This document shows positions 1 through 64,000 of a stretch of DNA of 64,000 bases, in pieces. Within the stretch, counting starts at the first letter, position 1, and the number at the start of each line of letters is the position of its first letter. Position numbers and translations under genes: made by a program. The notes beneath the pieces are model-generated. The model saw only the letters and a list, made by a program, of their open reading frames with translations. It was not told the DNA's origin and made no database searches. Source of the DNA: Rhizobium sp. LC145 (lineage in GTDB: Bacteria > Pseudomonadota > Alphaproteobacteria > Rhizobiales > Rhizobiaceae); NCBI RefSeq assembly GCF_001005825.1, contig NZ_LBHV01000005.1, positions 62,001-126,000 on the forward strand, read 5' to 3'.

Positions 1-1551
1 CTCGCGGCGTCCGAGCGAATTCGTGATTCGCTTCAGGAGGCCCATCGGACCACGCTCTTCCTGAACATGCTGCACGGGATGAGCGCGATGCTCCATCTCA
101 GCCTTAACCACCGGCGGGAAGTCCTCCACCTTCGGCATGCGGACCGGCTCCACGACCTGCGAGACAGGAGCCGTAGCTTGCTCATGATACGGCTGAGCCA
201 TCCGCGGAGCCGGCTGCGCCTGCATGTGATGAGCCTGAGCAACGGAAGGCTGCGGTGCCGGACGGTTCATGACCGGAGCCGGTGCGGGAGCTTCGGCCGG
301 AGCCGCGGCAGCGAAGATCCGGCTTTGCGGACGGAACTCTTGCTGCGGCTGCTGCATGACGGGCTGCGGTGCGGCAGGCTGAGATGCTGCGGCGATGGCA
401 AGCTCCCGTTCCATGTCGGCCTCTGCCTGACGGATGGTTTCGGCAATCGGGTCGACGGTCTTGGGTGCCTGCGTCATCGTTGCAGGCTGCACTGCGGCCG
501 ATGCCGGAGCAACGGCCGCGGAAGGACGGATAATCGGCTTGGCGGCCGCACGCATTTCCATCGCGTGGAGATCGTTTTGGCTGGCGTTGCGATCGATGCC
601 GGTTGCAACGACGGAGACGCGGATCAGGCCTTCGAGCGCCTCGTCGAAGGTCGCGCCGAGGATGATGTTGGCATCCGGGTCGACTTCTTCGCGGATACGG
701 GTCGCGGCTTCGTCGACTTCGAAGAGGGTGAGGTCGCGACCGCCGGTGATGGAGATCAGCAGGCCCTGAGCGCCCTTCATCGAGGTTTCGTCGAGCAGCG
801 GGTTGGCGATTGCGGCTTCCGCGGCCTGCAGCGCACGGCCCTGGCCGGATGCTTCGCCGGTACCCATCATCGCGCGGCCCATTTCACGCATCACCGAGCG
901 AACGTCGGCGAAGTCGAGGTTGATGAGGCCTTCCTTGACCATGAGGTCGGTGATGCAGGCGACGCCCGAATAGAGCACCTGGTCCGCCATCGCGAAGGCA
1001 TCCGCGAAGGTGGTCTTGTCGTTGGCGATACGGAAGAGGTTCTGGTTCGGAATGACGATCAGCGTATCGACCGACTTCTGCAGTTCCTGAATACCCTCTT
1101 CGGCGAGACGCATGCGGCGGCCGCCTTCGAAGTGGAAAGGCTTTGTAACGACGCCGACCGTCAGAATGCCCTTGTTCCGGGCCGCCTGCGCAACGACCGG
1201 AGCCGCGCCCGTGCCGGTGCCGCCGCCCATGCCGGCGGTGACGAAGCACATGTGCGTGCCGGAGAGGTGATCGATGATCTCATCGAGGCATTCTTCGGCT
1301 GCAGCGCGGCCGACTTCCGGCTGGGAGCCGGCGCCGAGACCCTCGGTAACCTGCACGCCCATCTGAATGATGCGCTCGGCCTTCGTCATGCTGAGCGCCT
1401 GAGCATCCGTGTTGGCGACGACGAAATCGACGCCCTCAAGGCCTGCGGTGATCATGTTGTTGACGGCGTTCCCGCCGCCACCGCCGACGCCGAAAACGGT
1501 GATCCGTGGCTTCAGCTCGGTAATATCAGGCTTCTGCAGCTTGATGGTCAT
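1..1551 (-). CDS. ftsZ: Cell division protein FtsZ (3' end outside window)
   Basis: Tubulin-like GTPase that polymerises into the cytoplasmic Z-ring. The reading frame is open from the ATG at 1551 to base 1 with no stop, so 517 codons are visible and the C-terminus lies outside. The N-terminus has the nucleotide-binding [11 protein letters not shown] (residues 21-31) and the tubulin signature [10 protein letters not shown] (about 106-115). After about residue 320 the sequence becomes Pro/Gln/Ala-rich, the long linker typical of rhizobial FtsZ. The conserved C-terminal FtsA-binding peptide is not yet reached. AAGGAACTG before the start is a plausible ribosome binding site. It follows ftsA after 89 bases and is the last visible gene of ddl-ftsQAZ. 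Identity is secure. Confidence 0.97.
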
Positions 1552-1640
1552 GTTACCAGTTCCTTCTTTTTTCTGGCCGCGTCGCCAATCGGGCCAATTC
1601 GTTCAACTCTTCTCTGACGTCCGAACGCCACTCCGGCACG

Positions 1641-2972
1641 TCAAAAACTCTCTTTCAGCCATTGGCCCATGCGAGCCAGCCGGCCGTTCCCGTTGCCGAG
1701 CGAGGCGATGAGCCCGCTCTGCGAAGCATGTGTTTCCAGTTCCGCGACCTGCGGATAGATCATCAGCCCGACGGCCGTCGAAAACGCCGGCCCCTTGGCG
1801 GCAGCCGGAAGACCCGAGACGCCCATCGGACGGCCGATTCGGACATTGCGGGCCAAAATCCTGCGGGAGGTTTCCGCAAGGCCGGTCAACTGGCTCGCTC
1901 CTCCGGTCAGCACCACGCGCTTGCCGACGATCGGGCTGAAACCCGACTTCTGGATGCGGTCGCGAATGAGCTCCAGCGTTTCCTCGATGCGGGCACGAAC
2001 GATCCGCGTCACCAGCGACCGCGGAACCTGGGTCGGCTGATCGCGATCGTCCTCGCCGATCGGCGGAATGGAGATCAGGTCGCGCTCGTCCGCACCGGCG
2101 GAAAGCGCCGAACCATGAACGACCTTCAGACGCTCCGCATCCTCGATGCGGGTCGACAGGCCGCGCGCGAGATCGGTCGTCACGTGGTGACCACCAAGAC
2201 CGATGGCGTCGGTGTGAACGAGCCGGCCTTCTGCAAAGACCGAGATCGTCGTCGTTCCGGCACCCATGTCGATCGCCGCGCAGCCAAGCTCGACTTCGTC
2301 ATCCACGAGTGCCGCAAGCCCGCTTGCGTAAGGCGTGGCCACGATGCCCTCGACCGAGAGATGCGCACGGTTGACGCAGAGCTCCAGGTTCTTGAGCATG
2401 GCCTGTTCGGCCGTCACCACATGCATGTCTACGCCCAGGATATCGCCGAACATCGACTGCGGATCGCGAATGCCGCGCTCGCCGTCGAGAGAAAAGCCGG
2501 TCGGCAGCGAATGCAGTATCGCACGCTCCTGGCGGCGCGACTGCTGGCTGGCGGCCACCAATACCTTGCGCAGGTCGGCCGCTTCGACCTCCTGTCCGCC
2601 GAGATCGATAGTGGCGGTGTAGACGTCGCTCGCCAGACGGCCGGCCGAAACATTGACGATGAGACTGTCGACGGTGAGCCCGGCCATGCGCTCGGCGGTG
2701 TCCACCGCCAGCCGCACGACGCCTTCCACCGCATCGAGGTCAGCGATCACGCCGGACTTCACGCCCCGCGAACGCTGGTGCCCGATGCCGATGATCTCGA
2801 CGCTATGCGTGCGACCGGGCAGGATTTCGCTTTCCTGGCGCGGCGTCAGCCGACCGATCATGCAGACGATCTTGCTCGAGCCGATATCGAGTACGGAGAC
2901 CACGTGGCTGCGCTTGGAAGACAGCGGCTTCAAGCGCGGCAGACCGAAATGGGAAGACCCGAAAAGGCTCAT
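1641..2972 (-). CDS. ftsA: Cell division protein FtsA
   Basis: Actin-like ATPase that tethers FtsZ to the inner membrane. The 443 residues show the actin-fold phosphate loops VLDIGSSK (27-34) and AIDMGAGTTT (233-242), an adenosine-loop LTGGASQL near residue 355, and a C-terminal GRLARMGQWLKESF segment (430-443) fitting the membrane-targeting amphipathic helix. The N-terminus carries about 20 residues more than the E. coli form, usual in rhizobia. Its ATG overlaps the ftsQ stop (ATGA), so the two are probably translationally coupled; ftsZ follows 89 bases downstream. Confidence 0.97.
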   Translation of the reverse strand: MSLFGSSHFGLPRLKPLSSKRSHVVSVLDIGSSKIVCMIGRLTPRQESEILPGRTHSVEIIGIGHQRSRGVKSGVIADLDAVEGVVRLAVDTAERMAGLTVDSLIVNVSAGRLASDVYTATIDLGGQEVEAADLRKVLVAASQQSRRQERAILHSLPTGFSLDGERGIRDPQSMFGDILGVDMHVVTAEQAMLKNLELCVNRAHLSVEGIVATPYASGLAALVDDEVELGCAAIDMGAGTTTISVFAEGRLVHTDAIGLGGHHVTTDLARGLSTRIEDAERLKVVHGSALSAGADERDLISIPPIGEDDRDQPTQVPRSLVTRIVRARIEETLELIRDRIQKSGFSPIVGKRVVLTGGASQLTGLAETSRRILARNVRIGRPMGVSGLPAAAKGPAFSTAVGLMIYPQVAELETHASQSGLIASLGNGNGRLARMGQWLKESF

Positions 2973-3898
2973 GACTGCCCCGCCTTCTTGAGTGCCTTGG
3001 TACGCGCGTCGAGCGCCTGCTTGCGCCGCTCGTCGGCACTCGCCGTCAACTGCACGGTCGTGCGGTCGTCGAGCCTGAGATCCACGGCCGCGATATCACG
3101 CTCCAGAACCCCCTGCTCCGCCTCCAGGCGGGAGAGAACGGCAAGCGCCTTGTGGATGTTGCTTTCCGGCAGCTTCAGGACGATGCCGTTGTCGAGATGC
3201 AGATCCCAACGGCGGCCGGCGACGCGAACATAGGCGCGCACCCGCTGCCTGATTTCCGGCCACCCGGCCAGCTCCTCCTCGAAGGAGGCCGCAGCCTGCT
3301 CCGCATCGCGGCCGACGAAAAGCGGCAGGGAAGCGAACTTGCTGTCCCGCAGCGGCGCGATCACGCTGCCATTGCGCTCGATCAGCGAAAGCTCGGAGCC
3401 GTGCTGCCAGATCCCGAACGCCTGACGCTCCTTGAGGGTGACCTCGATGGTCCTGGGATAAACCTTGCGAACCTCCGCATACTCTACCCAGGGAAGCTCC
3501 GAAAGCTTGCGGCGCGCAGCCTCGACATCGAGAGCCAGCAGCGACGTCGTGCCGTCGAGCCCGAGAAGCTGGAGAATATCGATCTCCGAAGTCTCGTTGT
3601 TGCCGGAAACCCGAACGTCTTCGATGGCGAACCCGGCCGAAGCGGTCAAAGCCTGAGCAACAGACTGACCATGCCCGCCGACCGACATGCCATAGAGACC
3701 AGTCGCGCCGAGAAAGGCAAACGTGGCAACGGTTCCGGTATGCGCCGGGATATGGATGCGGCCAGTCGCGAGGCTGACACAGAAGCGAACGACGCGACGC
3801 AGCGGACGCGGCAGAACCCGACGATCCTCACCACCCACATAGGCCTCTCGATTACGGCTGCGCGGTCCGCCCGCCCTTTTGCCGATCAACGCAAGCAC
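2969..3898 (-). CDS. ftsQ: Cell division protein FtsQ
   Basis: Bitopic divisome protein linking cytoplasmic ring and periplasmic synthesis complex. An Arg-rich cytoplasmic N-terminus is followed by one membrane segment (about 55-73), a POTRA-like domain starting [12 protein letters not shown], and the FtsQ beta domain ([31 protein letters not shown]). I chose the GTG at 3898 (309 residues): GGAGGA lies 6 bases upstream and the resulting start MLALIGKR resembles rhizobial FtsQ starts. A TTG at 3919 would add seven glycine-rich residues and has no good ribosome site. The chosen start overlaps the ddl 3' end by 13 bases; the stop overlaps the ftsA start. Confidence 0.93.
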
Positions 3899-4812
3899 GA
3901 CGCGTCCTCCACCATCCAACGGACAAGTTCACCAAAGGAGTGGCCAGCATGAGCGGCCATTTCAGGCACCAGCGACGTCGGGGTCATGCCGGGCTGCGTA
4001 TTAATCTCCAGCCAAATGACCTCACCACTCTCGGAGAAACGGTCGTCGTAGCGGAAATCGGAGCGGCTCACGCCCCGGCAACCCATCGCCTGATGCGCCT
4101 TGAGAGCCAGTGTTTGTATCTTTTGGTAAATATTCGGTGAAATCTGCGCCGGAATGACATGCTTCGAGCCACCCGCCGCGTATTTCGCATCGTAATCGTA
4201 GAAGGCGTTGCCGACCGGCACCACCTCGGTGACACCGAGCGCCACGTCACCCATGACGCCGCAGGTCAACTCGCGCCCATAGATGTAGCGCTCGACAAGG
4301 ACGCGATCGCCGTAGCGCCACTCCGACGAGGTAATGACCTGCGGCGGATGAGACTGATCTTCCTTGACGATCACGACGCCGAAGGAAGACCCCTCCCGGA
4401 CCGGCTTCACCACATAGGGAGGCTTTATCGGATGGGTATTGCCGATATCGAAGCGGCTCATCGCCTTGGCCTCAGCAACCGGAACACCCGCCGCCCTGGC
4501 AACATGTTTCGCCTGATGCTTGTCCATGGCGAGCGCCGAGGCGAGCACGCCGGAATGCGTATAAGGAATTTCGAGATATTCGAGGATGCCCTGGATCGTC
4601 CCGTCCTCTCCGAAAGGACCATGCAGCGCATTGAACGCGACATCCGGCTTCAGTTCGGAAAGAACCGCCGCAACGTCGCGACCGACATCGACGCGGGTGA
4701 CGCGATAACCTTCTTCCTCCAGCGCCTTTGCGCAGGCATTTCCCGATGACAGGCTGACGGGCCGCTCGGAGGAAAAGCCTCCCATCAAAACAGCCACATG
4801 CTTGTCAGTCAT
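3886..4812 (-). CDS. ddl: D-alanine--D-alanine ligase
   Basis: ATP-grasp ligase joining two D-alanines for the peptidoglycan stem peptide in the cytoplasm. The 308 residues begin with the Ddl motif [19 protein letters not shown] and contain [14 protein letters not shown], the ATP-grasp core [14 protein letters not shown], and the metal-binding [19 protein letters not shown] near the end. GGGGAGTGATCG precedes the ATG. It is the first gene of the ddl-ftsQ-ftsA-ftsZ unit, so its upstream region likely carries the division promoter. Length is standard for DdlB. Confidence 0.96.
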
Positions 4813-4930
4813 CGATCACTCCCCGAGAAAAAAGGACCACGCTTGTACGCTGCCGCTCTTGCGTCAACCTGTCCGGAGATTGCGATTCCCGCCGCCCTTC
4901 AGACATGGCTGCATTAGTGCCCGAATATGG

Positions 4931-4957
4931 TTAACAAATCGTTTACCTTGGTTAACC
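4931..4957. promoter_or_regulatory. Candidate CtrA-binding box upstream of ddl-ftsQAZ
   Basis: TTAA-CAAATCG-TTTA (4931-4945) matches the CtrA consensus TTAA-N7-TTAA with one mismatch, and a half-site TTAACC follows at 4952-4957. It lies about 120 bases upstream of the ddl ATG. CtrA is the alphaproteobacterial cell-cycle response regulator known to control division genes in Caulobacter and rhizobia. Assignment here rests on motif and position only. Confidence 0.45.
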
Positions 4958-4959
4958 AC

Positions 4960-5209
4960 GCACCCGAAGCCAATGAAATGAAAGGGCAAATTCCGCACCG
5001 TTCAGACGAGACCTTAAATGGGAACCGCCAGGAGCGGTCGAATCCCTCAAGGCAGGGCCCGCGCATGTGCCGGAGCGATTCCTGACACGATCGCGCGCTT
5101 TTTCTTTTCTCTTATTGCGTCTTTTCTATTTTGGTTTTCGAAAAATTGCGCTATGGCCGACCCGGCCCTCCCAAGAGCCGCCTACAATCCCTCTTAATTG
5201 GATACAGCG
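4960..5209 (+). other. Long leader region of the MFS gene with two hairpins, unidentified
   Basis: This AT-richer gap lies between divergent ddl and the MFS gene. It contains a small hairpin ACCGC-cagga-GCGGT (5024-5038) and, further down, GCGAT (5075-5079) pairing with ATCGC (5090-5094) followed by GCGC and a T-rich run (5099-5110), which resembles a weak intrinsic terminator or attenuator. I could not match it to a known riboswitch or small RNA family. No protein-coding frame is convincing. Confidence 0.3.
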
Positions 5210-6514
5210 ATGACCAATGCGATACCGACAGTATCGCCGTCCGCTGAGCCGTTAGAACCTGTTGCATTGAACTCCCCTGCACGAGTCCTGACGGCCAGTC
5301 TGGTCGGCACGACGATCGAATTTTTCGATTTCTATGTTTACGCCACGGCCGCAGTGCTGGTTTTCCCGACCCTGTTCTTCCCGAACAGTGACCCGACCAC
5401 CGCACTTCTCGCCTCCTTCGCGACATTCTCGATCGCTTTCTTCGCCCGCCCGCTCGGCGCGATCGTCTTCGGGCACTTCGGCGACCGCATCGGTCGCAAG
5501 ACGACACTCGTGGCCGCCCTGCTCACCATGGGTATTTCCACGGTCGTGATCGGCCTTCTGCCGTCCTATGAGACGATCGGCGTGGCCGCGCCTCTGCTTC
5601 TGGCGCTTTGCCGGTTCGGTCAGGGCTTCGGCCTCGGCGGAGAATGGGGCGGCGCAGTTCTGCTCGCCACGGAGAACGCACCTCCCGGCAAGCGGAGCTG
5701 GTACGGCATGTTCCCGCAGCTCGGCGCGCCGGTCGGCCTCTTCCTCTCCTCGGGTATGTTCTGGGTGCTGCTGCACTTCATGTCGCAGGAAGCGCTTCTG
5801 AGCTGGGGCTGGCGCGTGCCCTTCCTGGCCTCCATCCTCCTGATCGTGCTTGGCCTGTGGGTCCGGCTTTCGATCACCGAAACGCCGGCCTTCCAGAAGA
5901 CGATCGACAGGCAGGAGCGCGTGGAAGTGCCGGTCGCGGAACTCTTCCGCAATCACAAGCGCAGCCTCGTGCTCGGCACTTTCGTGGCGCTCGCCACCTT
6001 CGTGCTCTTCTATATCGGTTCGGCCTATCTGCTCTCCTACAACGTCAAGATATTGCAGATGCCGTTCATCGAGGCGCTCGAGGTCCAGATCCTCGGCTCC
6101 ATCGTCTTCGGCATCTTCATCCCCATCATCGGCAAGCTGGGCGATCGCTTCGGCCGTCGCGAGATGCTGATTCTCACGACCGTCCTGATCGGCATCTTCT
6201 CGTTCTTCCTGCCGGGGCTGATGACTGGCGGTGAAGCATCGATCTTCGCCTTCTCGGCGCTCGCCATGCTGCTGATGGGTATGACCTACGGCCTGATCGG
6301 GACGGCGCTCGCCGCACCTTTCCCCACCGCCGTGCGCTATACCGGCTCGTCGATCACCTTCAACTTCGCCGGCATCTTCGGCGCCTCGCTGGCGCCCTAT
6401 GTCGCCACCTGGCTGCAGGCGAATTACGGCATGACCTATGTAGGCTATTATCTCGGCCTTTCGGCGGTCATCACGCTCGCCTGCATCCTGCTCTCCGGCA
6501 AGGACGAAGTCTAA
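5210..6514 (+). CDS. MFS transporter, metabolite:H+ symporter (MHS) type
   Basis: Inner-membrane major facilitator of 434 residues with about 12 membrane segments. GHFGDRIGRKTTL (loop 2-3) and the later GKLGDRFGRREM are the duplicated MFS signature, and CRFGQGFGLGGEWGGAVLL is the strongly conserved MHS-family stretch seen in ProP, ShiA and KgtP. Substrate cannot be read from sequence; dicarboxylates, shikimate or osmolytes are all possible. I prefer the ATG at 5210 over a TTG at 5198; neither has a strong ribosome site. It is transcribed against the flanking division genes and ends at a bidirectional terminator shared with aqpZ. Confidence 0.9.
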   Translation: MTNAIPTVSPSAEPLEPVALNSPARVLTASLVGTTIEFFDFYVYATAAVLVFPTLFFPNSDPTTALLASFATFSIAFFARPLGAIVFGHFGDRIGRKTTLVAALLTMGISTVVIGLLPSYETIGVAAPLLLALCRFGQGFGLGGEWGGAVLLATENAPPGKRSWYGMFPQLGAPVGLFLSSGMFWVLLHFMSQEALLSWGWRVPFLASILLIVLGLWVRLSITETPAFQKTIDRQERVEVPVAELFRNHKRSLVLGTFVALATFVLFYIGSAYLLSYNVKILQMPFIEALEVQILGSIVFGIFIPIIGKLGDRFGRREMLILTTVLIGIFSFFLPGLMTGGEASIFAFSALAMLLMGMTYGLIGTALAAPFPTAVRYTGSSITFNFAGIFGASLAPYVATWLQANYGMTYVGYYLGLSAVITLACILLSGKDEV

Positions 6515-6535
6515 CTCAAAGCCGGATTCAAGATA

Positions 6536-6580
6536 AAAGAAAAGCCCGCGAAACCATTGGTATCGCGGGCTTTTTTCTTT
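6536..6580. terminator. Bidirectional intrinsic terminator between MFS gene and aqpZ
   Basis: GCCCGCG (6544-6550) and CGCGGGC (6564-6570) form a GC-rich stem, flanked by an A-rich run on the left and TTTTTTCTTT on the right. It therefore works for the plus-strand MFS gene and for minus-strand aqpZ, which converge here. Confidence 0.9.
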
Positions 6581-6596
6581 AAGCGGAGCGCCTTCT

Positions 6597-7325
6597 TCAA
6601 GCGGAGCGTGGAGCCCCGGTAACCTTCGCAGCCGCCGCTTCTTCGCTATCATCCACCAGTTTCCAAGCCACCGCGCCGAGCACCGCACCGACGATCGGCG
6701 CAACCCAGAACAGCCAAAGCTGGCCGAGCGCCCAGCCTCCGGCAACCACCGCCACACCGGTCGACCGAGCCGGATTGACGGAGGTGTTGGTGACCGGGAT
6801 CGAGATCAGATGGATCAGCGTCAAAGCGAGGCCGATCGCGATCGGAGCAAAGCCGGCCGGAACCCTGGAGCCCGTAGCCCCGAGGATGATGAAGATGAAG
6901 AAGCCTGTAAGGACTACTTCCGCCACCAGCGCGGAGGTCAATGAATAGCCACCGGGCGAATGTTCGCCATAGCCATTGGACGCAAAACCGCCGAGCTGGA
7001 AATCGGCCTTACCCGAAGCGATCAGGTAGAGCACGAAAGCTGCGACCACAGCCCCCACCACCTGGGCGATGATGTAGGGTACGAGGCTAGCTGCCGGAAA
7101 TCTGCCGGCCACCGTCAGACCGACCGATACCGCAGGATTGAAATGACCACCGGAAATGCCGCCGACGGCATAGGCCATGGTCAGGACTGTGAGGCCGAAA
7201 GCCAGGGATACGCCTACAAAACCGATACCCAGATCGGGATAGGCGGCGGCCAAGACGGCGCTCCCGCATCCCCCGAATACAAGCCAGAATGTACCAAAGA
7301 ACTCAGCAGAAAGCTTCTTAAACAT
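6597..7325 (-). CDS. aqpZ: Aquaporin Z
   Basis: Inner-membrane water channel of 242 residues, six membrane segments. Both half-helix NPA motifs are present ([11 protein letters not shown] and [11 protein letters not shown]), and the start [19 protein letters not shown] is nearly that of E. coli AqpZ. Aromatic/arginine filter residues appear consistent with a water-specific channel (Arg after the second NPA). I chose the ATG at 7325 by homology; GGGGGTTCTCG precedes it. Longer starts at 7340 or 7376 have no family support. It shares strand with murB but is separated from it by 242 bases with a hairpin. Confidence 0.95.
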
Positions 7326-7533
7326 CGAGAACCCCCACATAGTGTGCCCCTCCGGCTCACGCCGGGGAGAGGGCACGAGTCGTCACTGCCTCATGACTAT
7401 GCAACAAGATTGACGAAATGCAACTTGGACAGGCAGCGGGTGGCTTTCGGCGAAGCGGAAACTTGGAAAAGTGCTAAGGAGTTTCGTTAAGAAACCCCGG
7501 CAACGAACTGATTCGATTCATCTAAGAATTATC

Positions 7534-7556
7534 GATGCCCCGGTAACCGAGGCATC
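7534..7556 (-). terminator. Hairpin after murB, likely end of the mraZ-murB operon
   Basis: GATGCCTCGG-TTA-CCGGGGCATC read on the minus strand makes a 10-pair stem (one G:U) 12 bases beyond the murB stop. It lacks a uridine run (GATAATTCTTAG follows), so it may be a weak terminator or a 3'-end stabiliser. A second small hairpin, GTTTC-gttaa-GAAAC, lies at about 7486-7500. Nothing else is evident between 7326 and 7567. Confidence 0.55.
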
Positions 7557-7567
7557 GGCAGCGTTAC

Positions 7568-8542
7568 TTATTCGCTGGTCGCGCCCTGGAACGGCTTCAC
7601 TTCACGCCCCGGCATGAAGATACCGAGTCGCCTGATCTCCCATTCGAGCTTGATTCCCGAATGTTCGAAGACGCGCTGGCGCACCGTCTCCCCGAGATAT
7701 TCGAGATCGTAACCGGTGGCGTACCCGATATTGATCATGAAGTTGCAGTGAAGCGAGGACATCTGCGCTCCACCGCTCATGAGCCCGCGCCCGCCAGCTT
7801 CGTCGATGAGCTTCCAGGCAGAATGGCCCTCTGGATTCTTGAAGGTCGAACCGCCGGTCTTTTCCTTGATTGGCTGCACCGTTTCGCGATGTTGACGGAC
7901 AGCATCCATATCAGCGCGGATCTTTGCACGATCTTCGGGATAGCCCTCGAAGACCGCATGGGTGAAAATCATGTCCGTGGCAGCCGAGGAATGGCGATAG
8001 CTATAGCCCATGTCGGCGTTGGTGAGCACATGCTTGTTGCCCTTGCGGTCGACCGCATGGACCTCGACGACCCGTTGGGAGGTCTCGCCGCCGTTGGCAC
8101 CGGCATTCATGCGCAGCGCTCCGCCGATCGATCCGGGAATGCCGTAGTAGAATGCGAACCCGCCGATACCATTGTCCATCGCCATGGCGGCAATGTGCTT
8201 GTCGGGGCAGATCGCACCCGCCTGGATGCGGTTCTCGCCGGCGAGATCGACCTGGCCGAACCCCTTGGCGGAAAGCCGCAGGACCACACCCGGAATACCA
8301 CCGTCGCGAACCAGCAGGTTGGAGCCGACGCCCACGACCGTCAGCGGTACGTCTTTGGGAAGAATTTTGAGAAAAGCGACGAGGTCATCGACGTCGTGCG
8401 GCTGGAACATCAGCTCCGCAAGGCCGCCCGCCTGGAACCAGGTCACGCGATCCATGGGAGCGTCCGGCGTCAGACGTCCACGCAATTCCTTGACGCCTTC
8501 TCCAAGCGACGCCAGCAGTTTTTCCCCGTTCACCTGTTTCAT
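7568..8542 (-). CDS. murB: UDP-N-acetylenolpyruvoylglucosamine reductase
   Basis: FAD/NADPH enzyme that reduces UDP-GlcNAc-enolpyruvate to UDP-MurNAc in the cytoplasm. The 324 residues include the FAD-binding [35 protein letters not shown], and the type I segment [21 protein letters not shown] with the catalytic Ser. The ATG at 8542 gives [10 protein letters not shown] and starts two bases after the murC stop, so the pair is coupled. The open frame continues upstream to 8593, but that extension lies inside murC and is not family-like. Confidence 0.96.
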
Positions 8543-8544
8543 TC

Positions 8545-9954
8545 TCACTGTCCCGAAATACTTTCCAGTTCCCTTGGCAATGCCGCCGCCCACTGCGTGA
8601 TATTGCCAGCCCCCAGAAGAACCACGAAATCACCCGGTTCCGCAATGCCTGATACAATCGATGCGAGTTCCGCCGGAGAGGATATATATCGCACATCGCG
8701 ATGACCGCCCGATCGGATACGCGTGACCAGCGCTTCGGAATTGGCGCCTTCGATCGGCTCCTCGCCGGCCGCATATACCGGCGCCAGTATGATGCTATCG
8801 GCATCATTGAAGCAATTGGCAAAATCCTCGAACAGGCTCGCGAGGCGCGTATAGCGATGCGGCTGGTGCACCGCGATGACGCGGCCCTGGCAGGCTTCGC
8901 GTGCTGCTTTCAGCACCGCTTTGATCTCTACCGGATGATGGCCGTAGTCGTCGAATACCTGGACGCCGTTCCAGCTTCCCGTGAGCGTGAAACGCCTTTT
9001 GACACCGCTGAAGGCGGCAAGCCCCTTGCGAATGCTTTCTTCCGGAATACCGAGCCGATTGGCGACAGCGATCGCCGCCGTGGCATTGGAAATGTTGTGC
9101 CGGCCGGGCATCGGCAGTTTCAGGTCACTGAATTTGAAGACCTCGCCCGTGCGGCGGCGGCGTATTTCCACATCGAAGATCGAGAGCGTTCCCTCCATGC
9201 GGACGTTGGAGAAGCGCACATCCGCCTGCGGATTTTCTCCATAGGTGATGATCTTGCGATCCTCGATACGTCCGACGAGCGCCTGTACCTCGGGATGATC
9301 GAGGCAGAGCACGCCGAAGCCGTAGAAAGGCACGTTCTCGACGAATTGCCGGAAGGCCGCTCGCACCGCATCGAAATTTCCGTAATGGTCCAGATGTTCG
9401 GGGTCGATATTGGTGACGACCGCGACATCCGCGGGCAGCTTCAGGAAGGTGCCGTCCGATTCGTCGGCTTCCACCACCATCCACTCGCCCTCGCCCATGC
9501 GGGCATTGGTGCCGTACGCATTGATGATGCCGCCATTGATGACGGTCGGGTCGAGCCCGCCTGCCTCCAACAGCGCACCCACCATCGAGGTGGTGGTCGT
9601 CTTGCCGTGCGTGCCGCCGATGGCGATCGCATTGCGGAAGCGCATCAGTTCGGCGAGCATTTCGGCGCGACGGACGATCGGCAGCGATTTTTCACGCGCG
9701 GCGACGAGTTCCGGATTATTCTTCTTGATGGCGGTCGAGACGACGACCACTTCCGCATCGCCCAGGTTTTCCGCCTGATGTCCCACGAAGACCGGAATGC
9801 CCTTGTCGCGCAGTCGCTGCACGTTGGCGCCGTCGGCCTGGTCCGATCCCTGCACGCGGTGGCCGAGATTGTGCAGCACTTCGGCAATGCCGCTCATGCC
9901 GATCCCGCCGATGCCGATGAAATGGACGAGCCCGATGGCCTTCGGCAGCTTCAT
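8545..9954 (-). CDS. murC: UDP-N-acetylmuramate--L-alanine ligase
   Basis: First amino-acid ligase of the stem peptide. The 469 residues show the N-terminal nucleotide fold [17 protein letters not shown] (11-27), the ATP loop [17 protein letters not shown] (113-129), [10 protein letters not shown] and [15 protein letters not shown], all Mur ligase signatures. Length is normal. Its ATG overlaps the murG stop (ATGA), and murB follows two bases after its stop. Confidence 0.97.
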
Positions 9955-11075
9955 GCATGTACTCCTTTGATAACTGAAATCGGCTTACGCTCGGCAATAG
10001 CCACAACCATGTCCGCCAGCAAGCCCGTCGCGTCGGGTCGCCCTGCCTGCTTTGCCGCGGCCGCCATCTTTTCGAGACGTTCCGGGTCTTTCATGGCCGC
10101 CGAGATCATCGCGGCAAGCCGATCCGGAGAAAGATCGGATTGCGCCACAACTTCGGCACCTCCGGTCGCGACAAGCGCCGCCGCATTGGCCGCCTGATCA
10201 TGATCGAGCGCGTAAGGATAAGGAACGAGAATGGCGGGGCGGCCAATCACCGAGATCTCCGACACCGTCGAGGCCCCGGAGCGGCAGACCACCAGATGCG
10301 TCGCCGCAAGACGTTCTGCCATGTCGGTGAAGAAGGACGACACTTCCGCCGGCGCCTGCAGCTTGGCGAAGCAGGAATTCACCCGGTCTGCATCCTCCGG
10401 CCGTGCCTGCTGCGTAACCACGAGACGCTTGCGCTCCGGCTCCGCAAGCAGGCTGAGCGCCGTCGGCACGGCGGAGGAGAAGAACTGCGCACCCTGGCTG
10501 CCACCGAAGACGACGAGCCGGAACGGCTCATCCCCGCGTGATGGCGCATAGGGTGTCTTTGCTGCCTCCAGCACGGCGGGACGTACAGGATTGCCGGTGG
10601 TGACGGTCTTGGCTGCATAGGGCCCGGTGTTTTCCGGGAGGAACCCGCCGGCGATCGCCTGCACCTTGCCGGCCAAAGCCTTGTTCGCCCGGCCCATCAC
10701 CGCATTCTGCTCGTGGAGCATCGACGGAACGCCCATGGAGGTCGCCGCCATCAGCGGCGGCACCGTCGGATAGCCGCCGAAACCGACCACGGCGACAGGC
10801 TTCAGGCGCCCGATCAGCCGGCGCGCGACGCGCAGCCCCGTCCAGAGCTTCCAACCGGTCCGAAGCAGCGCGACCGGATTCTTCGACGCGAGCGTCGCCG
10901 ACGGCACGACATGGATTTCGTCCGCCGGAAACTTGCCGGCAAAACGTTCCGCACGGCTGTCCGTGACGAGGTGAACGGAATAACCCCGCGCCCTGAGCTC
11001 GTGCCCTAGGGCCTCGGCGGGAAATACATGGCCGCCGGTGCCACCGGCGGCAAGCAGGATGATGCCTTTGGTCAT
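9951..11075 (-). CDS. murG: Undecaprenyl-PP-MurNAc-pentapeptide GlcNAc transferase
   Basis: Peripheral inner-membrane glycosyltransferase (GT28) that converts lipid I to lipid II. The 374 residues carry the N-terminal loop [17 protein letters not shown], a second glycine loop [10 protein letters not shown] and the UDP-GlcNAc-binding [11 protein letters not shown] chose the ATG at 11075 ([12 protein letters not shown]); an in-frame start at 11099 would run into ftsW and lacks family support. The start lies seven bases after the ftsW stop; the stop overlaps murC. Confidence 0.96.
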
Positions 11076-11082
11076 TGTTCCT

Positions 11083-12237
11083 TTACTCCGCCGGAACACC
11101 GTGGCCGACGCGGAAAAGGCTCCGCTCTTGGGCCCGTTTTTCGGGGCGGTGACGCGTCAGCGCGAGAATGAATCCGGCCGTCACGCAGATCGCGATCATG
11201 GACGAGCCGCCGTAGGAGATCAGCGGCAAGGTCATGCCCTTGGCAGGCATAAGCTCCAGGTTGACGCCGATATTGATCATCGATTGCATGCCGATCTGCA
11301 ACACCAGGCCCGCGACCGCGAAGCGGTTGAAGTCATCGCGCTCCTTGAAGGCGTGATTGAGGCCGCGAAGCACGATGAAGGCGAAAATCGCCACCAGCGC
11401 CATGCAGAAGACGATACCGAACTCCTCCGCGGCCACGGAGAATATGAAGTCCGTATGGCTGTCCGGCAGGATGCGCTTGACGACGCCTTCGCCCGGTCCC
11501 TGCCCGAACCAGTCTCCCCGGATGATGGCGTCGCGCGCCGTCTCCACCTGGAAGCGATCGCCTTCGCCGGTCAGGAACTTGTCGAAACGGGAGGTCACGT
11601 GCGGCAGCATGTAGTAAGCCGCGAGAAGACCGCCGGCCCCGAAGCCGCCGAGCACCACGATCCAAAGCCAGGGCATGCCGGCCATGAAGAACATGCCTCC
11701 CCAGACCACGCTCGTCAGAATGGTCTGGCCGAGGTCCGGCTGGGCGACCAGCAGGGCAGCGACGATGCCGAAGAGGATGATGGCGAAGAGATTGCCGGGA
11801 ATTTCCGGTTGCCGCGCATGCTCGGCGAAAAGCCAGGCGCAGACCACCACGAAAGCGGGTTTCATGAATTCCGATGGCTGAATGGAAAAGCTGCCGATCG
11901 AGATCCAGCGCCGCGATCCCTTGACCTCGACGCCGAAGAACAGCGCCAGCACCATCATGCTGATGGAGACGATCAGCAGGATGATCGCCGCTCGCCGCAC
12001 CTGCCGGGGCGACATGAAGGAAAGGCCGATCATCACCACCAGCGACGGTATCACAAAAACGGCATGCCGCTCGACGAAGTGGAAGCTATCGAGGCCGAGC
12101 CTTTCGGCAACCGGCGGAGAGGCCGCGAAGGAAAGCATGAAGCCGAGCCCCATGAGCAGCACGAAGGCGGCGAGAAAGAAACGGTCGATCGTCCAGAACC
12201 AGTCTGCGAGCGGCCCACGGTCTGCGCGGCTTACCAT
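11083..12237 (-). CDS. ftsW: Septal peptidoglycan glycosyltransferase FtsW
   Basis: SEDS-family polymerase of lipid II that works with FtsI at the septum. The 384 residues have about ten membrane segments, the [20 protein letters not shown] block and the extracellular [26 protein letters not shown] segment, both diagnostic for FtsW/RodA. Clustering with division genes identifies it as FtsW rather than RodA. It starts three bases after the murD stop. Confidence 0.95.
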
Positions 12238-12240
12238 CTG

Positions 12241-13647
12241 TCAGTTCCCCTTTCCCGTCTCGATCAGCATCGTGACACCGTCCAGGCCTGCGACATGCTT
12301 GACGAAGGCATCGCCACGCACTTCGAAATTCTTGTACTGATCGAAGCTCGCGCAGGCCGGCGACAACATGACGGCAGAAGCCTCGCCGTTACTCTCCGCA
12401 TCCGCGGCCGCATGAGCAACGGCGCGTTCAAGCGTACCGGATATCTCGTAAGAAACCGTTTCGCCGAGCGTTGCTGCAAAGGCCGGCGCAGCCTCCCCGA
12501 TCAGATAAGCCTTGACGATACGTGGAAAGAGTGGAGCGAGGCTTGCGATCCCGCCCTCCTTCGGCAACCCACCGGCAATCCAGTAGATGCGGTCATAGCT
12601 GGAAAGTGCCGGGGCTGCAGCATCGGCATTGGTGGCCTTGGAATCGTTGACGAAGACGACATGGCCGCGCCGACCGACAGGTTGCATGCGGTGCTTCAAT
12701 CCGGGGAAGGATTTCAGTCCAGCGCGAATGTCCTCCGCGGAGACGCCGACGGCAAGGCAGGCTGCGATCGCCGCAGCGGCATTCTGAGCATTATGGCCGC
12801 CCTTGAGGGTCTGGATGCCATCGAGATCGATGAAAAGCGAAGACGTTCCGCCATGCGCCTCGATGATCCGGCTGCCTTCCGCATAGAGCCCTTCGGCGGT
12901 CACGTTGCGTTTCGAAATCCGCCGGACCGGCACGCCGGCACGCTCGATGCGGTCGGCGATCAGCGCCGAGTAGCTGTCATCCACCCCGATGACGGCCGTC
13001 GCGCTGCCTGCAACCAGCCGCTCCTTGATGTCCGCGTAATGCTGCATGGTTCCATGGCGGTCGAGATGGTCGGGCGTCAGGTTGAGCAGGATGCCGGCGG
13101 TGGGATTCAGCGTCGGCGCAAGATCGATCTGATAAGAGGAGCACTCGACCACGAAATAGCGCTCCGCCTTCGGCGGATCGAGGGTCAGGATGGCGGTGCC
13201 GATATTGCCGCCGAGCTGCGTGTCTCGCCCGCTCGATTTCAGGATATGGGCGATCAGGGCAGTGGTCGTGGATTTCCCATTCGTGCCGGTGATCGCGATG
13301 AACGGGCAATAGGGCGCATGCGCCCGGCGCTCGCGCACGAAAAGCTCCACGTCGCCGATGATTTCGACGCCCGCGGCGCGCGCCAGGTCGACACTCCAAT
13401 GCGGCTTGGGATGAGTGAGTGGCACGCCGGGAGAGAGCACGAAGGCGGCCATGGCCGGCCAGTCGATGGTGCGAAGATCCGCGGTCCCGATCCCCTCGCC
13501 CGCCGCCTTGGCGACGCTGTCCGGATTGTCGTCCCAGGCGACCACTACGGCTCCGCCTGCAACCAGCGCCTTGGCAGTGGCAAGGCCGGAACCGCCGAGC
13601 CCGAAGAGAGCGACTTTCCTGTCCTTGAATGTCGTGACCGGGATCAT
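12241..13647 (-). CDS. murD: UDP-MurNAc-L-alanine--D-glutamate ligase
   Basis: Adds D-glutamate to UDP-MurNAc-L-Ala. The 468 residues contain an N-terminal Rossmann motif [14 protein letters not shown] (15-28), the ATP loop [18 protein letters not shown] (119-136), [11 protein letters not shown] and [13 protein letters not shown], as expected for MurD. I selected the ATG at 13647 ([11 protein letters not shown]); the frame stays open to 13740 but that part overlaps mraY out of phase and is not conserved. It begins five bases after the mraY stop. Confidence 0.96.
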
Positions 13648-13652
13648 CGCTC

Positions 13653-14756
13653 TTACCGCAGCTTGAGCGTCGAAAGGCCGAGCATGGCGAGCCCGACGGC
13701 GATGATCCAGAAGCGGATCACCACCTGGCTTTCCGTCCATCCCAGTTTTTCGAAGTGGTGGTGGATCGGCGCCATCAGGAACACCCGCCGCCCGGTCATC
13801 TTGAAGAAACCGACCTGGATGATGACCGAGAGCGTCTCTATCACGAAGAGGCCGCCGATGATCGCCATGACGATCTCATGCTTGGTTGCGACCGCAACCG
13901 AACCGATGAGGCCGCCGAGCGCCAGCGAGCCGGTGTCTCCCATGAAGATCGCGGCCGGCGGCGCGTTGAACCAGAGGAAACCGAGCCCCGCGCCGATCAC
14001 CGCACCGAGGATCACGGCGAGCTCTCCCGTGCCGGGCACGAAATTGATCTGCAGATAGTTTGCGAAGACGGCGTTGCCCGAAAGATAAGCGATGACGCCG
14101 AATGAGGCGGCAGCGATCATCACCGGCACGATGGCGAGGCCGTCCAGCCCGTCCGTGAGATTGACCGCATTACCGGCCGCTACGATGACGAACCCGCCGA
14201 ACAACATGAAAAAGATGCCGAGATCGATCAGGAAGTCCTTGAAGAAGGGAAAGGCGATCGACGAGCCGAGGGTCGGATTGGCGGATTGCCCGGTGGCAAG
14301 CGCCACGCGCATCATGAAGAAGACCGCGATCGCGGCGATCACGAACTCGATGCCGAGACGAGCCTTGCCGGAAAACCCCTTGTCGCTCTGCTTGGTGACC
14401 TTGAGATAGTCGTCATAAAAGCCGATGGCCCCGAAACCGAGGGTCACCAGCAGCGTCGCGACGACGTAGACGTTGGAAAGATCAGACCACAGCAGCGCCC
14501 CGCCGACGATGCCGGTCAGGATCATCAGGCCGCCCATGGTCGGCGTGCCGGCTTTCTTGAAATGGGTCTGCGGACCATCCGCCCGAATCGGCTGACCTTT
14601 TCCCTGGCGAATGCGAAGGGAGGCGATCATCCGGGGGCCAAAGAGGAAAACGATGAGGGCCGAGGTAAAAAGGGCGCCACCGGTGCGGAAGGTGATGTAG
14701 CGAAAGAGATTGAAGAATTGAAAGCTATCCGCCAGTTGCACAAGCCAGATCAGCAT
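13653..14756 (-). CDS. mraY: Phospho-MurNAc-pentapeptide transferase
   Basis: Integral membrane enzyme forming lipid I from UDP-MurNAc-pentapeptide and undecaprenyl phosphate. The 367 residues have about ten membrane segments and the catalytic motifs [22 protein letters not shown] (paired Asp), [10 protein letters not shown] and [11 protein letters not shown]. Length is normal. It lies 23 bases after the murF stop, inside the operon. Confidence 0.97.
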
Positions 14757-14779
14757 GAAGGCCCTTTCTCGAAGCCGTT

Positions 14780-16213
14780 TTAATGTTGGCGCTCCGTGTC
14801 GGAAAATGCCGGATAGTTGTCAAGCAGCGCCGCAACGATCTTGCCGAAACCGAGACCGAGCGACGATTTGACCATCACCACGTCTCCGGGAATGACCGAA
14901 CGGACGATAAAATCCACAAGCTCCGCCGTGGTCGGGCGGTATTCCACATGAACGCTCTCGGGAAGCGCGTCTTTGAGCGCAGCCATTTCCGCGCCGGCGA
15001 GCCAGACATGCTCGATACCGGCAGCGAGCAGCGGCCCCGCCAGATCCTCGTGGACGCGGGCGGAATGTTCACCCATCTCCAGCATATCGCCGAGTACCGC
15101 GATTCTCCGGCCGGTAAGCTCCGGCTCGGTTGCCGCAAGCAGGGCTATGGCCGCCCGCATGGATGCGGGGTTCGCATTGTAACTTTCGTCGATCAGCGTC
15201 AGATGTCCTTCGCCGATACCCAGGCGATGCCGCTCTCCCCGGCCCTTGACCGGCCTCAGTTGCTCGAGCGCTTCCGCGGCCTTCGCCATGTCGGCGCCGA
15301 CCAGCATGGCCGCACCGAGCGCCGCCATCGCATTTTCGGCGATATGACGACCGGGAGCTCCGATATGGACCTCCATGGTGTCGCCGGAAATCGTGGCCCA
15401 GACGGTCGAGCTTTCGGCATTCCCGTCGAAATCCGCCAGCCGGAAATCGGCCTTGGCATGCTGGCCGAAAGTATAGATGCGCGCGATCCCCGCCTCCTGG
15501 GCGGCCTTTTCCAAGAAGCCGAATTGCTTGTTGTCACGGTTGAGGACGGCCGCCCCGCCCGCTTCGATACCTTCGAAGATCTCGGCCTTGGCGGCAGCAA
15601 TCTCCTCCAGGTTATTGAAATGGCCGAGATGGGCGGCGGCGATGGTCGTGACGATCGCCACGTGAGGACGCACCATCTTCACCAAGGGGCGGATTTCATC
15701 CGGGTGATTCATGCCGATCTCGAAGACGCCGTAGTCGGTGTCCGCGGGCATGCGGGCGAGCGTCAAAGGCACGCCCCAGTGATTGTTGAAGGATGCGACC
15801 GCCGCATGCACCTTGCCGGACGGAGCAAGCACATGGCGCAGCATCTCCTTGGTCGTCGTCTTACCGACCGAGCCCGTGATCGCCACGATATGCGCGCGGC
15901 TGCGCTCCCTTGCCGCGATCGCCAGTTTGCCGAGCGCCGCGAGCACGTCCTCCACGACAATCATCGGCACGATGATGCGGCCAAGCGCCGGCAGTTTGCC
16001 TTCGCTGACGACGATCAGGGATGCGCCGTTTGCCACCGCGATGCTTGCGAAATCATGGCCGTCGACCCGATCGCCCTTGATGGCAAAAAACGCCTCACCC
16101 GCGCCGATCGATCGGCTGTCTATCGAAATTCCGGTGATTCCGGCAGGCAACGAGCCAACCGGACGGCCATCCATGATGGCCGCCATCTCCTCAGAGGTCC
16201 ACAACCAGCTCAT
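14780..16213 (-). CDS. murF: UDP-MurNAc-tripeptide--D-Ala-D-Ala ligase
   Basis: Completes the pentapeptide precursor by adding the D-Ala-D-Ala made by Ddl. The 477 residues show the N-terminal [14 protein letters not shown] substrate motif, the ATP loop [14 protein letters not shown] (112-125), [11 protein letters not shown] and [11 protein letters not shown], all standard for MurF. Its ATG overlaps the murE stop (ATGA at 16210-16213), indicating coupling. Confidence 0.97.
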
Positions 16214-17685
16214 GGTTTCAGCTCCTCCAGTGCCTTGCGTACTTCGACATGATCCGAAAACGGCAGGACTGTGCTGCCGATCGTCTGGCCCTCCTCATGG
16301 CCCTTGCCGGCCACGATCAGCGTGTCGCCCGAATGCAGCATGCCTATGGCGTGGCGGATCGCTTCCGCCCGGTCGCCGATCTCGATGGCACCGGGCGCGG
16401 CCGCCATGATCTCCGACCGGATGACCTCAGGAACCTCGGAACGCGGATTGTCGTCGGTGACGATGACGACATCGGCCAGCCGGGTCGCCACCTCGCCCAT
16501 GATCGGCCGCTTTCCCTTGTCGCGGTCTCCACCGCAGCCGAAGACCACGATCACACGGCCCGTGGTGAACGGCCGAACGGAGGCCAGCACATTTTCCAGG
16601 GCATCCGGCTTATGGGCATAATCGACATAGGCAAGCGCCCCGTCTGCGGTATGTCCGACCAGCTCGAGCCGCCCGGAAGCGCCCTGCAGTTTCTCGAGCG
16701 CGGCAAAAGCGACCGAGGCCGGAACCCCGGTGGAGATCGCAAGTCCTGCCGCCACCAGGGCGTTCGCAACCTGGAAATCGCCGGCAAGCGGGATATCCAC
16801 CTCGAAGATATCGTCGCCGAGGTGCACTTCCGCCATCTGTTTGTGTCGGAAATGCTCGACCCGCTTCAGGCTGAGATAATCTCCTTTGCGGCCGACCGTG
16901 CGCACATCCAAGCCGGCAGCCCTGGCCACCCGGACCGCCTCGTCCGACCAGGCATCGTCCGACCAGGCATCGTCGGCGAAGATGACCGCCGGCGCGCCTT
17001 TCGGCAGCAGCGTATCGAACAGGCGCATCTTCGCCGCCATGTAGCTTTCGACCGTCGGATGGTAATCCATGTGGTCGCGGCCGAGATTGGTGAACGCACC
17101 CGCAGAAAGACGCACACCGTCGAGACGGCTCTGGTCGAGACCGTGGCTGGATGCCTCCATCGCCGCGTGGGTGACGCCCTCGGACGCCAGTTCGGCAAGA
17201 AGCGCCTGGAGCTCGATGGGATCGGGTGTCGTCAGCGAGCCATAAATGTTGCGGAGCGGGGAAATGACGCCGGTGGTGCCGATCTGGGCGGCGGCAAGAC
17301 CGGCATGCGCCCATATCTGGCGCGTGAAGGAAGCAACGGATGTCTTGCCGGCCGTGCCGGTCACCGCCACCATGGTCTTCGGCTGCGCACCGTAGAAGCG
17401 CGCGGCGGCAAGCGCCAGAAGCCTACGGGGATTGGCAACGGAAAGCACCGGAATGCCGATATCGCTGGCATGGGCGGAAAGCACTACCGCAGCACCACGT
17501 GCTGCCGCATCGCCGATATAGGACGCGCCGTCCGCCTTGCTGCCGGCCAGCGCGGCAAACAGCATGCCCGGTTTGATCTTGCGACTATCCGAGGAAAGAC
17601 CGGTGATGTCGATATCGCCGACCGGCCCCGAAAGCGAACCGGCTATTTCGGGGAAATCCTGTCCGGCAAGGTCTCGCAATTTCAT
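16210..17685 (-). CDS. murE: UDP-MurNAc-tripeptide synthetase, meso-diaminopimelate type
   Basis: Adds the third stem residue. The 491 residues have the ATP loop [13 protein letters not shown] (108-120), the Mur motif [15 protein letters not shown], and DDNPR (411-415), the motif that selects meso-diaminopimelate over lysine. I chose the ATG at 17685 ([14 protein letters not shown]); ATGs at 17700 and 17724 are alternatives. Around residues 239-248 the five residues DDAWS occur twice because of a perfect 15-bp tandem duplication (16941-16970), which is unusual for MurE. It lies 69 bases beyond the ftsI stop. Confidence 0.95.
16941..16970. repeat. 15-bp perfect tandem duplication inside murE
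   Basis: CGTCCGACCAGGCAT occurs twice in a row (16941-16955, 16956-16970), followed by CGTC of a partial third copy. It keeps frame and duplicates five residues of MurE. Confidence 0.9.
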
Positions 17686-17754
17686 CGGCTGCACTTCCAT
17701 TTTCCCAGCGGAGAAACCGCTCACCCGCGAATCGTCCGCTAACTTTGTTATCTC

Positions 17755-19503
17755 CTAATAAGACACAAGCAGGGCAGAACCGTCATCGCCGAATTTGGGC
17801 TTTACACCGAGAATAGCACCCGAACGGCTGATGATGTCGTGCGCCATCGGAGCCGCGGAGGTACCGGCAAGTGCCGCGCCGTTGCCCTTGTCGGTCTTCG
17901 GTTCGTCGATGAAGGTCAGCACGACATATTGCGGATTGTCGATCGGAAAGGCGGCAAGGAAGGCGTTGAAGTTCTTGTCGTGGACATAGCGGCCATTGAC
18001 GACCTTGTCCGCCGTGCCGGTCTTTCCACCGACGTTGAAGCCTTCGACGCGAGCGTTCCTGCCCGACCCCTTGATGCCGTTCCAATGAAACAGATAGCGC
18101 ATCCCATCACTGGTGGATGGCTTGAGTACCTGAGTGGCGACGAGATCGGCCTGCTCGCGCGTGCGCGGCAGGAAGGTCGGCTCGACCAGCTTGCCGCCAT
18201 TGACCAGGGCCGCACCGGCAACCGCCGTCTGCAGAGGCGTAGTCGAAACCCCGTGGCCGAAGGAGATCGTAATGGAGTTGATCTTCTTCCAGGTTCGCGG
18301 CTGGCTCGGCTGGGCCACTTCCGGCAACTCGGTCTGCATCTTGCTGAGCAGGCCGATCTTGGTCAAGAATTCCTTGTGCCCCTCGATGCCGACGACGTCC
18401 GCCATTTTCGCGGTGCCGATGTTGGAGGAGTACTGAAAGACTTCCGGAACGGTCAGGAACCGGCCCTTGCCGTGGAAATCCTTGATGGTGAAGCCGCCGA
18501 TGCGGATCGGATATCGCGCATCGAAGCTGTCGTTCATGTTCACCTTGCCGGAATCGAGCGCCATGGCGATCGTGAACGCCTTGAAGGTGGACCCCATTTC
18601 GAACGTGCCGTTCGACATGCGGTTCAACCATCCCTCCTCCGCGCCCGCGGCCGGGTTGTTGGGGTCGTAATCCGGCGCGGACGCCATGGCGAGGACCTCG
18701 CCGGTATGAACGTCGAGCACGACCGCACCGGCGCCAATCGCCTTGAACTTGTCGATCGAGGACATGATGACTTCGCGCACGATCGCCTGGACGCGCAGGT
18801 CGATCGAAAGCTTCACCGGCTCCAGCGGCTGGTCCGAGGTCATGCCGACGGCTGCAAGGTCGGCAAGCCCCTGGCTGTCGACGTAACGCTCCATGCCCGC
18901 CACGCCGCGGTTATCGATGTTGACGTGCCCAACCACATGCGCCGCGGTCGCTCCGCCCGGATAGAAGCGCCGCTTTTCCGGCCGGAAGCCGATACCGGGA
19001 ATGCCGAGCGCGAGAATCTGGCTCTGCTGCTTCGGCGTGAGCTGACGGCGCAGCCATTGGAAGCGCGAATTGCTCCTGAGTTTGGAGTAGATGGATTTGG
19101 CGTCCAGATCCGGCAGGACCGTGGAAAGCTTTTCGATCACCTCGTCCGCATCGACGATCTTGTGCGGCTCGGCAAACAGCGAGACCGTGCGGATATCGGT
19201 GGCCAGTACCTCACCGTTGCGGTCGAGGAGATCCGGACGCGAGGCCATCAGCCGGTCTGCGGGCAGGATGCTCGACGTCGTTTCAGGTTCGGTGAGGCCG
19301 TACTGCACCAAGCGGCCGCCGATGATGCAATAGAAGGCGGCAAACCCTAGGATCATGAGGCCGACGCGGTTCTTCGCTTGGGCAGCCTTCCGCTTGCGTG
19401 TTCCCTCGAAGGAAGAACCGGTTTCGGCCGGACGCCGTCCGCGTCCACCGGCGGAAAAATGCGCCCGGCTCTTCAAGACCATGATGCGGGAGAGGAAAGA
19501 CAT
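17755..19503 (-). CDS. ftsI: Septal peptidoglycan transpeptidase FtsI (PBP3)
   Basis: Monofunctional class B penicillin-binding protein that cross-links septal murein with FtsW. The 582 residues comprise an Arg/Lys-rich cytoplasmic tail, one membrane segment (about 47-66), the dimerisation domain with DLLDRNGEVLATD, and a transpeptidase domain with STFK (catalytic Ser305), SSN (359-361) and KTG (494-496). The ATG overlaps the ftsL stop by the A of the ATG/TGA. Longer N-terminus than enteric FtsI is usual for rhizobia. Confidence 0.96.
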   Translation of the reverse strand: MSFLSRIMVLKSRAHFSAGGRGRRPAETGSSFEGTRKRKAAQAKNRVGLMILGFAAFYCIIGGRLVQYGLTEPETTSSILPADRLMASRPDLLDRNGEVLATDIRTVSLFAEPHKIVDADEVIEKLSTVLPDLDAKSIYSKLRSNSRFQWLRRQLTPKQQSQILALGIPGIGFRPEKRRFYPGGATAAHVVGHVNIDNRGVAGMERYVDSQGLADLAAVGMTSDQPLEPVKLSIDLRVQAIVREVIMSSIDKFKAIGAGAVVLDVHTGEVLAMASAPDYDPNNPAAGAEEGWLNRMSNGTFEMGSTFKAFTIAMALDSGKVNMNDSFDARYPIRIGGFTIKDFHGKGRFLTVPEVFQYSSNIGTAKMADVVGIEGHKEFLTKIGLLSKMQTELPEVAQPSQPRTWKKINSITISFGHGVSTTPLQTAVAGAALVNGGKLVEPTFLPRTREQADLVATQVLKPSTSDGMRYLFHWNGIKGSGRNARVEGFNVGGKTGTADKVVNGRYVHDKNFNAFLAAFPIDNPQYVVLTFIDEPKTDKGNGAALAGTSAAPMAHDIISRSGAILGVKPKFGDDGSALLVSY

Positions 19504-19973
19504 CAGCGATTCACCGATCCGGTTGAGATGATATCGACGGGGAAGCCACCGCGCGGCAACGGCACCGGTATGCGCGGCTGGGGAGCGGATTTGGCGGCGG
19601 CGTCAACGCCCTTGATGGCTGCCGCCACTTCGCCGCCGGCGCTGGCGATCAGGTCTTCGATCGTGGTTTCAGGCTGCGGAAGCTGCGATCGCGGCATGGG
19701 CAGTTCCGCAGGCATGGCCAGTTGCGTCGGCTGGGTGGGCACGAGCTGCAATTCGGAACCATAGACATTGACGAGGCGATGCAGCCGATTGGGCTGGGTC
19801 AGCAATGCCCAATCCGCTTTCAGGAGATCGATAGTGTCCTTTTCCAGCCTGATTTCGGTCTCCAGCCGGCGAACCTCCGCCAGCTTCTCGTCGGCGCGGT
19901 GCTTGATCGTATAGGTGACCACGGCTGCCGCCGTCATGACACCGATAAGAACGAGATCGAAGCTTCTGAGCAT
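19503..19973 (-). CDS. ftsL: FtsL-like cell division protein
   Basis: Small bitopic divisome protein of 156 residues. It has one N-terminal membrane segment (about 4-22), a leucine-repeat coiled coil (KHRADEKLAEVRRLETEIRLEKDTIDLL) and a conserved end of the coil ADWALLTQPNRLHRLV. The Pro/Ala-rich C-terminal extension is longer than in enteric FtsL. Sequence conservation of FtsL is low, so the call leans on topology and its place between rsmH and ftsI. It starts three bases after the rsmH stop. Confidence 0.88.
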   Translation of the reverse strand: MLRSFDLVLIGVMTAAAVVTYTIKHRADEKLAEVRRLETEIRLEKDTIDLLKADWALLTQPNRLHRLVNVYGSELQLVPTQPTQLAMPAELPMPRSQLPQPETTIEDLIASAGGEVAAAIKGVDAAAKSAPQPRIPVPLPRGGFPVDIISTGSVNR

Positions 19974-19976
19974 GGT

Positions 19977-21002
19977 TCAGGCCCCCATCTTTGCAAGGCT
20001 GGCGAGGTCGGGAAGATCGAAGATGGAAAAATCGGCAGCACGGGCCGCAGCCGCGGTGCGGATGCCGGCGCGCAGCTTTGCTGAGCGGGCGCGCGGATTG
20101 ATCTCCGCCTCCGCTTCGCTGGCCGCAACCGGAGACTTGCCGACCGGTTCGAAGATCGCGGGCTTTTCCTCGACCATGGGCATGTGCCGGGACCCGGAGG
20201 CGCGGCCGGAGCGATCGGCGAAGAACTTCTTGACGATCCGGTCTTCCAGCGAATGGAAGGTAACGACCACGAGACGCCCGCCCGGCTTCAGCGCCTGCTC
20301 GGCGGCGAACAGCGCCTCGGCGAGTTCGCCAAGCTCATCGTTGACGAAGATGCGCAGCGCCTGAAACACCCGCGTCGCGGGATGAATCTTGTCCTTGGCC
20401 TTGCGCGGATTGACGCTCTCGATGAGGTTGGCGAGATCCCGGGTGGTCGCAAACGGCTCGCTTGCCCGGCGCTTCTCGATAGCGCGGGCAATACGGCCGG
20501 CCTGCCGCTCCTCGCCCAGAAAGCCGAAGATGCGGGTCAGGTCGCCGGACTTGGCGCGATTGACCACGTCCGCCGCAGATACGCCTGACGCCGACATACG
20601 CATGTCGAGCGGGCCGTTCCTCTGGAATGAGAAACCGCGCTCCGCTTCGTCGATCTGCATGGAGGAAACGCCGATATCGAGCACCACTCCATCAAGCCCG
20701 CCATCCGGCGCGAAGCTTGCAAGTTCGGAGAACTGCGAATGATGAAGGGATAACCGTCCGCCATGGGCGGCAATCATGGACTGCCCCGCCGAGATCGCCG
20801 TGGGATCGCGATCGAGCGCGATCACCTCTGCTCCGGCGGCGAGAATGGCCGCGGTATAACCGCCGGCGCCGAAAGTGCCATCGAGGATGATCTTGCCCGG
20901 CGCAGGCTCCAGCGCCTCCAGAACTTCTTTCAAGAGAACCGGAATGTGGCGAACCGGTCCGCCATCGGCATCGGTTGTTCCGCCGCCTGGATTCGCCGCC
21001 AT
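19977..21002 (-). CDS. rsmH: 16S rRNA m4C1402 methyltransferase RsmH (MraW)
   Basis: SAM-dependent N4-methyltransferase acting on C1402 of 16S rRNA. The 341 residues open with [13 protein letters not shown], followed by the SAM-binding [15 protein letters not shown], then [27 protein letters not shown], and the C-terminal [17 protein letters not shown]. The ATG at 21002 has GGGGAG seven bases upstream. The frame is open upstream to 21626 only because it shadows mraZ; that extension is not part of the protein. It starts 14 bases after the mraZ stop. Confidence 0.96.
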
Positions 21003-21016
21003 TCCGCTCCCCTGTA

Positions 21017-21451
21017 TTACGCGGGAGGCAGACCGAAGCGCCCCTCCCTTGCCGCCGCCTGCGCGTCCAAGAACGCCTGCGGCCGCCATAGCTGAAAATG
21101 ATCCGAGCGCCCGACGAAGGTAATCTCCGAAGTGATTCCCGTGAAGTCCCGGATGAAATCCGTGACCATCAACCGGCCTTCCGCATCGAGCCTCATGAAG
21201 ACGCCGCCGCCATGCACGAGCAGCGACATCCGGTTCGCTTCCGGCGAAAACGGATCGAAAGCCGCGATCTGCCGTTCGTAGCGATCGAGCAGATCCGGAC
21301 CTCCGACGCTGATCGCCGGATAGACGAAATCCTGGAGACAGTAGAGCTCCTGGATTTCGCGCGCCACCAGCACGGAACGAAAGCTCGCGGGCACGGAGAC
21401 CCGTCCCTTGGCATCGATCCTGTTGGTCGCATTCGACAAGAAGCGGTTCAT
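21017..21451 (-). CDS. mraZ: Transcriptional regulator MraZ
   Basis: First gene of the dcw operon. MraZ is a ring-forming DNA-binding protein that represses its own promoter in E. coli. The 144 residues carry two AbrB-like swapped-hairpin repeats: [16 protein letters not shown] (about 11-26) and [16 protein letters not shown] (about 81-96), each with the DxxGR DNA-contact motif. It ends with [10 protein letters not shown]. About 160 bases separate the start from its promoter, where MraZ-type repeats lie. Confidence 0.95.
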
Positions 21452-21482
21452 AACGCCCGACGTCCGCCCCTACCCTTCCGAC

Positions 21483-21612
21483 GGCGAACAAGCGCCCGTC
21501 AGTACACATTGAACCAGACGGAGCCCCACCCTCCGAGCAGGCATGCGCCCACCCGGCCGAAAAGCCGGAACTCCTTGATTTCCGGGCGCTCAAGCGCCCC
21601 TGTTCAGTACAC
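21483..21612. repeat. Imperfect direct repeat in the mraZ leader
   Basis: GGCGAACAAGCGCCC...TCAGTACAC (21483-21507) and GGCGCTCAAGCGCCCC...TCAGTACAC (21585-21612) are two copies about 103 bases apart, with 3 extra bases in the second. Each copy can form a small GGCG/CGCC stem. A separate hairpin CCGGC-cgaaaa-GCCGG lies between them (about 21553-21568). Function unknown; both lie in the predicted 5' untranslated leader. Confidence 0.6.
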
Positions 21613-21615
21613 TTT

Positions 21616-21650
21616 TGGGATAACATGGGACCATATGGGCGTCAATGGGA
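21616..21650 (-). promoter_or_regulatory. mraZ promoter overlapped by four MraZ-type TGGGN repeats
   Basis: Plus-strand TGGGA, TGGGA, TGGGC, TGGGA occur at 21616, 21626, 21636 and 21646, each separated by exactly five bases. This is the architecture described for E. coli MraZ sites (TGGGN repeats, 5-base spacers). On the minus strand TTGACG (21645-21640) and TTATCC (21623-21618) with a 16-base spacer form a sigma70-like promoter within the same segment, so a bound MraZ would occlude it. Confidence 0.85.
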
Positions 21651-21879
21651 AGCAGCCCGGCAAGCGGGCCGCAACGGTATTTATTTATGAGCTGTTAAGT
21701 TTAACAAAGGATTAGCGAGGGCTTCCAAGAAGCCACCTCATCAGGCCTTTTCAACCCACCTGAAAAGCCCCGAAAATATCCTGAAATCCCCACGAAACAG
21801 GCCACTCCAAATCGGCTCAGCGCCCGGAGGACGCCAAGCTTCGGGCCCTTTCGAGCCGGATGTCTCATAAAGGATTAGA
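21651..21879. other. Intergenic stretch between mraZ promoter and rnpB
   Basis: I see no credible gene. The decamer AAAGGATTAG occurs twice (about 21706 and 21869). A short imperfect GC-rich hairpin (CGGGCCC / GAGCCG) lies just beyond the rnpB 3' end at about 21842-21859 and could contribute to termination, but it lacks a T-run. Confidence 0.4.
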
Positions 21880-22314
21880 AGAGCCAGTCGGCCTGTAAGC
21901 CGGGTTCTGTATGGCTCCGATGCAAGCACCGGAACGTGGCAGCCATTCATCTGGGACGATGCTTGCACACCGCCTCACGCAACCCACCCGGATGACTGGC
22001 CCAGAAACCGGCTGTAGACGCGCTTTCGCACGTCCCTCGTCATCCCTATTCGGTCTTGCTCCCGGTGGGGTTTACCGTGCCGCCTCTGTTGCCAGAGGCG
22101 CGGTGGGCTCTTACCCCACCCTTTCACCCTTACCCCGCCATTTCGGCCGCTCGACGAGCGGTGGAAAAAGCGGGGCGGTCTGCTTTCTGTGGCACTTTCC
22201 CTAGGGTCGCCCCCGCCGGATGTTATCCGGCACCGTGTTTCCGTGGAGCCCGGACTTTCCTCACCTCACCGCCTTTCGGCATTGGTGAAGCGCGGCTGCC
22301 CGGCCGACTGGCAA
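21880..22314 (-). ncRNA. rnpB: RNase P RNA, bacterial class A
   Basis: Catalytic RNA of RNase P, about 435 nt. On the minus strand the P1 helix closes the gene: GCCAGTCGGCC at the 5' end (22312-22302) pairs with GGCCGACTGGC at the 3' end (21893-21883). The universally conserved GAGGAAAGTCCGGGCTCC (about 22265-22245) and the downstream block with AGGGTGAAA, then GAGGGACGTGCGAAAG, match bacterial RNase P core segments. End points are set from P1 and may be off by a few bases. It lies upstream of the dcw operon in the same direction. Confidence 0.96.
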
Positions 22315-22365
22315 GCGGTACATAATGGAGATGCGCCCGGATTGCCACCACAATTGCCTCGAATT

Positions 22366-23556
22366 TCAGAGGAAATCAGCTTTGAAATCCGTTTGATAAG
22401 CTTCGTCCTCGATCCTGCCGCGGAAAATCAGCTCGGCACCCAGCCGGCCGATCTCGTCGGAACTCTTGGCGGCGGTACCGCATCCCCCGCTCAGGACGCC
22501 GATGCGATCGGACTTCGTCATGGAGATCGCCGGATAGTTAGTCGGCGTGAACGAGGTCACGCAGGCGGCCATCGAGGTGCGGGAAAGGTCGAGCTTCGGC
22601 ATCAGCCGGCCCATGATTTCGGTCAGGTGCCGGTGGGTGCTCGCCCGCCCGCCGGAACGAAACCAGGCCCGCACCTCCGGCTCAGTCGAAAGCAGAAGGT
22701 CGTCCGGATCGCCGCCGATCTTCAGATAGATCCTGCCATCCGGATAGCGCACCGGCGGCAGCAGATAGATGCCGTCCTCGCCCTCGTGCCATTTCCAGAT
22801 GAGCGACGGCGTCCCGCCCCAGAACTCCATCGCGGCCTCGTCCACCTCATAGAAGGCGACCGTGCGCGCATAAACCTTCAGATCAAGACGCGCGCCCAAG
22901 AGATTCTCATTGATGGAGAATCCGCCGGCGGCGACCAGCACCTTCTCCGCCGAATAGACAGCGCCCTCGACGGTCGTGACGACTACTCGGCCCGCCTCCT
23001 GGCGAACGGAGGAAACAGTCTCGGAAATGATCGCCGTCCCCTGCCGTCCCGCAAGCAGGGCCTGCGCCTTCACCAGCCGGCGCGGATTGATGTGGCCGGC
23101 GTTCCGCGCTTCCCAGACGCCTTCGCTTTCCGCGGGAAAGGAGAAATAGGGAAATCGCCGCGCGAGATCGGCATCACCGAGCATCTCGGTCGAAACGCCA
23201 AGACCATTTGCGGCGTCGAGCACCTTTCCGACATAGGAAGGTGCTGCGGTTCGCTTCGGGCCGACGACCAGGCAGCCGGCCTCGGAATAGAAATTCACGC
23301 CGCTTTCGCGCGCGATCTCGTCATAGCGGGCGATAGAGCGGTTGGCGAGCAGCGCCCAGACGGGATCGGGATCGATCGTCCGGGTGATGCGAGCCTCGTC
23401 GTAATGGCTGGCGAAGACGCCCTGATGCGTCTTGTAGTCGGCCGGCTCGCCCGGACCGATCAGGGCGACGCCGTCGGTCCATTGCGACAGGTGCCGCGCT
23501 GCGGCCGCTCCCATCATTCCCCGCCCGATGACGATGTATTTGTAGTCGGTCGCCAT
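22366..23556 (-). CDS. FAD-dependent oxidoreductase (DAO/sarcosine-oxidase-like), copy 2
   Basis: 396-residue flavoprotein with an N-terminal Rossmann motif IVIGRGMMGAAAARHLSQ (about 8-25) and the DAO-family layout (KVLVAAGGFS in the middle, a C-terminal GVLSGGCGTAAKSSDEIGRLGAEL FAD contact). Substrate is unknown; the family oxidises secondary or N-methyl amines and amino acids. It is a close paralogue of the gene immediately upstream, whose stop overlaps an alternative ATG at 23574 of this gene. I prefer the ATG at 23556 because it aligns with the paralogue start. Confidence 0.85.
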   Translation of the reverse strand: MATDYKYIVIGRGMMGAAAARHLSQWTDGVALIGPGEPADYKTHQGVFASHYDEARITRTIDPDPVWALLANRSIARYDEIARESGVNFYSEAGCLVVGPKRTAAPSYVGKVLDAANGLGVSTEMLGDADLARRFPYFSFPAESEGVWEARNAGHINPRRLVKAQALLAGRQGTAIISETVSSVRQEAGRVVVTTVEGAVYSAEKVLVAAGGFSINENLLGARLDLKVYARTVAFYEVDEAAMEFWGGTPSLIWKWHEGEDGIYLLPPVRYPDGRIYLKIGGDPDDLLLSTEPEVRAWFRSGGRASTHRHLTEIMGRLMPKLDLSRTSMAACVTSFTPTNYPAISMTKSDRIGVLSGGCGTAAKSSDEIGRLGAELIFRGRIEDEAYQTDFKADFL

Positions 23557-23570
23557 TTCCCAATCCCACC

Positions 23571-24758
23571 TCATCGAAACGCCGGCGCAAGCCGGCTGCC
23601 GAAATCGCTTTCCGGAATCTCACCGTCCCGTAGGAGAACGGCACCCAATCGCCCCAACTCATCGGAGGATTTCGCGGCGACGAAATTGCCGCCCGTCAGC
23701 ACCGCAATGCGCCGCGACTGCGTATAACCGATATAGGGATGGCTGGATGGCGTGAAGCTTGCGACGCAAGGAGCCGAGGTGACCGGGCGACCGGCAAGCG
23801 CCGGCATCAGCTTTTCCGCGATTGCCGCGAGCTTCTCCCGTTCGACGGAATCGCCCTCCGAGTGGAACCAGGAAACGATGTCCTCGAGCCGCTCGAAGCT
23901 CCGGGATTCCGTATCCCCGCCGAGCTTGAGATAGGTCCTTCCATCCGGATAGCCCACGGGAGGAAGGATGTAGACGTGATCCTCGTCCGTTTCGCCGAAG
24001 ACGATCGTCGACGGCATGCTGCCGAAAATCGCCGCCTCCCGATCGCCAAGCTCGTAGAAAACGACGGTGCGCGGCGCGACGCGCATATCGACCGGGCGCG
24101 GCAGCAAACCATTGAAATTGGTGAAGGCGCCGGCCGCGACCAGCACTTTCTCCGCCGTATGGATTTCATCCCCGCAGATCACCTCGACATGCGATCCCGC
24201 GTCACGCACCGAGGTCACGGTCGCATCGATGAGGGTCGCCCCATTGCCGGCGGCAAGCTTGGCCTGAGCCTTGATCAGGGCGCGCGGATTGATGTGCCCT
24301 GCCCTGCGATGCTCATAGAAGCCTGCAAGGTGCGGGGCGAAGGAAAATTGCGGAAAGCGCGACTGGAGATCGGATGGCGCGATCTCCTCGACCTCGAGGC
24401 CGAGCGTATCGCTGACGTCGAGAGCACGCCGCAGGTAATCCGTGGGGCGTTTCGGCTCCGGGCCGGCGAAGAGACATCCCGCTTCGGTATAAAAGCGAAT
24501 GCCGCTCTCCTCTTCGATTGCGGCATATCGATCGAGCGAGCGGGCCGCAAACGTTCCCCAGGCGAGGTCGCCATCAAACGTGCGGGTGATGCGAGCCTCG
24601 TCGTAATGGCTCGCGAAGACCCCGTCATGACCCAGGCGGTCTTCTGGTTCCGGCGGACCGATGAGAGCCGCGCCATCGGTCCATTGCGACAGGTGCCGCG
24701 CGGCGGCCGCTCCCATCATTCCCCGCCCGATGATGATATATTTGAACCGCGCCGCCAT
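23571..24758 (-). CDS. FAD-dependent oxidoreductase (DAO/sarcosine-oxidase-like), copy 1
   Basis: 395-residue paralogue of the next gene downstream. It has the same N-terminal IIIGRGMMGAAAARHLSQ, a GVFASHYDEARITRTF segment shared almost word for word, KVLVAAGAFTNFNG, and the C-terminal IAVLTGGNFVAAKSSDELGRLGAVL. The ATG at 24758 has AGAGGA five bases upstream. Proteins differ more in the middle and in the active-site half, so substrate may differ between copies. The two are clearly one operon (4-base stop/start overlap possible). Confidence 0.86.
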   Translation of the reverse strand: MAARFKYIIIGRGMMGAAAARHLSQWTDGAALIGPPEPEDRLGHDGVFASHYDEARITRTFDGDLAWGTFAARSLDRYAAIEEESGIRFYTEAGCLFAGPEPKRPTDYLRRALDVSDTLGLEVEEIAPSDLQSRFPQFSFAPHLAGFYEHRRAGHINPRALIKAQAKLAAGNGATLIDATVTSVRDAGSHVEVICGDEIHTAEKVLVAAGAFTNFNGLLPRPVDMRVAPRTVVFYELGDREAAIFGSMPSTIVFGETDEDHVYILPPVGYPDGRTYLKLGGDTESRSFERLEDIVSWFHSEGDSVEREKLAAIAEKLMPALAGRPVTSAPCVASFTPSSHPYIGYTQSRRIAVLTGGNFVAAKSSDELGRLGAVLLRDGEIPESDFGSRLAPAFR

Positions 24759-24863
24759 GCCTGTCCTCTTCGGCGGAAAACCGCTTTCCGCCGAAGTACT
24801 TCTATCCGTTTCCGGAATCAAAATGCCAGAGACAAAGAGGCGCAGCTACGTTTCGGAAATCCG

Positions 24864-25391
24864 TCAGGACGCGAGAAACGCCTGAACTTTCCCGCAATAG
24901 CGCTTGGAAACCGGGTTCATGCGCTTGGCGCCGTGGCCGGCATTATATTTCAGGATGGTGCCGCAGATCTTTCCGCCGCCGAGCTCATGGGCGGCAGCCA
25001 GATATTTCATCCCGAACTTGATATTGGTCTCGGGATCGTAAAGCCCCGTCGCCGAGCCGCCATAGCCCATCATGCGCGCGGTGGCCGGCTTGATCTGCAT
25101 GAGACCGATCTCTCCCGCGCTGCCGCGGGCCTTCGGATTGAAGTTGCTTTCGATCCGCACCACAGCGTGGGCGAGACCGACAGGAACCCCGTATGTCTTG
25201 GCGTATTTGGAGATCAGGCTGGAATAGGGATGAACAGAAAAGCGGCCTGGAGAAGGATAGCCTGCGGTACGTGTCTGGGTTTGCAGCGTTACGGTTTTCC
25301 TCTTCGCGGCGCCCTCCCCGGCAAACGAAGCTCCGGGAGCGGACACAAGCATTCCAATGCTTGCCGCGACGGCAATAATCACTCTTTTCAT
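24864..25391 (-). CDS. Lytic transglycosylase, SLT domain, secreted
   Basis: 175-residue periplasmic murein hydrolase that cleaves MurNAc-GlcNAc bonds with 1,6-anhydro product. A signal peptide (MKRVIIAVAASIGMLVSAPGASFA) precedes an SLT domain: SLISKYAKTYGVP, catalytic Glu in VVRIESNFNP, GEIGLMQIKPATARMMGY, TNIKFGMKYLA and ILKYNAGHG. I chose the ATG at 25391 because it begins the signal peptide. Short length without extra domains resembles the small SLT proteins common in rhizobia. Gap 25392-25630 upstream shows nothing definite. Confidence 0.92.
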   Translation of the reverse strand: MKRVIIAVAASIGMLVSAPGASFAGEGAAKRKTVTLQTQTRTAGYPSPGRFSVHPYSSLISKYAKTYGVPVGLAHAVVRIESNFNPKARGSAGEIGLMQIKPATARMMGYGGSATGLYDPETNIKFGMKYLAAAHELGGGKICGTILKYNAGHGAKRMNPVSKRYCGKVQAFLAS

Positions 25392-25630
25392 TCTTGAAGA
25401 ATTCTCCGGACCGCAAAGGGACGCAGCAGCCATCGCGCTGCGCCGAGAAGCGCAACGTCAGATTGACGGCATGTCTGCTGGGAACGTCCCCGCCTGTTGA
25501 CATTTACGGGCGACGACCCCGTCGATCGCCACCGTTTGATGCCCAGTTTTTAAAGGGTTCATTAAGGAAATCATGTGGCACTGCGAAACTTTTTCGCCGC
25601 GCCTATGGAACCTGGCCTTCCAGCGGGGCG

Positions 25631-26398
25631 TCAGCCAGGGTTGTATTTCGACAGCGAAGACAGGAGCCGGTGCAGCGTGTCTATCGTGGAAATATCGGCG
25701 ATTCCATCGACGCGCGCCGGGCGGAAATGCCGCTGAAACGCCTCCACGGCGCCCTTTGTCCTGTCGCAGAATTCCCCTGTAACATCAACGTCGTAGCCAT
25801 AAAGCGACAGCATGGACTGCAGTGCCTCGACCGGTTGCCCGCTTTCGCCACGTTGAAAGAAGCGGCCTCCGCCCACCGGCGCCGGCTCGACCCAGTGACC
25901 GACCCCCTGCCGATGCAGTTCATCCCAGGGGAAATTTTCCCCCGGATCGACCTTGCGAATGGGCGCGACATCGGAGTGCGCAAGCACCCTTTCCGGCGCT
26001 ATGGACCACCGATCGACACAGTTCCGACACAATTCGACGACCGCCGCGATCTGGGCTTCCGGGAAAGCCGGAAGGCCTCCCGGATGCCCGGCATTGGCGA
26101 TTTCGATGCCGATGGACCGGGAATTGACGTCCGTTTCCCCCGCCCAGAAGCTTTTGCCCGCATGCCAGGCGCGGCGCGCTTCGGGCACGAGCTGCAGCAC
26201 CTGCCCGTCCTGATGGACGAAATAGTGACAGGAAACCTGGCTACGCTCGTTGCATAGCCAGGAGAGCGCCTGATCGTCGTCCGGCATTCCGGTATAATGC
26301 AGGACAAGTATATCCGGCCCGCAGCCATTCACGCGTTCACCGTGGTTCGGCGACGGCATTGCCGACGCGCCTTCATAGTCAACGGTGAAGGAGGTCAT
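25631..26398 (-). CDS. N-acetylmuramoyl-L-alanine amidase (AmpD-like) with PG-binding domain
   Basis: Zinc amidase_2 enzyme of 255 residues. Zinc ligands are visible as His in LVLHYTG (about 34), His in LAHSDVAP and Asp in RKVDPGENFPW. A C-terminal peptidoglycan-binding_1 domain (GQPVEALQSMLSLYGYDV...GAVEAFQRHFRP) follows. No signal peptide is seen, so it could be cytosolic and recycle anhydro-muropeptides like AmpD, although the binding domain is more typical of AmiD-like periplasmic enzymes. Its ATG overlaps the stop of the DnaJ/TerB gene (ATGA). Confidence 0.92.
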   Translation of the reverse strand: MTSFTVDYEGASAMPSPNHGERVNGCGPDILVLHYTGMPDDDQALSWLCNERSQVSCHYFVHQDGQVLQLVPEARRAWHAGKSFWAGETDVNSRSIGIEIANAGHPGGLPAFPEAQIAAVVELCRNCVDRWSIAPERVLAHSDVAPIRKVDPGENFPWDELHRQGVGHWVEPAPVGGGRFFQRGESGQPVEALQSMLSLYGYDVDVTGEFCDRTKGAVEAFQRHFRPARVDGIADISTIDTLHRLLSSLSKYNPG

Positions 26399-27138
26399 GC
26401 AGCGCGGCGCTCTTTCGCGATCGCGGCATAGGCGGCGTTGAGGGCAGCCATACGCTCGTTGGCGGCGGCATGCAGCGCCACCGGAACGCCACGGGCAATC
26501 AGCCGGTCGGGATGATGCTCCGAGACCAGCAGCCGATAGCGCTTGCGGATTTCCGTGAAATCGTCATCCGGGGAAACGCCGAGGACAAGATAGGGATCCC
26601 GACCGTCCATATGCACATGACGAGCCATGATCCGGCGGAAATGCATTTCGTCTATGCGGAATATCTCCGCGATGCGGCCAAGGAAGACCAGTTCCTTCTC
26701 ATGCACCAGTCCATCCGCCTTGGCGATATGGAACAGACCGTCCACGACATTCTCCAGCATCGGGCAGTTTTCCGAGGCTCCCGAACCGCAGAGATTGGCG
26801 AGCTTGTTGGCATAGGCTTCATAGCCGGCGACGTCCTGCCGGGCGAGATTGTAGAGGCGGGCGACATTGCGCGCCTCCTCGTCGGGGAAGTCGAATATCT
26901 GCTGAAACGCCCTGACCTCAGCCTCGGTCACGATGCCGTCCGCCTTTGCCATCTTGGCGGAGAGCGCGATGATGGCAACCGAGAACGACACCTGCCGGCG
27001 CGTTTCCGGATCGCCTTCGAAAAGGGTCCGGATGGCCTCCACGACCCGACCGAGCACGCTGCCCGCGGCGTCGCCGATGGCGCCGAGAAGCCGTTCCCAG
27101 AGGGAGGAGATATGCAGGCAGGTGAAATCGAAAAACAT
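26395..27138 (-). CDS. DjlA-like protein: TerB domain plus C-terminal J domain
   Basis: 247-residue protein with a TerB/DjlA helical acidic domain (about 50-165; VAIIALSAKMAKADGIVTEAEV and GLFHIAKADGLVHEKEL repeats) and a C-terminal J domain with the HPD motif (LLVSEHHPDRLIARG). A hydrophobic N-terminal stretch is weak, unlike true DjlA which has a membrane anchor. Probably a DnaK co-chaperone. It is coupled to the downstream amidase gene by a 4-base overlap. Confidence 0.9.
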   Translation of the reverse strand: MFFDFTCLHISSLWERLLGAIGDAAGSVLGRVVEAIRTLFEGDPETRRQVSFSVAIIALSAKMAKADGIVTEAEVRAFQQIFDFPDEEARNVARLYNLARQDVAGYEAYANKLANLCGSGASENCPMLENVVDGLFHIAKADGLVHEKELVFLGRIAEIFRIDEMHFRRIMARHVHMDGRDPYLVLGVSPDDDFTEIRKRYRLLVSEHHPDRLIARGVPVALHAAANERMAALNAAYAAIAKERRAA

Positions 27139-27505
27139 TCCCCTAAATGACCAGATTAGCAGGGTAATTGCAAGGAGTCCGACGTACCGCGGAAGATTAA
27201 ACTATGTTCATGTTTTCCGAACAATCCGCCAGCCAAGCCGCTTGCGCAGTTGCCTCTCAACTGTCGAGAATGCTCGGCGTTCCCCCCTTCGCCCGTGGCG
27301 GATCGACGCCGGCGATGGTGATTGTGCTTTTCCACAGCCACGCCTCACGAGAGGGTCTGAATTGAAACGATTATATTCGCCTTGAGACCTGACCGGTGCC
27401 GGAAATGCCCGTTTTTCTTGAGAAATTCACTTTACAGGAGCCTGTTCCCTGTCGCATCCATTCCCATCCCGATCGAATGAGTGAAGCTTCATAAGGAGGA
27501 AAACG
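27139..27505. other. Intergenic region between divergent djlA-like gene and pfp
   Basis: About 370 bases without a convincing reading frame or tRNA. It should hold both divergent promoters but I cannot place them confidently. A strong ribosome site AAGGAGGAAAACG lies directly before the pfp ATG. Confidence 0.4.
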
Positions 27506-28717
27506 ATGGCGAAACAGAAAGTGGCAATGCTGACCGCGGGTGGCCTCGCACCTTGCCTTTCCTCTGCCGTAGGTGGTCTCATCGGGCGCTATACGGATGT
27601 CGCGCCGGAACTCGATATCATCGCCTATCGCTCCGGCTATCAGGGCGTGTTGCTCGGAGACCGGATCGATATCACGCCCGACATGCGGGAGAAGGCGTAC
27701 CTTCTGCATCGCTACGGTGGTTCCCCCATCGGCAACAGCCGCGTGAAGCTCACCAACACCGCCGACTGCGTGAAGCGCGGCCTGGTGAAGGAGGGCGAGA
27801 ACCCATTGAGAGTGGCGGCCGAGAGGCTTGCCGCCGATGGCGTCACCATCCTTCATACGATCGGCGGGGACGACACCAACACCACCGCCGCCGATCTGGC
27901 GGCCTATCTCGGCGCCAACGGCTACAATCTCACGGTCGTCGGTCTTCCGAAGACGGTCGACAACGATGTCGTGCCGATCCGTCAGTCGCTCGGCGCCTGG
28001 ACGGCGGCGGAAATCGGAGCGCATTTCTTCGACAACGTCTCCAACGAACAGAGCGCTGCCCCTCGCACACTTGTGATCCATGAAGTGATGGGTCGGCACT
28101 GCGGATGGCTGACCGCGGCGACTGCTCGTGCCTATATTCAGAAGACGAAAGGCAACGAGTATGTCGAAGGCTTCATGATGAATACGGCTCTGAAGAACAT
28201 CGACGGCGTCTATTTGCCGGAGACGGCCTTCGATCTGGAAGGCGAAGCCGAGCGCCTCAAGGCGATCATGGACCAGCGCGGCTTCGTAACCCTGTTCGTT
28301 TCCGAAGGCGCCGGCCTCGACGCCATCGTCGCCGAGCGGGAAGCAGCCGGTGAGACGGTCAAGCGCGATGCCTTCGGGCACGTGAAGATCGACACCATCA
28401 ATGTCGGGAACTGGTTCCAGAAGCAGTTTGCCAGCCTTATCGGCGCCGAACGCTCCATGGTCCAGAAATCCGGCTACTTCGCCCGCTCCGCGCCGGCCAA
28501 TTCCGACGACCTGCGTCTCATCCAGAGCATGGTCGATCTTGCGGTGGAAAGTGCCCTGAACAAGGTCTCCGGCGTTACCGGACACGACGAGGACCAGAAC
28601 GGAAAGCTCCGCACCATCGAATTCCCGCGAATCAAGGGTGGAAAACATTTCGATCTATCGGCAAAATGGTTTGCAGAAATGATGGACTTCGTCGGCCAGC
28701 CTTTCCAGGCGGCCTGA
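27506..28717 (+). CDS. pfp: Pyrophosphate--fructose-6-phosphate 1-phosphotransferase
   Basis: Group PFK enzyme of 403 residues that reversibly phosphorylates fructose-6-phosphate. The nucleotide-loop reads GGDDTN (120-125); the second Asp in place of Gly marks pyrophosphate rather than ATP as phosphoryl donor. Catalytic PKTVDND (148-154) and MGRHCGWL follow. Rhizobia generally lack an ATP-type PfkA and rely on Entner-Doudoroff flux, so this is the likely sole PFK activity nearby. Excellent ribosome site before the ATG. The LysE gene follows in the same direction after 47 bases. Confidence 0.95.
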   Translation: MAKQKVAMLTAGGLAPCLSSAVGGLIGRYTDVAPELDIIAYRSGYQGVLLGDRIDITPDMREKAYLLHRYGGSPIGNSRVKLTNTADCVKRGLVKEGENPLRVAAERLAADGVTILHTIGGDDTNTTAADLAAYLGANGYNLTVVGLPKTVDNDVVPIRQSLGAWTAAEIGAHFFDNVSNEQSAAPRTLVIHEVMGRHCGWLTAATARAYIQKTKGNEYVEGFMMNTALKNIDGVYLPETAFDLEGEAERLKAIMDQRGFVTLFVSEGAGLDAIVAEREAAGETVKRDAFGHVKIDTINVGNWFQKQFASLIGAERSMVQKSGYFARSAPANSDDLRLIQSMVDLAVESALNKVSGVTGHDEDQNGKLRTIEFPRIKGGKHFDLSAKWFAEMMDFVGQPFQAA

Positions 28718-28764
28718 GGCAAGGCGGGTGATCGGGCCGGGTCCGACGCCCTGGAGGAAAAGGA

Positions 28765-29400
28765 ATGACGGCTGAAACCTGGTTCGCTTTTGTCGCGACC
28801 TCCATACTTCTCGCCGCGCTTCCGAGTCCCCTCGCCTGTCTTACCGCCGGCTATGCTCTACAGCGTAGCCGGGCAACGGCCATCGCGACGATACCGGGCG
28901 TCAGCCTCGGCCTGACAACCGCCTTCCTGATCGCGACGGTGCCGCTCGGCCTGCTCGCCATCGTCCTGCCGCGCGTCATGGACGTATTGTCATGGGTCGG
29001 CGCCGCCTACCTGATGCTTTACGTGCTCTGGTCGTTTCAGGATCCGAAAATCGTCGGACCGATCGCGGACAACGACAATCTTCCGGAAAAGCGCCTCGCC
29101 CGGGTATTCGCCTGTCTCTTCGGCAAGAGCGTATTCGGACCGCGCTACATCATCCTGTTCTCGGTTTTTCTTCCACAGTTTCTCGATCCTTCACAGCCCG
29201 TCATTCCCCAGGTTCTGCAAATGCAGGCCGCCTTTCTCGCCTGCGCCGCGCTCGGAGCGACCATTCACGTGCTGTTTCCGCGTCGGACGCTGAACCGCAT
29301 GCGTCGCCCTGCCCGCTTCACTCCCGCCTCTCGCAAGCTGCGGACGCAATTCATCTCCAGGCGCGCGGTCAGCGCCGGTTATCGTCGGATCGCCGCGTGA
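28765..29400 (+). CDS. LysE/RhtB-family exporter
   Basis: 211-residue inner-membrane protein with about five to six hydrophobic segments. The N-terminal LAALPSPLACLTAGYALQRSR and IPGVSLGLTTAFLIATVPLG correspond to the LysE first repeat (family motif GPxxxxxxxxxxxxGrraGl, degenerate here). AYLMLYVLWSF matches the conserved third helix. Likely exports an amino acid or related metabolite. GGAGGAAAAGGA precedes the ATG. The C-terminal 35 residues are Arg-rich and hydrophilic, longer than usual. Confidence 0.82.
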   Translation: MTAETWFAFVATSILLAALPSPLACLTAGYALQRSRATAIATIPGVSLGLTTAFLIATVPLGLLAIVLPRVMDVLSWVGAAYLMLYVLWSFQDPKIVGPIADNDNLPEKRLARVFACLFGKSVFGPRYIILFSVFLPQFLDPSQPVIPQVLQMQAAFLACAALGATIHVLFPRRTLNRMRRPARFTPASRKLRTQFISRRAVSAGYRRIAA

Positions 29401-29500
29401 ACGGCACCGTCTTGCCCGGCAATGCCCAATAGGTTAATGAAAACATTCGTTCGGAGGCGTGTTGGGCGGGCGGGACAACCAATTTCATGAAAGCGACCCC

Positions 29501-30505
29501 ATGGCGATAAACCGGTTCTTCGGCCGCAAGGCGGCGGTGGCCTTTGCCGTATCGACGACGCTTGCGGGTTGCTCCAGCGTCGAGCCTGCAAAGGAAACGA
29601 AGCTTTCGGCGGCCGAGACTGCGGCCCCGGCCCAGGGCTCCGATCAGCCCTCGGCCCAGTCAGCGGAAACCGCCGGCAAGCCGCCGGAAGGACCGCAGAG
29701 CGCGGTACTCGCCAAGACCGGCCGCCTTCAAATCGCAGTCCCATCGAACGAAACCGTAGCCATTGCCCAGGCCGCCGCCATGGCCTCGCCTGAAATGGCG
29801 CCGCAAGTCGCCTTTGCCGCCGATCCGGTCCCGCCCACAGCCCCTGCGGCTGCCGCGCCTCTGCAGACCGCGGCGCTCACCCCGACAACCTCAACCAAAA
29901 CCGCACGGATTACCCAAGCCGTGGCCAATGGAGAAATATCGCCGGCCGCAGCTCAGGCGGTTGCCCCAGACGAAGAAGAACTGACGCCGGACATGGCCGT
30001 CCTGCAGAGCGCCATCCCGACGCCGCGGCCCGACACGACGACGCTCGCCTATGCCGCCGGCCCGAAGGCGGTGGCAGCGATATCCGCTCTCGAATCCGCC
30101 AAGGATTTCCCGCCCGCACCGGGCGACCCGTTGCCGACAACGGCCTCCGATAGCCCGCCGGAGCTTGCCAAGCTCATCAGGCGCTATGCCGGCATATACG
30201 GCGTTCCCGAATCGCTGATCCATCGCGTCGTTCATCGCGAAAGCCGCTACGATCCCAAGGCCTATCACAAGAACGGTTACTGGGGCCTCATGCAGATCAG
30301 CTATCCGACCGCAAAATCCATGGGCTATCAAGGCCCGCCGCAAGGCCTGCTGGATGCCGAGACCAATCTGAAATACGCGGTCAAATACTTGCGCGGCGCC
30401 TGGCTCGTTGCCGACAACAGCAACGACAACGCCATCCGCCTCTATGCCCGGGGCTATTATTACGATGCGAAGCGTCGCGGCATGCTGCACGTTCTGGAGA
30501 AATAG
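29501..30505 (+). CDS. Lipoprotein lytic transglycosylase (SLT domain)
   Basis: 334-residue outer-membrane or periplasm-anchored murein hydrolase. The lipobox TLAGC places the lipidated Cys near residue 21. A long Pro/Ala-rich linker (about 25-210) separates it from an SLT domain: SLIHRVVHRESRYDPKAY with the catalytic Glu, GYWGLMQISYPTAKSMGY, and TNLKYAVKYLRGAW. A RGYYY motif replaces the usual YNAG, as in MltC/YjbJ-like rhizobial variants. I chose the ATG at 29501; the frame upstream to 29459 does not extend the signal peptide sensibly. Confidence 0.9.
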   Translation: MAINRFFGRKAAVAFAVSTTLAGCSSVEPAKETKLSAAETAAPAQGSDQPSAQSAETAGKPPEGPQSAVLAKTGRLQIAVPSNETVAIAQAAAMASPEMAPQVAFAADPVPPTAPAAAAPLQTAALTPTTSTKTARITQAVANGEISPAAAQAVAPDEEELTPDMAVLQSAIPTPRPDTTTLAYAAGPKAVAAISALESAKDFPPAPGDPLPTTASDSPPELAKLIRRYAGIYGVPESLIHRVVHRESRYDPKAYHKNGYWGLMQISYPTAKSMGYQGPPQGLLDAETNLKYAVKYLRGAWLVADNSNDNAIRLYARGYYYDAKRRGMLHVLEK

Positions 30506-30519
30506 GGGCGGCGGCCCGG

Positions 30520-31866
30520 TCAGGGCAGCGCCTTGGCCACTTCGGCGATCAGCCGGTCCGGATCGTAGCCGTTCCAGCTCGGTGTGAGGCCGAGCCGGAT
30601 GACCGCCAGATCGAGCGAGGGGATGATTGCGATCGTCTGTCCGTCATGCCCTTGCAGGAAGAACGTATCGGCCGGGACGCCTTCGTCGTCGCTGTCGGCA
30701 AGCCAGGTCTGCATCCTCGAGTAATGTTCGGTCGTGCCGTTCGGCTGCCGCATCATCGCGACGAAACCTTCCGGCAGCAGCCTTTCCCCGTTCCAGACGC
30801 CGTCGCGAAGCAGCAGCAGCGCAAAACGCGCCCAATCGCGGGCCGTCGCATACATGTAGGAACTGCCGACGAACGTGCCCGCGGCATCGGGCTCCATGAT
30901 TGCGCTCGTCATACCGAGGGGACCGAACAGCGCCTCGCGCGGATAGCTAAGCGCAGTCCTCTCGTCGCCGATCTTCGCAATCCATATCCTGGAAAGCATT
31001 ACCGACGTGCCCGAGGAATACTTGAAGCGCGTTCCCGGTGGCGCTTCAAGTATCGCATCGGCGGCAAAATTCGCCATGTCCGATTCCAGGTAAAGCATAC
31101 GGGTCACATCGGCGACGGTGCCGTAATTCTCGTTGAAGGCCAGGCCGCTTTCCATGGCGAGCATATCTGCGAGACGGATCCCGCTGCGCTCGTCGCCTTG
31201 CCATTTCGGAAAGAGGTTTCTTTCTTCCAGCGACAATCGCCCGTCGCGGATAAGCGTCCCGATAATGGCGGCATTGATGCTTTTCGTGATGGACCAGCCG
31301 AGCAGCGGCGTATCGCTCGAAAAGCCGGCGCCATAGGTCTCTCCCACGATCCGCCCGCCCTTGACCACTACGACGGCACGCATTCCCGGACCGGTGAGAG
31401 CTGAATCTGAAAGAACCCTTGCAACCGCCTGATTCGATTCCATTCCGCCGCCTTCCGGCCAGGGAAGATTGGCATCGGCGACAGGCGGCGGCTCCGGATT
31501 CACAGCGACCTCCGCCGGGTTGACGGTCCCATCAGGCGTCACGGTGCAACCCAGCCCCTCCCGATAGACCGCGTCATTGCCGGCGATGAAGCCGAGCAGC
31601 GCCGCATGAACGCGCTGTTCCTCCCGATCCACCGAAACCCGCATCAGTTTCAGGAGCGGATGACCGGGCGCCTGGACATCGACGGCCAGCACCTCGTCCT
31701 CATTTCTGCCGGCAAGAAAGACATTAGAACAGACGATCTTCGCGGAATAGCCGCTGCCAACCCTGAGCAGGGTCGGCGGGACGAAGTAGAGCCAGGAAAG
31801 AAGGCCTATGATGCAGATGAGAACGATACCCAAACCAATCTTCAGCAGCCGGGCCACGATCCGCAT
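30520..31866 (-). CDS. Beta-lactamase-fold serine hydrolase, membrane-anchored
   Basis: 448-residue protein with an N-terminal membrane segment (about 8-28), then a class C beta-lactamase/PBP-like domain. SxxK is SITK (in LLGWSITKSINAA); a YxS-type element is YSSGTS; a C-terminal HDGQ may be the third motif. These features fit EstB/6-aminohexanoate-dimer-hydrolase-like esterases or D-aminopeptidases more than antibiotic resistance enzymes. AAGGAGGACGAG precedes the ATG at 31866, which I prefer over 31893. It converges with the lipoprotein gene. Confidence 0.85.
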   Translation of the reverse strand: MRIVARLLKIGLGIVLICIIGLLSWLYFVPPTLLRVGSGYSAKIVCSNVFLAGRNEDEVLAVDVQAPGHPLLKLMRVSVDREEQRVHAALLGFIAGNDAVYREGLGCTVTPDGTVNPAEVAVNPEPPPVADANLPWPEGGGMESNQAVARVLSDSALTGPGMRAVVVVKGGRIVGETYGAGFSSDTPLLGWSITKSINAAIIGTLIRDGRLSLEERNLFPKWQGDERSGIRLADMLAMESGLAFNENYGTVADVTRMLYLESDMANFAADAILEAPPGTRFKYSSGTSVMLSRIWIAKIGDERTALSYPREALFGPLGMTSAIMEPDAAGTFVGSSYMYATARDWARFALLLLRDGVWNGERLLPEGFVAMMRQPNGTTEHYSRMQTWLADSDDEGVPADTFFLQGHDGQTIAIIPSLDLAVIRLGLTPSWNGYDPDRLIAEVAKALP

Positions 31867-31967
31867 TCTCGTCCTCCTTCGGTGGAGCCGCATGCAAGCA
31901 GGAAACCTGCGCGGAAGAAAGTGGCTTTCGCCGACTTCCGAGGAAAGGGGCAGCCTTCACACAGGCT

Positions 31968-31985
31968 TCGTCATCAATCTGTAGC
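31968..31985 (+). promoter_or_regulatory. Possible degenerate Pho box upstream of btaA
   Basis: TCGTCAT-CAAT-CTGTAGC resembles two PhoB repeats (CTGTCAT-N4-CTGTCAT; 5 of 7 and about 4 of 7 matches) 49-66 bases before the btaA ATG. Betaine lipid synthesis is phosphate-starvation induced in rhizobia, so a PhoB site is expected here. The match alone is weak. Confidence 0.3.
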
Positions 31986-32033
31986 AGAGGGGGGTTACAC
32001 GCGGCGAAACTCACGGCGAGGCGAGATTCGACG

Positions 32034-33278
32034 ATGGCCGAAATTGCACAGGAAGCTGGTTTTCTGAAAAACCAGAAGCTGAGACAGGCTCTTCTGCAGC
32101 ACAAAGCCCTCTCGGCGAAAGGTTTTTCGGAACGCCTTTTCGGCCTGCTGTTCTCGGGACTGGTTTACCCGCAGATCTGGGAAGACCCGGAAGTCGACAT
32201 GACGGCCATGGAGCTCGCGGAAGAGCACAGGATCGTCACCATCGCCTCGGGCGGCTGCAACATGCTCGCCTATCTCTCCCGCGGACCGCAGAAGATCGAT
32301 GTGGTCGATCTCAATCCCCATCATGTAGCCCTGAACCGACTGAAGCTCGCCGCTTTCCGGCACATGCCCGCTCATTCCGATGTCGTCCGTTTCCTCGCAG
32401 AGGAAGGCGGCGGCACCAACAGCAAAGACTACGATGCCTTCATCGCCCCCCATCTCGATGCGGCCACCCGCGCCTATTGGGAGAAGCGTACGATTTCCGG
32501 CCGCAGGGTGGAGGTGTTCGATCGCAGCATCTACCGGACCGGTCTGCTCGGCCGCTTCATCGGCGCCGGCCACCTGATCGCCCGGCTGCACGGCATCGAC
32601 CTGACCGAGATGGCCAAGGCCCGCTCGCTGCGCGAACAGCGCCAGTTTTTCGACGACCGCGTCGCCCCGCTTTTCGACAAGCCGCTCATCCGCTGGATAA
32701 CAAGCCGCAAGAGCTCGCTTTTCGGCCTCGGTATTCCGCCACAGCAATATGACGAGCTGGCAAGCCTCGCGGGAGACGGATCGATCGCGCCGGTGCTGCG
32801 TCAGAGGCTCGAAAAGCTCGCCTGCCATTTTCCGCTGCGAGAGAACTACTTCGCCTGGCAGGCCTTCGCCCGCCGCTATCCCACGGACGAGGAAGGTGTG
32901 TTGCCGACCTACCTGCAGGCGGGCAACTACGAGGCGATCCGTAAGAACGTCGATCGGGTCGCGGTCCATCATGCAAGCTTCACCGAACTGCTGGCAGGCA
33001 AGTCCGCGGCCTCGGTCGATCGCTACGTGCTGCTCGATGCCCAGGATTGGATGACGGACCCGCAGCTGAACGACCTCTGGTCAGAAATCCCCCGCACCGC
33101 CGCACCCGGCGCCCGCGTGATCTTCCGCACCGCCGCCGAAAAGAGCGTCATCGAGGGCCGCGTTTCCGAAACGGTTCGCAATCATTGGACCTATCTCGAA
33201 GACCGCTCCAACGAACTGAACCTGCAGGACCGTTCCGCCATCTATGGCGGCTTTCACATCTATGCGAGGAACGGCTGA
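32034..33278 (+). CDS. btaA: BtaA: SAM:diacylglycerol 3-amino-3-carboxypropyltransferase
   Basis: First enzyme of diacylglyceryl-trimethylhomoserine (DGTS) synthesis, moving the aminocarboxypropyl group of SAM to diacylglycerol to form diacylglyceryl homoserine. The 414 residues match the DUF3419/BtaA pattern: LVYPQIWEDPEVDMTAMEL near 45-62, TIASGGCNMLAYLSR and VDLNPHHVALNRLKLAA as a SAM-binding unit, and a C-terminal YVLLDAQDWMTDPQLNDLW. The stop overlaps the btaB start by one base (TGATG), strongly supporting the pathway call. Confidence 0.94.
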   Translation: MAEIAQEAGFLKNQKLRQALLQHKALSAKGFSERLFGLLFSGLVYPQIWEDPEVDMTAMELAEEHRIVTIASGGCNMLAYLSRGPQKIDVVDLNPHHVALNRLKLAAFRHMPAHSDVVRFLAEEGGGTNSKDYDAFIAPHLDAATRAYWEKRTISGRRVEVFDRSIYRTGLLGRFIGAGHLIARLHGIDLTEMAKARSLREQRQFFDDRVAPLFDKPLIRWITSRKSSLFGLGIPPQQYDELASLAGDGSIAPVLRQRLEKLACHFPLRENYFAWQAFARRYPTDEEGVLPTYLQAGNYEAIRKNVDRVAVHHASFTELLAGKSAASVDRYVLLDAQDWMTDPQLNDLWSEIPRTAAPGARVIFRTAAEKSVIEGRVSETVRNHWTYLEDRSNELNLQDRSAIYGGFHIYARNG

Positions 33279-33946
33279 TGACGGTGGATATGGCGGGCGA
33301 TCCCCTCTCCGGCAATCATGCCGAGCGCATGGACCGGATGTATCGCTACCAGCGGCATATCTACGATCTCACCCGCAAATACTACCTCTTCGGCCGCGAC
33401 CGGGCGATCGCCGGCCTCCGGATGCCGGCTGGAGGAACGCTTCTCGAAGTCGGCTGCGGCACCGGCAGGAACCTCTTGCTTGCCCATCGGCTCTATCCGG
33501 CGGCGACGCTCTACGGCCTCGATATCTCCTCCGAGATGCTGGAAAGCGCCCGTGCCAATTTCCGCCACAAGACGGAGAAGCCTACCTTCCGCGTGGCCGA
33601 CGCGACCGCATTCGGGCCGGAAGAATTCGGCGTGGCGGGCTTCGATCGCATTCTGATCTCCTATGCCCTCTCGATGATCCCGGATTGGGAAAAGGCCGTG
33701 GACGCGGCACTTGCCGCACTCGGACCGAACGGTTCGCTGCATATCGTCGACTTCGGTCAGCAGGAACATCTGCCGGGCTGGTTCGGCCGCTTGCTGAGGG
33801 CCTGGCTTACCCGTTTCCACGTCACGCCTCGTCCCAATCTGCACGACGTGCTGGAAAGCAGGCTCGCCGCCGCCAATGCCGACATGATCTTCGAGGAAAT
33901 CGGCCGCGGCTACGCCTGGCATGCCGTCATTCGACGGCGCGGTTGA
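33278..33946 (+). CDS. btaB: BtaB: diacylglycerylhomoserine N-methyltransferase
   Basis: SAM-dependent methyltransferase of 222 residues that trimethylates diacylglyceryl homoserine to DGTS. Class I methyltransferase motifs: LLEVGCGTGRNL (about 56-67), LYGLDISSEMLESAR (motif II), and FDRILISYALSMIPDW. The frame is open upstream into btaA, but the ATG at 33278 overlapping the btaA stop is clearly the start. Together with btaA it forms a two-gene operon for a phosphorus-free membrane lipid. Confidence 0.93.
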   Translation: MTVDMAGDPLSGNHAERMDRMYRYQRHIYDLTRKYYLFGRDRAIAGLRMPAGGTLLEVGCGTGRNLLLAHRLYPAATLYGLDISSEMLESARANFRHKTEKPTFRVADATAFGPEEFGVAGFDRILISYALSMIPDWEKAVDAALAALGPNGSLHIVDFGQQEHLPGWFGRLLRAWLTRFHVTPRPNLHDVLESRLAAANADMIFEEIGRGYAWHAVIRRRG

Positions 33947-34072
33947 AATTCTGCGCGCCTGCTACTTGCCCTAACCGATTTTTTACGGCGATATGGTGAA
34001 TGAGGAGTTCACTCCTTCCCGTCCCCTCAGTGGGACAAGGGGGATTTGGGAACGGGCAAACGCGGGACACAC

Positions 34073-34855
34073 ATGCCTCGACTTCTTTTCGCAATCCTTG
34101 CGACAGCGACCCTGCTGGCAGGCTGCAGCGCCACGGATTACGACCTGATGGAAACCGCCTCGGTCGCAACGCCCCGTTTCCACGACAACGACCCGCAGGA
34201 TTTCGGCTACAATCACCCGCATCGCCATGAAGTCCATGGCATCGACGTCTCCAAGTGGAACGGCGACATCGACTGGCGAAGTGTGAAGAAATCCGGCGTT
34301 TCCTTCGCCTTCATCAAGGCGACCGAAGGCGCCGACAGGATCGACCCGGCCTTCGAGAGCAATTGGCGTAACGCCGCCGCCGCGGGCGTTCCACACGCGC
34401 CCTATCACTTCTATTATTTCTGCTCGACCGCCGATGCCCAGGCCGACTGGTTCATCCGCAGCATCCCGAAGTCCTCCATGCATCTTCCGCCGGTGCTGGA
34501 CGTCGAATGGAACCCGAGTTCTCCGACCTGCAAATACAGGCCGCCTGCGGCTGTCGTTCGCGCCGAGATGAAGAAGTTCATGGATCGTCTCGAGGCCCAT
34601 TACGGCAAACGGCCGATCATCTACACATCGGTCGATTTCCATCGCGACAATCTGATCGGCCATTTCGACAACTATCATTTCTGGGTTCGCTCGGTCGCGG
34701 CCCACCCCAAGGATATCTACGAGGCCCGCCGCTGGGCTTTCTGGCAATATACCTCCACGGGCATCGTACCGGGCATCAAGGGCCAGACGGATATCAACGT
34801 CTTTTCCGGAACGGCGAAGAACTGGAATCAGTGGGTCGCCTCGGCTGGCAAATGA
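34073..34855 (+). CDS. GH25 lysozyme (muramidase) lipoprotein
   Basis: 260-residue exported N-acetylmuramidase. Lipobox LLAGC near residue 18-22 marks a lipoprotein. The GH25 barrel is complete: HGIDVSKWNGDIDW, FAFIKATEGADRIDPAF, PPVLDVEWNPSS with the catalytic DxE pair, RPIIYTSVDF and WAFWQYTSTG. I chose the ATG at 34073, which starts the signal peptide; an upstream in-frame start at 34046 has no such sense. It stands alone between btaB and the GH103 gene, all in the same direction. Confidence 0.93.
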   Translation: MPRLLFAILATATLLAGCSATDYDLMETASVATPRFHDNDPQDFGYNHPHRHEVHGIDVSKWNGDIDWRSVKKSGVSFAFIKATEGADRIDPAFESNWRNAAAAGVPHAPYHFYYFCSTADAQADWFIRSIPKSSMHLPPVLDVEWNPSSPTCKYRPPAAVVRAEMKKFMDRLEAHYGKRPIIYTSVDFHRDNLIGHFDNYHFWVRSVAAHPKDIYEARRWAFWQYTSTGIVPGIKGQTDINVFSGTAKNWNQWVASAGK

Positions 34856-34974
34856 CGATGGAATTACGTGAGCGGTTGCGATAAAGAGTGCGCCTTCTCG
34901 CCCGATCTCCCATGTTTCGTCACAAATTTCGAGGAAATCAGGCGATCACCTGAACCCTGCTAGGAAAACTTCGA

Positions 34975-36174
34975 ATGTCCCTCGCCTTCGCTCGCCGTCT
35001 CGGCCTTGCATCCATCCTTGTCGGCTGCCTTTCTTCCACCGCGCTCGCTCAACAGGCGCCCGCCTGCGGCGGTGATCTCGGCGTCTTCCTGGAAGGCGTG
35101 AAGGCGGAGGCAATCGCCAAGGGTATTCCCGCGGAAGCTGCCGACAAAGCGCTTGCCGGAGCGCAGATCGACGAGAAGGTTCTTTCGCGTGACCGGGCCC
35201 AGGGCGTGTTCCGACAGACCTTCCTTGAGTTCTCCCAGCGCACCGTCAGTCAGGCCAGGCTCGACATCGGCCGCCAAAAACTGAAGCAGTATGCGGACGT
35301 CTTCGCACGGGCCGAGCGCGAATTCGGCGTGGCGCCGGGCGTCATTACCGCCTTCTGGGCCATGGAGACGGATTTCGGAGCCGTGCAGGGCGATTTCAAC
35401 ACGCGCAACGCCCTCGTGACGCTTGCCCATGACTGCCGCCGGCCGGAACTCTTCCGCCCGCAGTTGATCGCGCTGACCGAAATGGTGCAGCACGGCGATC
35501 TCGACCCCGCTACCAATACCGGCGCCTGGGCCGGCGAGATCGGCCAGGTACAGATGCTGCCGAAGGATATCATCGCCTATGGCGTCGACGGCGACGGTGA
35601 CGGTCATATCAACGTCAAGCAGAGCGCGCCGGACGCGATCCTGACGGCAGCGAAATTCATCCAGAGCCTCGGCTTCCGTCGCGGCGAACCCTGGGTCCAG
35701 GAAGTCTCCCTGCCGGAAAACCTGCCCTGGGAGAAGTCTGGCCTCGGAAACGAAGTTCCCGCGAGCGAATGGTTCGCGCTGGGCGTAACTCCGCGGGACG
35801 GCAACACCTCCCTCGGCAACCTGCCCGCCGCCCTCATCCTGCCGCAGGGCCGCAAGGGGCCAGCCTTCCTTACATATCCGAATTTCGCCATCTATCTCGA
35901 ATGGAACCAGTCGTTCATCTATACGACCTCGGCCGCCTATTTCGCGACCCGGCTTTCCGGCGCGCCGCCCTACCTGAAGGGCACGCCGGACCAGGGCCTT
36001 GACGACAGCGGCATGAAGGCGCTGCAGGCGAAGCTGCAGGGCCGTGGCCACGATGTCGGCAAGGTCGACGGCATTCTCGGCTCCGGCACCCGCACGGCCG
36101 TGCAGAAGGAACAGGCGCGGCTCGGCATGCCCGCCGATGGCTGGCCGACCGCCACGCTGCTGGGAGCCCTGTAA
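34975..36174 (+). CDS. Lytic murein transglycosylase, MltB/GH103 family with PG-binding domain
   Basis: 399-residue periplasmic enzyme. Signal peptide MSLAFARRLGLASILVGC...ALAQ; a Cys lies in the region (VGCLS), so it could be lipidated. GH103 domain: VLSRDRAQGVFRQTF, catalytic Glu in FWAMETDFGAVQGD, GAWAGEIGQVQMLPKDI and a Ca-binding-like DGDGDGHIN. A C-terminal peptidoglycan_binding_1 domain (GMKALQAKLQGRGHDVGKVDGILG) completes it. Length fits the rhizobial family. Confidence 0.93.
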   Translation: MSLAFARRLGLASILVGCLSSTALAQQAPACGGDLGVFLEGVKAEAIAKGIPAEAADKALAGAQIDEKVLSRDRAQGVFRQTFLEFSQRTVSQARLDIGRQKLKQYADVFARAEREFGVAPGVITAFWAMETDFGAVQGDFNTRNALVTLAHDCRRPELFRPQLIALTEMVQHGDLDPATNTGAWAGEIGQVQMLPKDIIAYGVDGDGDGHINVKQSAPDAILTAAKFIQSLGFRRGEPWVQEVSLPENLPWEKSGLGNEVPASEWFALGVTPRDGNTSLGNLPAALILPQGRKGPAFLTYPNFAIYLEWNQSFIYTTSAAYFATRLSGAPPYLKGTPDQGLDDSGMKALQAKLQGRGHDVGKVDGILGSGTRTAVQKEQARLGMPADGWPTATLLGAL

Positions 36175-36273
36175 GCTCCCCGATACTTTGGCCGGCAAAC
36201 CACCCGGCTCCGCAGGATTCGGGTGGCAATCGCCGGTGAGGCGGATTATCCCCTGGATAAAGGGAGAAATCGC

Positions 36274-37203
36274 GTGAATACAGCCGCCATCCAAAGACCC
36301 GGCGCCAAAGCCTGGGCCCTGCTTTTTCTGCTTGGCCTCATCTGGGGCGGCTCCTTCTTCTTTGCGCGCGTGGCGGTGCTCGAAGTGCCGCCCTTCACGC
36401 TGGTCTTCCTGCGCCTCGCGCTGGCCGCGCTGGCGCTTCATATCTATCTCCACGGCCGCTTTGGGCTATATGCGACGCTCCTTGCCAACTGGCGCCCCTT
36501 CCTCGTGTTGGGCTTTGCCAACAACGCCCTGCCCCACACGCTGATCTTTTTCGGCCAGACGGAGATCGGCGCGGGTCTCGCCTCCATCCTCAACGCCACT
36601 ACGCCGATCTGGACCGTGCTGATCGCCAATCGCTGGACGAGCGACGAGAAATTCACGGCCGCCAAGCTTTCCGGCTGCCTTGCGGGCCTTGCCGGAACGG
36701 CGGCGCTGATCGGGCCTGGAGTGTTCGATGCGGCTTCAGCACCCCTCTGGGCGCTGGTGCTGCCCGTGCTCGCGGCCGTCTCCTATGGTGCGGCCAGCAC
36801 TTATGGCAAACGCTTCCGCGATCTTCCCGCCCCGGTCACGGCGACAGGCCAGCTTACCGCCTCCTCGCTGATGATGCTGCCGGTCGCATTTATCGCCGAT
36901 CAGCCCTGGCTGCTTCCGATGCCCTCCGCCGGGGTGATCGCTGCCATTCTCGGGCTGGCGCTTCTTTCGACCGCTTACGCCTATCTTCTCTTCTTCCGCA
37001 TTCTGACACTGGCAGGCGCCACCAATACCTCGCTCGTGACGCTTCTCGTGCCGCCCAGCGCGATCCTTCTCGGCGCGATTTTCCTCGGCGAACGTCTGGC
37101 GCCGAGCCATGTCGGGGGCATGCTGCTGATCGGATTCGGGCTGCTTTTGCTCGATGGAAGGCTGTTTCGCAAGCGCGTCAAAGCCGGCAGCAAAGTGTCC
37201 TGA
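36274..37203 (+). CDS. EamA-family (DMT) transporter
   Basis: 309-residue inner-membrane protein with ten predicted helices in two EamA repeats (LGLIWGGSFFFARVAV; LALLSTAYAYLLFFRILTLAGAT). Probably a metabolite exporter; substrate unreadable. The GTG at 36274 is preceded by AAAGGGAGAAATC and gives MNTAAIQRPGAKAWALL; a longer frame from 36223 lacks a ribosome site. Confidence 0.87.
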   Translation: MNTAAIQRPGAKAWALLFLLGLIWGGSFFFARVAVLEVPPFTLVFLRLALAALALHIYLHGRFGLYATLLANWRPFLVLGFANNALPHTLIFFGQTEIGAGLASILNATTPIWTVLIANRWTSDEKFTAAKLSGCLAGLAGTAALIGPGVFDAASAPLWALVLPVLAAVSYGAASTYGKRFRDLPAPVTATGQLTASSLMMLPVAFIADQPWLLPMPSAGVIAAILGLALLSTAYAYLLFFRILTLAGATNTSLVTLLVPPSAILLGAIFLGERLAPSHVGGMLLIGFGLLLLDGRLFRKRVKAGSKVS

Positions 37204-37275
37204 TATGTCGCTAAGGAGGCCGGAACCTCACAAAACGTAACGAATATTAACAGCCCGAGAAGAGTTTTTTAACCC

Positions 37276-37304
37276 CCAGAAACTTGGATCTTCTGGATTT
37301 TTTT
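37276..37304 (+). terminator. Intrinsic terminator after the EamA gene
   Basis: CCAGAA (37276-37281) pairs with TTCTGG (37291-37296) and is followed by ATTTTTTTT. It lies about 70 bases past the transporter stop. Confidence 0.7.
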
Positions 37305-37355
37305 AGCTTAATATCAGCTACTTAATAGAGATTTTGAAAACTTATCCCCAGGACC

Positions 37356-37372
37356 ATGCTGCGCCGCAGCAT
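37356..37372. other. Perfect short hairpin upstream of the 25-residue peptide gene
   Basis: ATGCTGC-GCC-GCAGCAT is a perfect 7-bp stem with a 3-base loop, followed by AAAAAG rather than T residues. It probably lies in the leader of the small gene 67 bases downstream. Confidence 0.5.
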
Positions 37373-37438
37373 AAAAAGCGGCTTCCCATTTGCCACAAAA
37401 CCGACATACACTCTAACGGTCAACGCAAGGAGGCAGAC

Positions 37439-37516
37439 ATGGGACGTGTTTATTCTCTCAATGTCCTGGTAGTCGGTGCAGCGTTTGTATTCGTGGCGTC
37501 AATGCTCTTCATCTAG
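37439..37516 (+). CDS. 25-residue hydrophobic small protein
   Basis: MGRVYSLNVLVVGAAFVFVA followed by SMLFI: a short hydrophilic N-terminus then one transmembrane segment, nothing more. Evidence that it is a gene: an excellent ribosome site (AAGGAGG, six bases before the ATG), its own downstream intrinsic terminator at 37588-37619, and an upstream terminator at 37276-37304 that sets it apart from the transporter gene, so it looks like a monocistronic unit. Function unknown; small single-span proteins often modulate membrane complexes. Confidence 0.65.
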   Translation: MGRVYSLNVLVVGAAFVFVASMLFI

Positions 37517-37587
37517 GCGCCACAGGTTCTCCCCGCTACCAACCACTCTCGCATCCGTGAACGCTTGATACATCCAGCACTTTTCTG

Positions 37588-37619
37588 AAAACGCATGCTC
37601 CTTGGAGCATGCGTTTTTT
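37588..37619. terminator. Strong intrinsic terminator between the small ORF and metF
   Basis: AAAACGCATGCTC (37588-37600), loop CTTG, GAGCATGCGTTTT (37605-37617) then TT. A-rich on the left and T-rich on the right, so it serves the small plus-strand gene and minus-strand metF, which ends at its edge. Confidence 0.9.
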
Positions 37620-38512
37620 CATGCGGCGGCCCCGGCCTTCTCTTCCATCCGGCGGCGTCCGAGCCTTTCGAGCACGGCGGAAACGAGCGGCGCGCGGTTC
37701 ATCGTATAGATATGGAAATCGCGGATACCGCGGCCCATCAAATCCTCGATCTGCTCGGCAGCAATATCGGCCGCGATTTCTGCACGCTCCTCGGGCTTGT
37801 CATCATAGCCCTCGAACCGATCGTCCAGGAATGACGGGACGGACGAGCCGCAGCGTCGCGCAAAACGCTTCAACTGCGTGAGGTTCTGTATGGGCATGAT
37901 TCCCGGAACGACGGGAATGGTGATGCCGGCCGCCGCTACCTTTTCCAGGTAACGCTCGAAGATGTCGTTGTCGAAGAAGAATTGCGTCAGCGCCCGGTCA
38001 GCGCCCGCGTCCGCCTTGCGCCGCAAGGTCTCGATGTCGGCGGAAAGATCAGGGCTTTCGGGATGCTTCTCCGGATAGGCGGAAACGGAAATATCGAAAT
38101 CGCCGAACTCGACCAGAGCCCGCACCAGATCCGCCGTGTCAGAATAGCCTTCCGGATGCGGAGCATAGGCCGTGCCGATGCCGCCCGTCGGATCGCCACG
38201 CAGCGCCACGATACGGCGCACACCCGTGGCGCGGTACTCATCCACGACCGCACGCACTTCTTCCCGGGAAGCGTCGACGCAGGTCAGGTGGGCCGCCGTC
38301 GCAAGCGGTGTTTCATGGATCAGGCGGCGCACGGCCTCGATCGTCGGCGCCTTGGTGGAGCCGCCCGCGCCATAGGTGACCGAGACGAAATCGGGGTTCC
38401 AGGAAACGAGCTTCTCGACCGTATCCCAGAGCTGGGCCTCCATCTCGTCCGACTTCGGCGGGAAGAATTCGAAGGAGACGCCGAAGGCTTCGCGCGCGCC
38501 GGTGGATTTCAT
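37619..38512 (-). CDS. metF: 5,10-methylenetetrahydrofolate reductase
   Basis: FAD enzyme reducing methylene-THF to methyl-THF, the methyl donor for MetH. The 297 residues contain FEFFPPKSDEMEAQLW (catalytic Glu), SVTYGAGGSTK, AHLTCVDASREEV, ALRGDPTGGIG and TQFFFDND, all diagnostic. GGGAGCTGAACC precedes the ATG. It starts three bases after the stop of the ArsR-methyltransferase gene, forming a regulator-metF operon; metH lies at the right end of the window. Confidence 0.96.
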   Translation of the reverse strand: MKSTGAREAFGVSFEFFPPKSDEMEAQLWDTVEKLVSWNPDFVSVTYGAGGSTKAPTIEAVRRLIHETPLATAAHLTCVDASREEVRAVVDEYRATGVRRIVALRGDPTGGIGTAYAPHPEGYSDTADLVRALVEFGDFDISVSAYPEKHPESPDLSADIETLRRKADAGADRALTQFFFDNDIFERYLEKVAAAGITIPVVPGIMPIQNLTQLKRFARRCGSSVPSFLDDRFEGYDDKPEERAEIAADIAAEQIEDLMGRGIRDFHIYTMNRAPLVSAVLERLGRRRMEEKAGAAA

Positions 38513-38515
38513 GGT

Positions 38516-39526
38516 TCAGCTCCCGGAAAGAACGGAAAGGGATTCCGCCGGCGCGGTGTCGGCGATCAGCAGGCGGCGGTCGCGCGCAAGCCAGACGGTG
38601 GCGGTGAGCGCCGGAGCGCCCTGCTTGCCGGAGGCGAGGTCGATCGCCTCCTGCACTTCGAGGCCCACCTTCTCGAGCCATTCGGCCATCGTCTGATGCG
38701 AAAAGCCAAGGCGCACATGCGCATGTTCGTCGCGCAGGTATTCGAGCGCATGCGGCGCCAGATCGACGATCACCAGCCGCCCGCCGGGGCGCAGAACGCG
38801 CGCTGCTTCCGCAATCGCCAGCTCCGGCTGATCGAGGAAATGCAGCACCTGGTGGATGATGATGAGATCGAAATCCTGGCCCTCGAGCGGCAGGTTGAGG
38901 ATATCGCCATGCCGCACCGAAGCCTTGACGATGCCCGCCTTGTCGAGATTGGCGCGCGCGACCGAGAGCATGTCGCGGCTCGCATCGATGCCGACGGCGC
39001 GACGGTAGATATCCGATAGCAATTGCAGGATGCGGCCGGTGCCGGTGCCGAGATCGAGAAGTGCGTCCACCGGAGTCCGGCCAATCATGCGAACAAGCGC
39101 CGCCTCTACGGCCGCGTCGCTCACATGCAGCTTGCGCAATTCGTCCCACGCGGAGGCATTCAGGCTGAAATAGGTCTGGGCGCGCTCGGCGCGCTGGCGC
39201 TTGACGGTCGCAAGCCGCTCGCCATCGCGCAACAGCACCGGGTCCTCCTCCGAAGCTGCAGCAAGAAGCGTGCGCACCAGCGCAGCAGCCTCCCCATCAT
39301 GCTTCAGCCGGAAATAGGCCCATGCGCCTTCCTGATAGCGGTCGATGAGATTTTCTTCGGTCAGAAGCTTCAGATGCCGGGAAATGCGCGGCTGCGACTG
39401 GCCGAGGATCTCGGTAAGATCGGTGACCGTCAGGTCGCCGGCAGCCAGCAGCGCCAGAAGCCGGAACCGTGTCGGTTCGCCGGCTGTCTTTAGAACATCC
39501 ACCAGGTTGTCGAGGGCCATTCCCAT
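38516..39526 (-). CDS. ArsR-family regulator fused to SAM-dependent methyltransferase (SahR-like)
   Basis: 336-residue two-domain protein. An N-terminal ArsR winged helix (LVDVLKTAGEPTRFRLLALL; recognition helix region ILGQSQPRISRHLKLL) is joined to a class I methyltransferase domain (DALLDLGTGTGRILQLL; VLRPGGRLVIVDLAPH). Such fusions regulate the methionine/SAM cycle in alphaproteobacteria and are proposed to sense S-adenosylhomocysteine (SahR). Direct coupling to metF fits. I chose the ATG at 39526, which has GAGGA upstream; TTG 39544 or ATG 39520 are alternatives. The palindrome at 39548-39563 is its probable operator. Confidence 0.88.
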   Translation of the reverse strand: MGMALDNLVDVLKTAGEPTRFRLLALLAAGDLTVTDLTEILGQSQPRISRHLKLLTEENLIDRYQEGAWAYFRLKHDGEAAALVRTLLAAASEEDPVLLRDGERLATVKRQRAERAQTYFSLNASAWDELRKLHVSDAAVEAALVRMIGRTPVDALLDLGTGTGRILQLLSDIYRRAVGIDASRDMLSVARANLDKAGIVKASVRHGDILNLPLEGQDFDLIIIHQVLHFLDQPELAIAEAARVLRPGGRLVIVDLAPHALEYLRDEHAHVRLGFSHQTMAEWLEKVGLEVQEAIDLASGKQGAPALTATVWLARDRRLLIADTAPAESLSVLSGS

Positions 39527-39547
39527 ACGGCGCGTCCTCACCAATCA

Positions 39548-39563
39548 ACATATAAAGATATGT
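39548..39563. promoter_or_regulatory. Candidate SahR/ArsR operator upstream of the regulator-metF operon
   Basis: ACATAT-AAAG-ATATGT is a perfect inverted repeat with 6-bp arms and a 4-base centre, 21 bases before the regulator ATG. AT-rich palindromes of this type are typical ArsR-family operators, and the position would allow autorepression together with metF control. Confidence 0.6.
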
Positions 39564-39610
39564 TTATGTGATTTCGGAATTTTGCGCAAGCGATAACTGG
39601 AACCTTGCAC

Positions 39611-39648
39611 ATGACAAAAGGGCGATGCCGAGCATCGCCCTTTTGTCA
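39611..39648. terminator. Very strong terminator downstream of ettA
   Basis: ATGACAAAAGGGCGATGC-CGA-GCATCGCCCTTTTGTCAT is a perfect stem of more than 15 bp with A- and T-runs on its two arms. It ends ettA on the minus strand; on the plus strand it would stop antisense reads. Confidence 0.88.
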
Positions 39649-39703
39649 TTATCGATCGTTCGCTTGGCACCCTCGGCTAAGAAGCCAAGGGCATGGCCGA
39701 AAC

Positions 39704-41353
39704 TTACCGCGTCAGCCGCTTGTAGGTAACGCGCTTGGGATTGACCGATTCCGGGCCCAGGCGGCGCATCTTGTCGTTCTCGTAGTCCTCGAAGTTGCCT
39801 TCGAACCACTCGACGTGGCTGTCGCCTTCGAAGGCGAGGATATGCGTCGCGAGACGGTCGAGGAACATGCGATCGTGGCTGATGATGACCGCGCAGCCGG
39901 CGAAGTTTTCCAGCGCATCCTCCAGCGCACCAAGCGTTTCGGTGTCGAGGTCGTTGGTCGGTTCGTCGAGCAGGATGACGTTGCCGCCGGATTTCAGCAT
40001 CTTGGCGAGGTGCACGCGGTTGCGCTGGCCGCCCGAGAGATTGCCGACCTTCTGCTGCTGATCGCCGCCCTTGAAGTTGAAGGCGCCGCAATAGGCGCGC
40101 GAGTTCATCTCGAACTTGCCGAGCTTGAGGATATCGTTGCCGCCGGAGATTTCCTCCCAGACGGTCTTCGATCCGTCGAGATGGTCGCGGCTCTGGTCCA
40201 CATAGCCGAGATCCACGGTATCGCCGACGCGGATATCGCCGGAATCCGGCTTCTCCTGCCCGGTGATGAGCTTGAACAGCGTCGACTTGCCGGCGCCGTT
40301 CGGACCGATGACGCCGACGATGCCGCCGGGCGGCAGCTTGAAGGAGAGATTTTCGAAGAGAACCTTGTCACCATAGGACTTGGAGAGGTTCTCCGCCTCG
40401 ATGACCACCTGACCGAGGCGTTCGCCGACCGGAATGATGATCTGCGCTTCGCCGGGACGGCGGTTTTCCGCTGCAGCGACCAGCTCGTCATAAGCACGGA
40501 TACGGGCCTTGGATTTCGCCTGGCGGGCCTTCGGCGAGGATGCGATCCACTCCTGCTCGCGGACGAGCGCCTTCTGGCGGGCGCCTTCTTCACGCTCCTC
40601 CTGCGCCATGCGCTTCGACTTGGCCTGCAGGTAGGCGGAATAGTTGCCCTCGTAAGGAATGCCGCGGCCGCGGTCGAGTTCGAGGATCCAGCCGGTGACG
40701 TTGTCGAGGAAGTAGCGGTCGTGGGTAACCATCAGGATGGCGCCCGGATATTCGCGCAGGTGCTTTTCAAGCCATGCGATGGTCTCGGCGTCCAGGTGGT
40801 TGGTCGGTTCGTCGAGCAGCAGCAGGTCGGGCTGGCGCAGCAGGAGTTGGCAGAGCGCGACACGGCGCTTTTCACCGCCGGAGAGATTTTCGACCGAGGC
40901 GTCGCCGGGCGGGCAGCGCAGCGCATCCATCGCCATCTCAACCTGGCTTTCCAGATCCCAAAGGTTCTGGCTGTCGATGACGTCCTGGAGCTTGGCGCCC
41001 TCTTCCGCCGTCTCGTCGGAATAGTTCATCATCAGCTCGTTGTAGCGGTCGAGGATCGCCTTCTTGTCGGCTACCCCTTCCATGACGTTTTCCATCACGG
41101 TCTTGGACGCATCGAGTTTCGGCTCCTGCGGCAGATAGCCGAGGGTGGCGCCTTCCGCCAGCCAGGCCTCGCCGGTGAATTCCTTGTCGAGGCCGGCCAT
41201 GATCTTGAGGACGGTCGACTTACCGGCGCCGTTCGGGCCGAGAATGCCGATCTTGGCATCGGGATAGAAAGAAAGGTGGATGTTTTCCAAAACCTTCTTG
41301 TTGCCGTAGGACTTGTTGAGCCCGGCCATGTGATAGATGAACTGACGTGCCAT
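39704..41353 (-). CDS. ettA: Energy-dependent translational throttle protein EttA (ABC-F)
   Basis: Cytoplasmic ribosome-binding ATPase of 549 residues that gates the first translocation step according to ATP/ADP. Two ABC domains without membrane segments: Walker [15 protein letters not shown] (about 37-50) and [14 protein letters not shown] (about 340), Walker [12 protein letters not shown] and [11 protein letters not shown], and signatures [10 protein letters not shown] and [10 protein letters not shown]. Length and the start [20 protein letters not shown] match EttA (555 in E. coli). The frame stays open far upstream of 41353, but that region lies across the divergent promoter and is not coding. 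Confidence 0.95.
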
Positions 41354-41443
41354 GAAGAGCGCTCCGCGAGGGGGAATTTTGGGTTTGCCGCTATGTAGGC
41401 GAAGAAAGCCGCAGGGGCAATGCGTCTGCTGGGGAGGAATGGG

Positions 41444-42388
41444 ATGTTCGAGGAAACGAAATGGTTCTCCAGCCCGACTGGCGCAAGCCTCGCCTATCAT
41501 TATCAGCCGGCAGCGGCGCCGCCGCGCGGCATCGTCGTGGTCAGCCATGGGCTTGCCGAGCATTCCAAACGCTACCGCGATTTTGCCAGGGCAATGGCGA
41601 GCAATGGTTTCCACGTCTACGTCCACGATCACCGCGGCCATGGCGAAACCGCTGCACCGGATGCATCGATCGGCCGCTTCGCGCGGCGAGACGGCGCGCG
41701 CCGGGTGATCGAAGATGTGAAGGCAATACGCGATATGGCCGTGGCGGCGCATCCGGGCCTGCCGGTGCTTCTCTTCGGCCATTCCATGGGCGGGCTCATA
41801 GCGCTCAATGCGGCCATCGAATACCCAGGGGATTTCGCTGCCCTCGCCGTCTGGAACTCCAATTTCAATCCCGGCCTTGCCGGCCGGGCTGCCCAGGCGA
41901 TCCTGCTGGCAGAAAGGGCACTGAAGGGTTCGGACGTCCCGAGCGGCCTTCTGCCGAAACTGACTTTCGCCGCCTGGGGAAAATCCATCCCCGGCCATCG
42001 CACGCCGTTCGACTGGCTGAGCCATGATCCGGCGATCGTCGACGCGTATATCGCCGATCCCCTCTGCGGCTTCGATGCCAGCGTATCGCTCTGGCTCGAC
42101 CTCTTCGAACTGACTTTCCGCGCGCCGAAGCTTGCGCGCCGCCTGCCGAAGGATTTTCCGATCCATCTCGTGGGAGGCGCTGAGGACCCAGCGACAAATG
42201 GAGGTCGGGAAATTCTCTGGCTTGCCGACCGCCTGAAGAGACTCGGCTTCACGGATGTTTCCGTGAAAATCTGGCCGGCTACCCGCCATGAGACCCTGAA
42301 CACGACCGTGCGCGCGGAAGCGTCCGCCGAACTTGCGGAATGGACAAAGCGCGTGCTGCCGGTGCTAGCGCCGGCCGCGACGGAATGA
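41444..42388 (+). CDS. Alpha/beta hydrolase, monoacylglycerol lipase/lysophospholipase type
   Basis: 314-residue hydrolase_4 protein. Nucleophile elbow GHSMGG (Ser about 117), oxyanion region [24 protein letters not shown], and a late His in PATRHETLN; an acid Asp lies in VGGAEDPAT. This pattern matches PldB-like lysophospholipases and monoacylglycerol lipases. GGGGAGGAATGGG before the ATG at 41444 fixes the start. It is divergent from ettA and heads a plus-strand run of four genes. Confidence 0.9.
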
Positions 42389-42494
42389 GTTCATGACATT
42401 TATTCAAGTGCTTCCGGCTGAACTCCCGGCTATAGAAATTTCAGGCGATCGGCAGGAGGAACGGTCGATCGTCTTCGCGTGAAAGTGGAGCAGC

Positions 42495-43460
42495 ATGACT
42501 TCGCCAGCCGGCAATCCTGCCAATATTTCCGCCCCGTCGACCGGGATCGCCAACGGCCTCGGCCTGATGGTGCTGGCGATGCTCATCGCACCGCTGATCG
42601 ACACTTTCGCCAAGCTCGCGACGGTTAGCGCATCGCCGACGGTCATTACCACCGCCCGCTTCTTCTTTCAGGCGGTCTTCATGCTGCCGCTGGTGCTGTG
42701 GAACGGCTCCTGGCGCAATTTGTCATGGCGGATGAGCGGATTCCATGCGATCCGCGCAGCGCTCATCACGCTTTCCATGGTCTGCTTCGTCGCAACGCTT
42801 GCCGTCATGGAAGTGGCCGATGCGGTCGCGATCTTCTTCGTCGAACCGATCATTCTCACCGTGCTTTCGAGCATCTTCCTGAAAGAGACGATCGGTTGGC
42901 GTCGCTATACCGCCTGCTTTGTCGGCTTCATCGGCGCGATGATCGTCATCCGGCCGAGCTTCGAGGAGATCGGTTACGTCGCTCTCCTGCCCATCGTCAC
43001 CGCCTTCTGCATTGCGATCTTCGCCTTGATGACACGGGCGCTTGCCCACCGGGAAGACCCGTGGTCCATGCAGTTCCAGATGGCGCTCTGGGGCCTGCCG
43101 ATCTGCGGGCTCTTGCTGGCGTTCGGGCACATGGCCGATATCGATGTCCTGAGGCCGTCGCTACCCGATTTGCGTATCTGGACCCTTCTTGCCGGCGTCG
43201 GCCTCGCGGCCGCCGTCTCGGGCATATTGTCGGTCTATGCCTACCGGGCGGCCCCGGCATCCGTGCTGGCGCCGCTGCAATATCTGGAGATCGTCTCGGC
43301 CACCCTGTTCGGCTGGCTGGTTTTTGGCGACTTCCCGGATGCCGTGAAATGGCTCGGCATAGCCATTATCATCTGCTCCGGCCTCTACATCATCTGGCGG
43401 GAGCGGCGCGTCGCATCCAAACCCGTGACCCGCTCCAGCGAAACATCCGTGAACCCTTAA
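42495..43460 (+). CDS. EamA-family (DMT) transporter, RhaT-like
   Basis: 321-residue inner-membrane protein with ten predicted helices in two EamA repeats (LMVLAMLIAPLIDTFAKLA; AYRAAPASVLAPLQYLEIVSATLFGWLVFGDFP split over the second repeat). Substrate unknown. The CoA-transferase gene starts seven bases after its stop, so the transporter may export or import a metabolite of the CaiB/ThDP pair. Confidence 0.88.
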   Translation: MTSPAGNPANISAPSTGIANGLGLMVLAMLIAPLIDTFAKLATVSASPTVITTARFFFQAVFMLPLVLWNGSWRNLSWRMSGFHAIRAALITLSMVCFVATLAVMEVADAVAIFFVEPIILTVLSSIFLKETIGWRRYTACFVGFIGAMIVIRPSFEEIGYVALLPIVTAFCIAIFALMTRALAHREDPWSMQFQMALWGLPICGLLLAFGHMADIDVLRPSLPDLRIWTLLAGVGLAAAVSGILSVYAYRAAPASVLAPLQYLEIVSATLFGWLVFGDFPDAVKWLGIAIIICSGLYIIWRERRVASKPVTRSSETSVNP

Positions 43461-43467
43461 AGCCGAT

Positions 43468-44673
43468 ATGATCGATAACCACCAGAAACAACCGCCGCTT
43501 TCCGGAATTCGTGTCATCGAGCTTGCCCGCGTGCTGGCCGGCCCCTGGGCGGGGCAGATTCTGGCCGATATGGGCGCCGATGTTATCAAGGTGGAGCATC
43601 CGGAGGGCGGCGACGATACCCGCACATGGGGGCCGCCCTTCGTGGAAGGCAAGGACGGCGAGAACCTTTCTGCCGCCTATTATCACGCCACCAATCGCGG
43701 CAAGCGTTCCATCGCGATAGACCTGAAGACGGAGGAAGGCCAGCAGACCGTCCGCCGCCTTACCGCCACCGCCGACGTGCTGATCGAGAACTTCAAGCTG
43801 GGCGGTCTCGTCAAATACGGGCTCGACTACGAAAGCCTCAGAAAGATCAATCCGAAGCTCGTCTATTGCTCGATCACCGGCTTCGGCCAGAACGGCCCCT
43901 ATGCCAATCTCGCGGGCTACGATTACATCGTACAGGGCATGTCGGGCTTCATGTCGATCACCGGTGAGCCGGACGGTCAGCCGATGAAGGCGGGCGTTGC
44001 GATCGCCGACATCTTCACCGGAATCTATGCCGTCACCGCCATCCAGGGCGCATTGATCCATGCGATGAGAACAGGTGAAGGCCAGCTCGTCGACATGGCG
44101 CTTCTCGACGTCCAGGCCGCGGTGCTCGCCAACCAGAACATGAACTATCTGGTCTCCAGCAAGGCGCCCACCCGCCTGGGCAACGCTCATCCCAATATCT
44201 CGCCTTATGAAGTGGTTCCCGCGGAAGACGGGCACCTGATCCTTGCAGTAGGCAATGATGGCCAGTTCCGCCGGCTCTGCCGCATCCTGGGCATGGAGGC
44301 GATGGCGGATGACGCGAGATTTGCCACCAACAAAGCGCGCGTCGCCAATCGCGACGAAGTGCGCCGCCTGGTGACCGCCGAGACCGCGAAGTGGAAAAAG
44401 GTCGACCTGCTGGCGGCCTGCGGCGAGAATGCCGTGCCGGCCGGACCGATCAACTCCATCGAGGAGATGTTCGAGGACCCGCAGGTGAAGGCCCGCGAAT
44501 TGCGTGTCGATCTCGAAGCGGCGGATGGCACGGTTATTCCCGGCGTCCGAAGCCCGATCGTTCTGTCGGAAACGCCGTTGCACTATAGCCGCCCGAGCCC
44601 GAAACTCGGGGAACACACGGCCGAAGTGCTGGCCGAACTCGCTCAACTGGAAAACAAGGGGAAACAGGCATGA
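43468..44673 (+). CDS. CaiB/BaiF family (class III) CoA-transferase
   Basis: 401-residue acyl-CoA transferase. N-terminal block GIRVIELARVLAGPWAGQIL, ADMGADVIKVEHPEGGDDTR, NRGKRSIAIDLK, YCSITGFGQNGPY, GAGYDYI-like AGYDYIVQGMSG, and VDMALLDVQAAV whose Asp corresponds to the catalytic aspartate of class III enzymes. Donor and acceptor cannot be deduced; formyl-CoA:oxalate, succinyl-CoA and carnitine types are all in this family. The stop overlaps the next start (ATGA), so it acts with the ThDP enzyme. Confidence 0.92.
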   Translation: MIDNHQKQPPLSGIRVIELARVLAGPWAGQILADMGADVIKVEHPEGGDDTRTWGPPFVEGKDGENLSAAYYHATNRGKRSIAIDLKTEEGQQTVRRLTATADVLIENFKLGGLVKYGLDYESLRKINPKLVYCSITGFGQNGPYANLAGYDYIVQGMSGFMSITGEPDGQPMKAGVAIADIFTGIYAVTAIQGALIHAMRTGEGQLVDMALLDVQAAVLANQNMNYLVSSKAPTRLGNAHPNISPYEVVPAEDGHLILAVGNDGQFRRLCRILGMEAMADDARFATNKARVANRDEVRRLVTAETAKWKKVDLLAACGENAVPAGPINSIEEMFEDPQVKARELRVDLEAADGTVIPGVRSPIVLSETPLHYSRPSPKLGEHTAEVLAELAQLENKGKQA

Positions 44674-46319
44674 AGACCGGAGGCCAACTCATCGTCGAAA
44701 CGCTGAAGGCGAACGGGGTCAAGCGCGTCTCCTGCGTGCCGGGAGAAAGCTATCTGGCCGTGCTCGATGCGCTTTACGATAGCGGCATCGATGCGCTCGT
44801 CTGCCGTCAGGAAGGCGGCGCGGCGATGATGGCCGATTGCTGGGGCCGCCTCACCGGCGAGCCGGGCATCTGCATGGTGACCCGCGGGCCCGGCGCCACC
44901 AATGCTTCTGCCGGCCTGCATGTCGCAATGCAGGATTCCGTTCCGATGATCCTCTTTATCGGCCAGGTCGGCCGCGACATGAAGGAGCGCGAAGCCTTCC
45001 AGGAGGTCGAGTACCGCCGCGCCTTCACCGAGTTCGCGAAATGGGTGGGCGAGATCGACGATGCCCGCCGCATTCCGGAATTCGTCACCCGCGCCTTTGC
45101 CGTGGCGACCTCCGGCCGTCCCGGTCCCGTCGTTCTGACGCTTCCCGAAGACATGCTGACGGACGAGGTCGAAGCCCCGGCAGCGCGGTCCTATGCTCGC
45201 GTGGAGAGCCATCCGGGCAAAAGCCAGATCGCGGCCTTCGAGGCGATGCTGAAGGAAGCCGAGCGCCCGATGTTCATCCTCGGCGGCACGCGCTGGAACG
45301 AACGGGCGGTGGCCGATTTCCAGGCTTTCGCTAGCCGCTTCAAGGTTCCGGTCGGCTGCTCCTTCCGCCGACAGATGCTGTTCGACCACCTGCACCCGTC
45401 CTATGCCGGCGACGTCGGCATCGGCATCAACCCGGCGCTCGCCAAGGAGATCAAAAACGCCGATCTGCTCGTCCTCATCGGCAGCCGCATGTCGGAAATG
45501 CCCTCCTCCAGCTACACGCTGATCGACATTCCCTATCCGAAGCAGAAGCTCGTCCACGTCTTCCCCGATCCGGAAGAACTTGGCCGTCTCTACCGCCCGG
45601 ACCTCGCGATCTGTGCCGCCCCTGCCGAATTCGTCGCAGCCATTAAAGAGCTGGAACCGCCGGCCCTGCCGCTCTGGGCGGAACGCAAGTCGGCCATGCA
45701 TGACGCCTATCTCAAATGGTCGACGCCGCCCGAGAAAGGTCCCGGCGCCGTGCATATGGGGCCGATCATGCAATGGATCGAGGAGAATGTGCCGGACGAC
45801 GCGATCTTCACCAACGGCGCCGGCAACTACGCCACTTGGCTGCACCGCTTCCACCGCTTCCGGAAATACAATACCCAGTCGGCGCCCACGTCCGGCTCGA
45901 TGGGCTACGGCCTGCCGGCGGCGGTCGCGGCCAAGCAGCTTTTTCCCGAGCGTGAGGTCGTCTGCTTTGCCGGCGACGGCTGCTTCATGATGCACGGCCA
46001 GGAATTCATCACCGCCGTTCGCTATGGGCTGCCGATCATCACCGTGCTTGTCAACAACGGCATCTACGGCACAATCCGCATGCATCAGGAGCGGGAGTAT
46101 CCGGGCCGCGTCAGCGCGACAGACCTCGTCAATCCGGATTTCGTCGCCTATGCGCAGGCTTTCGGCGGGCATGGCGAACTGGTGGAAAAGACGGAAGATT
46201 TCGGCCCGGCCTATCTCAGGGCGCGGGCAAGCGGCAAGCCGGCAATCATCGAGGTGAGGCTCGACCCGGAGGCGATCACTCCGGCACGTACGCTGACGCA
46301 GATCAGGAACAAGAGCTGA
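44670..46319 (+). CDS. Thiamine-diphosphate-dependent enzyme, acetolactate-synthase-like
   Basis: 549-residue three-domain ThDP enzyme. The activating Glu is in CRQEGGAAMMAD (about 48), followed by GPGATNASAGLHVAMQDSVP; the ThDP/Mg motif is GDGCFMMHGQEF...VLVNN near 435-465. Similar to the large subunit of acetolactate synthase, but isolated from any ilvN-like regulatory gene and coupled to a CoA-transferase. Oxalyl-CoA decarboxylase and 2-hydroxyacyl-CoA lyase share the fold; the ADP-binding features of oxalyl-CoA decarboxylase are not obvious. I therefore leave it unnamed. Confidence 0.9.
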   Translation: MKTGGQLIVETLKANGVKRVSCVPGESYLAVLDALYDSGIDALVCRQEGGAAMMADCWGRLTGEPGICMVTRGPGATNASAGLHVAMQDSVPMILFIGQVGRDMKEREAFQEVEYRRAFTEFAKWVGEIDDARRIPEFVTRAFAVATSGRPGPVVLTLPEDMLTDEVEAPAARSYARVESHPGKSQIAAFEAMLKEAERPMFILGGTRWNERAVADFQAFASRFKVPVGCSFRRQMLFDHLHPSYAGDVGIGINPALAKEIKNADLLVLIGSRMSEMPSSSYTLIDIPYPKQKLVHVFPDPEELGRLYRPDLAICAAPAEFVAAIKELEPPALPLWAERKSAMHDAYLKWSTPPEKGPGAVHMGPIMQWIEENVPDDAIFTNGAGNYATWLHRFHRFRKYNTQSAPTSGSMGYGLPAAVAAKQLFPEREVVCFAGDGCFMMHGQEFITAVRYGLPIITVLVNNGIYGTIRMHQEREYPGRVSATDLVNPDFVAYAQAFGGHGELVEKTEDFGPAYLRARASGKPAIIEVRLDPEAITPARTLTQIRNKS

Positions 46320-46336
46320 GCGGTGAAATAGAATTG

Positions 46337-46365
46337 AAAAAGCCGGCGGAAACGCCGGCTTTTTT
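46337..46365 (+). terminator. Intrinsic terminator after the ThDP enzyme gene
   Basis: AAAAAGCCGGCG-gaaa-CGCCGGCTTTTTT, a strong GC stem with a GNRA-like loop and a T-run, 17 bases beyond the stop. Confidence 0.93.
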
Positions 46366-46393
46366 CATGATTGGAGCCTTGCATCTCTCTCGG

Positions 46394-46470
46394 CGTCATC
46401 CTTGGGCTTGTCCCGAGGATCTAATCACGTTTGACGTGGACAGATGCTCGGCACAAGGCCGAGCATGACG
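46394..46470. repeat. Rhizobial intergenic palindromic repeat (RIME-like)
   Basis: Two hairpins lie side by side, CATCCTTGGG/CCCGAGGAT and ATGCTCGG/CCGAGCAT, enclosed by outer inverted CGTCAT (46394-46399) and ATGACG (46465-46470). This layout with GTCATCC...GAGGATC...GAGCATGAC is the common dispersed intergenic element of rhizobial chromosomes. It is non-coding and sits between convergent genes. Confidence 0.65.
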
Positions 46471-46488
46471 GAGGGGGTCTGCTCGAAA

Positions 46489-46830
46489 TCAGACCGCGGC
46501 CGTGACGATGAACTCGACCTTGTACTTCGGCGCGGCGAGCTTGGCTTCGCTGGTGGCGCGGGCCGGCGGATTGGCCGGGTCGATCCAGGCTTCCCAGACG
46601 GCATTCATCTCGCCGAAATAGGACATGTCCGAGATGTAAATGATCGTCTGCAGGATCTTGGACTTGTCGGAGCCGGCAGCGGCAAGCAGGCGATCCACTT
46701 CGGCAAGCGCCGACTTGCACTGATCGGTGACGCTCTCGCCTTCGCCGACCTGTCCGGCCAGATAGACGGTGTTGCCGTGAACGACGGCACCGCTCATGCG
46801 GGCGCCCGGCTCGATGCGCTTGATGGTCAT
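46489..46830 (-). CDS. RidA family (YjgF/YER057c/UK114) protein
   Basis: 113-residue trimeric enamine/imine deaminase family member. Conserved elements: SGAVVHGNTVYLAGQVGEGESV, LLAAAGSDKSKILQTIIYISDM, the conserved Arg in PPARATSEAKLAAPKYKVEF and a terminal Glu in VEFIVTAAV. The usual Pro-Arg site is present in PARAT. It may be a RidA subgroup other than the archetype. The ATG at 46830 starts MTIKRIEPGARM. It lies 67 bases downstream of the DUF442 gene in the same direction. Confidence 0.9.
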   Translation of the reverse strand: MTIKRIEPGARMSGAVVHGNTVYLAGQVGEGESVTDQCKSALAEVDRLLAAAGSDKSKILQTIIYISDMSYFGEMNAVWEAWIDPANPPARATSEAKLAAPKYKVEFIVTAAV

Positions 46831-46897
46831 GGATATGCTCCTGAATTTATGTGCTGCGGGGAAAGCCTCGCGCCAAGGCACGAGGCATGAGAAGATA

Positions 46898-47236
46898 TCA
46901 GCCGCGGATGTGCTGGCTCTTTTCGTAGATGGCCGTGGAACGCGCGCCGGAGCGGCAGAAGCCCAGCATCGGACGCGGGAATTCGTCGAGCGCGTCGACC
47001 ATTGCGTTGACGCTCTCGGCCTCCACGCCCATGCGACCGACCGGGATGTGCCGGATGTCGAGGCCCAGCTCCTTCGCGCGCGCCTCGATCTCGGCGAAGT
47101 GCGGCTGGCCGGGTTCCTCGTCGTCCGGACGATGGCAGACGATCGATTGAAATCCCATCGCCTTGATCTGATCCAGGTCCTCGACCGTGATCTGTCCGGT
47201 AACGGAATACTCGTCGTTGATCTGGCGGATGTCCAT
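46898..47236 (-). CDS. TIGR01244/DUF442 phosphatase-like protein
   Basis: 112-residue protein of the beta-lactamase-hydrolase-like family. It opens with MDIRQINDEYSVTGQITVEDL, continues GFQSIVCHRPDDEEPGQP, and carries the active-site-like loop FCRSGARS near residue 93, with Cys and Arg placed as in rhodanese/phosphatase P-loops. In other bacteria (BLH/Bigr in Agrobacterium and Xylella) this domain is fused to a persulfide dioxygenase and works in sulfide detoxification; here it stands alone. GGAGGG precedes the ATG at 47236. Confidence 0.88.
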   Translation of the reverse strand: MDIRQINDEYSVTGQITVEDLDQIKAMGFQSIVCHRPDDEEPGQPHFAEIEARAKELGLDIRHIPVGRMGVEAESVNAMVDALDEFPRPMLGFCRSGARSTAIYEKSQHIRG

Positions 47237-47318
47237 GGCAATGCCCTCCGGCTTTTCGATGAGGCCCAACCCATTACGATGACGCCGCCGGGGCGTCAAT
47301 CACGCTCTTGGATAAGCA

Positions 47319-48158
47319 TCAGACGAAGCAGAAACGCAGAGCGTAGTCGATGCTGCGGCCGGGCTTGAGCAAGTGGAGTTCGCCCTTTTCGGCAAGCTCG
47401 TAGCGGCTCACCCAGCGATGGGAGACCGGCTCTATGCCGAGCACATGCGCGGGCGCCTGCTGATTGCGCCAGATCTGCAGATGCGGCAGCGTGTCGGTGC
47501 GGAACTTGACCTTCAGCGTCAATCCGCCGATGGCCGCGATCGGGCCAAGAGCGATCTGCGCCCACTGTTCGCCGGCCTCACTCGCCGGCACGCAGAAGAC
47601 GCCGCCGGGATCCTCGCCGAAGCTCCAGGGAAAACCTCCGCCTTCCAGCATCCTGCCGGTAAGCTTCACATGGTCGTCGAAAAGCCAGGCGCCGATGTTC
47701 ATATGGTACATGTGAACCGGCGCGAATGCCTTCGTGCCCGTATTCGTCAGCTTGTCGGCAAGGGAGACCTCGCCCGTCGCCCCGTCGATCCGCCAATGAC
47801 GCTCGAGGAGCGCCGTCCCGCCATTCGCCATGGTGACCGGCACCCGCGCGCGGCATTCCGCGCCCTCCTCCTGCGCGTCCCAGAAGACGATTTCGGCCGG
47901 ATGCGAGGAGAAAGAGCCATGCAGCGGATATTTCTTTCCGTCCGCATGTTTCTCGATCGGCTCCGGGTGGCGGATATGGTCCGGCCCGCAGGTAAAGAGG
48001 AACCCTTCGAGCGAATGATCGATTCGCGGATCGCCGTCGTCGGGGATGGCCCGGCCGGGCGCGAGATCGACCCCGCCTATCCAACATGAGCCGATATCGA
48101 GAACCGACGCCTGGTCCAACATCAGCTTCGGTCCGGCAGCCGCGGAAAACGCCTTCAT
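47319..48158 (-). CDS. DUF4432 / aldose 1-epimerase-like protein
   Basis: 279-residue galactose-mutarotase-fold protein. Features: GEIDPRID-like GDPRIDHSLEGFLFTCGPDHIR, HADGKKYPLHGSFSSHPAE with the conserved His, an acidic VHMYHMNIGAWLFDD segment, and VLGIEPVSHRWVSRYEL. Probably binds a sugar or sugar acid; no catalytic assignment is safe. GGAGCGAAC before the ATG at 48158 decides the start against the longer frame to 48185. Gap 48159-48354 upstream holds the divergent promoters. Confidence 0.85.
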   Translation of the reverse strand: MKAFSAAAGPKLMLDQASVLDIGSCWIGGVDLAPGRAIPDDGDPRIDHSLEGFLFTCGPDHIRHPEPIEKHADGKKYPLHGSFSSHPAEIVFWDAQEEGAECRARVPVTMANGGTALLERHWRIDGATGEVSLADKLTNTGTKAFAPVHMYHMNIGAWLFDDHVKLTGRMLEGGGFPWSFGEDPGGVFCVPASEAGEQWAQIALGPIAAIGGLTLKVKFRTDTLPHLQIWRNQQAPAHVLGIEPVSHRWVSRYELAEKGELHLLKPGRSIDYALRFCFV

Positions 48159-48354
48159 GTTCGCTCCATTTTGGTCACTACACATAGGTGGTTACGCATT
48201 AGATGGAGGATTTTAAGGTTCTATTCACGGCGAATTCATTTTTTCCACACTACTGTCAAAATTACTTTGTCTGTGGCTGGAACTGCACGGATACGGAACC
48301 AATCCTATCCTTCAGGTTTTGTGGCTGAAAGCATCTTAAGGAACTGGTGTCATC

Positions 48355-49737
48355 GTGAAGCGCTTCTATCTAGCAGGCCTCGCTCTCGCCCTCGCGGCGG
48401 CGCTTCAAGGCACGTCCTCGGCCGAGGCTCAGGTCCGATACTATGACCGGTATCCGTCCGACGCGGTTCTCGTCGCACCGGATGGCGCGATCCTCGACTA
48501 TATACCGGAAGAGGGTGAAGTAACCATCCGCCAAGATCGCAGGGGACGCCGGGTCTTGGTCGATGCCTACGGCAATGTCGTAGCGACCGAGATGCGTCGG
48601 GAGGGTTCCCGCCCGCGTGGCGTCGACGAATACCCGCCTCCTCCCGGCGGCTATCGGGATTATGGTGGGGGTGGTGGTGGCGGCTACCGGGATTACCGCG
48701 AGTACCAGCCGGGCGACCCGGATGTGGTCACCGGCTCCGTTCCGCGCTACGATTCCGTCACCCGTATGCCGCTGGAAGAATCGCCGCCGCCCGGCGTCGA
48801 CGCCCCGAACGGAGACCTGGCCTCGATCGAACCGGAAGAGCAGCGTCGCGAAGCGCTGGAGCCGGAACAGCCCATCATTCCGGTGACGAAGAAACCGCGC
48901 GCGGAAATCGCCGCCCTGCAGGTATTCCTCGACCGTGAAGGCATCTCGCCGGGCGTCATCGACGGCCATCTTGGCGGGAACGTCAACAAGGCGATCGCCG
49001 CCTGGCAGGAAATGACCGGCGAAACGCTCGATCCGAACAATTCCGAAGACATCATGCGCCGGCTTTCCTATTCCGGCGGCCTGCCGATCGTCGACTACAC
49101 GATCACGGCAGCGGATGCGGCCGGTCCCTACGTGGCATCGATCCCGGAAGACTATGCGCACAAGTCCCAGATGCCGGCCATGTCGTTCACCTCGACGAGC
49201 GAGAAGCTGGCCGAGCAGTTCCACATGGACGAGAGCTATCTGAAGGCGCTCAACCCCGGTGTCGACTTCACCATTCCCGGCACGATCATCAAGGTCATCA
49301 ATCCCGGTCAGCCGAAAGCCGGTTCCGTCACCCGCATCGTGGCGGATAAAAGCAAGAAGCAGGTCTTCGCCTACGGAGCGGACGGCAATCTGATCGCCGC
49401 CTATCCGGCAACGATCGGATCGACGGACACCCCCTCCCCGACCGGCACGCATACGGTGCAGCGCATCGCGCTCGATCCCGGCTATACCTATAACCCGAAG
49501 ATCAACTTCAAGCAGGGCGACAACGACAAGATCCTGCAGATCCCTCCAGGCCCGAACGGTCCCGTGGGCACCGTCTGGATCGCGCTTTCCAAACCCACCT
49601 ACGGTATCCATGGCACGCCGGAGCCCTCCAAGATTGGCAAGACCAACAGCCATGGCTGCGTACGCCTGACCAACTGGGATGCGACCGAGCTTGCCAAGAT
49701 GGTGAAGCCCGGAACCACGGTCGAATTCACTGAGTGA
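48355..49737 (+). CDS. L,D-transpeptidase (YkuD) with PG-binding and LysM-like regions
   Basis: 460-residue secreted enzyme. Signal peptide MKRFYLAGLALALAAALQG...AEA; a Gly/Tyr/Pro-rich linker (GGYRDYGGGGGGGYRDYREY, about 98-117); a peptidoglycan_binding_1 domain (ALQVFLDREGISPGVIDGHLG); a LysM-like ESYLKALNPGVDF; and a YkuD domain ending in IHGTPEP...TNSHGCVRLTNWD with the catalytic Cys. It forms 3-3 cross-links or attaches proteins to murein in rhizobia, where L,D-cross-links are abundant. GTG start at 48355 with AAGGAACT upstream. Confidence 0.93.
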   Translation: MKRFYLAGLALALAAALQGTSSAEAQVRYYDRYPSDAVLVAPDGAILDYIPEEGEVTIRQDRRGRRVLVDAYGNVVATEMRREGSRPRGVDEYPPPPGGYRDYGGGGGGGYRDYREYQPGDPDVVTGSVPRYDSVTRMPLEESPPPGVDAPNGDLASIEPEEQRREALEPEQPIIPVTKKPRAEIAALQVFLDREGISPGVIDGHLGGNVNKAIAAWQEMTGETLDPNNSEDIMRRLSYSGGLPIVDYTITAADAAGPYVASIPEDYAHKSQMPAMSFTSTSEKLAEQFHMDESYLKALNPGVDFTIPGTIIKVINPGQPKAGSVTRIVADKSKKQVFAYGADGNLIAAYPATIGSTDTPSPTGTHTVQRIALDPGYTYNPKINFKQGDNDKILQIPPGPNGPVGTVWIALSKPTYGIHGTPEPSKIGKTNSHGCVRLTNWDATELAKMVKPGTTVEFTE

Positions 49738-49762
49738 TGCGTTCCGCCAAAATGCTCAAAAC

Positions 49763-49790
49763 GAAAGGCGCCCCGATCGGCGCCTTTTTC
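49763..49790. terminator. Intrinsic terminator between L,D-transpeptidase gene and parA-like gene
   Basis: GAAAGGCGCC-ccgatc-GGCGCCTTTTTC; the self-complementary GGCGCC arms and flanking A/T runs make it usable from both sides of these convergent genes. Confidence 0.88.
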
Positions 49791-49809
49791 CTTTCTGTCG
49801 ATAACGGTC

Positions 49810-50529
49810 TCAGGCGGCGTCGCGCTTCAGCCCCAGAAGTCGGGATGCTGCCGAACGAGCCGTTCTGACGGGCATCATCAGGCGTAAAACCTCCTTGGCG
49901 AAGGCGTCGGCATTCTCCCGCGCCTTGTCGAGATTGCTGACCTTCGCCACATCGAGCGTATGGAGGCTACCGCCGGCCTCGAAGAGTTCCCTGAAGGCGA
50001 CACGCTCGCCGATCGGCGTGTTGAGCACGTTGACGCCTCGCGCCGCAAGCAGGCCCTTGATGGTGAGGAGCGCCCTCGTCGTCACCATGGAGGTGACGCG
50101 CGTAAGCACGACCGAATGGGAAATGGAAAGGTTGGCCTTCTCCTTCAGGAAGGACAGAAGATCGAGGATCTGCGCCGCTCCCTTGGCATCCATTGCCGAA
50201 CCCTGGACCGGGATCATCACGTGATCGGAAAGGCTGATCGCCGTCGTGACCAGCGCGTCGCGCGCGCCGGCGAGATCGACGATGAAATAGTCGGTCGTTG
50301 CGGCCATCTCGCGGAGATGACACTGCAGCGAGGGGATGGTCACTTCCGATATGACCTCGATATTGCGCACCCGGCCGGAGGTCTCGTACCACTGGCTGAT
50401 CCACTGCTGCGGATCGGCATCGATGACGGTGACGCGAAAGCCCTGATGGGCGAGCTCGGTGGCCAGCAGAAGCGCTGCGGTCGTTTTACCGGCGCCTCCC
50501 TTGGCATTGGCGAAGGATATTACGGGCAT
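49810..50529 (-). CDS. ParA/MinD-superfamily ATPase, VirC1-like, orphan
   Basis: 239-residue Walker-type ATPase with the deviant Walker [18 protein letters not shown] (about 7-23), [12 protein letters not shown] (signature D), and [16 protein letters not shown]. Overall plan resembles VirC1 and the shorter chromosomal ParA homologues of Agrobacterium rather than canonical ParA: no N-terminal helix-turn-helix and no parB beside it. Role (positioning, partition or conjugation accessory) is open. ATG 50529 has AAGGAA at good spacing; ATG 50535 would add two residues. A CtrA-type site is 89 bases upstream. Confidence 0.85.
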
Positions 50530-50617
50530 TTTCATTTCCTTGAAGGAAGCACGAGCGGCATCGCTCGAAGAGACACCATCGCATGGTGCCGATAGCCCAT
50601 ATCCTTTCCAAACATGG

Positions 50618-50632
50618 TTAATGATTTATTAA
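50618..50632. promoter_or_regulatory. Perfect CtrA-type box TTAA-N7-TTAA upstream of the ParA-like gene
   Basis: TTAA (50618-50621), TGATTTA, TTAA (50629-50632) exactly fits the CtrA consensus. It lies 89 bases before the ParA-like start, the only divergent or upstream gene served by this gap (50530-50735). Confidence 0.5.
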
Positions 50633-50735
50633 TTTAGGGCATAAAGGACTCTGCTTCGCAAATCTCCATCCCCTGAAAACCAAGGCGGCGCGCCGGATTG
50701 ACCGTCGCACCGCCTTGCCCCGCAACGCCTTCAGC

Positions 50736-51881
50736 TCAGAAGCAATCCAGGAAAAGCTGTCTGGTATTTTCCTTGGTCATCGGCACCGGATTGCCGCCGC
50801 AGCTCGGGTCCTCGATCGCCATGGCGGTCAGCTCGTCGATTCGATCCGGCTTGATCCCCATCGCCGTCAGGTTCTCGGGAACGCCAAGCTCCGAGCGCAG
50901 CGACAGCACGTAGTCGTAGAAGCCGTCGAAACCGCCGGAAATTCCGAGATAGGCTGCAGCCCGCGCGATCTTCTCTTCGATCGCCGGACGGTTGAAGCGC
51001 AGCACCGGCGGCATGACGACCGCATTGGTCATGCCGTGATGGGTATTGTAGACCGCGCCGATCGGATGGGAGAGGGAATGGATCGCGCCCAATCCCTTCT
51101 GGAAGGCGACCGCCCCCATGGCCGCAGCCGACATCATGTTGGTGCGGGCTTCGAGATCCGCGCCGTCCTTGAAGGCGCGCGGCAGGAATTCCTTGACGAG
51201 CCGCATGCCCTCGAGCGCGATGCCGCCGGACATCGGATGATAGAAGGGCGAAGAATAGGCTTCCAGGCAATGGGCGAAGGCATCCATGCCCGTGCCGGCG
51301 GTGATCGCCTTCGGCATGCCCATGGTCAGTTCCGGATCGCAGATCACCACGCCCGGCAGCATCTTCGGATGGAAGATGATCTTCTTCACATGGGTTTCCG
51401 AATTGGTGAGCACCCCTGCCCGGCCCACTTCCGAGCCTGTGCCGGCCGTCGTCGGCACGGCGATGATCGGCGCAATCTTGGCGGCATCCGCGCGCGTCCA
51501 CCAGTCGCCGATATCCTCGAAATCCCAGACAGGCCGCGTCTGGCCGGCCATGAAGGCGATCAGCTTGCCGAGATCGAGGCCCGAACCTCCGCCGAAGGCC
51601 ACGACGCCGTCATGGCCGCCCTCCCTGTATGCCCTGATGCCGGCTTCGAGGTTCTTCTCATTGGGATTGGGATCGACCTCGGAAAACATCGCCCGTCCAA
51701 GCCCGGCCTCATCCAGGATATCCAGCGCATGCCCGGTGATCGCCATGGAGGCAAGTCCTCGGTCGGTGACAAGCAACGGCTTCCTGAGCCCCAATGTCTT
51801 GCAGGCGTCCGCCAGCTCCTTGATCCGCCCACGGCCAAGTTTGACGGCGGTGGGATAGCTCCAGTTCGCGACGATATTCAT
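50736..51881 (-). CDS. Iron-containing (type III) alcohol dehydrogenase
   Basis: 381-residue NAD(P)-dependent enzyme. Cofactor loop FGGGSGLDLGK (97-107), PTTAGTGSEV (143-152), and metal ligands placed as Asp200 and His204 (GMDAFAHCLEAY), His272 (SLSHPIG) and His282 (NTHHG). It is last in the operon, overlapping the aldehyde dehydrogenase stop by ATGA. In this context I infer oxidation of a gamma-glutamylated amino alcohol to its aldehyde; direct alcohol substrates cannot be excluded. Confidence 0.93.
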   Translation of the reverse strand: MNIVANWSYPTAVKLGRGRIKELADACKTLGLRKPLLVTDRGLASMAITGHALDILDEAGLGRAMFSEVDPNPNEKNLEAGIRAYREGGHDGVVAFGGGSGLDLGKLIAFMAGQTRPVWDFEDIGDWWTRADAAKIAPIIAVPTTAGTGSEVGRAGVLTNSETHVKKIIFHPKMLPGVVICDPELTMGMPKAITAGTGMDAFAHCLEAYSSPFYHPMSGGIALEGMRLVKEFLPRAFKDGADLEARTNMMSAAAMGAVAFQKGLGAIHSLSHPIGAVYNTHHGMTNAVVMPPVLRFNRPAIEEKIARAAAYLGISGGFDGFYDYVLSLRSELGVPENLTAMGIKPDRIDELTAMAIEDPSCGGNPVPMTKENTRQLFLDCF

Positions 51882-53263
51882 TGGGCTGCTTTCTTCAGAT
51901 GATAGGATTTCGGGCGTGTCAGGTTGTGGAAGCCGAGCACCGAAAGAGATCCCCCTCGCCCGGTTTCCTTGACGCCCGTCCAGACGAGCGCCGGGTCGAG
52001 ATAATCGGCGCGGTTCATGAAGACGGTGCCGGTTTCGAGCTCGCGACCGATCTTCGCCGCACGCTCGGCATCCTTGGTCCAGAGCGAAACGGTCAGCCCG
52101 TACCGGCTGTCGTTCATGAGGCCGATCGCCTCGTCATCCGTCTTCACCTTCATGATCCCGACCGCAGGTCCGAAGGTTTCCTCGCGCATGAACGGCATGG
52201 AATGATCGACATCCACGAGGATCTGCGGCGCGAGATAGGCGCCGCCGTCATCGGCCGGGAAGAGCTTCGGATCGATGAGCGCCTTGGCACCCTTCGAGAC
52301 GGCATCGGCGAGCTGCTCGCGCACCACCTTGGCAAAGCGCTTGTTGGCCATCGGTCCGAGCGTCGTTTCCTTGTCGAGCGGATTACCCAGCTTGTAGTTG
52401 GACACCCACGCGACCGACTTCTCCACGAAGTCGTCATAGAGCGACTCATGCACATAAATTCGCTCGATGCCGCAGCAGCACTGGCCGGAATTGTAGGTCG
52501 CGCCGTCCATCAGCACATCCACCGCCGCGTCGAGATCGGCATCCCCCATCACATAGCCTGGATCCTTGCCGCCAAGCTCCAGTCCGATGCCGGTGAAGGT
52601 ACCGGCGGCTGCCCGCTCGATCGACCGGCCGCCCTCGACCGAGCCCGTAAAATTGATGAAGTTGAACAGGCCTTGCGAGATCAGCTTCGCAGTCGTCTCG
52701 TGATCCAGGAAGATGTTCTGGAACACGTCTTCCGGCACCCCCGCCTCGGCGAAGGCGCGCACCATGCGCTCTCCGACCAGGAGCGTCTGCGCGGCGTGTT
52801 TCAGGATAACGGTATTGCCCGCCATCAATGCCGGAGCGACGGTGTTGATCGCCGTCATATAGGGATAGTTCCAGGGCGCGATGACGAAGACGACGCCGTG
52901 CGGCTCGCGTTCGATGCGGCGCTCGAAACTCGCGCTGTCCTCGACGCGCAGCGGAGCGAGCGCATCGGCGGCGATCGAGGCGACGTAATTGGAGCGCTCG
53001 TTGAACCCCTTGAACTCGCCGCCATAACGCACCGGCCGGCCCATCATCCAGGCAAGCTCGGGCACCACTTCCTCGACCATCTCGTTGAGACGCGCGACGC
53101 CTTTCAGCACGAGATGGACACGCTCTTCGAGCGGCCGCTTCGCCCAGGCCTTCTGCGCTTTCCGCGCGCGCTGCACGGCCTCGGTCGCCGCCTCCAGCGA
53201 CATCGCCGGACGCTCGGCATAGACCGAACCGTCGACCGGCGAGATACATTGGATCATCGTCAT
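51878..53263 (-). CDS. NAD(P)-dependent aldehyde dehydrogenase
   Basis: 461-residue ALDH. Oxyanion/cofactor stretch VIAPWNYPYMTAINTVAPAL, NFTGSVEGGRSIERAA, the catalytic Glu in GLELGGKDPGYV, and catalytic Cys in YNSGQCCCGIER, where three consecutive cysteines are unusual. Family is close to succinate-semialdehyde/gamma-glutamylaminobutyraldehyde-type enzymes. Start uncertain: ATG 53263 (MTMIQCISPVDG) chosen for GGGAA spacing; 53278 and 53257 are possible. Coupled downstream to the iron alcohol dehydrogenase. Confidence 0.92.
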   Translation of the reverse strand: MTMIQCISPVDGSVYAERPAMSLEAATEAVQRARKAQKAWAKRPLEERVHLVLKGVARLNEMVEEVVPELAWMMGRPVRYGGEFKGFNERSNYVASIAADALAPLRVEDSASFERRIEREPHGVVFVIAPWNYPYMTAINTVAPALMAGNTVILKHAAQTLLVGERMVRAFAEAGVPEDVFQNIFLDHETTAKLISQGLFNFINFTGSVEGGRSIERAAAGTFTGIGLELGGKDPGYVMGDADLDAAVDVLMDGATYNSGQCCCGIERIYVHESLYDDFVEKSVAWVSNYKLGNPLDKETTLGPMANKRFAKVVREQLADAVSKGAKALIDPKLFPADDGGAYLAPQILVDVDHSMPFMREETFGPAVGIMKVKTDDEAIGLMNDSRYGLTVSLWTKDAERAAKIGRELETGTVFMNRADYLDPALVWTGVKETGRGGSLSVLGFHNLTRPKSYHLKKAAQ

Positions 53264-53300
53264 GATCGAAATTCCCATTCTTTCGTTGGATGTGGGCGAT

Positions 53301-54671
53301 TTACGCCCGTTCGAACCCGCGCGCCACTTCCCAGTCGGTCACGCGGCGGTCGTATTCCTCCTGCTCCCAGTTGGCTGCACGCACGTAGTGGTCGATGACG
53401 TCGTCCCCGAAAGCCTCCCGCAGCAGCTCGGAATTGTCCATCAGTTCTGTGGCGTGACGCAGCGTGCGCGGAATCTCACGGACACCCTTGCCGCCATAGG
53501 CATCGCCGACGAAGGCCGGCTCCAGCTCCATCTTCTTCTCGATACCGTCTATGCCCGCCGCGATCAGCGCAGCCATGGCGAGATAGGGATTGAGATCGGA
53601 ACCGCCGACGCGGCACTCGACGCGGATGCCCTTCGTGCCCTCGCCGCAGAGCCGGTAACCGGCCGTGCGGTTGTCCTTCGACCAGATCGCCTTGGTCGGC
53701 GCAAAGGTCCCGGCCATGAACCGCTTGTAGGAATTGATGTAGGGCGCCAGGAAATAGGTGATCTCGCTGGCATGGCTGAGAAGCCCTGCCATGTAGTGTT
53801 TCATCGTGGCCGACATGCCGTATTCGCCCTCCTTGTCGAAGAAGAGCGGCGTGCTGCCATCCGCGCTCCAGAGCGACTGATGGATGTGGGAAGAGCTTCC
53901 GGCCGCGTTGTAATGCCATTTGGCGAGGAAGGTGATGGCCTTGCCCTTCGACCAGGCGATCTCCTTGCAGGCGTTCTTGATGATGACATGCCGGTCGGCC
54001 ATGGCCAGCGCATCGGCGTAACGGACGTTGATCTCTTCCTGGCCGGCCGAGGCCTCGCCCTTGGAATTTTCCACCGGCACGCCTGCGCCCTGCAAGCCTT
54101 TGCGGATCGCCCGCATCACATCCTCTTCCTTGGTGGTCTGGAAGATATGGTAATCTTCGTTATAGCCGCTTGCGAGCTTCAGGTCGCGATAGCCGCTTTC
54201 TCTCGCCTGGTCATAGGTCTGATCGAACAGGAAGAATTCCAGCTCCGTCGCCATGAAGGCGGCCATTCCCATGTCTTCCAGCCGCTTCACCTGCTTCTTG
54301 AGAATGGCGCGCGGAGAATGCGGCACTTCCTCATGGGTATGGTGATCCAGCACGTCGCAGATGACCAGCGCGGTGCCTTCCAGCCAGGGGAGTCTCCGCA
54401 ACGTCGAGAGATCGGGCTTCATAGTGTAGTCGCCATAGCCCTGCTCCCAGCTCGTCGCCTTGTAGCCGGAGATGGTTTCCATCTCCATGTCGGTCGCCAG
54501 CAGATAGTTGCAGCTATGGGTTTCCTTGTAGGCGCTTTCGACGAAATATTCCGCCTGGAACCGCTTGCCCATGAGACGACCCTGCATATCGACCTGGGCC
54601 GCGATCACGGTATCGATGCTGCCGGCGGCGACATCCTGCTTCAACTCATCGAAAGTATATGTGGCAGCCAT
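53301..54671 (-). CDS. Glutamine-synthetase-like gamma-glutamyl ligase
   Basis: 456-residue GS-fold enzyme of the PuuA/GlnA4/IpuC class, not GlnA. Catalytic blocks: FMATELEFFLFDQ, AGQEEINVRY, the HIHQ loop GSSSHIHQSLW (GS has GxxxH-HxS), KAIWSKDNRTAGYR and RVECRVGGSDLNPYL. The adenylylation Tyr segment of GlnA is not seen. It joins glutamate to a primary amine using ATP. The neighbouring ethanolamine-type permease and two dehydrogenases suggest ethanolamine or a similar amino alcohol; putrescine is the main alternative. ATG 54671 gives MAATYTFDELKQDV. Confidence 0.91.
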   Translation of the reverse strand: MAATYTFDELKQDVAAGSIDTVIAAQVDMQGRLMGKRFQAEYFVESAYKETHSCNYLLATDMEMETISGYKATSWEQGYGDYTMKPDLSTLRRLPWLEGTALVICDVLDHHTHEEVPHSPRAILKKQVKRLEDMGMAAFMATELEFFLFDQTYDQARESGYRDLKLASGYNEDYHIFQTTKEEDVMRAIRKGLQGAGVPVENSKGEASAGQEEINVRYADALAMADRHVIIKNACKEIAWSKGKAITFLAKWHYNAAGSSSHIHQSLWSADGSTPLFFDKEGEYGMSATMKHYMAGLLSHASEITYFLAPYINSYKRFMAGTFAPTKAIWSKDNRTAGYRLCGEGTKGIRVECRVGGSDLNPYLAMAALIAAGIDGIEKKMELEPAFVGDAYGGKGVREIPRTLRHATELMDNSELLREAFGDDVIDHYVRAANWEQEEYDRRVTDWEVARGFERA

Positions 54672-54740
54672 GCCTGTGCATCCGTTCCTATGAAGATAAC
54701 GTAAGGGAAGACGCGGCCCGAAGGCCGCGTCCATTCGGCC

Positions 54741-56240
54741 TTAGACGAGCGAAGCCGCCTGCTTGTGCTCCATCGCGAACTCCTCCTCCGGGGAGAGGAT
54801 GAGGCGGTGGCGCCCAACGACCGCGAAATAGGCGATCGCGATCGCAAACCAGATGGCAACCCAGAGAACCCCCTTCGAGAAATTCGGATCCTGTACCTGG
54901 TAGATCAGGGTGACGATCGCGATGATGATCGTCAAGACGGCTCCCGGTATGCCGAGCGGCGAGCGGAAGGGCCGCTCGATATTGGGCAGCTTCTTGCGCA
55001 GGATGATGAACGATATCCCCTGCATGATGTAGGAGAACATCGCCCCGAACACAGCCATGTTGAGTAGCACGCTGCCGATGATGCTGCCGCCCTGTTCCGC
55101 GCCGAGCCCGAACCAGATCGCCAGCATGACCGCCAGCCCGACCACGGAACCCGTGATCATCGCGACATAAGGCGTCTTGTAGGAGGAATGGGTGACGGAA
55201 AGCCCCGTCGGGAAATAACCTGCCCGCGACAGCGAATAGATCTGCCTGCCCTGTGCGTAGAGGATCGTGTGGAAACTGGCGATGAGACCCGTCAGCGCCA
55301 CGAGGCCGAGAAGCACGACGCCGCTGTCGCCGTAGATCGCCCGGAAGCCGTCCAGCAGCGGTTCCAGCGAGGAACCGAGATGGAAGGAGCCGACACCCGG
55401 CACGGAAGGATTCAGGAGCACGATCATGAAGGCGGAGATCATCAGCGTGATGATGCCGAGGATGATGCCCTTCGGCATATCGCGCTTGGGATCGACCGAC
55501 TCCTCGGCCGCAAGCGGAAGCTGCTCGATGGCCAGGAACAGCCACACGGCGAAAGGCAGCGTTGCGAGCACGCCGGAGAAGCCGAAGGGGAACCATTCGC
55601 CATTGCCTTCCGGCAGTTCCACCGCCGCGCCATCCGGACCGACGCCGACATTCAGGGCCCAGCGTGAGAAATCCATGCTCGGAATGGCGCTGATCCAGAA
55701 GAACACCAGCACCGCCAGCGAAATCACCGTGATAACCAGCGTGACCTTGAAGGAAAGCTCCAGCCCGAAGACGTTGAGCCCCAGAAAGATCAGATAGAAG
55801 ACGATCCATATCAGTGGCGAATAGGCGGGATCGAGCCCGAAGATCGAGTTCACATAGGCCGTTATGAAGGTGACGATCACCGCCGGCGTCAGCACGTATT
55901 CCACGTTTTCGCAAAGCCCGGTGATGAAACCGCCCCATGGCCCCATCGCCGTGCGGGCGAAAGAATAGGCCGCCCCCGTATGCGGCAATGCCGGGCTCAT
56001 CTCGGCGATCGAGAAGGTGAGCCCCAGATACATGATGGCGATGATGATGCCGGCGACCAGCATGCCGCCCCAGCCGCCGGTCGCGAAACCGAAATTCCAA
56101 CCGGAGAAATGGCCAGAGATGACGGCTCCGACGCCGAGCGCCCAAAGCGACCAGACCCCCGCATAGCGCGAGAGGCCCCTCTTTTCGAAATAGGATGCGT
56201 CAGCCTTCTTGTAGCTGACGCCTGCGGATGAACTTTCCAT
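54741..56240 (-). CDS. APC-family amine permease, ethanolamine-permease-like
   Basis: 499-residue inner-membrane transporter with about 12 helices. The first-helix region ALGVGAVISGHFSGWNFGF and the following GGWGGMLVAGIIIAIMYLG resemble ethanolamine permease (Eat) and related amine carriers of the APC superfamily; LPHTGAAYSFARTAMGPWGG is the conserved second block. AGGAGAGAAGGGC precedes the ATG at 56240; the frame is open to 56357 but without family support. It lies between the amidohydrolase-like gene and the GS-like gene. Confidence 0.9.
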   Translation of the reverse strand: MESSSAGVSYKKADASYFEKRGLSRYAGVWSLWALGVGAVISGHFSGWNFGFATGGWGGMLVAGIIIAIMYLGLTFSIAEMSPALPHTGAAYSFARTAMGPWGGFITGLCENVEYVLTPAVIVTFITAYVNSIFGLDPAYSPLIWIVFYLIFLGLNVFGLELSFKVTLVITVISLAVLVFFWISAIPSMDFSRWALNVGVGPDGAAVELPEGNGEWFPFGFSGVLATLPFAVWLFLAIEQLPLAAEESVDPKRDMPKGIILGIITLMISAFMIVLLNPSVPGVGSFHLGSSLEPLLDGFRAIYGDSGVVLLGLVALTGLIASFHTILYAQGRQIYSLSRAGYFPTGLSVTHSSYKTPYVAMITGSVVGLAVMLAIWFGLGAEQGGSIIGSVLLNMAVFGAMFSYIMQGISFIILRKKLPNIERPFRSPLGIPGAVLTIIIAIVTLIYQVQDPNFSKGVLWVAIWFAIAIAYFAVVGRHRLILSPEEEFAMEHKQAASLV

Positions 56241-56376
56241 GCCCTTCTCTCCTGATCCAAGAAAACGGGCAGCCGGCGTCAAATGCCGACCACGCCCCTC
56301 AAAATCTCGCACGCCGCCCGCTTGTTTCTCGGTGTCGATGCGCGTCGCAGCTTCCACTGCTCCCCGGGTCTTATCG

Positions 56377-57147
56377 TTAGACGTCTGCGAGACTTTCCCG
56401 CAGCAGGCCTGTCAGGAAATCGGCCACGACCCCTTGGCCGGTTTCGTCTGCTATCAAATCGTTCCTTATTTCGATCATCACGTTCAGAAGCCCCGCCGGC
56501 ATGGCGTGAACCTCGAGCGTATGCGTAACCCCATCCGCCGGCCCATAGGGCTCGTTGCACGCGACATGGTAGAGACGCGTGTCTGCGGCGGCTGCAAGCA
56601 TGCGATCGGCAAGCCGGCTGTCTTTTTCGTGCAGGATGCCGATTTCGACCTCGCGCAGCTTTCCGAAATAGACCGGCGTGAAACTGTGGACGGTAACGAG
56701 CACCGTCGGCCGTCCCCGCGCACGCCTGGCTGCGATCTCCTCGCGGATACGCCCATGGAACGGCAGGTAAAGCGAGGTGGTCCGCAGCGACCGCTCCGCT
56801 TCCGTCAGGTTCTCGTTGCCGGGAATGCGGAAGATCTCGCTGACGTCGCGCATCGCTGCGGGAGATTCCGGCGGGCGGTTGCAATCGTAGATCAGCCGGG
56901 AAAAGCGCTGGTGGATCAGCGTTGCGTCGAGGCTGCGCGACATCAGCCGTGAAACGGCGAGCGCGCCAGGATCCCAGGCGATATGAGAGGCAAGCGCCTC
57001 TTGCGAAAGCCCGAGGTCGCCGTAGCGCTCCGGCAGGCGGCGGGAGGCATGTTCGCAAACCAGCAGCACCTCGCCGCGCCCGTCAGCGTTTTCCACGGCC
57101 ACGGGATCACCGTCCGCCTTCGTGAAAAACTCCGACTGAACCAGCAT
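56377..57147 (-). CDS. N-formylglutamate amidohydrolase family protein
   Basis: 256-residue zinc-dependent hydrolase of the N-formylglutamate deformylase (FGase) family. Motifs: VLLVCEHASRRLPERYGDLGL, HIAWDPGALAVSRLMS, FSRLIYDCNRPP, TVHSFTPVYFGKLREVEIGIL, and VHAMPAGLLNVMIEIRNDLI, with metal-binding His/Glu/Asp. No hut gene is near, so histidine breakdown is unlikely. It may instead hydrolyse the gamma-glutamyl product of the pathway. It is the first gene of the operon; GAGGCGATC precedes the ATG at 57147. Confidence 0.9.
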   Translation of the reverse strand: MLVQSEFFTKADGDPVAVENADGRGEVLLVCEHASRRLPERYGDLGLSQEALASHIAWDPGALAVSRLMSRSLDATLIHQRFSRLIYDCNRPPESPAAMRDVSEIFRIPGNENLTEAERSLRTTSLYLPFHGRIREEIAARRARGRPTVLVTVHSFTPVYFGKLREVEIGILHEKDSRLADRMLAAAADTRLYHVACNEPYGPADGVTHTLEVHAMPAGLLNVMIEIRNDLIADETGQGVVADFLTGLLRESLADV

Positions 57148-57220
57148 GATCGCCTCGGAATATGATTGAAACAACCTTAACGAAGAGAATTCTTCAACTT
57201 TCAGCCAAGGTCAATCCAAA

Positions 57221-57240
57221 TCTGAAAAAATCTTTTCAGA
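57221..57240. promoter_or_regulatory. Candidate RpiR operator in the divergent promoter region
   Basis: TCTGAAAA-AATC-TTTTCAGA is a perfect inverted repeat (8-bp arms, 4-base centre) between the divergent amidohydrolase-like operon and the RpiR gene. RpiR-family sites are typically TGAAA-N-TTTCA palindromes, so this is the obvious candidate operator for both directions. Confidence 0.65.
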
Positions 57241-57316
57241 GCCGCCATTGACACATGTGCTGGAACGATTGTTAAATCTTCTCAAACCGGCGAAGACCGG
57301 GAAAGGGAACAGTTCC

Positions 57317-58207
57317 GTGCCAACCACAGCGCGTACCGTATCGGATGTCATCCGCACTCGTTACGAAAGCCTCACACGCGCTGAACGTCAGCTTGCGGAC
57401 CGAATTTTGGAGAACTACCCGGTGTCGGGCCTCGGCAGCATCACGACGATTGCGGAGAGTGCGGGCGTTTCCACGCCGACCGTCGCGCGCATGGTGCAGA
57501 AGCTCGGCTACAAGGGCTATCCGGAGTTCCAATCGCATCTGCATCAGGAACTCGAGGCAACGCTCTCGAACCCGATCGCCAAGCATGATCGCTGGGCGTC
57601 CAATGCGCCGGGCACGCACATTCTCAACCGTTTCGCCGATGCCATCACCGGCAATCTGCGCGATACGCTCTCCGATCTCGACACCAGAACCTTCGAAGGT
57701 TCGGCGGCTCTTCTGGGCGACCGCAACCGCGGCATCTATTTCGTCGGCGGCCGCATCACCGGCGCGCTTGCGGAATATTTCTTCACCCATATGCAGGTGA
57801 TCCGCCCGAAGACGACGCTGATCTCCACCAATTCCAGTTCCTGGCCGCAGCATGTGCTGAACATGAATGCTGGCGATGTGCTGGTGATCTTCGATATCCG
57901 CCGTTACGAGCAGGAGATGGCGACGCTCGCGGAAGCCGCAAGGGCCAACGGCGTCGTCATCATCTTGTTCACGGATGTCTGGTCATCGCCCGTGGCCAAG
58001 CATGCCGAGCACATCTTCAAGGTGCGGATCGAGGCGCCCTCCGCCTGGGATTCCTCCGTCATAACCCTCTTCGTCGTGGAGGCTCTCATCGAGGCCGTAC
58101 AAAGCTCCACATGGACGGAGACCCGGGAACGCATGAATTCGCTGGAAGGCCTGTTCGAGCGGACGCGATTGTTCCGCCGACCGGGCCGCCAGCCCCGTTC
58201 CGAGTAA
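57317..58207 (+). CDS. RpiR/MurR-family transcriptional regulator
   Basis: 296-residue regulator with an N-terminal HTH_6 domain (LTRAERQLADRILENYPVSG; GVSTPTVARMVQKLGYKGYPEF) and a C-terminal SIS sugar-phosphate-binding domain (GNRGIYFVGGRITGALAEYF; DVLVIFDIRRYEQEM). Many RpiR proteins in rhizobia control sugar or amine use. The GTG at 57317 is preceded by AGGGAACAG; TTG 57248 or GTG 57257 would extend it. It is divergent from the amine operon and precedes the ABC importer, so it may control both. Confidence 0.88.
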   Translation: MPTTARTVSDVIRTRYESLTRAERQLADRILENYPVSGLGSITTIAESAGVSTPTVARMVQKLGYKGYPEFQSHLHQELEATLSNPIAKHDRWASNAPGTHILNRFADAITGNLRDTLSDLDTRTFEGSAALLGDRNRGIYFVGGRITGALAEYFFTHMQVIRPKTTLISTNSSSWPQHVLNMNAGDVLVIFDIRRYEQEMATLAEAARANGVVIILFTDVWSSPVAKHAEHIFKVRIEAPSAWDSSVITLFVVEALIEAVQSSTWTETRERMNSLEGLFERTRLFRRPGRQPRSE

Positions 58208-58340
58208 ACGCATGCGCATGTAAAATTCGACAGCCAAATAGGGAACTTATGAGAAAATGCTCACCTACCTGGCTGTCACATCGCATTCATGAAACGGCTC
58301 TACGAGTGCGCCGAGACGCCCTGAACCCTAGGAGGATACC

Positions 58341-59444
58341 GTGCTCAAGAACAACCGACGCCTGCTGTCGCTGACGACCGCAGCCCTCATCGCTTCCACC
58401 AGCCTCGCGGCTGCCGAACCCAGCGCCGAACTGATCGAAGCCGCCAAGAAGGAAGGCATGCTGACGACCATCGCCCTGCCCCATAGCTGGTGCGGTTATG
58501 GCGACATCATTGCCGGCTTCAAGGCGAAATACGGCATCGAGGTCAACGAACTGAACCCGGACGCAAGCTCGGGCGACGAAATCGAAGCCATCAAGGCCAA
58601 TAAGGGCAATACCGGCCCGCAGGCTCCCGACGTGATCGACGTCGGCCTCTCCTTCGGCCCCTCATCGAAGGCCGAGGGCCTGATCCAGCCCTATAAGGTC
58701 TCGACCTGGGACAGCATCCCGGAAGACGCCAAGGATGCCGAAGGTCACTGGTACGGCGACTATTACGGCGTGCTGTCCTTCGTTGTGAACACCGACATCG
58801 TCAAGGAGGTGCCGAAGGACTGGAAGGACCTGATCAAGCCGGAATATGCCAATGCGGTTGCACTTGCAGGCGATCCGCGCGGCTCCAACCAGGCCGTGCA
58901 GGCGGTTTATGCGGCCGGCATCGCCGGAGGCGAGAAGGATGCAACCAAAGCTGGGGAAGCCGGACTCAGCCTCTTCGCGGAGGTCAACAAAGCCGGCAAT
59001 TTCGTCCCGGTTATCGGTAAGTCCGCTTCGCTTGCGCAAGGCTCGACGCCGATTGTCATCGCGTGGGACTATAACGGCCTCACCTGGCGCGATACGCTGA
59101 AAGGCAATCCGCCGCTCGACGTGATCGTTCCCGAAACCGGTGTCGTCGCCGGCGTCTACGTCCAGGCGATCTCCGCCTTCGCGCCGCATCCGAATGCCGC
59201 CAAGCTCTGGATGGAATACATCTACTCCGACGAAGGCCAGCTCGGCTATCTGAAGGGCTATTGCCACCCTATCCGCTTCAACGACCTCGTCGCCAAGGGC
59301 AAGGTTCCGCAGGAAATGCTCGACAAGCTGCCGCCCGCGGCCGCTTACGAAAAGGCTGTTTTCCCGACCCTTGCGGAGCAGGAAGCCGGCAAGACCGCGA
59401 TCACCACCAAGTGGGATAGCGTCGTCGGTGCCAACGTCCAGTAA
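58341..59444 (+). CDS. ABC transporter periplasmic solute-binding protein (PotD/Afu-like)
   Basis: 367-residue exported binding protein. Signal peptide about residues 1-24 (ALIASTSLAAAEPSAEL). Two-lobe cluster D/F architecture: IALPHSWCGYGDIIAGF, DVIDVGLSFGPSSKAEG, YGVLSFVVNTDIV, and PIVIAWDYNGLTWRD. The family takes iron, putrescine, thiamine or 2-aminoethylphosphonate; substrate is not readable. GTG start with AGGAGGATACC upstream. An inverted repeat GACAGCCA...TGGCTGTC (58229-58277) lies in the leader. A terminator hairpin follows the stop. Confidence 0.9.
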   Translation: MLKNNRRLLSLTTAALIASTSLAAAEPSAELIEAAKKEGMLTTIALPHSWCGYGDIIAGFKAKYGIEVNELNPDASSGDEIEAIKANKGNTGPQAPDVIDVGLSFGPSSKAEGLIQPYKVSTWDSIPEDAKDAEGHWYGDYYGVLSFVVNTDIVKEVPKDWKDLIKPEYANAVALAGDPRGSNQAVQAVYAAGIAGGEKDATKAGEAGLSLFAEVNKAGNFVPVIGKSASLAQGSTPIVIAWDYNGLTWRDTLKGNPPLDVIVPETGVVAGVYVQAISAFAPHPNAAKLWMEYIYSDEGQLGYLKGYCHPIRFNDLVAKGKVPQEMLDKLPPAAAYEKAVFPTLAEQEAGKTAITTKWDSVVGANVQ

Positions 59445-59459
59445 CACCGTGCAATCGGT

Positions 59460-59490
59460 CCCCTCGCCATCGGCGGGGGGGCTTTTTCTT
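59460..59490 (+). terminator. Hairpin terminator/attenuator between binding-protein and permease genes
   Basis: CCCCTCGCC-atc-GGCGGGGGG (59460-59480) forms a near-perfect 9-pair stem (one U:G), followed by GCTTTTTCTTTT. It would lower expression of the permease and ATPase relative to the binding protein. Confidence 0.75.
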
Positions 59491-59578
59491 TTCCTGCCGA
59501 AAAGGACCCCTGAACATAGCCTCGCCCCGTCTCATCGACCGCCGCACCGTCATCGATTGGCTGGGTATCGCGCCGTTC

Positions 59579-60385
59579 ATGATCTTCGCGTTGATGTTTC
59601 TGGTCATGCCGACGCTTTATCTCGTCGCGGGAGCCTTCTTCAATTCTGCGGGTGAATTCACCTTCGAGAACATCACCGGCCTTTTCACCCCCACAATCCT
59701 CAGCGCCTACTGGATCAGCATCAAGGTCTCCTTTGCCTCGGCTTTCGGCGGAGCAGTCATCGGTTTCTTTCTTGCCTGGGCGATCGTGTTGGGCGGCCTT
59801 CCCTCCTTCGTCCGGTCCGGCCTTCTCACTTTCTCCGGTGTGGCATCCAACTTCGCCGGCGTCCCTCTCGCCTTCGCCTTCATAGCCACGCTCGGCCGCA
59901 CCGGCCTCGTCACCGTCTTTCTGCGGGAATGGTTCGGTTTCAACCTTTATTCCACCGGCTTCAATCTTCTCTCTTTCTTCGGACTCACCATCACCTACAT
60001 GTTCTTCCAGATCCCGCTGATGGTGCTGATCCTCACCCCTGCGCTCGATGGGTTGAAGAAGGAGTGGCGGGAGGCCTCCGAGAGCCTTGGCGCGTCGACC
60101 TGGCAATACTGGCGCATGGTGGGACTGCCGATCCTCTGGCCGAGCCTGCTCGGCACCAGCCTGCTGCTCTTCGCCAATGCCTTCGGAGCGATCGCCACGG
60201 CGTATGCGCTCACCGGTTCCTCGCTCAACATCGTGCCGATCCTTCTCTACGCGCAGATACGTGGCGACGTTCTCCACAATCCCAATCTCGGTTATGCGCT
60301 GGCGCTCGGAATGATCCTCATCACCGGCATCTCCAACATCCTCTTCATCTGGCTGCGGATGCGCGCCGAACGGTGGCAGAAATGA
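59579..60385 (+). CDS. ABC transporter permease 1
   Basis: 268-residue inner-membrane permease with six helices and the EAA loop EASESLGASTWQYWRMVGLPILWPS contacting the ATPase. ATG 59579 is the first canonical start in frame, but it lacks a ribosome site, and upstream in-frame codons read PRLIDRRTVIDWLGIAPF, a plausible N-terminus, starting from a CTG at 59510 just after AAAAGGA. No ATG, GTG or TTG lies further up before the hairpin. The true start is therefore uncertain. Its stop overlaps permease 2 (ATGA). Confidence 0.88.
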   Translation: MIFALMFLVMPTLYLVAGAFFNSAGEFTFENITGLFTPTILSAYWISIKVSFASAFGGAVIGFFLAWAIVLGGLPSFVRSGLLTFSGVASNFAGVPLAFAFIATLGRTGLVTVFLREWFGFNLYSTGFNLLSFFGLTITYMFFQIPLMVLILTPALDGLKKEWREASESLGASTWQYWRMVGLPILWPSLLGTSLLLFANAFGAIATAYALTGSSLNIVPILLYAQIRGDVLHNPNLGYALALGMILITGISNILFIWLRMRAERWQK

Positions 60386-61170
60386 AGGCGCAGAAGATAC
60401 TCGCCTGGACTGCTATCGCCATCGGCGCGCTCTATTTCCTCGTCCCGCTGATCGGCACGTTCGAGTTCTCGATGCGCATGCGCCGCGATGCCTACTCCTT
60501 CGATGCCTATCACTCCGTCTTCTCGGACATGCAGTTTCGCGCGACCTTCGGCTTTTCCATGCTGATGGCGCTTTTCACCATCGTCTTCGGGATGCTGCTG
60601 GTGGTTCCGACTGCCTATTGGGTGCGGCTGCGCCTTCCCCAAGCTCGGCCGGTGGTAGAGTTCATCACCCTGCTGCCGCTGGTGATCCCCGCGATCGTCA
60701 TCGTTTTCGGCTATCTCAGGCTCTACAATTCCTCGTCCTGGCTTCCCTTCACGGGTTCCGTCGCCGGCACGAACATGCTGCTCGTGCTGTCCTACATCAC
60801 CCTTTCGCTGCCTTACATGTACCGCGCCGTGGATACCGCCATGCGGGCGATCGACGTGCGCACGCTGACCGAAGCCGCCGAAAGCCTCGGCGCAAAATGG
60901 CCGACCATCCTGTTTCGCTGCATATTTCCGAACGTCATGTCGGGAGTGCTCTCGGGCGCCTTCATCACCTTCGCGATCGTCATGGGCGAATTCACCATGG
61001 CCGCTCTCCTGAACCGCCCGGCCTTCGGCCCTTATCTGCAGCTTGTCGGCGCCAACAAAGCCTACGAGCCCTCCGCGCTCGCGATCATCGCATTCGCCAT
61101 TACCTGGCTGTCGATGGGTCTGCTCCAGCTCGTTTCCCGTTTCAGCAAACTGGCGCCCGCCCGGACTTGA
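60382..61170 (+). CDS. ABC transporter permease 2
   Basis: 262-residue inner-membrane permease with six helices and the EAA motif TEAAESLGAKWPTILFRCIFPNVMSG. The ATG overlaps the preceding stop (ATGA), so translation is coupled. The frame is open upstream inside permease 1, but that part is a shadow. Forms a heterodimeric channel with permease 1. Confidence 0.92.
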   Translation: MKAQKILAWTAIAIGALYFLVPLIGTFEFSMRMRRDAYSFDAYHSVFSDMQFRATFGFSMLMALFTIVFGMLLVVPTAYWVRLRLPQARPVVEFITLLPLVIPAIVIVFGYLRLYNSSSWLPFTGSVAGTNMLLVLSYITLSLPYMYRAVDTAMRAIDVRTLTEAAESLGAKWPTILFRCIFPNVMSGVLSGAFITFAIVMGEFTMAALLNRPAFGPYLQLVGANKAYEPSALAIIAFAITWLSMGLLQLVSRFSKLAPART

Positions 61171-61183
61171 GGAATTTCATTGC

Positions 61184-62245
61184 ATGTCGTTTCTGGTTCT
61201 CGACCACATAAACAAGAGTTTCGGCGTTACGCAGGTCGTCAAGGATTTCGACATGTCCGTCGAGAAGGGAGAATTCATCTCTTTCCTCGGGCCCTCCGGC
61301 TGCGGCAAGACTACAGTGCTGCGCATGATCGCGGGCTTTGAAATGCCGAGCGGCGGCCGGATCAGCATCAACGGCAAGGACCAGAACAACCTCAAGACCA
61401 GCCAGCGCAACATCGGCATGGTCTTCCAGGCCTATGCGCTTTTTCCCAACATGAATGTCTTCGACAATGTCGCCTTCGGGCTGAAGGTGGCGGGCAAGCC
61501 GAAGGCGGAGATCGAGGCGCGCGTGAAGGAGATGCTGGCGCTGATCCGGCTCGATCATCTTTCGGACCGCTATCCCTACCAGCTTTCGGGCGGGCAGCAG
61601 CAGCGCGTAGCACTTGCCCGCGCGCTCGCGCCGAAGCCGCAGGTGCTCCTGCTCGACGAACCGCTTTCGGCGCTCGATGCGAAGATCCGCGTCTCGCTGC
61701 GCGAGGAAATCCGCCAGATCCAGCGCCAGCTCGGCATCACCACCGTATTCGTCACGCACGACCAGGAGGAGGCGCTGTCGATTTCCGACCGGATCGTCGT
61801 GATGAACGCCGGCCGCGCCGACCAGATCGGCACGCCCTCGGAAATCTACAATCGCCCGGCAACCCGCTTCGTGGCTTCGTTCGTCGGCACGCTGAACATG
61901 ATCGAGGCGACCGTGGCCGATCCCGCCGCCGATACGGTGAAGATCGGCGGTGAACTTGTCGGGCTTCGCCAATCGCTTGCCGGCAGGAAGAGCGGAGACA
62001 AGCTCTCGCTGGCGCTCCGGCCGGAAGCAGGCTCGATCGCTGCGAATGCCAAGGGCGATACGGCGCTTGCCGGCGAAGTCGTGTCCTCTCATTTTCTGGG
62101 CTCGGTCATCCGCACGAAGATCGACATCGGCGGCAACCAGGTTTCCTTCGACATGTTCAACTCGCCGGATGCCATAATACCTGCTCCGGGCGAGAAGGTG
62201 ACGCTGCGTTTTGCTGCAGGCGACCTTCTCGTCGTCGAGGACTAA
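61184..62245 (+). CDS. ABC transporter ATP-binding protein (PotA/FbpC type)
   Basis: 353-residue ATPase: Walker A GPSGCGKTTVLRM (about 37-49), Q-loop MVFQAYALFPNMNV, signature LSGGQQQRVALARAL, Walker B VLLLDEPLSALDAK, H-loop VFVTHDQEEAL, and a C-terminal TOBE regulatory domain (about 245-353). Similar ATPases serve iron, spermidine or 2-aminoethylphosphonate importers. ATG 61184 follows GAGGAA and lies 13 bases after the permease stop. Last gene of the importer operon. Confidence 0.94.
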   Translation: MSFLVLDHINKSFGVTQVVKDFDMSVEKGEFISFLGPSGCGKTTVLRMIAGFEMPSGGRISINGKDQNNLKTSQRNIGMVFQAYALFPNMNVFDNVAFGLKVAGKPKAEIEARVKEMLALIRLDHLSDRYPYQLSGGQQQRVALARALAPKPQVLLLDEPLSALDAKIRVSLREEIRQIQRQLGITTVFVTHDQEEALSISDRIVVMNAGRADQIGTPSEIYNRPATRFVASFVGTLNMIEATVADPAADTVKIGGELVGLRQSLAGRKSGDKLSLALRPEAGSIAANAKGDTALAGEVVSSHFLGSVIRTKIDIGGNQVSFDMFNSPDAIIPAPGEKVTLRFAAGDLLVVED

Positions 62246-62275
62246 TCCCCGGTTCAGGCTTGCGACGCAGCGTTG

Positions 62276-64000
<1,725 letters not shown>

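Follow-up and report, generated by a model that had tools for sequence, protein, structure and literature searches.

A predicted ethanolamine gamma-glutamylation operon in Rhizobium sp. LC145 and its neighbouring ABC importer

We analyzed a window of 64,000 nucleotides from Rhizobium sp. LC145, in which five intact genes running in one direction on the minus strand (positions 50736-57147) very probably form the proteobacterial ethanolamine gamma-glutamylation operon. The gene content, linkage, residues and phylogeny of this locus, as well as the exchange of importers among its relatives, were established here. Since the route, including its unusual last enzyme, is already in print, the operon is largely ordinary apart from a second importer beside it that had been overlooked. 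This known eut-independent ethanolamine route is now placed among bacteria of soil and root nodules, environments in which membrane phospholipids serve as a source of nitrogen. The original prediction, a gamma-glutamylation scheme for ethanolamine or a close amino alcohol, was supported and is probably right, but it had missed a divergent RpiR gene, a conserved palindrome and an ABC importer.

Operon layout and the divergent arm

The features of the locus are as follows.

50736..51881, minus strand: iron alcohol dehydrogenase (PF00465), predicted gamma-glutamylethanolamide dehydrogenase
51878..53278, minus strand: aldehyde dehydrogenase (PF00171), predicted gamma-glutamylacetaldehyde dehydrogenase
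53301..54671, minus strand: GS-like ligase, ATG start, predicted ethanolamine gamma-glutamylase (gamma-glutamylethanolamide synthetase)
54741..56240, minus strand: Eat-like APC permease (ethanolamine permease type), ATG start
56377..57147, minus strand: FGase-family (PF05013) hydrolase, ATG start, predicted gamma-glutamylglycine amidohydrolase
57223..57238, no strand: palindrome TGAAA-N6-TTTCA (exact match), possible RpiR operator
57248..58207, plus strand: MurR/RpiR-family regulator (HTH_6 and SIS), true start possibly inside the frame
58341..59444, plus strand: ABC importer binding protein (SBP_bac_6), with weak similarity to 2-aminoethylphosphonate binding proteins
59579..60385, plus strand: ABC importer permease 1 (PF00528)
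60292..61170, plus strand: ABC importer permease 2 (PF00528), frame as searched, start probably further in
61187..62245, plus strand: ABC importer ATPase, matching the PhnT2 and PotA models, both under cut-off

The open reading frames bore out the five genes in the order and direction originally predicted, namely hydrolase, permease, ligase, aldehyde dehydrogenase and alcohol dehydrogenase. Their Pfam scores were 149.8 bits (PF05013), 114.9 (PF13520), 344.7 (PF00120), 397 (PF00171) and 160.5 (PF00465), and the PF00120 ligase gene and the PF00465, PF00171 and PF05013 genes all occur together here. The start of the iron alcohol dehydrogenase gene and the stop of the aldehyde dehydrogenase gene overlap by 4 bases. 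Longer frames exist upstream of the chosen starts of the hydrolase (TTG at 57174), the permease (56357) and the ligase (to 54734); the inner starts were set at the point where matches to relatives begin.

Among the best 80 relatives, 75 loci exceeded 15 kb, and the hydrolase, the ligase and both dehydrogenases were linked in all 75, indicating that the gene grouping is not due to chance. The RpiR gene and the ABC importer likewise adjoined the operon in every one of these loci. Of 105 divergent intergenic regions, 84 carried the palindrome with at most one mismatch, compared with a shuffled expectation of 1.1. A sigma-70 scan returned 0 promoter-like sites against 2.1 in shuffles, and terminator-like sites numbered 9 against 6.5. 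Ten window frames were also scanned for families; six had none, and some of them are probably antisense frames.

In the proposed pathway, ethanolamine would be taken up by the permease, and probably also by the neighbouring ABC importer, and then ligated to glutamate with ATP by the GS-like enzyme. The two dehydrogenases would oxidize the bound alcohol to gamma-glutamylglycine, which the FGase-family hydrolase would split into glycine and glutamate, the latter being reused. Both arms would be controlled by the RpiR regulator at the palindrome in the divergent promoter region. We infer each of the reactions, how they are regulated and which substrate Rhizobium sp. LC145 uses. The original prediction had also noted the lack of eut genes, and this held for the whole genome: eutB and eutC gave 0 matches at E 0.001, while E. 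coli was positive among 14 control genomes. The canonical Eut ammonia-lyase pathway was therefore ruled out.

The ligase, the last hydrolase and related pathways

The ligase shows 63% identity to the solved structure 5dm3, which we take to be the C. salexigens protein Csal_0679, and belongs to the 5dm3 subfamily. It scored below the cut-offs of the NCBIfam GlnA model (268.6 bits, cut-off 429.15), the NCBIfam type III GS model (249 bits, cut-off 469.6) and the PuuA model. Phylogenetic placement had been suggested with the original prediction, and in agreement with these scores the tree grouped the ligase with neither PuuA nor GlnA. The actinobacterial type was represented by Arthrobacter sp. 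U41 and Embleya sp. rather than by S. coelicolor GlnA4, and the weak match own_L085 (20% identical) was excluded from the tree. A plain GlnA identity for the ligase was ruled out by model scores, identities and tree. The metal and phosphate residues are kept, with all six metal ligands and R321, R344, R359 and H271 (GlnA numbering) retained, while the ammonium-pocket residues are replaced, with D at Y179 and F at E327.

The Puu putrescine and Ipu isopropylamine pathways follow a similar logic of ligase, oxidation and hydrolase. In contrast to the locus here, the annotated Ipu and Puu loci have amidotransferase-type hydrolases, and the window ligase is 39% identical to an IpuC-annotated ligase and 27% identical to E. 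coli PuuA. The gamma-glutamylation logic is also shared with S. coelicolor GlnA4 (PMC6529630), whose ammonium pocket is described as having V or D, depending on the model, and F at the Y179 and E327 positions, so that D (in one model) and F are common to both ligases. However, the legend of the GlnA4 cluster has a short-chain dehydrogenase and a glutamine amidotransferase (PMC6529630).

Closer are proteobacterial systems. For C. salexigens, PMC9397018 presents a pathway whose enzymes come from the four families seen here, PF00120, PF00465, PF00171 and PF05013. A passage of PMC10132767 calls the pathway demonstrated in C. salexigens and Agrobacterium tumefaciens C58 (citing Vetting 2015), whereas one in PMC6529630 calls the C. 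salexigens/Agrobacterium pathway predicted in silico. PMC10132767 also reports that five proteins of a like operon were up on phosphoethanolamine in Phaeobacter sp. MED193, and describes this operon as a close relative of the C. salexigens and A. tumefaciens C58 operons. By locus tags, the MED193 order of RpiR, hydrolase, TRAP importer, ligase, aldehyde dehydrogenase and alcohol dehydrogenase is that of the window with the importer changed; the TRAP importer EtoVWX replaces the APC permease, and the operon legend names no ABC importer (PMC10132767). The MED193 order is also annotated in Paracoccus denitrificans PD1222, with the hydrolase labelled N-formylglutamate amidohydrolase. C. salexigens differs from the window in its TRAP-family binding protein, Csal_0678. 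A. tumefaciens C58 was compared at the sequence level, and the window hydrolase is 64% identical to its solved protein Atu2144 (2odf).

The 2odf protein was itself at best 70% identical to any locus hydrolase in the compared set (L016, Agrobacterium sp.). In 398 genomes, the 31 best matches to the window hydrolase all lay within 4 kb of a ligase gene, and 12 of 43 ligase-bearing genomes had no hydrolase match within 10 kb of that gene. Three PuuD-like queries detected no PuuD-type replacement in the fetched loci of these 12 genomes. Among seven frames of two FGase-less loci (L139 and L133), Pfam indicated no likely substitute; the frames of L139 include, as an exception, one C13-peptidase/MORN protein.

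The hydrolase role, originally considered new, is not, because Table 2 of PMC9397018 already has a C. salexigens entry with PF05013 named "gamma-glutamyl glycine amidohydrolase /formylglutamate amidohydrolase". The same activity is named in PMC10132767 for MED193_10026, which was matched here by name. Several papers assign this final step, and the literature consulted in part yielded no direct enzyme assay of it.

Importer exchange and the neighbouring ABC importer

The APC permease scored 373.3 bits against the ethanolamine permease model TIGR00908, just under the cut-off of 381.75. In relatives, an importer occupies the gap between hydrolase and ligase, and its type varies. Near the ligase, the 75 loci longer than 15 kb had a second APC subfamily (55), a TRAP importer (11) or an Eat-like permease (9), and none of these three types was present in 11 of 40 fetched neighbourhoods. 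One locus, L018, has a TRAP importer in place of the Eat-like permease, while its ligase (87%), aldehyde dehydrogenase (87%), alcohol dehydrogenase (85%) and hydrolase (66%) are identical to those of the window at the levels given. The TRAP binding protein of L018, the one locus tested, scored 516 bits against 4uab, which is Csal_0678 with its structure solved with ethanolamine (PMC12410723). The pathway enzymes are thus constant while the importer is swapped among relatives.

For the ABC importer, the binding protein scored 58.3 bits against the 2-aminoethylphosphonate importer model (cut-off 310), and the ATPase scored 420.6 bits against PhnT2 (TIGR03265, cut-off 457.7) and 386 bits against PotA (NF006987, cut-off 482). 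Assignment as a 2-aminoethylphosphonate (Phn) importer was not supported, as neither binding protein nor ATPase reached the equivalog cut-offs; such importers of Pseudomonas are the subject of PMC9311074. Among the papers listed in the literature search, no title or abstract opening dealt with an ethanolamine ABC importer of rhizobia. We tentatively suggest that the ABC importer of the arm at 57248-62245 may be an undescribed Rhizobiaceae uptake system for ethanolamine or its headgroups (phosphoethanolamine, glycerophosphoethanolamine), co-controlled by RpiR at TGAAR-N6-TTTCA. Within this family it could be the importer that the pathway always keeps, accompanied by a single secondary importer that can be exchanged (Eat-like APC, second APC subfamily or TRAP). 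If it takes ethanolamine or a phosphorylated headgroup, it would represent a new kind of transporter for the substrate, as far as the literature search shows.

Alternative substrates and activities

The same chemistry might act on a related amino alcohol such as alaninol, 3-aminopropanol or serinol, with ethanolamine as a minor substrate. Varied amines are used within the family, as the IpuC-annotated ligase illustrates, the importer here differs from the ethanolamine-binding TRAP system, and a 62% identical ligase lies in an unlike gene setting in Paraburkholderia sabiae. We nevertheless consider this unlikely, given the Eat-like permease in the operon and the 85-87% identity of the ligase and dehydrogenases to the L018 set, which stands beside a Csal_0678-type importer. 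That the ligase is a PuuA-type polyamine enzyme in an operon degrading putrescine is scarcely credible. The gene sets do resemble each other in ligase, aldehyde dehydrogenase, hydrolase and permease, but the ligase reached 208 bits on the gamma-glutamylputrescine synthetase model NF045547 (cut-off 650) and shares little identity with E. coli PuuA, from which it also stands apart in the tree. In addition, an alcohol dehydrogenase takes the place of the oxidase PuuB of the E. coli cluster, and the strongest PuuD-family (PF07722) hit lies on a different contig of the genome.

The remaining alternative concerns the last enzyme, which might be an ordinary N-formylglutamate deformylase located here incidentally. 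It belongs to PF05013 and matches the HutG model weakly, and 0 of the 3 PF05013 genes in the genome reach the HutG cut-off. This reading is very improbable, however, since the window protein scored 29.9 bits on that model (TIGR02017, cut-off 278.75), and a more HutG-like paralogue lies elsewhere in the genome (117.8 bits on the HutG model, also under the cut-off, and 256.1 on PF05013). The consistent position of the 31 best relatives in the sample beside a ligase gene likewise argues for a gamma-glutamylglycine amidohydrolase.

The operon and the published ethanolamine route

Five intact genes arranged head-to-tail on the minus strand encode an FGase-family (N-formylglutamate-amidohydrolase-like) hydrolase, an APC permease, a GS-like ligase, an aldehyde dehydrogenase and an iron alcohol dehydrogenase, in the order and shared direction given in the original prediction. 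The divergent RpiR-family regulator and ABC importer (binding protein, two permeases and ATPase), which extend up to 62245, had gone unmentioned there.

50736-57147, minus strand: five-gene operon
57223-57238, strand not applicable: conserved, perfect palindrome (TGAAA-N6-TTTCA) of the divergent promoter region
57248-62245, divergent from the operon: RpiR regulator and SBP_bac_6-type ABC importer, conserved beside the operon in 75/75 loci longer than 15 kb

The gene set was described correctly, and the scheme predicted from it, in which ethanolamine would be ligated to glutamate and oxidized to gamma-glutamylglycine before hydrolysis, is probably right, but its claimed novelty does not hold. 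A gamma-glutamylation route for ethanolamine is already published, with GlnA4 of S. coelicolor as the subject of PMC6529630. The hydrolase role, proposed as new, is not, because a PF05013 gamma-glutamylglycine amidohydrolase/formylglutamate amidohydrolase is assigned in the C. salexigens table of PMC9397018 and an amidohydrolase belongs to the Phaeobacter sp. MED193 operon described in PMC10132767. The tabulated C. salexigens enzymes (PF00120, PF00465, PF00171 and PF05013) are of the same families as those of the window operon. The MED193 operon comprises RpiR, the amidohydrolase, a TRAP importer, a ligase and two dehydrogenases, the TRAP importer standing in place of the window's APC permease. 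According to PMC10132767, phosphoethanolamine raises five proteins of this operon, the TRAP binding protein is raised without phosphate too, and the operon has close relatives among genes that were demonstrated for C. salexigens and for A. tumefaciens C58 (citing Vetting 2015).

The host genome (5.88 Mb) is close to that of Rhizobium sp. LCM 4573; the ligases of the two share 97% identity. Elsewhere in the window, at 43468-46319, computed family assignments show a CoA-transferase III gene preceding one for a thiamine pyrophosphate enzyme, which brings to mind the pairing of formyl-CoA transferase with oxalyl-CoA decarboxylase.

Relationships of the ligase and hydrolase

In a tree of 29 chosen ligase rows including actinobacterial, PuuA, IpuC-annotated and GlnA proteins, the 20 proteobacterial rows of the window kind were split from all others by a single branch (99/99); the label takes in Paraburkholderia sabiae and two further loci (L128 and L138) that are without much of the operon. 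Next out were actinobacterial rows (Arthrobacter U41 and Embleya), Thermomicrobium and an IpuC-annotated protein, at forks (92/87, 94/95 and 93/81) that were not starred, and PuuA and GlnA lay further out, with a long-branch warning for the outer rows. In Arthrobacter U41, the ligase occurs with an aldehyde dehydrogenase, a gene annotated as 3-oxoacyl-ACP reductase and a PuuD-type hydrolase. The Thermomicrobium roseum ligase lies near a gene annotated as ethanolamine permease.

The best solved relatives of the window ligase were 11zs (666 bits) and, at 63% identity, 5dm3 (658 bits). The hydrolase had one solved relative at E 0.01, Atu2144 (2odf; 64% identical). By alignment, E129, E131, E212, E220, H269, E357, R321, R344, R359, H271 and G265 (GlnA numbering) are kept in the ligase, and A stands at N264, a feature shared with PuuA of E. 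coli and with the protein annotated as IpuC. D replaces Y179 and F replaces E327; for S. coelicolor GlnA4, PMC6529630 gives V or D, depending on the model, at the first of these places and F at the second. An S is aligned with D50 of GlnA, in a part where the alignment is uncertain.

On a Paraburkholderia sabiae plasmid (L165, 1868-9347), a 62% identical ligase accompanies a 2-aminoethylphosphonate transaminase, a PLP enzyme, a desaturase, a PuuD-type hydrolase, a LysE exporter and a homoserine succinyltransferase; this setting differs from that of the window and is perhaps biosynthetic.

Conserved neighbourhood and exchanged importers

A collection scan gave at least 586 confirmed ligase relatives, the best 80 of which all bear titles with a Rhizobiaceae genus name or with "Rhizobiales bacterium" or "Rhizobiaceae bacterium". 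Among these 80, 75 loci span more than 15 kb, and all 75 carry the hydrolase, RpiR, the ABC binding protein and both dehydrogenases within 10 kb of the ligase. The importer near the ligase, with families assigned on representatives, was a second APC subfamily in 55, TRAP in 11 and an Eat-like (ethanolamine-type) permease as in the window in 9, and the frames in the hydrolase-ligase gap fit these three types. The TRAP binding protein of one relative (L018) matches 4uab (516 bits), which is Csal_0678 with ethanolamine (PMC12410723). In another locus (L152), two tandem APC permeases occupy the importer slot (4916-8222, locus orientation as fetched).

Across a phylum sample of 398 genomes, 43 had the ligase at E 1e-100, with the hydrolase within 10 kb in 31. 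The 31 best hydrolase matches in the sample were exactly those 31, each no more than 4 kb from the ligase gene, and none of the 17 next-best was on a contig with it. No FGase lay within 10 kb of the ligase in the other 12 (G012, G016, G054, G130, G183, G208, G277, G315, G321, G367, G372 and G387), and their fetched neighbourhoods yielded no PuuD-like gene. In the 40 neighbourhoods fetched from among 44 ligase matches, the hydrolase was present in 27, and the importer was TRAP in 17, second APC in 9, Eat-like in 3 and none of the three types in 11.

The RpiR regulator, palindrome and ABC importer

RpiR is inferred to bind the palindrome TGAAA-N6-TTTCA. The pattern TGAAR-N6-TTTCA, derived from the window's own palindrome, has its sole exact match in the 64-kb window at this site, but 6 matches against 3.44 expected with one mismatch allowed, so the exact palindrome stands out and the looser pattern does not. 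Among 105 divergent intergenic regions, the exact pattern occurred in 20 and the pattern with at most one mismatch in 84 (shuffled expectation 1.1), the latter in 73/77 close loci but only 11/28 distant ones; with the spacer set to 3 the count was 16, and the other spacers tested gave 0 to 3. Since the close loci are related, these counts indicate conservation and are not independent evidence.

In the 398-genome sample, all 15 ligase genomes of the window's family (taken as Rhizobiaceae) encode a protein related to the ABC binding protein within 4 kb of the ligase. Speaking against a strict association, 11 of the 26 relatives that are 50% or more identical to the binding protein sit away from the ligase, and the two genes are on different contigs in four genomes outside the family. 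The importer either adjoins RpiR divergently, as in the window, or follows the alcohol dehydrogenase gene, co-directional with it (L125-L127, L131, L152 and L158). The best models were 2-aminoethylphosphonate importers for the binding protein and ATPase and sulfate and molybdate importers for the permeases, all below cut-offs. Among solved structures, the binding protein was best matched by another ABC binding protein, 5t1p (207 bits). By association only, the likeliest substrate is an ethanolamine compound.
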